From: a virus
Reading direction: 5' to 3' (one strand)
DNA length: 22,467 bases
IMG/VR virus record: IMGVR_UViG_3300028653_000060
Span: 1 to 22,467 of that record
Shown: piece after piece, positions 1-22,467 of the stretch
Layout: the number at the start of each line of letters is the position of its first letter
How positions within the stretch are numbered: position 1 is the stretch's first letter
The notes under the pieces: generated by a model
The model's input: only the letters and a program-made list of their open reading frames with translations
Told to the model about the DNA's origin: nothing
Database searches by the model: none
Translations under genes and position numbers: made by a program

Positions 1-371
1 CCAATTTGAACCGTCATTACGGCGAACGACTTGGCCGCCAGTTGAATCGCTGCCCATGCGTTGACCGACCGCCGCTCATTGGGCCCCATGAAGGCCAGTC
101 CCTGCGATTGCGCCAACTGAATTGCGGGCGTCCCCTGTCCGTCGCTCAGCAGTGGCGTATCGCTGACGACTACCTCAAGCGTGAGGGTATCGGGTTTCGC
201 GTAGGCGTGATCCGCCATGCTGACACCGGTTTCGACTGGATTTTCGGTAACGGCGATTTGAAACGAAGCCGATTCGCGCACCGTACAGTCGAACAGTAGC
301 ACGTCATAGCCAAGCGTCGCCAGCGCGGAGGCGTTGTTGCGGTCGCGAACTATGAAAGCGGTATTTGGCAT
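1..371 (-). CDS. Dit-like baseplate/tail protein, N-terminal part (partial)
   Basis: This minus-strand reading frame starts with ATG at 371 and runs off the left edge, so only about 123 residues are visible and the C-terminus is missing. The start overlaps the stop of the tape-measure gene by one base (TGATG), which fits translational coupling. The protein begins MPNTAFIVRDRNNA. Around residues 37-60 it carries a stretch of the type VTENPVETGVSMADHAY followed by KPDTLTLEVVVSDTPL. From family knowledge this pattern is typical of the N-terminal domain of Dit-like phage tail proteins, which form the hub joining the tail tube to the baseplate. Its place just downstream of the tape measure agrees. 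The family call is by recalled pattern, not by alignment. Confidence 0.75.
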   Translation of the reverse strand, partial: MPNTAFIVRDRNNASALATLGYDVLLFDCTVRESASFQIAVTENPVETGVSMADHAYAKPDTLTLEVVVSDTPLLSDGQGTPAIQLAQSQGLAFMGPNERRSVNAWAAIQLAAKSFAVMTVQI

Positions 372-2032
372 CAGATAGCAGTTGCCGGCTGGTCATTGCG
401 GGTGCTGACCCGGTCACGGTCGTTCGACATGAGCCTCTCAAGTTCCAGTGCGCGCTTGATTTCCTTCGCGTACGCCATGGCATCCTTGGGGGTCAACTTC
501 TCTCCGCCCTTCACGTGGACGTGAATTTGCCCCACGTGGGTCTCGCTGTGGACGTTGCCGGCTACAGCGGGCGCAGCGGTTGGATGATAGGCGGGAAACC
601 TGTGAGCCAGCGCGGGCGAATGGTTTAGGAACGATGGTGAATTCTCGTTCTCGGGAGTCAGGCCGGATCCCAGTGCTCCAAGCGTTGCCTTGGTGTTGCG
701 GGCGTGCTTGTAGACGTCCTTGTCCATCTTCTCAAGGTTCCAGCCAAGGGCGTTCAGAACCGCAACGGCTGGGTTCACAAAGTCCGCCACCTGGTTGAAC
801 ATCCCATCCATGGTGTCTTCCCACCAATCAGAAATAGCCTGCCAGTTGTCCTTGAGTTCCTTCCCGGTCTGAATCAGCCCGTAGATAGCCAGGACCATGA
901 GCCCCGCCGGGCCGCTCTTGAGCGACATTGCGAGGAACGCGGCGCCCAAAACCGCACAGGCATCCTCCATCACGCGGACAGCCTCAGGGAACTTGGTGAG
1001 CATCCATCCTGTGACCGAACGCCCTCCGTGATAGAAGACCCAAAGATCCTGGCCAAGCAATACCAAAGCGCCAAGCACTCCGGCCATCAGAGCAGCCCGC
1101 AGCCAGCCGAACGCCTTGACGAGCCCAAAGACCGCCTTGCCGGCTTCCCATGCATCCTTCCCTAGGTCAAAGAACCACTTGCCGGCTTTCAGGGCCGTGA
1201 TGGTCCCTGCCACCTTCAGGATTGTGCCGAAGTGCTGCGCGATCCACTTCGCCACTTCGACGACGTCTTTCATGTATCGGGTTATGGTCTGGATCTTCTC
1301 GGGGTCCTTGGTCCACTTCACAAACTGCGCCAGCATTTCATTGACGGCCGGGAACAATTGCACGGCAATTCGGTCCCGCAGAAGCGTGACAGCGGCGCCG
1401 GCTTTCTTAAACCCAGTCTCAGCCACGCCGCCCGCCTCGAAATCCTCGGCGTTGAATGGGGTTTCCTCCAGCGCCTGATTTCGCATCTTCTCGAAATTGA
1501 CCCGGCCCTTGGAGAGCATTTCAATCAGGGCCGGATCAAATCCAAGTCTAGATCCGAGGAGCAACCGCTCTGGCCGGCTCGATGTCTTGGCCAACTTTTC
1601 CGCCACGTCACCGAGTAGCTGCTCGGTCGTCTTGACGTGCCCGTTCGCGTCCTTGACGTGCAGTCCAAAACGCTGAAACACCATCGCCCCGCGCCCGAGC
1701 TGCTTCTCGGCCTGTCCGGCCATGATGGTCAAGCCGCGCAGACCACCTTCCATGGCCCCTAGCGAGCTATCATTTTCAAGTGCAACTTGTCCCAATGCTG
1801 CGACACTGCGAGCACTTAACCCCATTTGTTGGCTGAAACTATTTATATCGCCAAGGCGTTCAGCGGCGCCGTGTACGAGTTCTTTCACTCCGGCAATCGC
1901 CACGCCAGCCGCAGCCCCGATGGTCAGCAAGCCAGTCTTTGCCTTCTCCGTCAGCTTGGCGAACCCTTCCAGACCCTCGGGCTTCACTTGGAAACCGAGC
2001 GCTACAAGCAGGCTGTCGATCACCGTCGCCAT
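371..2032 (-). CDS. Phage tail tape measure protein
   Basis: A 553-residue protein that likely sets tail length and occupies the lumen of the tail tube until DNA ejection. It has a hydrophobic, glycine/alanine-rich segment at residues about 33-50 and further hydrophobic stretches near 312-335 and 361-388. Between them lie helical, coiled-coil-like segments rich in K, E and A. The text around residues 95-150 (GLTIMAGQAEKQLGRGAMVF and the following KTTEQLLGDVAEKLAKT) is the usual pattern of tape measure proteins of small myophages. If the common relation of about 1.5 angstrom per residue holds, the tail would be roughly 80 nm long, which is an inference. It follows the tail-assembly chaperone frames by 4 bases and ends one base into the next start. 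Confidence 0.85.
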   Translation of the reverse strand: MATVIDSLLVALGFQVKPEGLEGFAKLTEKAKTGLLTIGAAAGVAIAGVKELVHGAAERLGDINSFSQQMGLSARSVAALGQVALENDSSLGAMEGGLRGLTIMAGQAEKQLGRGAMVFQRFGLHVKDANGHVKTTEQLLGDVAEKLAKTSSRPERLLLGSRLGFDPALIEMLSKGRVNFEKMRNQALEETPFNAEDFEAGGVAETGFKKAGAAVTLLRDRIAVQLFPAVNEMLAQFVKWTKDPEKIQTITRYMKDVVEVAKWIAQHFGTILKVAGTITALKAGKWFFDLGKDAWEAGKAVFGLVKAFGWLRAALMAGVLGALVLLGQDLWVFYHGGRSVTGWMLTKFPEAVRVMEDACAVLGAAFLAMSLKSGPAGLMVLAIYGLIQTGKELKDNWQAISDWWEDTMDGMFNQVADFVNPAVAVLNALGWNLEKMDKDVYKHARNTKATLGALGSGLTPENENSPSFLNHSPALAHRFPAYHPTAAPAVAGNVHSETHVGQIHVHVKGGEKLTPKDAMAYAKEIKRALELERLMSNDRDRVSTRNDQPATAI

Positions 2033-2036
2033 ACTG

Positions 2037-2240
2037 TTATCCTTCTTGGGCTGGGCGTGATCTGCGATCTATCTCTTCTTGCATGTCCATTGCCTCGTGA
2101 GCGTTCATCAACCAGGCGATGTCATAGGTGCGAGGTCCCGTTTCTGCCAGTTGCCAGTATTCGCAGAGCGGCGGATCTCGCATGATGGGCCTCCAGATTC
2201 GCCAGTCGATGTTGTCGGACTCGACTGGCTTTATTGTGTT
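2037..2240 (-). CDS. Tail assembly chaperone, -1 frameshift extension (GT-like second frame)
   Basis: Directly after the A6 run in the upstream chaperone gene, the -1 frame stays open for 67 codons and stops with TAA at 2039-2037, just before the tape measure start. A -1 slip would give a fused protein of about 214 residues. The frame encodes a protein-like segment with YWQLAETG and IAWLMNAHEAMD followed by a charged tail, resembling second-frame chaperone domains of other myophages. An alternative is separate translation from ATG at 2183-2181, which has a GGAGG Shine-Dalgarno element about 6 bases upstream and would give 48 residues. Both routes could operate. Lambda G/GT is the model for such pairs, placed as here between tube and tape measure genes. 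Confidence 0.65.
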   Translation of the reverse strand, partial: NTIKPVESDNIDWRIWRPIMRDPPLCEYWQLAETGPRTYDIAWLMNAHEAMDMQEEIDRRSRPAQEG

Positions 2241-2683
2241 TTTTCGGCGGGCTTCTCGACAGCTTTCTTCAACTTTGCTCGGATGCCTTCCCCTAAAGGG
2301 CCGAGGTTTACCTTGAGCGATTCAATGAACGCCTCCCAGATGTCCCGCGGACGGTCAGCAAACGCCTTGTTGATGTCGCTCTTCTCGCCGCCAATGGTCT
2401 TGCCGTCAATGTCGACATACTGAAACACGATACCCATGAGGCGCGTGAGTTCGGCATGGGTGAGCTTTTGCGCAACCATGGCCAAGGCTCCCGCGACTTC
2501 AAGACCGAATCGCGCTTGCAGTTGCTCGGCGTCTCCAATCAGCGTAAAGAGTGACTGCATGTCCATCGTCGCCATTCCATCGGCGCCGACCTTCGCGAGC
2601 GACAGTTCAAGGTCAAGGGCCTCGATGGCGCTACAGCGGCTGAACAAATAGGCCCGGCCGCCAATGGTCTTTTGCGCCGCCAT
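2231..2683 (-). CDS. Tail assembly chaperone (G-like first frame)
   Basis: A 150-residue protein located between the tail tube and tape measure genes, the standard place for the tail assembly chaperone that coats the tape measure during tail building. It opens MAAQKTIGGRAYLFSRCSAI and contains a helical middle with AGALAMVAQKLTHAELTRLM and then a segment YVDIDGKTIGGEKSDINKAF. The C-terminus is lysine-rich (KLKKAVEKPAEKTQ) and encoded by the A-rich tract that may serve as a slippery site. The start lies three bases after the stop of the tube gene, with only a weak G-rich Shine-Dalgarno. Family assignment rests mainly on size, context and the overlapping second frame. Confidence 0.75.
   Translation of the reverse strand: MAAQKTIGGRAYLFSRCSAIEALDLELSLAKVGADGMATMDMQSLFTLIGDAEQLQARFGLEVAGALAMVAQKLTHAELTRLMGIVFQYVDIDGKTIGGEKSDINKAFADRPRDIWEAFIESLKVNLGPLGEGIRAKLKKAVEKPAEKTQ
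2239..2244 (-). promoter_or_regulatory. A6 slippery run, candidate -1 frameshift site
   Basis: On the minus strand the end of the chaperone gene reads GCC GAA AAA ACA CAA TAA in frame zero, so a run of six A lies 6 bases before the stop. A lysyl-tRNA on AAA can re-pair with AAA one base back, after which reading continues AAC ACA ATA into the 67-codon frame. This is not the classical X XXY YYZ heptamer in the correct phase, so P-site slippage or polymerase slippage on A6 would be needed. That lowers confidence. Confidence 0.5.
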
Positions 2684-2686
2684 GAT

Positions 2687-3163
2687 TTAGAGCGCCCCCA
2701 GCGCTTCGGCTGCGGCCGTCGCGAGCCCAGCGAACGTGGAATTTCCCAGCAACATGTGGCCCTCGGCAAATTCCATCTCCCACGTTTGTCCCGCTATCTT
2801 CCCACCGCGCTCAATGTCGGCGTGCTTCTTGATGATCCCGAGCGTGGTCACGCCCTTGTCTTGTCGATAGTGATCCATGAACAACGCCTGCACAGGAACC
2901 AATGTTGCCATCCGGTCTTGCGCGGCGACCGTCGTGGAAAGCTGCGCGTTCATCGGCGACGTCTGCGCAAGCTTGATTGTCAACGTCACGCGCTTGTCAG
3001 CGTTCAAGCTGACAAACATCTCACCATCAACTCCAACTCCAGTCGTCACGCTGTCGGCCACGCGCTTGAATCCCAGGACGTCGTCACCCTCCCACCAGCC
3101 TGTCACCTTCACGCCATCAATCAGAAGCGTGATATTTCGCCAGTCGTAGAAATGCATACCCAT
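2687..3163 (-). CDS. Phage tail tube protein (DUF3277-like)
   Basis: A 158-residue protein just downstream of the sheath gene, beginning MGMHFYDWRNITLLIDGVKV. The sequence with VTGWWEGDDVL, GVDGEMFVSLNADKRVTLTI and a late EFAEGHMLLGNSTF matches what I recall of the DUF3277 family, which includes a structural protein of phage KPP10 and acts as the inner tube of the contractile tail. The start has a good Shine-Dalgarno, AAGGAG, eight bases before ATG at 3163. The gap to the sheath stop is 12 bases, so both are likely on one transcript. Tube proteins assemble as hexameric rings inside the sheath. Confidence 0.85.
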   Translation of the reverse strand: MGMHFYDWRNITLLIDGVKVTGWWEGDDVLGFKRVADSVTTGVGVDGEMFVSLNADKRVTLTIKLAQTSPMNAQLSTTVAAQDRMATLVPVQALFMDHYRQDKGVTTLGIIKKHADIERGGKIAGQTWEMEFAEGHMLLGNSTFAGLATAAAEALGAL

Positions 3164-3175
3164 GGTGGTTTCTCC

Positions 3176-4681
3176 TTACGGTTGGAAGTCAATCAGGATG
3201 CTGGCGCCCTGGAGTGCACCGGCTCCAATCAAGATCGCAGTCATGGGCGGGCACTGTCTCGCCGTCCTCTGCGCAGATGTTTGTGAAGAGACCGGCGGAG
3301 CGTAAACGTAATATCCGGCCGGCACCGGATCTCCGTTGTGGATTTGCCCCACAGTAACAGCGCCGTTCCACGTGCCCCCGGCTATGAGCCCGTTTGAAAG
3401 GCACTTGTTGAACACTGGGGTCATGGCGTCTTCGAGATACAGCACACCCGCGTCGGTTCCCGGCACCAGCGGCGCGGCCTGGAAGGCATTGAACACTGCG
3501 ACCTGCAGTTGGTTCTGAAGCCAATCCAGCGCAATGCCCTGGTCGGTCCAACTCCCGTCGATGTTCATCCCGCGGTAGTAGATGGGCGACGTCCCGATTG
3601 TGGTGAACGTGTTGATATTCCACCCGGGCGCGGTTCCGTCGTTCTTGCCGCACATCTGGTCAAGCTGGCCCTGAGTCAGGGGGCTCGCCGAAATGCCGGG
3701 CAGATTCTTGAACATCCCCACCTTGATCCCGCCGGGCTGATCGAAGAGGGTTGTGCAATAGAACCCCATCACGGCCGCATGTGCGTTGATGTTCTGGGCG
3801 TTGTTGGGGTCCGCCCAACTGTAGATGACCGTGCTTCGCGCGCGATTGGTCGCGACCAACGTGTTAGAGTCAGCCCCATAGGTGAGACTCTCAGTCGCGC
3901 CGTAGTAGTGCAGGCGATTCGATTCTGCGAAGGCTGAAATAAGCTTCTTGTCAGCCTCGGTCGTGTCGGACGCGCCCGCGATGTGGTAGAAATTCGGGTT
4001 GAAATTCAGTGATGCCAGGCAGGAATCGGTGGCTGTTTCCGCCGCGACTCCCGCGATGATCTTGGCGCCCGTCGCGGCCGTTCCGTCGAGCAGGGCGGAT
4101 ATGTCCGTTCCCGACGACGGCGCCGACAGGACAGTGACCGACCCACCAGCGCCAGCAGTCGGAGAAGTGATGATGATGCCAGTACCGGCCGCGTTGGCCT
4201 TGCAGTGGCACCCTGACAGGGCAGCGTTCAGCGCGGTGTCGATGACGGTAGCGGCGTGCGCCCACGTGTCCTGGTGGGTTGAAAAGTTCAAGCTGGCAAT
4301 CGAAAGCAGGGTACCATCCACCGTGATCTTGAAGGCCCCCACTGCGGTCGCGGGCAGGGCCGCGAGGTTTGCAGCGTTCCCGGCCGCCCCGCAGGTCAGG
4401 TGCGCAGCGGCCCCACTCGGGAACCGCGCGCCCACCAACAGGAAGTCAGGCGGGTCAGTGGCGCTGAAAAATTCATCAGCAAACAGGTACTCGGGGGACG
4501 CGGTCGTAAATCCGTAGGCCACGAGATCGGCGGAGGCGGAGACCGACACGATCCGCCCATCGCTTGGCAGCACGGCGCTGTTGCCCAAAAGCAGACTTCC
4601 GGCAAAACTCTTGGCCGCTTGGCTGCCGGCCGAGACGCTGATCGAAACCTTGACGACGTTATTGACGGAAAGCGTACTCAT
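3176..4681 (-). CDS. Phage tail sheath protein (DUF3383-like)
   Basis: A 501-residue protein starting MSTLSVNNVVKVSISVSAGS. The N-terminal segment with SLLLGNSAVLPSDGRIVSVS and SPEYLFADEFFSATDPPDFL is typical of DUF3383 proteins, the sheath family of PB1-like and related myophages. The middle carries the alanine- and glycine-rich insert expected of an outer domain, and the C-terminal third has NTFTTIGTSPIYYRGMNIDG and QNQLQVAVFNAF, the conserved sheath core. The sheath surrounds the tube and contracts to drive it into the host envelope, so this gene is the main proof that the phage is a myophage. ATG at 4681 overlaps the preceding stop in an ATGA junction. Confidence 0.9.
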   Translation of the reverse strand: MSTLSVNNVVKVSISVSAGSQAAKSFAGSLLLGNSAVLPSDGRIVSVSASADLVAYGFTTASPEYLFADEFFSATDPPDFLLVGARFPSGAAAHLTCGAAGNAANLAALPATAVGAFKITVDGTLLSIASLNFSTHQDTWAHAATVIDTALNAALSGCHCKANAAGTGIIITSPTAGAGGSVTVLSAPSSGTDISALLDGTAATGAKIIAGVAAETATDSCLASLNFNPNFYHIAGASDTTEADKKLISAFAESNRLHYYGATESLTYGADSNTLVATNRARSTVIYSWADPNNAQNINAHAAVMGFYCTTLFDQPGGIKVGMFKNLPGISASPLTQGQLDQMCGKNDGTAPGWNINTFTTIGTSPIYYRGMNIDGSWTDQGIALDWLQNQLQVAVFNAFQAAPLVPGTDAGVLYLEDAMTPVFNKCLSNGLIAGGTWNGAVTVGQIHNGDPVPAGYYVYAPPVSSQTSAQRTARQCPPMTAILIGAGALQGASILIDFQP

Positions 4682-5304
4682 GGGGTCACCTCTGGTTGGG
4701 TTGCGGTCACGGTGGTTGAGACGATCGTACCGTCCTGGCGCTGGAACTTGAGATCAACCTCAAGTGATCCAATGGTCGCGATCGAAATAGATTCACGGTT
4801 TTCGACTGTGAAGGTTGCGTCGACGCTGCCCCGGTCTTCCCATCGCGATCCATCCATCAGGAAGGCGAGGTTTTGCGGAGGGCTCAGCCCCTCAAGCCCC
4901 AAGCCCATCTGACCCATGAGAGCCATCATAGGCGAGCTGGACAGCACGACACCGAGGCGCGCGGCCTTGTCGAATGCCCCCATGCCAAAGGGAGAAATCC
5001 CCATGGCGTCGTTGACTGGGGCCGCGTGGCGGAAGAACTGGATCGAACAGGTGAAACGGTAGATGTTGTCCAGCGTCTCGATCACGTTGGTTGAACCGGT
5101 CGCTGGGTCGGGAACGTAGTCCATACTATAGCTGCCGAAGTCGCTGTCGATCGTCTTGAGCAGCACGGTCGCAAACTCGTTGCCTTCGGCGCCAGTGGGC
5201 ACCTTCTGGTTTGCAGGCCGCACACTGTTAGCCGGCAGGTTGTGCGCCTGCTGCACGAGGTAGCGCACCAAGAAACCGAGTGCATCGGTGAAGCTACGGG
5301 CCAT
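4678..5304 (-). CDS. Tail terminator / neck protein (gp12-like, LIC_12616-type)
   Basis: A protein of about 208 residues if translation begins at ATG 5304. That start has AGGTG six bases upstream. The alternative GTG at 5313 has no visible ribosome site. It overlaps the end of the upstream gene by 11 bases and the sheath start by four (ATGA). Segments such as GFLVRYLVQQAHNLPANSVR, ETLDNIYRFTCSIQFFRHAA and GLGLEGLSPPQNLAFLMDGS, followed by a C-terminal beta-rich part, are typical of the neck terminator family annotated as gp12-like in PB1-type phages. These proteins cap the tail and join it to the head. Position immediately before the sheath gene supports this. Confidence 0.75.
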   Translation of the reverse strand: MARSFTDALGFLVRYLVQQAHNLPANSVRPANQKVPTGAEGNEFATVLLKTIDSDFGSYSMDYVPDPATGSTNVIETLDNIYRFTCSIQFFRHAAPVNDAMGISPFGMGAFDKAARLGVVLSSSPMMALMGQMGLGLEGLSPPQNLAFLMDGSRWEDRGSVDATFTVENRESISIATIGSLEVDLKFQRQDGTIVSTTVTATQPEVTP

Positions 5305-5692
5305 CGTCGTCACCTGGCGGTGGCGGGGGCACTATGCCTCCCGGGTAGTACTGCGCAAGTGCCCGCACCATCCCGTGCCCGCCAAAGTCCTGCACGTGCC
5401 TGACCACGTAGTCTTTGTTGCCGTATTGGAGCACGTCGGGATTCTGCCCCGGGCCGCCGACGCTCATGTCGGTCACGGAAAAGAAGGCCTGCACGTCAGA
5501 AATACGCGTGCCCTCGGGCAAAAGGTTCAGGTCAGCCGTGGCGGCGGCCTGGACGATGCCCTGTAGGACCGTCGGCGCGTAGGTGTCGAATGCCTCGCCC
5601 TGGTTCGCCAGGGTTGTGGTTGGGCGCTGGCGTGTGAACGTCGTACTACCCAAATCTGGGTCGAGAAGAAGATCCGAGACGTTGATCCTCAT
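5294..5692 (-). CDS. Head-tail joining protein, hypothetical
   Basis: A 132-residue protein between the gp10-like gene and the tail terminator. It begins MRINVSDLLLDPDLGSTTFT and contains TYAPTVLQGIVQAAATADLN, then LPEGTRISDVQAFFSVTD and DVLQYGNKDYVVRHVQDFGG. The order of a variable N-terminus followed by a beta-strand pattern YGNKDYVV resembles head-closure or stopper proteins (the QYGNxxYxVxxV pattern), but no family name is certain. The C-terminus is a proline stretch followed by acidic residues. ATG at 5692 overlaps the previous stop in an ATGA junction, and its own end overlaps the terminator start. A role in the head-tail joint is inferred from position. Confidence 0.65.
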   Translation of the reverse strand: MRINVSDLLLDPDLGSTTFTRQRPTTTLANQGEAFDTYAPTVLQGIVQAAATADLNLLPEGTRISDVQAFFSVTDMSVGGPGQNPDVLQYGNKDYVVRHVQDFGGHGMVRALAQYYPGGIVPPPPPGDDDGP

Positions 5693-6207
5693 CGGATCAC
5701 CTTCGCATTCTCGGATTGTTCGCCCTCGCGCACAAACGTGATTGATTGCGCCAGTTGGGCCGTATCAATGGTCGGTTGTGAGCTTCTCTTGCGCTTGATG
5801 GTCGCCGGTGCATCCGGCGCGAATTCCCCGTGTCGCATCTCGCGCTGCACCTCTCCGGCCGCCACCACGCCCAGCATGTCGAGTGACTCCTCGACGGTCT
5901 TCTTGCCCAGTATGACGGCGCGCAGGTTGAGTTCATTCAGCCTATGAAACTTTTCTCGCCCGGCCTCAATCCCCTGCGTGAGAAATGGACGCTCGGGTTG
6001 GTCGGGGTGCACAGCCGTATGTCCGAAGTGCACGGTTGCTGCCACCATGGCCAGTGATATCCCTGTGTCGTTGCCGTCTTCGTCTGTCGCGTTTCCGGCG
6101 CTCGCCGGCACGCCAACCAACACGCTCTTGTTCGCGTTCTTCATCAGCTCACGCAGCCGAGCGAGGCCCGGCAGGTCGCCGCCGCTCATGTGAACAGAAA
6201 CGCTCAT
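5689..6207 (-). CDS. HK97 gp10-like / virion morphogenesis neck protein
   Basis: A 172-residue protein with the layout of the HK97 gp10-like and virion morphogenesis group: a short N-terminal helix (LPGLARLRELMKNANKSVLV), the strand VGVPASAG, a segment AMVAATVHFGHTAVHP, then PERPFLTQGIEAGREKF and a C-terminal part that names the substrate of a helix (TIDTAQLAQSITFVREGE). The sequence of VGVP, an alanine-rich helix with HFG, and ERPFL is characteristic. Such proteins complete the neck or tail in many phages. Both ends form ATGA overlaps with neighbours, so expression is likely coupled. The exact role, tail completion or connector, cannot be decided here. Confidence 0.75.
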   Translation of the reverse strand: MSVSVHMSGGDLPGLARLRELMKNANKSVLVGVPASAGNATDEDGNDTGISLAMVAATVHFGHTAVHPDQPERPFLTQGIEAGREKFHRLNELNLRAVILGKKTVEESLDMLGVVAAGEVQREMRHGEFAPDAPATIKRKRSSQPTIDTAQLAQSITFVREGEQSENAKVIR

Positions 6208-6404
6208 CTAATCTCCGCCCCTGAGATGCCAATTACCGCAGAACCGGTAACCGTAGCCCCGCCGTTGAGAAGCACTGACCCAAGGGACGCCCGCAAAGGT
6301 TCGCGCTTGGCAGGCGGATCCACGAAGGGACTCGGTGCCGCCTTGGCTGGAGAGTTACCTGCCACTGGAGCGGTCTTCGTGTGCTGATTTCTACGACGCT
6401 TCAT
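6204..6404 (-). CDS. Small basic hypothetical protein
   Basis: A 66-residue frame that I take as real because it forms ATGA overlaps at both ends, with the DUF4054 connector gene upstream and the gp10-like gene downstream. The N-terminal half is basic and rich in proline and alanine (MKRRRNQHTKTAPVAGNSPA), which suggests disorder. The C-terminal half, around SLGSVLLNGGATVTGSAVIG, is beta-like. No family is recognised. In related phages this slot often holds a small unnamed structural or assembly protein. The function is unknown. Confidence 0.55.
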   Translation of the reverse strand: MKRRRNQHTKTAPVAGNSPAKAAPSPFVDPPAKREPLRASLGSVLLNGGATVTGSAVIGISGAEIR

Positions 6405-6769
6405 TGTCCGACTGTCCCTCCGAGCCCAACCATGTCTCGCAACTCACAATAGCGCTTCCCGTAATCGGTGAGCATGTACGTGTCCTGTGCCATCAACACT
6501 TGCAGTTGACCGTTGAACGATACCCCCACCGGCCCCACGTGTTTTTCGGAAACATCGCCCGCGTCCACTACCAGTCCACGGGCCGCGCGCGCTTTGCTCA
6601 GCACGATCGAATGTGCAACGAATCTTGAGAGCCCCTCCGGGTACAATGCGTCCCAGGCCCCGACGTTGAACATCGGGATGGCCAAGTCCAAGAATTTCTG
6701 GACGTAGTCATCGACGAGTCCGTCGAACTCGCCGTCTGGAAATTGAGCCTTGAACTCGGAGGGGGTCAC
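6401..6769 (-). CDS. DUF4054 head-tail connector protein
   Basis: A 122-residue protein starting with GTG at 6769 (MTPSEFKAQFPDGEFDGLVD). The N-terminal pattern of F, a short acidic region, then YVQKFLDLAIPMFNVGAWDA and YPEGLSRFVAHSIVLSK is that of DUF4054 connector proteins, helical adaptors that sit between portal and tail. The C-terminal end YMLTDYGKRYCELRDMVG also fits. It lies 25 bases after the capsid gene stop, with only a weak ribosome site, and overlaps the following small gene in ATGA. The length is in the usual range for the family. Confidence 0.8.
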   Translation of the reverse strand: MTPSEFKAQFPDGEFDGLVDDYVQKFLDLAIPMFNVGAWDALYPEGLSRFVAHSIVLSKARAARGLVVDAGDVSEKHVGPVGVSFNGQLQVLMAQDTYMLTDYGKRYCELRDMVGLGGTVGQ

Positions 6770-6794
6770 GTCGTTTTTCTGTCAGTCGGGCCTA

Positions 6795-7952
6795 TCAATC
6801 AGCCGCCAGTACTGCGTCCTGATAGCCGAGAGACTTCGGGTAGCGCAGCTCGAAGCCGGCATACCGGTAGTGTCCAGGCACAATGACCTCAAGGAGCCGC
6901 AGTTGCGGCGCCAGGAAGGTCATTGGCTGCGGCACGTGCATCACGCAGCGGTCGGGGTCCTTCTTGTAGTAGATCACGCGGCTCTTTCCGCTGTAGGACC
7001 CGGCACCAGTCAGAACGCCGGCAGTCTCCAGACCCGGCACACCAACGAAGTTGATGTCGATGTTCTTCTGCTGTTTGGCCAGATTGTTGGCCTTCAGGAA
7101 GGCCAAGATCGTCATGTTGGTGGGGACCGTCACGCCATTGGATGTGGCCACAACCAATCGCGTAGCCAGGGCGTTCAGCGCGGCGATCGGCATCGCTATG
7201 GTGTCGGGGAAGTCGTTCGTCGCCGTGTTCGAGTAGATCTCCGTGATCTTGTTGTTGATGTCAGCGAGAATGCCGAGCGGGCTTGTCAAAGGATCGTCCC
7301 ACTTCCCAGTGCTTGCCTTCGCCGGAGTAACCAGCGTTTGCGGGACGTTTGACAACCCGTAGAAGTTGTCTTCACCGAAAAGCGCCACCTCATTGAGGTG
7401 TAGATTTGCACCGTCAACGGCCGCGCTCATGAGCAGATCGGGAAGGGCCCGCTTGAGTTGCTGGCTCGCGATCAACTCCTGCACGTTGTAGCCGTAGGAC
7501 AGCCCACCGCCTTCGACCTGGATTTGCTTGCGCCCGAACCGCACGCCAACGCGCGGTAGATCGCTTGCGTCCGCATTGAGCCGCTTCCCTTGTCCTGTAC
7601 GCTCGAACGTCTGGTACTCGACCGTCTCGGCCCACGGGGGGGCCTCGTAGGACACCGGCACGAGATCCTTCCACAGCGGGGGGATCTTCTGCTTCTCGAA
7701 CATCCGCGCTTCCGTGTGGGCCAGCTCCGAGATCATGAAGGCCAGCGGATCCGTAGAGTCCGTTGCCCTCTTCATCTCTTCGAGCGGCCACAGGGCCGGA
7801 GCCTGGAGCCGGATCGAGCGACTCAGAAACTCATACCGCTCGTAAGGCACCATACGCTCGACCTTGCGGCCGGCGTCGTATACCTGAATCACCGCAACGT
7901 CGAACGTGCGGCCCGACTTGCCATCTTTGATTTGCTTTCGACAAAGAAACAT
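6795..7952 (-). CDS. Major capsid protein (DUF2184)
   Basis: A 385-residue protein, the likely shell subunit of the head. Recognisable segments in order are a charged N-terminal region, TDPLAFMISELAHTEARMFE, the loop after VSYEAPPWAETVEYQTFERT, LPRVGVRFGRKQIQVEGGGL, an alanine-rich helix with QQLKRALPDLLMSAAVDGAN, then NEVALFGEDNFYGLSNVP and a C-terminal region with KDPDRCVMHVPQPMTFLAPQ. This matches DUF2184 capsid proteins of myophages and some siphophages, which have the HK97 fold. ATG at 7952 has AAGGA seven bases upstream. The gene follows the cement protein by 24 bases, the usual order scaffold, cement, capsid. Confidence 0.9.
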   Translation of the reverse strand: MFLCRKQIKDGKSGRTFDVAVIQVYDAGRKVERMVPYERYEFLSRSIRLQAPALWPLEEMKRATDSTDPLAFMISELAHTEARMFEKQKIPPLWKDLVPVSYEAPPWAETVEYQTFERTGQGKRLNADASDLPRVGVRFGRKQIQVEGGGLSYGYNVQELIASQQLKRALPDLLMSAAVDGANLHLNEVALFGEDNFYGLSNVPQTLVTPAKASTGKWDDPLTSPLGILADINNKITEIYSNTATNDFPDTIAMPIAALNALATRLVVATSNGVTVPTNMTILAFLKANNLAKQQKNIDINFVGVPGLETAGVLTGAGSYSGKSRVIYYKKDPDRCVMHVPQPMTFLAPQLRLLEVIVPGHYRYAGFELRYPKSLGYQDAVLAAD

Positions 7953-7976
7953 TGTGGAGTCCTTTCGTTGGGCCGC

Positions 7977-8531
7977 TTAGGAGTAGAGAACCGGGGTTCC
8001 GCGGTCGCTGATCTTGATGATTCCAACGGCCCCAGCCGCTGTGGTGGTTTCCCAGACGGCGCCCTTGACGATGAGCCGCCCACTGCCTGCGCCGGCCACC
8101 GTGCTGCCACCGAGCTGCCCTTTGCTGGCAGAGATGGCAAACACTTGGTCGTTCTCCCGCACGTTCTCGCAGGGGATCGCGAATCGTCGACCAATGCGGA
8201 CGATCGAAACGCTGTGTTTGGATGGCCACCCGGTCACGTTGTCGGATGGGTTCGCCGACTTGACGATCGGCAATCGGCTCGTGATTCCGGCGACGGTAGC
8301 CGCCGTGTCAGACGTTTCGATCGGCGCGACGTTCAGCCGGCCAGCGGCGTTTGTGCCACTGCCAACCTTGCATGCAACGCCGAAGTCCAGCAACCCGGTG
8401 CTGCTGTCAAGCCCGCCAGTGGTCGCTTCGTTGTAAACGGTATCCAGCACTTGCGGCCCGGCGTCGGCGGCTTGGCCGGCCAGGCCCTTGGTGAACAACC
8501 GTCCGCCAGTAGTAGCAAGAATGTCAGCCAT
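7977..8531 (-). CDS. Head decoration / structural cement protein (Gp24-like)
   Basis: A 184-residue, glycine-, alanine- and threonine-rich protein between the scaffold and capsid genes. It begins MADILATTGGRLFTKGLAGQ. Segments AADAGPQVLDTVYNEATTGG, NPSDNVTGWPSKHSVSIVRI and RFAIPCENVRENDQVFAIS fit the structural cement proteins of DUF2184-capsid phages, which bind the outside of the shell and stabilise it. The beta-rich composition and the absence of coiled coil agree. ATG at 8531 has GAGGAG six bases upstream, a strong ribosome site as expected for an abundant virion protein. Confidence 0.75.
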   Translation of the reverse strand: MADILATTGGRLFTKGLAGQAADAGPQVLDTVYNEATTGGLDSSTGLLDFGVACKVGSGTNAAGRLNVAPIETSDTAATVAGITSRLPIVKSANPSDNVTGWPSKHSVSIVRIGRRFAIPCENVRENDQVFAISASKGQLGGSTVAGAGSGRLIVKGAVWETTTAAGAVGIIKISDRGTPVLYS

Positions 8532-8547
8532 GGGATTCTCCTCGTGT

Positions 8548-9189
8548 TCAGATCACCGATCCGACACAAATGTCGGAGCGGCTGGACAGGTCGACGACTT
8601 CAACCGAACCATTGTTGACGGCCCCAGAGGAGCCGAGTTTTCCACCAAGAACGCCAGTGATGGCAGCGTCCTGTGCGGCGAGCGCAGACTGTCGCGGCAG
8701 AGCCAGTAGGGTCGCGAACGCGCCCTTGATTTGCGACTCCGTGGCCTTGTCGATGGACTGGCCACCAAAGATGGCGTCAACGACAGTCTTGTTGGTGACA
8801 TCCGAGCACGCGGCTTCGATGGCCGCCTTGCGGATGTCCAGACTGCTGCCCTTCGGCTGCAGTCCAGGCGCCAGCTTCTTCGCGTCGTCAGTGACCTGCG
8901 AGCGCTCGGCCACGAGGGCGTCAACGTCGATGGCCTTCGCTGCCTTCAGCTCGGTCTTCAGCGCTGCGATCTCGGTATCCTTGGCCGCAAGCCCGTCCTT
9001 GGCCGCTTTCAATTCGGCCTTCGCCGCGATCTCGTTGACCTTGTGTGAGTCAACGGCTTCGCTGAAATCCTTGATCACTTCATCGCGATCCTTTGTCAGC
9101 GTCCTGACGTGACTCTCAATGGCGCCGGCCGCGAGTTCGTCGATCTCGAACGGCGGCAGCCCATCCACTGCAATCTTTCTCATGCTCAT
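8548..9189 (-). CDS. Scaffold protein from internal in-frame start
   Basis: Inside the protease gene an in-frame ATG at 9189 (MSMRKIAVDGLPPFEIDELA) is preceded by AAAGGA with eight bases of spacing, as good a ribosome site as those of the major virion genes. The start falls exactly where the protease domain ends and the coiled-coil part begins. It would give a 213-residue protein made only of the scaffold domain. Lambda Nu3 within the protease gene C is the known precedent. The scaffold would shape the inner core of the prohead and be removed by the protease. Confidence 0.6.
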   Translation of the reverse strand: MSMRKIAVDGLPPFEIDELAAGAIESHVRTLTKDRDEVIKDFSEAVDSHKVNEIAAKAELKAAKDGLAAKDTEIAALKTELKAAKAIDVDALVAERSQVTDDAKKLAPGLQPKGSSLDIRKAAIEAACSDVTNKTVVDAIFGGQSIDKATESQIKGAFATLLALPRQSALAAQDAAITGVLGGKLGSSGAVNNGSVEVVDLSSRSDICVGSVI

Positions 9190-9738
9190 GGTTGCTGTCC
9201 TTTCGTGGTGTTGATCTCCGATACGGCAGATGGGTCCGCCTCTCGGTACGTCGACGATCGCGACGTGGTCTCCCAAAATGTCTCGCTGGTAGCCGTCGAA
9301 CCCTTCCCCTGGGGTCATGTCGAGCGTGAAGCTGTACCCGCACGACAAGGCGCCCTTGCCGCTCGTGACCTTCGCCACCATGGCGCCGTCTTGGACGATG
9401 GTGTGGCCGCCAAGCAGCTCGCCGTCTTGCTTGGCGATGTCCCGCACCAAGCCCTTCGAGTAGCGCGGCCAGTTTTCCGCCGTCACGAACTCGGGCGGGT
9501 GGTCATCTGTGATCGGAACATTCTCGAAGCTGGCGATGGTCTCGGGCCGGAACACCTCATCGGCGGTGCGCATGAGACGAACCACCGCGCGCGGATCGCC
9601 CTCAAGGTCGAGTTCGCCGCGGGTGTAGGTCTGCACGCCAGTCCGACCGATGACAGCGGGCGCGATGAGATACCCCTGGGGGGAAATCTCGCGCTTCGAG
9701 ATCGTCGTGATGTCGTGGACGGTGCAGCGGGTGCTCAT
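8548..9738 (-). CDS. Prohead protease-scaffold fusion (DUF2213)
   Basis: A protein of about 396 residues. I choose ATG at 9738, which overlaps the upstream stop in ATGA. An in-frame ATG at 9753 is an alternative. The N-terminal 180 residues are a DUF2213-type head maturation protease, with the expected motifs TDDHPP (His about 80), LSCGYS (Ser about 132) and DHVAIVDVPRGG (about 158-168). From about residue 184 the protein changes to a scaffold-like part: repeated alanine/lysine/glutamate helices such as AKAELKAAKDGLAAKDTEIA, then a C-terminal helical domain. The protease would cut scaffold and capsid after assembly of the prohead. An internal start likely makes the scaffold separately. Confidence 0.85.
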   Translation of the reverse strand: MSTRCTVHDITTISKREISPQGYLIAPAVIGRTGVQTYTRGELDLEGDPRAVVRLMRTADEVFRPETIASFENVPITDDHPPEFVTAENWPRYSKGLVRDIAKQDGELLGGHTIVQDGAMVAKVTSGKGALSCGYSFTLDMTPGEGFDGYQRDILGDHVAIVDVPRGGPICRIGDQHHERTATMSMRKIAVDGLPPFEIDELAAGAIESHVRTLTKDRDEVIKDFSEAVDSHKVNEIAAKAELKAAKDGLAAKDTEIAALKTELKAAKAIDVDALVAERSQVTDDAKKLAPGLQPKGSSLDIRKAAIEAACSDVTNKTVVDAIFGGQSIDKATESQIKGAFATLLALPRQSALAAQDAAITGVLGGKLGSSGAVNNGSVEVVDLSSRSDICVGSVI

Positions 9739-10358
9739 GCTGGCCCTGTCCATTTCCCATGCTCGTTGTATTCGCCCTCTGTTCTTGGGCGAATGTGTTC
9801 GGGCAATCCGTTACGATGCCAACTGGCTGCGGTTTGAACGTGCGCGGCTCCGCCCGACTTTTCCAATGCTTGGCTTATTGCCAATGCTTTTTGGCCGCCA
9901 CCAAGCTTCATCTTTCCGGCAGACGCCGCCTTCTGGATTTCATGGTAAGCGGCTAGTGCCTTCTCTTCATGTTCGGATGCCGGTTTACCGAACTCTCCAG
10001 CCTTTCGTTCTCCGCCGCCTTTGCCACTTCCACCTGCGCCTCCGCTCCACTTTCCGTCTGGGTCGCGGGGTTGGTCTGGGCTGCCGTCCAGTGCCTCGAC
10101 AAGGTGGCCAGCGCCCTTGACGCCGTCCCGAGCAAGTCGCTTGTAGAAGTTGATGTCCATGGTTACTTGCCCCAGCAATCCCCCGCCTTGTCTGGCGCCA
10201 GTCTCGTCGAGACAGTTCGTCGAGACAGTTCGTCGAGACAGTTCGTCGAGTAAGTGCTGTGCGTGCTGACTTCCACTGTCGACGGCCCGCCTGTACTTCC
10301 CTAACCCACGCGCATCGACGAAGTCAGGACCATAGATCTCGAATCTATCCATGTTCAT
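9735..10358 (-). CDS. Hypothetical protein with GKWSGG linker and 13-bp repeat
   Basis: About 207 residues if translation begins at ATG 10358, which overlaps the MuF stop in ATGA. Longer upstream starts would overlap the MuF gene. I do not recognise the family. The N-terminus (MNMDRFEIYGPDFVDARGLG) is followed at about residues 37-55 by a segment encoded by three and a half copies of a 13-bp repeat, read in all three frames. The middle holds SPDQPRDPDGKWSGGAGGSG, a linker type common in phage head genes, then a helical region AHVQTAASWHR, and a short C-terminal EHGKWTG that echoes the linker. It sits between MuF and protease genes, so a head role is possible. It ends in ATGA with the protease start. 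Confidence 0.6.
   Translation of the reverse strand: MNMDRFEIYGPDFVDARGLGKYRRAVDSGSQHAQHLLDELSRRTVSTNCLDETGARQGGGLLGQVTMDINFYKRLARDGVKGAGHLVEALDGSPDQPRDPDGKWSGGAGGSGKGGGERKAGEFGKPASEHEEKALAAYHEIQKAASAGKMKLGGGQKALAISQALEKSGGAAHVQTAASWHRNGLPEHIRPRTEGEYNEHGKWTGPA
10205..10250. repeat. 13-bp tandem repeat, 3.5 copies
   Basis: On the plus strand the unit CGTCGAGACAGTT occurs three times without mismatch and then seven bases of a fourth copy. It lies inside the hypothetical gene between MuF and protease. The unit is not a multiple of three, so each copy is read in a different frame and gain or loss of one copy would shift the frame of the rest of the gene. Three copies restore frame. Confidence 0.9.
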
Positions 10359-11281
10359 GCGGCCTGCTCCTGTTGTCCGAGGTCCAGTTCGAGGGCGTCC
10401 ATGTCTACGTGTGGTATTGGTACGCAGCGGCATTGAATATCCTGTCCTGGGTGGCAGGGCTCTCCCGCCACGCTTCCAGCGACCGGCCCGGGTTCGTCCC
10501 AGCGAAAAACGTGGCCATCAACTTCGGCATGGCTCTCGCGCACACGCTCATCACCGCTGGTCTGCCACTCGTACTTTTCGATCCCTACCTGCTGCTGGCG
10601 CTCGGCATTGAACGCCGAATTCATCTTGGCGGTTTGGTCGCGCGCGATGAGCTTCGCCCGGTTTTCGGTAACGTCGCCGTCATGCTGAACTTGCTCAACC
10701 AGCGATTCCCATCGCAGACCCTCCACCCACCCGCTCGTCACGGTCTCAGTCACGCGGTCGAAATACTGTTCTGGGATCGTCTTGATCAGCGCGATGTTTT
10801 CCGCGGTTGCGCCGCGCATCGACTGCAACAGAGGGCCGTTGGCTTGAAGCAGGCGCGAAACGTCGACGCCGATCGCCTCGTGGATCACGCGCGCAAGGCG
10901 TCCGTCGACGTTGTCCCGGTTCGACTCGACGGCCATGCCAACGAGGCGCTTCGTCCATGTGTCGAGGTTCCCAAGCTTCGCCGCCGCGCGCTTGATCTCT
11001 TGTTCCAGAGACGGCGGTATGCTGTCTATGACCTGGATGGCGTCGCCCGCTGTGGGCCGTGGCCAGCTCGCCTCGATCGCATTCAGGGCACCGTTGCCCA
11101 GCTCCCGGCAGCGCGCCACGAGCTGCAGCAGCCCGGCCCGGTATCGTAGCTCAGACTTGAAGCTTGGCCGCACCGGCCGCAGACGCCGAACAGGACGCGC
11201 GTTTCCATGGCGCTTGCGGTGACTGCGAGCGCCCGCTGCGAGGATTGCGAGGTGGAGGCCCAACGCCTTCCATAGTGACAA
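10355..11281 (-). CDS. Minor head protein, MuF-like (SPP1 gp7 family)
   Basis: A protein of about 308 residues if TTG at 11281 is the start. No ribosome site is visible, so the start is uncertain, and GTG or TTG codons further in are possible. The C-terminal third has the Mu F / SPP1 gp7 signature: IARDQTAKMNSAFNAERQQQ, then YEWQTSGDERVRESHAEVDG, followed by HPGQDIQCRCVPIP with the cysteine pair. Such proteins sit in the prohead near the portal and take part in head assembly or early ejection. The gene normally follows the portal directly. Here a reverse-oriented cassette of about 4 kb lies between the two. The first about 40 residues (basic, HRKRHGNARPVRRLRPVR) look unlike the rest and may be an artefact of the start choice. 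Confidence 0.8.
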   Translation of the reverse strand: MSLWKALGLHLAILAAGARSHRKRHGNARPVRRLRPVRPSFKSELRYRAGLLQLVARCRELGNGALNAIEASWPRPTAGDAIQVIDSIPPSLEQEIKRAAAKLGNLDTWTKRLVGMAVESNRDNVDGRLARVIHEAIGVDVSRLLQANGPLLQSMRGATAENIALIKTIPEQYFDRVTETVTSGWVEGLRWESLVEQVQHDGDVTENRAKLIARDQTAKMNSAFNAERQQQVGIEKYEWQTSGDERVRESHAEVDGHVFRWDEPGPVAGSVAGEPCHPGQDIQCRCVPIPHVDMDALELDLGQQEQAA

Positions 11282-11459
11282 ATAGGCACAGCGTTTGACA
11301 GATTGTACTTGACCCTAGGGACAGAATGTCGCTAACATGTTGCTTGTTGCTAATTCACCTGTGACGTTCGAGAAGTGGAAGCATGCAGCCGCCTCGGTCT
11401 CACCAAGTCTCGCCGCCTCGCCCACCCCCCCCACTGGTTCGAGAAGAAAGGATCCCCAA
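11282..11459. promoter_or_regulatory. Divergent gene-free region with candidate promoters
   Basis: About 180 bases separate the leftward MuF gene from the rightward cassette. On the plus strand TTGACC at 11309-11314 and TAACAT at 11333-11338 are 18 bases apart and could be a promoter for the cassette. On the minus strand TACAAT at 11307-11302 is a good -10 box with no clear -35, and it could restart transcription towards MuF. The two candidates overlap, so one regulator could control both. A direct GTTGC repeat lies at 11339-11352. All this is by eye. Confidence 0.35.
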
Positions 11460-11675
11460 GTGAAACGCAAGAACACCGTCACGCTGGCCCCCGAACACCA
11501 GGCTCGCATCAGGTCCCTTATCGACTCTCAAGGCGTCTATCAGGCGGCCCGTCATCTCGGGATGTCCAGGCACGCGATGGAACGGGCAGCCCAGGGTTCA
11601 ACTATTCAGGCCGGGACCGCAGCGCTACTGCGGGAGAAGTTCGCAGAGAGGGACGCGGCGGGGAAGGCTCCATGA
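11460..11675 (+). CDS. Small helix-turn-helix DNA-binding protein
   Basis: First gene of the plus-strand cassette. I choose GTG at 11460, which has AAAGGA with about seven bases of spacing. An upstream in-frame ATG at 11337 would add 41 low-complexity residues. The 71-residue product starts MKRKNTVTLAPEHQARIRSL and has a helix-turn-helix pattern at about residues 26-45 (VYQAARHLGMSRHAMERAAQ), followed by a helix TAALLREKF. The alanine pair and the LGMSRHAMER recognition helix are typical of Cro-like or transposase-like small binders. It may be the regulator of the cassette. It overlaps the next gene in ATGA. A peptide substrate for the radical SAM enzyme is a less likely alternative. Confidence 0.65.
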   Translation: MKRKNTVTLAPEHQARIRSLIDSQGVYQAARHLGMSRHAMERAAQGSTIQAGTAALLREKFAERDAAGKAP

Positions 11676-12526
11676 GCAAACACATGTTTTCCCACCTGGA
11701 AGACCGGGTGGGCGCAACGGTGGCCGGCCATATGCTGGTCGAGCACACTGAGCGAGCAATTAGATCTCCTCACCCGCCGTTGCCCCTCGTGATCGCGCTG
11801 CAGTTCTGGGCAGGAGATCAGGCCGAGGCGCTGCAACTCGCAAAGTTTCTGGCTGACCTGGAGCCGACCAGCAGAGATGACGTCCTGCTGGCGTTCTGCC
11901 GCCGCTTTGATGTCCCGATGTCGGCTGAATTGCATGAAGCCGGGATGTACTGCGGAGAGAAGTTTCCGATCACCCACATCCGCAGTGAGCGCGTGGCTAC
12001 CGGCCACCCAGACGGATGTTTTGGCCTTTGGTATGGGACAGCCGAGATCCTCTATCGCCACTACTGCGCCGGGTGGCCATACGGCAGCGCCTTCTTTGTC
12101 GAGGCCGATGGTGTTCCTACGCGGTTCGACTGGCTCGACTATCTCAAGCGCGCCCACATGAGCAACCTGCAACAAGGAAAGTCAGTGACTGGCGCCTGGG
12201 AAGGGCCTGGGCGATTTCACGAAGCGCACGTCAACGGAACGGTGTGCATAGACTTGTCCATGATCTCCAACTACCCGAGCCTGCAGTTTTGCCGCGAAGG
12301 CTCCGCGTGGGATTGTTTCCACTCCGGAGTGTTTCTGAAAGAGCTTGGACGATGGGAGGCAATCGAAAACCTGTACGGCGCCCACGACGTAACGCTGAGT
12401 GTGTACAAAACTATTGCTCGAAAGAGGGCGTGGTTGGCGTCAGTCAAGGACGGAAGCGCCTGGAACTGCGCCCAGACGTTGCTTGATCCACGGGTTAGAA
12501 TCAACACGGAAGGAGCTGGGATCTGA
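11672..12526 (+). CDS. Predicted glycosyltransferase, GT-A-like fold
   Basis: A 284-residue protein starting at ATG 11672 in an ATGA overlap with the helix-turn-helix gene. I read it as a nucleotide-sugar transferase of the GT-A type, at moderate confidence. A first strand and helix appear at about 37-65 (PLVIALQFWAGDQAEALQLA), followed by DDVLLAFCRRFD. Near 109-125 is TGHPDGCFGLWYGTAEILY. At 141-153 is FFVEADGVPTRFDWL, whose EAD could take the place of the metal-binding DXD. At 186-190 HVNGT is like the HxNG element of related enzymes. No signal peptide or membrane segment is seen, so it would act in the cytosol. Its partners downstream are a methyltransferase, a second such protein and a radical SAM enzyme. 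Confidence 0.6.
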   Translation: MSKHMFSHLEDRVGATVAGHMLVEHTERAIRSPHPPLPLVIALQFWAGDQAEALQLAKFLADLEPTSRDDVLLAFCRRFDVPMSAELHEAGMYCGEKFPITHIRSERVATGHPDGCFGLWYGTAEILYRHYCAGWPYGSAFFVEADGVPTRFDWLDYLKRAHMSNLQQGKSVTGAWEGPGRFHEAHVNGTVCIDLSMISNYPSLQFCREGSAWDCFHSGVFLKELGRWEAIENLYGAHDVTLSVYKTIARKRAWLASVKDGSAWNCAQTLLDPRVRINTEGAGI

Positions 12527-13197
12527 TGACCGCACATGAAGAATTTTGGAGTTGGAGCAATATGCCAGCGATGCTGGCAAGAGCCGCGAAGAGAATCAAA
12601 CCCGCTGGCATTGTCGACATTGGAGCTAGCGATGGACGATGGGCGGCGCTGGCCCGAGAGACCTGGCAGGACGCACGCCTGTTGTGTATCGAAGCCAACC
12701 CGGTGCACGAGCCCGGCCTGAAAGCGTTCTGCGAACGCACGGGGTCTCACTACACGCTTGAACTTGCGGGAGCTGCGCTCGGAATGACTCGCGTGCAATT
12801 CAACCAGCAGGACCCATTCCAAGGTGTAGACATCACGCACAGTGCGGAAGGTGACCACGTTCTGGTCACTACCGTCGATGAGATGGTCAGGGAGAGCGGG
12901 CTGCCAGGGCCATACTTGCTGAAATTTGATACCCATGGCCACGAGATCGCTGTCCTAGAAGGCGCACGCGTGACCTTGCCCAACACCACCGCGATTGTGA
13001 TGGAGGTGTACAGCTACCCGCCATGCCACGGAGCGCTTCGACACTGGGAAATGTGCCGGTTTCTGGAAGACCTCGGATTTCTTCCCACGGACATTTGCGA
13101 TCCTCTTTGGAGGCCACGGGACGGCAGGTTGCACCAAGTCGACATGCTGTTTGAGCGTTACAACGCGCCTGGGATGAACTCGGGTGACTACCAATGA
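12526..13197 (+). CDS. FkbM family methyltransferase
   Basis: A 223-residue class I SAM-dependent methyltransferase. Motif I is IVDIGASDGRWA at residues 29-40, the acidic end of strand two is CIEANP at 54-59, and the FkbM hallmark LLKFDTHGHEIAVLEGA lies at 131-147, followed by AIVMEVYSY. FkbM enzymes usually O-methylate sugars or other hydroxyl groups of glycans and polyketides. Between two predicted glycosyltransferases, O-methylation of a sugar is the simplest guess. Start and upstream stop share one base (TGATG), so translation is coupled. No membrane segment is seen. Confidence 0.85.
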   Translation: MTAHEEFWSWSNMPAMLARAAKRIKPAGIVDIGASDGRWAALARETWQDARLLCIEANPVHEPGLKAFCERTGSHYTLELAGAALGMTRVQFNQQDPFQGVDITHSAEGDHVLVTTVDEMVRESGLPGPYLLKFDTHGHEIAVLEGARVTLPNTTAIVMEVYSYPPCHGALRHWEMCRFLEDLGFLPTDICDPLWRPRDGRLHQVDMLFERYNAPGMNSGDYQ

Positions 13198-13904
13198 AAG
13201 AAAAAATCGTCGACATTATTGTCAAGAGCCTTCCACGTGACTACGACTGGCTGCCGTACTTGTGGCGCTCCGTCGAGAAGTACGTTACTGGTTTTCGCAA
13301 CGTGGTCCTGATTCTTGAGCAGAGCTACCCGCTCCCGCCGTTGCCGAGTAGATGCGTCGTGGCCAGATCGTGCGACTACCCGGTTGGGTCTGAGTCAGAC
13401 CACGGCGCCGTGGTTGAACGTATGCGAGCCTGGCACTACTCTGACGCCGAACGTCTTTTGTACGTAGACAGCGACTGCGTATTCAATGGGCCGGTAGACT
13501 TCCAGACGGAGCAGGCAATCAACGTCGAGCGTCCGATTGTGCTATGGAGGAAATGGGAAGAAGCTGGGCCCGGGGCGGTGTGGAGAACGCCGGCACGCGA
13601 AACCCTCGGATACGACCCCTCGATCGAAACGATGGTTCGATATCCGTTCTGCTATCCACGACAGGTGCTGCGTGACTTCTGGAACTTCGTTGGCGGAGAG
13701 GAACGACTATCAGGTCTGCCGTCAATCACTGACTGGTGTGCACTCGGCGCATATGCGGCCGACCACCATCCAGAGTCAGTGACACTGGTACACGCCTCTG
13801 TCGGGTTGGCCACGCCATCGTGCGTACGACAGTTCTGGAGCCACGATCGCGCGGACAATCCACGAGTTCAGGCCGAGATGGAAACGCTGGGACTTACTAG
13901 GTGA
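13194..13904 (+). CDS. Predicted glycosyltransferase with DSD motif
   Basis: A 236-residue protein starting ATG 13194 in an ATGA overlap with the FkbM gene. The N-terminus VDIIVKSLPRDYDWLPYLWR and the strand NVVLILEQ are the usual opening of GT-A enzymes of the DUF6492 or GT2-like kind. Residues 88-97 read LLYVDSDCVF, a hydrophobic strand ending in D-S-D, the metal and nucleotide-sugar binding motif. Later come RYPFCYPRQVLRDFWNFVGG and a region with SITDWCALGAYAADHHPESV, which could form the acceptor side. There is no signal peptide or membrane helix. The sugar donor and acceptor cannot be deduced. The family name is uncertain. The GT-A class is fairly secure. Confidence 0.65.
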   Translation: MKEKIVDIIVKSLPRDYDWLPYLWRSVEKYVTGFRNVVLILEQSYPLPPLPSRCVVARSCDYPVGSESDHGAVVERMRAWHYSDAERLLYVDSDCVFNGPVDFQTEQAINVERPIVLWRKWEEAGPGAVWRTPARETLGYDPSIETMVRYPFCYPRQVLRDFWNFVGGEERLSGLPSITDWCALGAYAADHHPESVTLVHASVGLATPSCVRQFWSHDRADNPRVQAEMETLGLTR

Positions 13905-13915
13905 GGATTTCTGCC

Positions 13916-14875
13916 ATGCTAGACGTCATTGGATTTTACACATTGACCGACAAAAGAGCCTGGCGCGTTGCCGCGTCCACGAGCCCTCCGCTGTCTCGCT
14001 GCGAGGTTCTTTTGTCCAACCGCTGCAACTTCCGATGCCCGTATTGCAGGCGCGTCGGCGGGCCTGACGCTGATCCGATCGAGGTCAAACGCCTGCTGAA
14101 TTACTGGATCGCCGATGGTCTAGCGGCGGTGCGATTTTCAGGAGGCGAGCCGACACTGTGGCCAGCTCTGAAGGAAACGGTCGTGTACGCCGCCAAGTCA
14201 ATTCCACGTGTTGCCATCTCCACCAACGGCAGCGCGACAACTGAGGAGTATAACGCGCTACTCAACGCTGGGGCCAATGACTTCAGCGTCTCGCTAGATG
14301 CCTGCTGTGCCGCCGATGGGGAGAAGATGAACGGTGGCATCAGTGGAGCTTGGGAGCGCGTCGTTGAAAACATCCGTTTTTTGAGTAGGCACACCTACGT
14401 CACTGTTGGTGTTGTGCTCACCGAAAGCAACCAAGCGCGGCTCAACGACGTGGTTCGCTTCGCCAGCCGCCTTGGGGTTGATGACATACGCATCATCCCA
14501 GCCGCGCAGGCTGGAGCGCGCCTGTCAGTGAGAGAATTGCCAGCCGCCGGACATCCGATCCTGCAGTGGAGATGGGAACGACTGCAGAATGGCCTCCCGG
14601 TGCGTGGAATCAACGCCGGCGACAGCCCAAGATGCTCTCTCGTACTCGACGACATGGCCGTGATGGATGGCCAGCACTACCCGTGCATCATCTACCTGCG
14701 TGAGGGCGGGACACCGATTGGCCCGGTGGGGCCAACGATGCGCGAAGACCGGCGACTGTGGTGCGAGTCTCACCGTTCAGACGCCGACCCAATTTGCTCC
14801 CGGCAGTGCTTGGACTTCTGCGTGGCGCACAACAATCGCGTGCGTGATTTTGCTACGCTGGCAGCCTTACGTTGA
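13916..14875 (+). CDS. Radical SAM protein with SPASM-like C-terminus
   Basis: A 319-residue enzyme if ATG 13916 is used, which has GTGAGGA about eight bases upstream. GTG at 13901, overlapping the previous stop in GTGA, is the alternative and adds five residues. Cys37, Cys41 and Cys44 in CNFRCPYC form the CxxxCxxC triad for the 4Fe-4S cluster that cleaves SAM. FSGGEPTL at 74-81 binds the SAM amino group. ISTNGS follows at 101. The C-terminus has Cys240, then G252 with x4 and Cys257 (a Cx11Gx4C spacing), and Cys283, Cys294, Cys298 and Cys302, which resembles a SPASM or twitch auxiliary cluster domain. Such enzymes modify peptides, proteins or sugars. It ends the operon and overlaps the converging ORF by 23 bases. 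Confidence 0.85.
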   Translation: MLDVIGFYTLTDKRAWRVAASTSPPLSRCEVLLSNRCNFRCPYCRRVGGPDADPIEVKRLLNYWIADGLAAVRFSGGEPTLWPALKETVVYAAKSIPRVAISTNGSATTEEYNALLNAGANDFSVSLDACCAADGEKMNGGISGAWERVVENIRFLSRHTYVTVGVVLTESNQARLNDVVRFASRLGVDDIRIIPAAQAGARLSVRELPAAGHPILQWRWERLQNGLPVRGINAGDSPRCSLVLDDMAVMDGQHYPCIIYLREGGTPIGPVGPTMREDRRLWCESHRSDADPICSRQCLDFCVAHNNRVRDFATLAALR

Positions 14876-15197
14876 AGTTGCGCGCCCGTATGCCCGTATT
14901 GCCGGCGCGTATGTGGGCCTCTAGGATTTTCAACATTCGCTTCTGCTGAGAATAGAAGTCTCGCAAAACCTCTGCGCACACACGACCAGCCCAGGCGTCC
15001 CCGTATTCGCGCGCCACATCCCGACAATACGACCACTCCGCACCGCACCCGCGAAATATGATATCCCCAGTATCGGCCATCCTCCAATATGAGATCACGC
15101 CGGCAGCCTCACCTTCGATGGTCTGATTGATGGAATCGCTTTCCCTCCAGGTGACGTAAATAAGGCTATCCGAAAGGCCATGTAAACACCTCCTCAC
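14853..15197 (-). CDS. Hypothetical protein, uncertain start
   Basis: A minus-strand frame of about 114 codons after GTG 15197, converging on the radical SAM gene. I do not recognise it. The protein-like text (TIEGEAAGVISYWRMADTGD, then EWSYCRDVAREYGDAWAGRV) suggests a real product. The start is odd: the best ribosome site, GAGGAGGTG, points to ATG 15181, which is in another frame and would give only 28 codons, ending at 15095. Either GTG 15197 is used with a weak site, or the gene carries a small frameshift near its 5' end. Its last residues overlap the antisense end of the radical SAM gene. It lies between the cassette and the portal gene. Confidence 0.4.
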   Translation of the reverse strand: MRRCLHGLSDSLIYVTWRESDSINQTIEGEAAGVISYWRMADTGDIIFRGCGAEWSYCRDVAREYGDAWAGRVCAEVLRDFYSQQKRMLKILEAHIRAGNTGIRARNFNVRLPA

Positions 15198-15207
15198 CCG
15201 CCCCTAA

Positions 15208-15304
15208 CGGCCGCGCGCTAGCTTGCCCAGTATCGTGCCAGACACCGGGTGGAGGGCAGGCGCGCGGCCGATAGCGACGGGTGAAGTTCTTGGTGTCTGG
15301 CACG
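15208..15304. repeat. Interleaved inverted repeats, pseudoknot-like topology
   Basis: Two perfect inverted repeats interlock. Arm a (CGGCCGCGCGC, 15208-15218) pairs with 15260-15270. Arm b (CGTGCCAGACACC, 15234-15246) pairs with GGTGTCTGGCACG at 15292-15304. The order a, b, a', b' allows an H-type pseudoknot in RNA of either strand, or two alternative hairpins. It lies 32 bases beyond the portal stop, at the right edge of the cassette, with no U tract. GTGTCTGGCAC-type palindromes are known from REP-like elements, so a mobile or REP-like piece is the alternative to an mRNA end structure. Confidence 0.6.
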
Positions 15305-15335
15305 CCTACCAGGACAGCACGGACCAACCCGCCTG

Positions 15336-17057
15336 TCAAGCCTTTGGTGGGAATACCTTTGGTGGTACTGCCGAAGCTGGCGCAGCCTCACCAATGTTCC
15401 CCGCTTCCGCGTTCGTCGCCTTTGCGATCACGCCTGCGTGTTTTGCGGTGAACTCCGCAATGGTCAGCGCCCCATCTCCCCCCGGCCACTCTGGCAGGCC
15501 AAGCTGAGCAAGGGCTTGATTGACTGTCACGATCGCACCTTGCATCGTCGGGGTAAGGGCAATCTGCGGCGACCCAGCGGCCGGAATGTCGCCCATGGAT
15601 GCGGCATCTCCTGGCTCGTCACCCTCTTCGGCCGGTGGAACCTTCAGTTCTGCATTGTCGACATCTTCCTGGGTCATGCTTCGGTACAGGCTGTCTTCCT
15701 TCGTCTCGCGCGCGGCGAGACCCGGCGTGATGACCTGGTCATCGATACGGATGTGATCCGCTTCGGCGCGCGTCTTGTTGATCGTCGCCTTTTCCATCGC
15801 GGTCGGCTCCCAGTATGGACGATACACGACGTCGAACCCGTCTGGCACACGCCCAAGTTCATCGCGCACGATCCATTCCAGGAGCGTGAGATGCTTTGAC
15901 TTGAGCGTGTTGTCTCGCTCCGCTGAAAGGTTGTCGTAGTAGTTTCGCAAGCTCGCGTCGCCCGTGGCGTTCAGGCCAGCAGGCTCATCGCCGAACAGGA
16001 CGCTAACCGGGTAGCCAAATGCGCCGGCGATTTCTTTCATTGCCAGTTCCCAGATACTGGAAAGCCCAGAAAAGTTGAATGTTCGCTGCTCGGACTTCTC
16101 TGTCTTCATGTCCAGAACAAGCACCTGCCACATGCTCGCGAGCCGGTGAGCGGCTGCGTAGCGCGCGGCCATTTGCTCTTGTCCCTTCGCGGTCGCTGCC
16201 ATCTGCGCGGCCTTCTCGGCATAGACGATGTCTTGCCGAGCCTTGGGCACCAAACTCGTAACCGCCGATGTCAGCATGCTGTACTGTTTGAGTGGTTCGA
16301 TCACAACCTGCAACACGCTGTCGTCCCAATAGGCGTTGCTGATTCTCGTGTACTCGTCAACCTCGTCACCTCCAAATCTGAGTACTCTGGTCCAGTGGAC
16401 TTGCTGCCCAACAAACCCACCCGCCACCCCGGTCAGCATGTGGAAAAGCGGATTGCCTCGATTCGGGCTCGATGGGTCCACGTCGATTTGACCTGTATGG
16501 TTCGCGCGCCAGCGATCGAAAACGAAAATCCCCTGCAGACTGCCCTTCTTGATCGAAGAGTAGTCAATTTGGCCGTTTTTCACGGGTAACGGCTCGTCCA
16601 AAAGCTGGCCCTTGACGATGGGTACCAGCAAGGCTCCACCAAATTCCCGCGCCATGGCCTGCACCCTGACCAACATCGCATTCGCGCCCCATCTGCGCAT
16701 GATAGACGCGCGCACGCGGTCGCCGTCGGTGTTCTGCTGTCCTTTCGTCTTCTCTCCCAAACCTTCCCAGACGAGGTCATACCCAGGACGGAGCATGTCC
16801 TGGGGCTTCTTCCACACCACCTTGCGCGCGAGCCACTGAGAACGAACCATGTTGCGGATCTCCTGCCAGGTCTCTGTGGCCGCGTACAAAAACCGAGTCG
16901 CCAACGCAGGGTCGTTCACGCCTCCCTGCCCGGTCATCCAGTTCGCGACTGAATCAAATGCCCTCCGGTCAGGGAACGGACCAAGGTTCTGCATCTGATC
17001 GGAAGCTGGCCGCTTCGGCGCGCGGCTCGCGCTGCTCTTCGTTGTTCGCTTTTTCAT
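15336..17057 (-). CDS. Portal protein (DUF1073, Phage_portal_3)
   Basis: About 573 residues from ATG 17057, which lies 31 bases after the terminase stop. An ATG at 17114 would overlap the terminase gene by 26 bases and add 19 residues without known function. After a basic N-terminus (MKKRTTKSSASRAPKRP) follow DRRAFDSVANWMTGQGGVND, ATRFLYAATETWQEIRNMVR, EFGGALLVPIVKGQLLDEPL and WTRVLRFGGDEVDEYTR. Then come YWDDSVLQVVIEPLKQYSML, MKEIAGAFGYPVSVLFGDEP and AGLNATGDASLRNYYDNLSA, all typical of DUF1073 portals. The portal is the dodecameric ring at one vertex through which DNA enters and leaves. The C-terminal 100 residues are acidic and low in complexity. The MuF gene, its usual neighbour, is separated from it by the cassette. 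Confidence 0.9.
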   Translation of the reverse strand: MKKRTTKSSASRAPKRPASDQMQNLGPFPDRRAFDSVANWMTGQGGVNDPALATRFLYAATETWQEIRNMVRSQWLARKVVWKKPQDMLRPGYDLVWEGLGEKTKGQQNTDGDRVRASIMRRWGANAMLVRVQAMAREFGGALLVPIVKGQLLDEPLPVKNGQIDYSSIKKGSLQGIFVFDRWRANHTGQIDVDPSSPNRGNPLFHMLTGVAGGFVGQQVHWTRVLRFGGDEVDEYTRISNAYWDDSVLQVVIEPLKQYSMLTSAVTSLVPKARQDIVYAEKAAQMAATAKGQEQMAARYAAAHRLASMWQVLVLDMKTEKSEQRTFNFSGLSSIWELAMKEIAGAFGYPVSVLFGDEPAGLNATGDASLRNYYDNLSAERDNTLKSKHLTLLEWIVRDELGRVPDGFDVVYRPYWEPTAMEKATINKTRAEADHIRIDDQVITPGLAARETKEDSLYRSMTQEDVDNAELKVPPAEEGDEPGDAASMGDIPAAGSPQIALTPTMQGAIVTVNQALAQLGLPEWPGGDGALTIAEFTAKHAGVIAKATNAEAGNIGEAAPASAVPPKVFPPKA

Positions 17058-17088
17058 GAGTTTGGTCCGTTTCTGTGGTTGTGGCCTG

Positions 17089-18528
17089 CTAGTAATACTG
17101 GAATGGATTGTCATTGACCCTGCCGACGTTGTAGGCCCCGGTCAAACAGTCTACCTGGTTGTCCTTCCGCGAGCCAACGCCGGTGAATCGCTGAACCTCC
17201 TTGAGAAACCCTTTCACGTCCCAGTCCACCGATTCAGCCGGGGGCACCGTAATCAGCCCGCGTGCCCACGCGGCGGCCGCTGGTTGCGCGCGCTGGAACT
17301 TGTCTCCCTCGGGAAAGTGTTCCTCAAGGTTCAGGTCGGGATCGATTTCCTTTAGGATCTGCACGACTGCTTTGAACCCTGCCACGGACTCCACCCAGGT
17401 CTCAATGCCGCCGTATTTCTCCTGAAATTCCTTCACCTGACGTGCGTACTCCGGGACGGTCCATTGCCCCTTGTGGACGTCGGCCACGTGGCAGCGCATG
17501 TCTGGGCCGGATCCCTCGCACTCCAGCAACAACATCGCACCGTCGTCCGCCGTGGTCTTCTCGCTGGCCGCCGGGTCGCCGTAGATGACTCGGCGAAAGT
17601 TGGTCAGCGGCGCCGCCCGGTAGGTCTCGACCCCGAACACGTTGTGCCCACGCGGACGCGGACGCCCCTGGTAGAGCGCGGAGAACGACCATTCGCCAAT
17701 CACGTCGCGAATTTTCGCGAGCGCCTCGGCAGTGTAGAGCGGGTTGCCAGCCCACAGGGCCTCGCCTTCCCGGCGCCCGAGCGGGTCGTTCTCTTCGGCC
17801 AACGCCGGGAGGCTGATGTACTCCCACCCCAGCTCATCCACGATGCGTCCCACGAGGTCGTCTGGGTTCCATCGCTGCATGACCACTAGGATATTGCCGC
17901 CCTCCATACGGGGAACGATCACCTCAGTCAGGGTTTCCCACAGCCGTTTGTTGACGATGTCGCTGTCAGCTTCCTCTCGGTTTTTGTATGGGTCGTCGTA
18001 CACGCACCATCCAGAAATGCGCCGGCCCATGATGCCGCCACCCGCCCCGGCCGCCAGAAAATACCCGCCCTCGTTGCTCTCCCATGCCCCCATGGCGTCG
18101 GACTCGCCGAATTGCACGCCGGCGTCCGCTGCGAACCCGCGCGCGCGGCGAGATTCGAAGAAGGCCTTGTCCGCGCTGTAGGTCAGATAAGCGTTGATGT
18201 CCCCCCCGTGATACCTCATCCACCACGCCAAGCACCGGAGAATGGTCAGGGTCTTGGTATGGCCGGGAGGAAGGGAAAGGCAGGCGCGCACCTGCTCGTA
18301 TTGCCCGCGCTCGAACAAGTCGAGCACGGGCCGAACGTGCGCCGGCGGTGGATGATGAGGAGCTGTCCGGCGGATAAAGTCGGACGGGTTTTCCGGCGCC
18401 ACGCTCCCGCGAATGATCTGCAGCGCGTATTCTCGATCCTCGGGACTCAGTAGGTGAATCCCGGCCCGCAGTCGCTCGACATGACATCTGCGCTCGGCCC
18501 GCACTCGGGCGAGCTGATCAACCGTCAC
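17089..18528 (-). CDS. terL: Terminase large subunit
   Basis: About 479 residues from GTG 18528, which overlaps the small-subunit stop in GTGA. An in-frame start at 18600 would lie inside that gene. The ATPase half has a Walker A-like LPPGHTKT at residues 86-93, Walker B WCVYDDP at 174-180 and a coupling region LVVMQRWNPDDLVGRIVDEL at 214-233. The nuclease half begins RVIYGDPAASEKTTADDG near 313-330 with its first aspartate at about 318 and ends with KDNQVDCLTGAYN, holding another acidic residue. The enzyme pumps DNA into the prohead and cuts concatemers. Length is in the normal range. Confidence 0.92.
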   Translation of the reverse strand: MTVDQLARVRAERRCHVERLRAGIHLLSPEDREYALQIIRGSVAPENPSDFIRRTAPHHPPPAHVRPVLDLFERGQYEQVRACLSLPPGHTKTLTILRCLAWWMRYHGGDINAYLTYSADKAFFESRRARGFAADAGVQFGESDAMGAWESNEGGYFLAAGAGGGIMGRRISGWCVYDDPYKNREEADSDIVNKRLWETLTEVIVPRMEGGNILVVMQRWNPDDLVGRIVDELGWEYISLPALAEENDPLGRREGEALWAGNPLYTAEALAKIRDVIGEWSFSALYQGRPRPRGHNVFGVETYRAAPLTNFRRVIYGDPAASEKTTADDGAMLLLECEGSGPDMRCHVADVHKGQWTVPEYARQVKEFQEKYGGIETWVESVAGFKAVVQILKEIDPDLNLEEHFPEGDKFQRAQPAAAAWARGLITVPPAESVDWDVKGFLKEVQRFTGVGSRKDNQVDCLTGAYNVGRVNDNPFQYY

Positions 18529-19028
18529 GGCTCGGCCTTCGGCTCCATGTCGGTGGCCGTGTCTGATTCCGTCGTCTCTGGCTCCGCGACGAGCGCGCAT
18601 CCATCCAACGCGGCCATGATGCGGTCAAGCTCCTGCCGGGCCTCTGCCGTTGTGGGCTTGGGATTGGGGGACATCGAATGATCGCTACTGGTGAGGTCCA
18701 CCGCCTGATGTGGCCTGCCCGCGTACGCCTCGCGCAGCCCCTTCCGCGCCAGGTCGCTCTTGCCCATCGCCGCCAACCACTCCCGGTGCAGGACCGCCTC
18801 GATACGGGAGACGCCGGGACAGCCAATCTTGGATTGGAGCGACTTGCCGACTTCCGTGTCGTCCACTTCGTCAAGGAACGCCGCCACCTTCTCGCCACGT
18901 GTGCGGCCGTTGTTGCCGAGTGGATTGCGTGACGGCTCACCCTTTTTGCCGGGGCGCAGATTGGCCAAGCTCGCGGGGTTGGTGCCGCGCTTGCTGGGCG
19001 GGAAGGGGGACGAGGGGTTGTCAGCCAT
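18525..19028 (-). CDS. Terminase small subunit, putative
   Basis: A 167-residue protein directly upstream of and overlapping terL in GTGA. The N-terminal stretch PGKKGEPSRNPLGNNGRTRG followed by EKVAAFLDEVDDTEV has the look of DNA-binding small terminase subunits that share a basic G-N-P patch with DUF5681-type proteins. The C-terminal third is disordered and acidic (TTESDTATDMEPKAEP). The small subunit recognises the packaging site and hands DNA to TerL. A GGGGGG run touches the ATG, too close for an ideal ribosome site, so the start is probable rather than certain. Identification is mostly by context. Confidence 0.7.
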   Translation of the reverse strand: MADNPSSPFPPSKRGTNPASLANLRPGKKGEPSRNPLGNNGRTRGEKVAAFLDEVDDTEVGKSLQSKIGCPGVSRIEAVLHREWLAAMGKSDLARKGLREAYAGRPHQAVDLTSSDHSMSPNPKPTTAEARQELDRIMAALDGCALVAEPETTESDTATDMEPKAEP

Positions 19029-19038
19029 CCCCCCTAGT

Positions 19039-19890
19039 CTACACCGCCAGGCTGGTCTGTTGCAAACGATGACCCGTCACAGCCTGCGCACGCACGGCTG
19101 GGAATTGCTCCCAGCGACGGCCGTCAAGGTCGTGACCGGCCGATGTAGGCCTCACGCCGCCCCACTGCTTGAAGAACAACGCCACGCCGTCGCGAACGCA
19201 TGTGTCGCGCAGTGCTCGCGGCCAATCGGCGCGGTCCATGCGTGGCGCCCATTTGCCCCGCTCGTCTCGCGTAGCCATCCCGCGCGCGTCGCGAGTTTTG
19301 ACGTCCATCAGGTGACAGCCGGACTCGCCGCCCCAGATGGCCCACTGAATACCGTTGCCGCCGAAAGCGTTGTTCTTGCCGTGCGTCCACCGTCCGATGT
19401 CGACCAGCGAAAGCGCCGGCTCCACCGAAATGAACCGCACAGGAACGTCAACCTGGACGAGCGCTGGTATTCGCTCATCCGCGCGCTTCTGGTCTTCGAC
19501 CGTCACGCCAGCCCAAAAGTTCGCCGGCAGCTTCCGCCGGCGCGAGTAGCGCAGCAGGTTCTCGTGGCGCTTGGTCAGCACTTGGCATTGGTGTTGCGGT
19601 GTGGACTCGATGACGTCGAGCACGCGGTCGCGGTAGCTGTCCGGGATTCTCTCCCAAAACAGGTCGCTCATCGAGTTGACGAAAATCAGCGACGGCGTCT
19701 TGACCTTCGTGGGCTCGCTCAGCTTGTGCGGGCGCATCGTCAGGTCGAAGCCATTCGGGAAGGCCGACGTCCCGCGCTTGTTCTCGGCGAGCTGGCGGGC
19801 GTAGCAGTGCGCGCAGCCTGGCGAGACCGGCTCGCAGCCACTGCAGGGGTTCCAAGTGAGGGTCGTCCAGCGAATCTCGGTGTCATTCAT
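19039..19890 (-). CDS. Phage Gp37/Gp68 family protein (DUF5131)
   Basis: About 283 residues from ATG 19890, which overlaps the ribbon-helix-helix stop in ATGA. The N-terminus has WNPCSGCEPVSPGCAHCYA with Cys16, Cys19, Cys26 and Cys29. Then follow SLIFVNSMSDLFWERIP, QVLTKRHENLLRY, NFWAGVTVEDQKRADERIPA, VRFISVEPAL, WAIWGGESG and FFKQWGG, all hallmarks of the Gp37/Gp68 family. The family is common in phages and is considered related to radical SAM proteins, but no reaction has been fixed as far as I know. It is often found with a three-Cys-motif partner protein (TcmP). No TcmP is visible here. It is the last gene of the group before the terminase genes. Confidence 0.88.
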   Translation of the reverse strand: MNDTEIRWTTLTWNPCSGCEPVSPGCAHCYARQLAENKRGTSAFPNGFDLTMRPHKLSEPTKVKTPSLIFVNSMSDLFWERIPDSYRDRVLDVIESTPQHQCQVLTKRHENLLRYSRRRKLPANFWAGVTVEDQKRADERIPALVQVDVPVRFISVEPALSLVDIGRWTHGKNNAFGGNGIQWAIWGGESGCHLMDVKTRDARGMATRDERGKWAPRMDRADWPRALRDTCVRDGVALFFKQWGGVRPTSAGHDLDGRRWEQFPAVRAQAVTGHRLQQTSLAV

Positions 19891-20054
19891 GGCGTCTCGC
19901 TTTCTTTCGGGAACTTCAGCCGCGCCCTGATGGTGTCGGACACGGTGAGCCCGCGTCGCTCCGCTTCGCTGACCAGACCGGCATATTCTACTTCGGTCAG
20001 ACGCACGCGAATGACTCGGGTTCTTCGGGGTTGCTTGGTGTGTTGGTTTGGCAT
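19887..20054 (-). CDS. Ribbon-helix-helix protein
   Basis: A 55-residue protein from ATG 20054. An upstream TTG at 20123 would extend it by 23 residues. The core TRVIRVRLTEVEYAGLVSEA followed by ERRGLTVSDTIRARL has the strand, helix, helix order of ribbon-helix-helix DNA-binding proteins (MobC/CopG-like). No clear ribosome site precedes ATG 20054. TTGCGC and TACACT, 17 bases apart, lie just upstream and could be a promoter that makes a nearly leaderless message. As a small regulator, it may control the following Gp37/Gp68 gene, to which it is joined by ATGA. Confidence 0.65.
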   Translation of the reverse strand: MPNQHTKQPRRTRVIRVRLTEVEYAGLVSEAERRGLTVSDTIRARLKFPKESETP

Positions 20055-20123
20055 CGGTAAAGTGTACCACGCGCGGCCTACGCGCGCAAGAGCCACCGTG
20101 TCGCTTTCCGTTTGGTGCGTCAA
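20055..20123. other. Short gene-free spacer
   Basis: Sixty-nine bases between the methyltransferase stop and the ribbon-helix-helix start. It holds the candidate promoter TTGCGC-17-TACACT on the minus strand and a GC-rich stretch with CGCGCG runs. No gene is seen here. Confidence 0.4.
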
Positions 20124-20734
20124 CTAGGCGCGGTAACGGATTGCGTAATAGCGCGTACAGGACACGGCGGCTCGGGAGTGGATGCGCCGGCACTCTTCCG
20201 CCCGCACTTTCGTGCCGGCCTGGCACCACTGCATCGCCCACCGGATTACGTCGTCATACCAGCGATACAGCGGCACGGCTTCGTGGTACATCTCCGGGGT
20301 CAGCTTACCTGTGCCCGCCAGCGCATAGGCGAAGTCACACCCTCCCGTTCGCATCGCACGTTCCTGCGTACAGGTCGCCGTCACCACCAGATCACGCGCC
20401 GGCTGCAATCGTAGCGCCTGCCGCAGCAGGATCCATGGGTTAGCGTAGGCGTCCAGGTCGATGACGTCCCACGGCCCGCGCTCCATCGCGCGCTTCAAGA
20501 GTTGCGCGTTGTCGCCGCGCCAGCACTCTCCGGCCGGGTCGCCGGCGGGACGGCGAAAGCGCTTCTCGATGCCGAGGTACTTCCCACCGCCGGCTTCCAG
20601 GCTTCCCGGTACATGTGCCCTTCTCCTGCGAACAGGTCTAGCACCGCTGGCCGCTCGGGCGCCCATGTGAGGGCATGGCGCCGCAGTGCAATCTTGGCTT
20701 CCGGGTCGCCGTTGTCGGTCTGCTGGCCGATCAC
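20124..20734 (-). pseudogene. SAM-dependent methyltransferase, frameshifted
   Basis: Two overlapping frames together make one protein. The first starts with GTG 20734 (GTGA overlap with the ParB-like gene) and encodes PERPAVLDLFAGEGHMYREA, with motif I VLDLFAGEG. The second, in the -1 frame, continues GGGKYLGIEKRFRR, then WDVIDLDAYANPWILLRQAL, to a TAG at 20126-20124. The break lies near 20594, where the minus strand reads AAGCC. One missing G (AAGGCC) would restore a single 203-residue frame, giving a class I methyltransferase with DLDAYANPW as the likely catalytic or substrate motif. The substrate (DNA, tRNA or other) is unknown. It is either a mutation, a sequencing error or, less likely, recoding. 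Confidence 0.6.
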
Positions 20735-21387
20735 GAGCCGCTGACCTCGATGCGGGTCTCGTCGTCCGCGAACTGCGCCAGGGCGTTCTCAATCTCAGGC
20801 GCGCGGTCGGCGGAAGTCGCTATCAGAATCCAGGTCTTCTTGCTCGGCGGCGTGATGTCGAAGTCTTCCAGGTTCACCCCTTCGTGTACTTTCCCCGTAG
20901 CCCCCTCCTCCAGTTCCTTCTCCAGCTCATCCAGCGCCAGATCCGCGAACCCCTCCTCGCCCTCCAGCTCCTTGAGCTGCGCCAGCGCGTCCGCTGTGAA
21001 GTCGCCCGAGATGTGCGGGTTGTTGGCCGCCAGGTTGGCCATGCGCTGCTTTGTCTCGTCCCAGTCCACGAATCGCACACGGAAGCGCTCGCCGGTCTTG
21101 GGGTGCTCGATGTAGCCTTCGGCACCGGTGCGCACACATTCAACTGCCCCGGCGGCGCGGAGTCGCTCCGCCCGCTGGTGACCGCTGACCCACTGGCCAC
21201 TGCGGTTGTTGAATACCATGCCCAGCTCGCCGAACGTCTCCAGCGACACGCCCAGTCCGGCTCTTGCGGCGTCGCTCATCTCACGCGGGTTTTGCGGGTC
21301 CGGCGCCAACGCAGTCAGCGGCACTCGAATCTCTTCCGCGTCATTTCCTACTTGAGACTTTGCCACTATGCTCAGAGTGACCACCAA
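20731..21387 (-). CDS. ParB-like nuclease-domain protein
   Basis: About 218 residues if TTG 21387 is used. GTG at 21384 or 21366 are alternatives, and none has a convincing ribosome site. The N-terminal half is a ParB/Srx-type domain: IRVPLTALAPDPQNPREMSD, then ETFGELGMVFNNRSGQWVSG, HQRAERLRAAG, with the GHQR element at about residues 69-72. A charged, acidic helical part follows (LKELEGEEGFADLALDELEK), then a C-terminal part VNLEDFDITPPSKKTWILIA. Phage proteins with this domain often stand next to, or are fused to, a DNA methyltransferase, as here with the following frameshifted gene. It may select DNA sites for it. A partition role is unlikely without a ParA. Confidence 0.75.
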   Translation of the reverse strand: MVVTLSIVAKSQVGNDAEEIRVPLTALAPDPQNPREMSDAARAGLGVSLETFGELGMVFNNRSGQWVSGHQRAERLRAAGAVECVRTGAEGYIEHPKTGERFRVRFVDWDETKQRMANLAANNPHISGDFTADALAQLKELEGEEGFADLALDELEKELEEGATGKVHEGVNLEDFDITPPSKKTWILIATSADRAPEIENALAQFADDETRIEVSGS

Positions 21388-21611
21388 CGCTTGGGCGTGT
21401 CAACAGATTTCGTCAGTCATGCGGCCGTTGTAACGCAAATATGTCCACAGTGTGAGCGGTTGAGCACGGCGGCATTTGTTGTCGGCCTTACCAAAATCAC
21501 ATGCGTTTCTCGTCCCCCACGTAATGGGCTATTAACGCGTGACGTTTTCTCTGTCATCCTGTGCAGTTCGCGCTGCGTATTGACAGACTTTGCGAAACGT
21601 GAGATCCGGCC
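21388..21611. other. Gene-free region, probable regulatory spacer
   Basis: About 220 bases with lower GC than the flanks and no convincing gene on the minus strand. The longest minus frame here is about 20 codons. TTGACA at 21403-21398 on the minus strand faces the ParB-like gene but no good -10 box follows. The region is the first sizeable gap upstream of the terminase group, so a promoter for that group is plausible here. No terminator hairpin with a U tract is seen. Confidence 0.35.
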
Positions 21612-21923
21612 TCACGCGCCCGCGCTCCGGATCGCAGAGACAATCTTCTCGGCCACGCAAATCCTCTCGGTCACCTCCGCCCTCATCTTCGCCAATGCGA
21701 TTCTCGCCGCTGGCCTGATGCCGCACCCGGGGTCGCGCCGCGCATCGGCGAAGAGCGCATCGAAGTGGCGCCGCTCCCTTGGGTCCAGCTTCGCCCGGGC
21801 CTTGGCCATGACCTCCCGGTCGCCTGGCAGCCGGACGACGGGCTCGGTGATGCGGGCGACGGCGTGCGAGTCGAGTTTTACCACCGGTGTTGACTGGCCC
21901 TTGGCGATGATGACGGGTTTCAT
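21612..21923 (-). CDS. Hypothetical protein
   Basis: A 103-residue protein starting ATG 21923 in an ATGA overlap with the coiled-coil gene. I do not recognise a family. It begins MKPVIIAKGQSTPVVKLDSH and has a helical, charged body with VMAKARAKLDPRERRHFDAL and AARIALAKMRAEVTERICVA. The mixture of a short beta-like start and two long helices would suit a small binding protein. It precedes the gene-free region, so it is the last gene of an upstream operon. The function is unknown. Confidence 0.5.
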   Translation of the reverse strand: MKPVIIAKGQSTPVVKLDSHAVARITEPVVRLPGDREVMAKARAKLDPRERRHFDALFADARRDPGCGIRPAARIALAKMRAEVTERICVAEKIVSAIRSAGA

Positions 21924-22467
21924 GGTGTCCACTGGACATGTGCAAGCTCATCCTTGAGCCGCGCCACCTCCGCGCGGGCTTCGTCGCGTTCGCGCTGCGC
22001 CTTTTTCGCCACCGCCACTACGCGCTTGACCGCGTCGAGCTGAGACTCTCCCGTATTCTGCACACTGGCCAAGGCGCAGCCAAACTCACAGACAAACGCC
22101 TCCATCGAACGAGTGGCGCCGTCACATGCTTGTTTGTAGCTGTCGCGCTCCCTCTCCGCTCGCTTGACCCGATCATTGCCATCGGCAAGCGCGTTCCTGA
22201 GGTGTGCAATCTCCACGAGGGCTTCACCGCGTCCCCGCTGCACCCCGGCCAGCTCCCTCTCCGCTCGCTTGACCCGATCATTGCCATCGGCAAGCGCGTT
22301 CCTGAGGTGTGCAATCTCCGCGAGGGCTTCACCGCGTCCCCGCTGCACCCCGGCCAGCTCCCTCTGTGCCTCTTCCAGATCATCGGCCAGCTTATTGACT
22401 CGCTCCTCACAGAGCTGTTGTGTTATCAGGCCCTTCTCGGCAAAAATCTTCTCGGCGGCGTCGTAGA
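21920..22467 (-). CDS. Coiled-coil protein with 35-residue duplication (partial)
   Basis: The frame is open to the right edge, so the N-terminus lies outside and about 182 residues are visible. A GTG at 22348 could be read as a start but the upstream frame is protein-like (YDAAEKIFAEKGLITQQLCE). It is rich in E, A, R and K. A unit of 35 residues, VQRGRGEALAEIAHLRNALA plus DGNDRVKRAER and a linker, occurs twice, with one change (A to V). Thirty-five residues are exactly five heptads, so the coiled coil stays in register. A final helix carries SQLDAVKRVVAVAKKAQRER. No enzymatic motif is seen. A structural or DNA-associated role is possible. Confidence 0.65.
   Translation of the reverse strand, partial: YDAAEKIFAEKGLITQQLCEERVNKLADDLEEAQRELAGVQRGRGEALAEIAHLRNALADGNDRVKRAERELAGVQRGRGEALVEIAHLRNALADGNDRVKRAERERDSYKQACDGATRSMEAFVCEFGCALASVQNTGESQLDAVKRVVAVAKKAQRERDEARAEVARLKDELAHVQWTP
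22147..22365. repeat. 105-bp tandem duplication, 2.1 copies
   Basis: The block starting GCTCCCTCTCCGCTCGC at 22147 recurs at 22252, and its first nine bases again at 22357, giving a strict 105-base period. The two full copies differ at one base in the compared stretch (CCACGAGG against CCGCGAGG). Such identity points to a recent duplication. The unit equals 35 codons and lies in the coiled-coil gene. Confidence 0.85.

Follow-up and report, generated by a model that had tools for sequence, protein, structure and literature searches.

Gtr seroconversion systems require a flippase together with both a bactoprenol glucosyltransferase and a multi-pass membrane transferase. Sugars can also be carried by phage particles themselves: published accounts describe glycans on the capsids and tails of mycobacteriophages (PMC12619734; PMC11256854), and through both of them virion glycosylation of the capsid and tail tube proteins of Che8, Rita, and their relatives is attributed to Freeman et al. 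(2023). The chlorovirus PBCV-1 encodes A064R, a glycosyltransferase (GT)-GT-methyltransferase that builds and methylates the capsid glycan (PMC9614988).

The window analyzed in this study is the whole 22,467-nucleotide stretch of IMG/VR virus record IMGVR_UViG_3300028653_000060. As read from the sequence, five plus-strand genes lie in it between the genes of the portal and the minor head protein MuF, namely a helix-turn-helix (HTH) gene, GT1, an FkbM-family methyltransferase gene, GT2, and a radical SAM (rSAM) gene (Table 1). We propose, with moderate confidence, that these genes represent an exchangeable cytoplasmic glycosylation cassette that acts on virion proteins and occupies a clade-specific portal-MuF hotspot.

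Table 1. Coordinates of the portal-MuF site and its cassette in the window.
Feature	Position	Strand	Evidence
MuF (minor head protein), one site border	10355..11281	-	PF04233 1.4e-22; PHROG 324 head morphogenesis 1e-66
Divergent intergenic region	11282..11459	+	sigma-70-like elements TTGACA/TTGACC ~11295-11314, reading into HTH operon
HTH protein, 71 aa	11460..11675	+	73% identity to L038:9875-10090; homologues in all clade loci
GT1, predicted GT-A glycosyltransferase	11672..12526	+	E144-x-D146 replacing DxD; AlphaFold pLDDT 85
FkbM-family SAM-dependent O-methyltransferase	12526..13197	+	PF05050, TIGR01444, both above cutoff
GT2, predicted GT-A glycosyltransferase	13194..13904	+	DSD motif (D92-S-D94); AlphaFold pLDDT 91
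Radical SAM enzyme	13916..14875	+	CX3CX2C; SPASM/twitch-like second cluster motif (CX11GX4C ... CX3CX3C)
Spacer, portal side	14876..15335	.	doubtful ORF 14853-15197 (-); inverted repeat arms 15235-15246 / 15292-15303 just past portal stop
Portal, other site border	15336..17114	-	Phage_portal_3 PF06381 1e-63; PHROG 146

Direct reading and profile matches bear out the claim of an earlier note, made from the window alone, that a five-gene cassette opposite to the head-gene strand separates portal from MuF. The gene identities, strand, and tight operon given there were also right, as indicated by profiles for FkbM and rSAM and by GT-A models for both GTs. The genes overlap by 4 bp (HTH/GT1), 1 bp (GT1/FkbM), and 4 bp (FkbM/GT2). 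The cassette had been drawn from 11282 to 15335; the two head genes do form these borders, but the cassette ends at 14875 and the remainder is spacer. The minus-strand ORF in the spacer was not called as coding and has a weak match to PHROG 10312 (E 0.0045), and the inverted repeat (13-bp stem, z -1.0 versus shuffles) is unsupported above shuffles as a terminator. Misassembly at the borders, raised earlier as a concern, is unlikely because independent contigs of relatives from other samples show an insert of this kind flanked by the same pair of genes.

The GTG start of the HTH gene follows AAAGGA and agrees with the start of a 71-aa relative, and the alternative ATG at 11337 would probably make the protein too long. 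A promoter-like site is located at 11309-11338, which is weak evidence alone as the whole region holds two such sites versus 1.4 expected; TTGAC is likewise found upstream of the HTH gene at eight related loci (L121, L123, L133, L134, L140, L142, L143, and L146). In every clade member, as in the outside relatives L142 and L143, the HTH gene is directed away from MuF; in the clade it is on the MuF side for both directions of the GT block, and it is therefore part of the site rather than of the block. The homologue in L122 has a weak Fis-type HTH match.

No family profile matched GT1 or GT2 above cutoff, and profile searches of PDB sequences gave nothing useful for either, but structure comparison did yield matches. 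The best PDB fold matches shown for the GT1 model are glycosyltransferases or nucleotide-sugar enzymes (E 1.6e-6 to 1e-4, TM ~0.4-0.5), by which the model is assigned a GT-A, Rossmann-like fold. Its E144-x-D146 motif lies within FFVEADGVP, with E144 invariant in 12 aligned sequences, and could be a DxD variant or the mark of a metal-independent enzyme. The GT2 model matches GT6 alpha-1,3-galactosyltransferases and CpsY (8j2n) at E ~1e-7, its fold is nearest to retaining GT6 enzymes and Stealth/CpsY, and D94 is invariant in 12 aligned sequences; GT2 is accordingly modeled as a GT6-like enzyme of GT-A fold with a DxD motif. One GT2 relative is DUF6492. The methyltransferase matches PF05050 (3.4e-10, 40.7 bits, cutoff 22.7) and TIGR01444 (1.3e-16, 61.4 bits, cutoff 37.7), and has homologues at L134, L138, L141, and L142.

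The first in-frame start of the rSAM gene is GTG 13901, overlapping GT2 by 4 bp, and ATG 13916, which leaves an 11-bp gap, is the likelier start because relatives start near M-x-L-x-x-IGFYTL. With a PF04055 match (2.3e-17, 64.1 bits, cutoff 29.5) and CX3CX2C present as CNFRCPYC with invariant cysteines, the product is assigned to the radical SAM superfamily on sequence grounds. In its second region, C245-x11-G-x4-C262 (alignment numbering) fits the SPASM pattern CX(9-15)GX4C and is followed by CX3CX3C instead of CX2CX5CX3C, which points to a SPASM/twitch-like rather than a classical SPASM enzyme. The best PDB match is MoaA (3.6e-17), but assignment as MoaA was rejected (TIGR02666, 71.8 bits versus an equivalog cutoff of 284), as was assignment as a known RiPP maturase. 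The family looks viral, with at least 20 viral relatives of 44-57% identity that share invariant cysteines; in one genome-contig scan with two patterns, the bacterial matches among those listed were partial only and of 25-37% identity. Among the hotspot loci, only the window's cassette contains the rSAM gene, and its relatives in large phages are mostly located away from GT1/GT2, which counts against the proposed reading.

Relatives of the site were gathered through a MuF alignment, and a single portal query against viral contigs returned two relatives only. Each of the ten members of the MuF clade to which the window belongs (branch 100*), as well as the outside relatives L142 and L143, carries GT1 and/or GT2 together with the HTH gene at the portal-MuF site. 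The comparison of portal-MuF junctions proposed in the earlier note delimits the insertion, as portal and MuF adjoin or overlap by a few bp at empty sites in the sister phages L040, L144, L145, L155, and L157. The reading as an unusual moron holds insofar as an inserted cassette is concerned, but the insert is not single: the entire clade bears one at this site, which rules out a one-off insertion into a single phage.

Relatives with identical genes in identical orientation throughout would have spoken against that reading; instead, content is swapped and direction varies. At 12 loci, the GT block runs with the portal in seven and against it in five (the window and four relatives), which requires at least three orientation changes on the MuF tree. 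The nearest relative, L122, is 81% identical in portal and 79% in MuF, and its GT1 belongs to another branch than that of the window (p-AU 1.7e-5). This rules out simple inversion of an inherited cassette, and, as judged from the trees, close relatives exchange their cassette content. L127/L131 encode fusions of GT1 and GT2, and L122 encodes GT1 fused to a Nucleotid_trans GT, with a homologous N-terminal part in L142/L143; the GTs therefore probably act together. Other cassettes bring an epimerase or a TylF O-methyltransferase, and L232 encodes a GT2-FkbM-sulfotransferase-like fusion, a gene content typical of sugar building and capping.

The GT1 family occurs in approximately 100 viral contigs and was seen solely in uncultivated viruses. 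In a second lineage, 35 contigs, of which 27 are distinct at <90% identity, have GT1 between scaffold-like and capsid-like genes on the same strand, and several of them encode collagen-like proteins downstream. Capsid, scaffold, and portal roles in this lineage were assigned from gene order, size, and terminase motifs, and profile support sought for the capsid and portal was not obtained. In a third lineage, GT1 is immediately upstream of the terminase gene. By gene order, GT1 is repeatedly associated with putative structural genes.

The earlier idea of a glycan-making cassette was right; of the two targets it named, virion or host surface, the evidence leans toward the virion. No hydrophobic segment was found in the cassette proteins (highest 19-residue mean, 1.1), which argues for a cytoplasmic substrate. 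In the proposed mechanism, GT1 and then GT2, working in the infected cell's cytoplasm, would attach sugars successively to a phage virion protein, possibly a capsid, portal-associated, or tail fibre protein. The MCP of the window is encoded at 6795-7952. FkbM might provide a cap by O-methylation of a hydroxyl on a sugar, whereas the rSAM enzyme might alter a sugar or an intermediate. The window operon may be transcribed from its own promoter beside MuF, possibly under HTH control; since the block does not share a transcript with the head genes there, its late expression cannot be assumed for the window. In the roughly half of the relatives with a block directed like the portal, it would be read together with the late head genes. 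Cassette exchange would alter the particle glycan and, with it, how hosts or other binders recognize the particle. The changing direction and content point to a sugar coat, altered often, that these viruses place on their own particles or, less likely, on the host surface.

Modification of the host surface is considered unlikely. In this reading, the enzymes would alter lipopolysaccharide or a different surface glycan of the host, whether infected or lysogenic, and block superinfection in a seroconversion-like manner. Morons of such a role are frequent in temperate phages, a point also made in PMC12619734, and GT2 resembles the surface-glycan builders Stealth/CpsY and GT6. In the window, as in four relatives, the block is read together with the HTH gene and away from the late genes, which fits early or lysogen expression. 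However, the cassette proteins include neither a GtrA flippase nor GtrB and are free of hydrophobic segments, and the block is directed like the portal in seven relatives. Furthermore, no GT1 homologue was found in plasmids or, in a search with a positive control, in 398 Pseudomonadota genomes, a group that may not be the host's.

It is rather doubtful that the site is merely a tolerant hotspot for non-essential cargo, where the GT genes would have no head-linked role. The cargo does vary: L122, L127, and L131 contribute an MmeI-like methyltransferase, a helicase, and early-type genes of small size, L146 has genes other than GTs, and L165/L166 have other inserts. Despite this turnover, GT1/GT2 are kept in all 12 GT loci, and the GT1 family recurs beside structural genes in two further lineages.

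We regard DNA hypermodification, by which the GTs would glycosylate a modified base against restriction, as improbable. Phage GTs that glycosylate modified cytosine in DNA are described in PMC6024577, PMC12838424, and, for Pyle et al. (2024), PMC12619734, and the L122 hotspot contains the MmeI-like methyltransferase. Yet the cassette lies among head genes and not replication genes, and a search with positive controls detected no thymidylate synthase-type enzyme in eight possibly incomplete records, namely the window and seven relatives, of which three are ~64 kb long. A search of the window and related records for Tet/JBP, run without a positive control on possibly incomplete records, gave no match.

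SPASM/twitch enzymes often act on peptides, and ranthipeptide/sactipeptide maturases are among the weaker NCBIfam matches of the rSAM enzyme, but a small peptide matured by the SPASM-like enzyme and then glycosylated by the GTs, as a ribosomal natural product or toxin, is very improbable, and the modified peptide put forward earlier is unsupported. The maturase matches score far under the cutoffs, neither a convincing precursor ORF nor an exporter was seen in the cassette, the single long ORF of the spacer is doubtful (very short ORFs being possible), and the other hotspot loci are without the rSAM gene.

For virion glycosylation, a broader version is offered tentatively and judged more doubtful than probable: GT1/GT2 might represent an undescribed, widespread, virus-only capsid-glycosylation machinery in head operons of at least three lineages, exchanged and flipped in a manner resembling antigenic variation, with the window's rSAM enzyme recruited for an unusual methylated sugar. 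If virion glycosylation is the right reading, sugar-coated particles would be far commoner among uncultivated phages than isolates indicate. Beside the portal, a fixed site whose cassettes can be exchanged and reversed would be a place to seek frequently changed phage surfaces, which may matter for host range, the stability of particles, and recognition, and the known genes, borders, and empty sites provide a genetic handle on virion glycosylation in these tailed phages.

Compared with known systems, the cassette resembles gtrA-gtrB-gtr cassettes of temperate phages in being a short operon for glycosylation that phages carry as cargo, whereas family matches and hydrophobicity indicate no GtrA, GtrB, or multi-pass membrane transferase in it. 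The rSAM enzyme shares with MoaA and SPASM/twitch enzymes the CX3CX2C core and a second cysteine-rich region with CX(9-15)GX4C, but it falls below the MoaA cutoff, has the C-terminal CX3CX3C, and belongs to its own virus family (44-57% identity). Like the mycobacteriophages Che8 and Rita, as they are described in PMC11256854 and PMC12619734, the window's virus encodes several GTs of its own; by the same accounts, the GT genes of Maravista are near the genome 3' end rather than between portal and MuF, and a radical SAM gene, present in the window cassette, is not mentioned. Neither GT1 nor GT2 matches any of 50,697 phage records in sequence, and there is therefore no direct functional precedent for them in these records. 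By analogy only, the design resembles that of PBCV-1 A064R/A061L, in which two GT domains, the first of GT-A fold, and a sugar O-methyltransferase make and cap the terminal part of the glycan on the capsid protein (PMC9614988). In that eukaryotic virus A064R is one fused GT-GT-methyltransferase, whereas the window has separate GT, methyltransferase, and GT genes followed by a radical SAM gene.

The five genes that the earlier note had placed between portal and MuF are real and were correctly read. They lie in a complete, linear IMG/VR virus record of 22,467 bases, probably a fragment of a genome, whose minus strand holds head and tail genes, those after MuF being taken as protease, MCP and tail genes. 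Overlaps of 4, 1 and 4 bp join HTH/GT1, GT1/FkbM and FkbM/GT2, and GT2 either overlaps the radical SAM gene by 4 bp (GTG start at 13901) or precedes it by 11 bp (ATG at 13916); the ATG is more likely, because relatives begin near the equivalent of M-L-D-V-IGFYTL. Directly downstream of the portal stop is an inverted repeat (GTGCCAGACACC / GGTGTCTGGCAC) that resembles REP-like elements; its stability over the whole stretch is no higher than that of shuffled sequences. A Gp37/DUF5131-like protein encoded directly upstream of the small terminase gene weakly matches TIGR04471 (radical SAM mobile pair protein A), and a similar-looking ORF occurs in L232 (L numbers denote related viral loci or contigs).

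Features of the window and of related loci
Feature	Locus	Coordinates	Strand
MuF	window	10355-11281	-
HTH	window	11460-11675	+
GT1	window	11672-12526	+
FkbM	window	12526-13197	+
GT2	window	13194-13904	+
Radical SAM gene	window	13916-14875	+
Inverted repeat	window	15235-15246 / 15292-15303	
Portal	window	15336-17114	-
TerL	window	17089-18600	-
Gp37/DUF5131-like	window	19039-20241	-
Similar-looking ORF	L232	2706-3791	
Portal (annotated)	L040 (MW202455.1)	7840-9288	
Inverted portal	L163	7885-9657	
Inverted portal	L171	8232-9713	
401-residue protein	L122	5888-7090	
Four-gene GT run	L228	6679-9717	
~95-residue protein	L005	10957-11244	
~95-residue protein	L007	10881-11237	

A scan with the MuF alignment gave 80 loci, on which portal, MuF, GT1, GT2, FkbM and HTH were mapped. 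In most relatives (L144, L145, L147, L153-L157 and L040, where MuF starts at 9285) portal and MuF abut or overlap by a few bases. They are 3 to 9 kb apart in L142/L143 and in the ten loci, including the window, of the window's supported MuF branch. These inserts always contain HTH, on the strand opposite MuF and reading away from it, and GT1 and/or GT2; in L122, L124, L127 and L131, extra minus-strand genes separate HTH from MuF. The GT block is co-oriented with portal in L122, L123, L134, L138, L141, L142 and L143, and opposite to it in the window, L127 and L131 (near copies), L133 and L140, which implies at least three orientation changes by parsimony. Two longer genomes (63.9 and 64.4 kb), one per orientation, share the arrangement. 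In another supported MuF branch (97; L163, L169, L171, L173), portal is on the strand opposite TerL and MuF, and the 3' ends of TerL and portal meet, an unusual inversion within a head operon.

Upstream of the HTH start, TTGAC occurs at nine loci (window, L121, L123, L133, L134, L140, L142, L143, L146), compatible with a sigma-70 promoter pointing away from MuF. The entire cassette of the window would be read from it, and GT genes of forward cassettes would be read after portal; the HTH protein may regulate the promoter or cassette.

The nearest relative of the window, L122 (same contig as L038), is 81% identical in portal and 79% in MuF and is its sister in the MuF tree (98). Its GT1 shares only about 35-37% identity with that of the window and forms one protein with a Nucleotid_trans GT; the GT1 tree groups the window with L133/L140/L138/L141/L212 and L217/L218. 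This disagreement between similar flanks and divergent GT1 proteins indicates replacement of the cassettes with retention of the flanks; forcing the two GT1 proteins together was rejected (p-AU 1.7e-5). The moron proposed earlier is better described as one version of a clade-wide glycosylation hotspot with exchangeable contents than as a single moron. Cassettes of relatives also encode an epimerase, TylF O-methyltransferase, MmeI-like DNA methyltransferase and helicase. Fusions (GT0-GT1, GT1-GT2, and GT2-FkbM-sulfotransferase-like in L232, of another lineage) suggest that GT1, GT2 and partner enzymes are functionally linked. One L122 cassette protein, possibly also a fusion, begins like a sugar transferase, and its middle weakly matches SDH/ClpP-like serine proteases.

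FkbM scores above Pfam and NCBIfam cutoffs, and family profile searches gave no family above cutoff for GT1 or GT2. AlphaFold models of the latter two from 12-member alignments (pLDDT 85 and 91) bear out their earlier description as GT-A-like: GT1 matches B3GalT5, chondroitin polymerase, COLGALT1 and other GT-A glycosyltransferases, and GT2 matches GT6 alpha-1,3-galactosyltransferases, a bacterial histo-blood-group transferase and CpsY. Membrane-like segments are absent from all the cassette proteins. The radical SAM protein, above the Pfam cutoff, contains CX3CX2C and a C-terminal CX11GX4C...CX3CX3C motif, which makes it SPASM/twitch-like; its nearest solved structure is MoaA, yet it scores far under the MoaA cutoff. 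About 20 viral relatives (44-57% identity) occur in large phages, which reach 735 kb, and mostly do not adjoin GT1/GT2; a GT4-type transferase is close by in L003 and L021. Absent from every other hotspot locus examined, the gene is therefore an optional extra of the window's cassette. Near the related radical SAM gene in seven independent large-phage contigs (L005, L007, L010, L011, L018, L019, L020), adjoining in most, is a conserved ~95-residue protein (RPK..AVMF..FW.HLR..EF), absent from the window and without a Pfam match, which is a possible partner of the enzyme.

Scanning IMG/VR with a GT1 profile yielded 97 relatives, of which 80 were kept. GT1 of 35 contigs (27 distinct below 90% identity) is flanked, on the same strand, by putative coiled-coil scaffold-like and conserved capsid-like genes, roles for which profile searches gave no confirmation; upstream of GT1 is a terminase-like gene that has Walker A/B and nuclease-like motifs, and several contigs encode collagen-like proteins downstream. 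A third lineage (L217, L218, L228, L232) carries GT1 and GT2 upstream of terminase (PHROG 2) and portal. In L228 the genes for GT2, a GT with weak likeness to STELLO, another GT-like protein and GT1 follow one another upstream of TerL; they make up an enlarged counterpart of the cassette, outside the window's lineage. Neither GT1 nor GT2 had a match among 50,697 phage records, and GT1 had none in plasmids or in 398 Pseudomonadota genomes, the same profile detecting 8/8 virus records as positive control.

We give about an even chance to a cytoplasmic glycosylation cassette acting on a virion protein: soluble GT1 and GT2 would transfer sugars in the cytoplasm to this acceptor, FkbM would methylate a sugar, and the radical SAM enzyme might alter a sugar or an intermediate. 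Modification of the host surface instead is unlikely. Repeated linkage to structural genes, seen in three lineages, argues for the virion protein. GT genes without any head-related role are less probable than host-surface modification; DNA as target is slightly less probable again, and a peptide target is the least probable. Precedents also favour the virion protein. PMC11256854 and PMC12619734 describe glycans on the capsid and tail of mycobacteriophages. A064R of PBCV-1, which completes the capsid glycan, combines two GT domains with a methyltransferase (PMC9614988).
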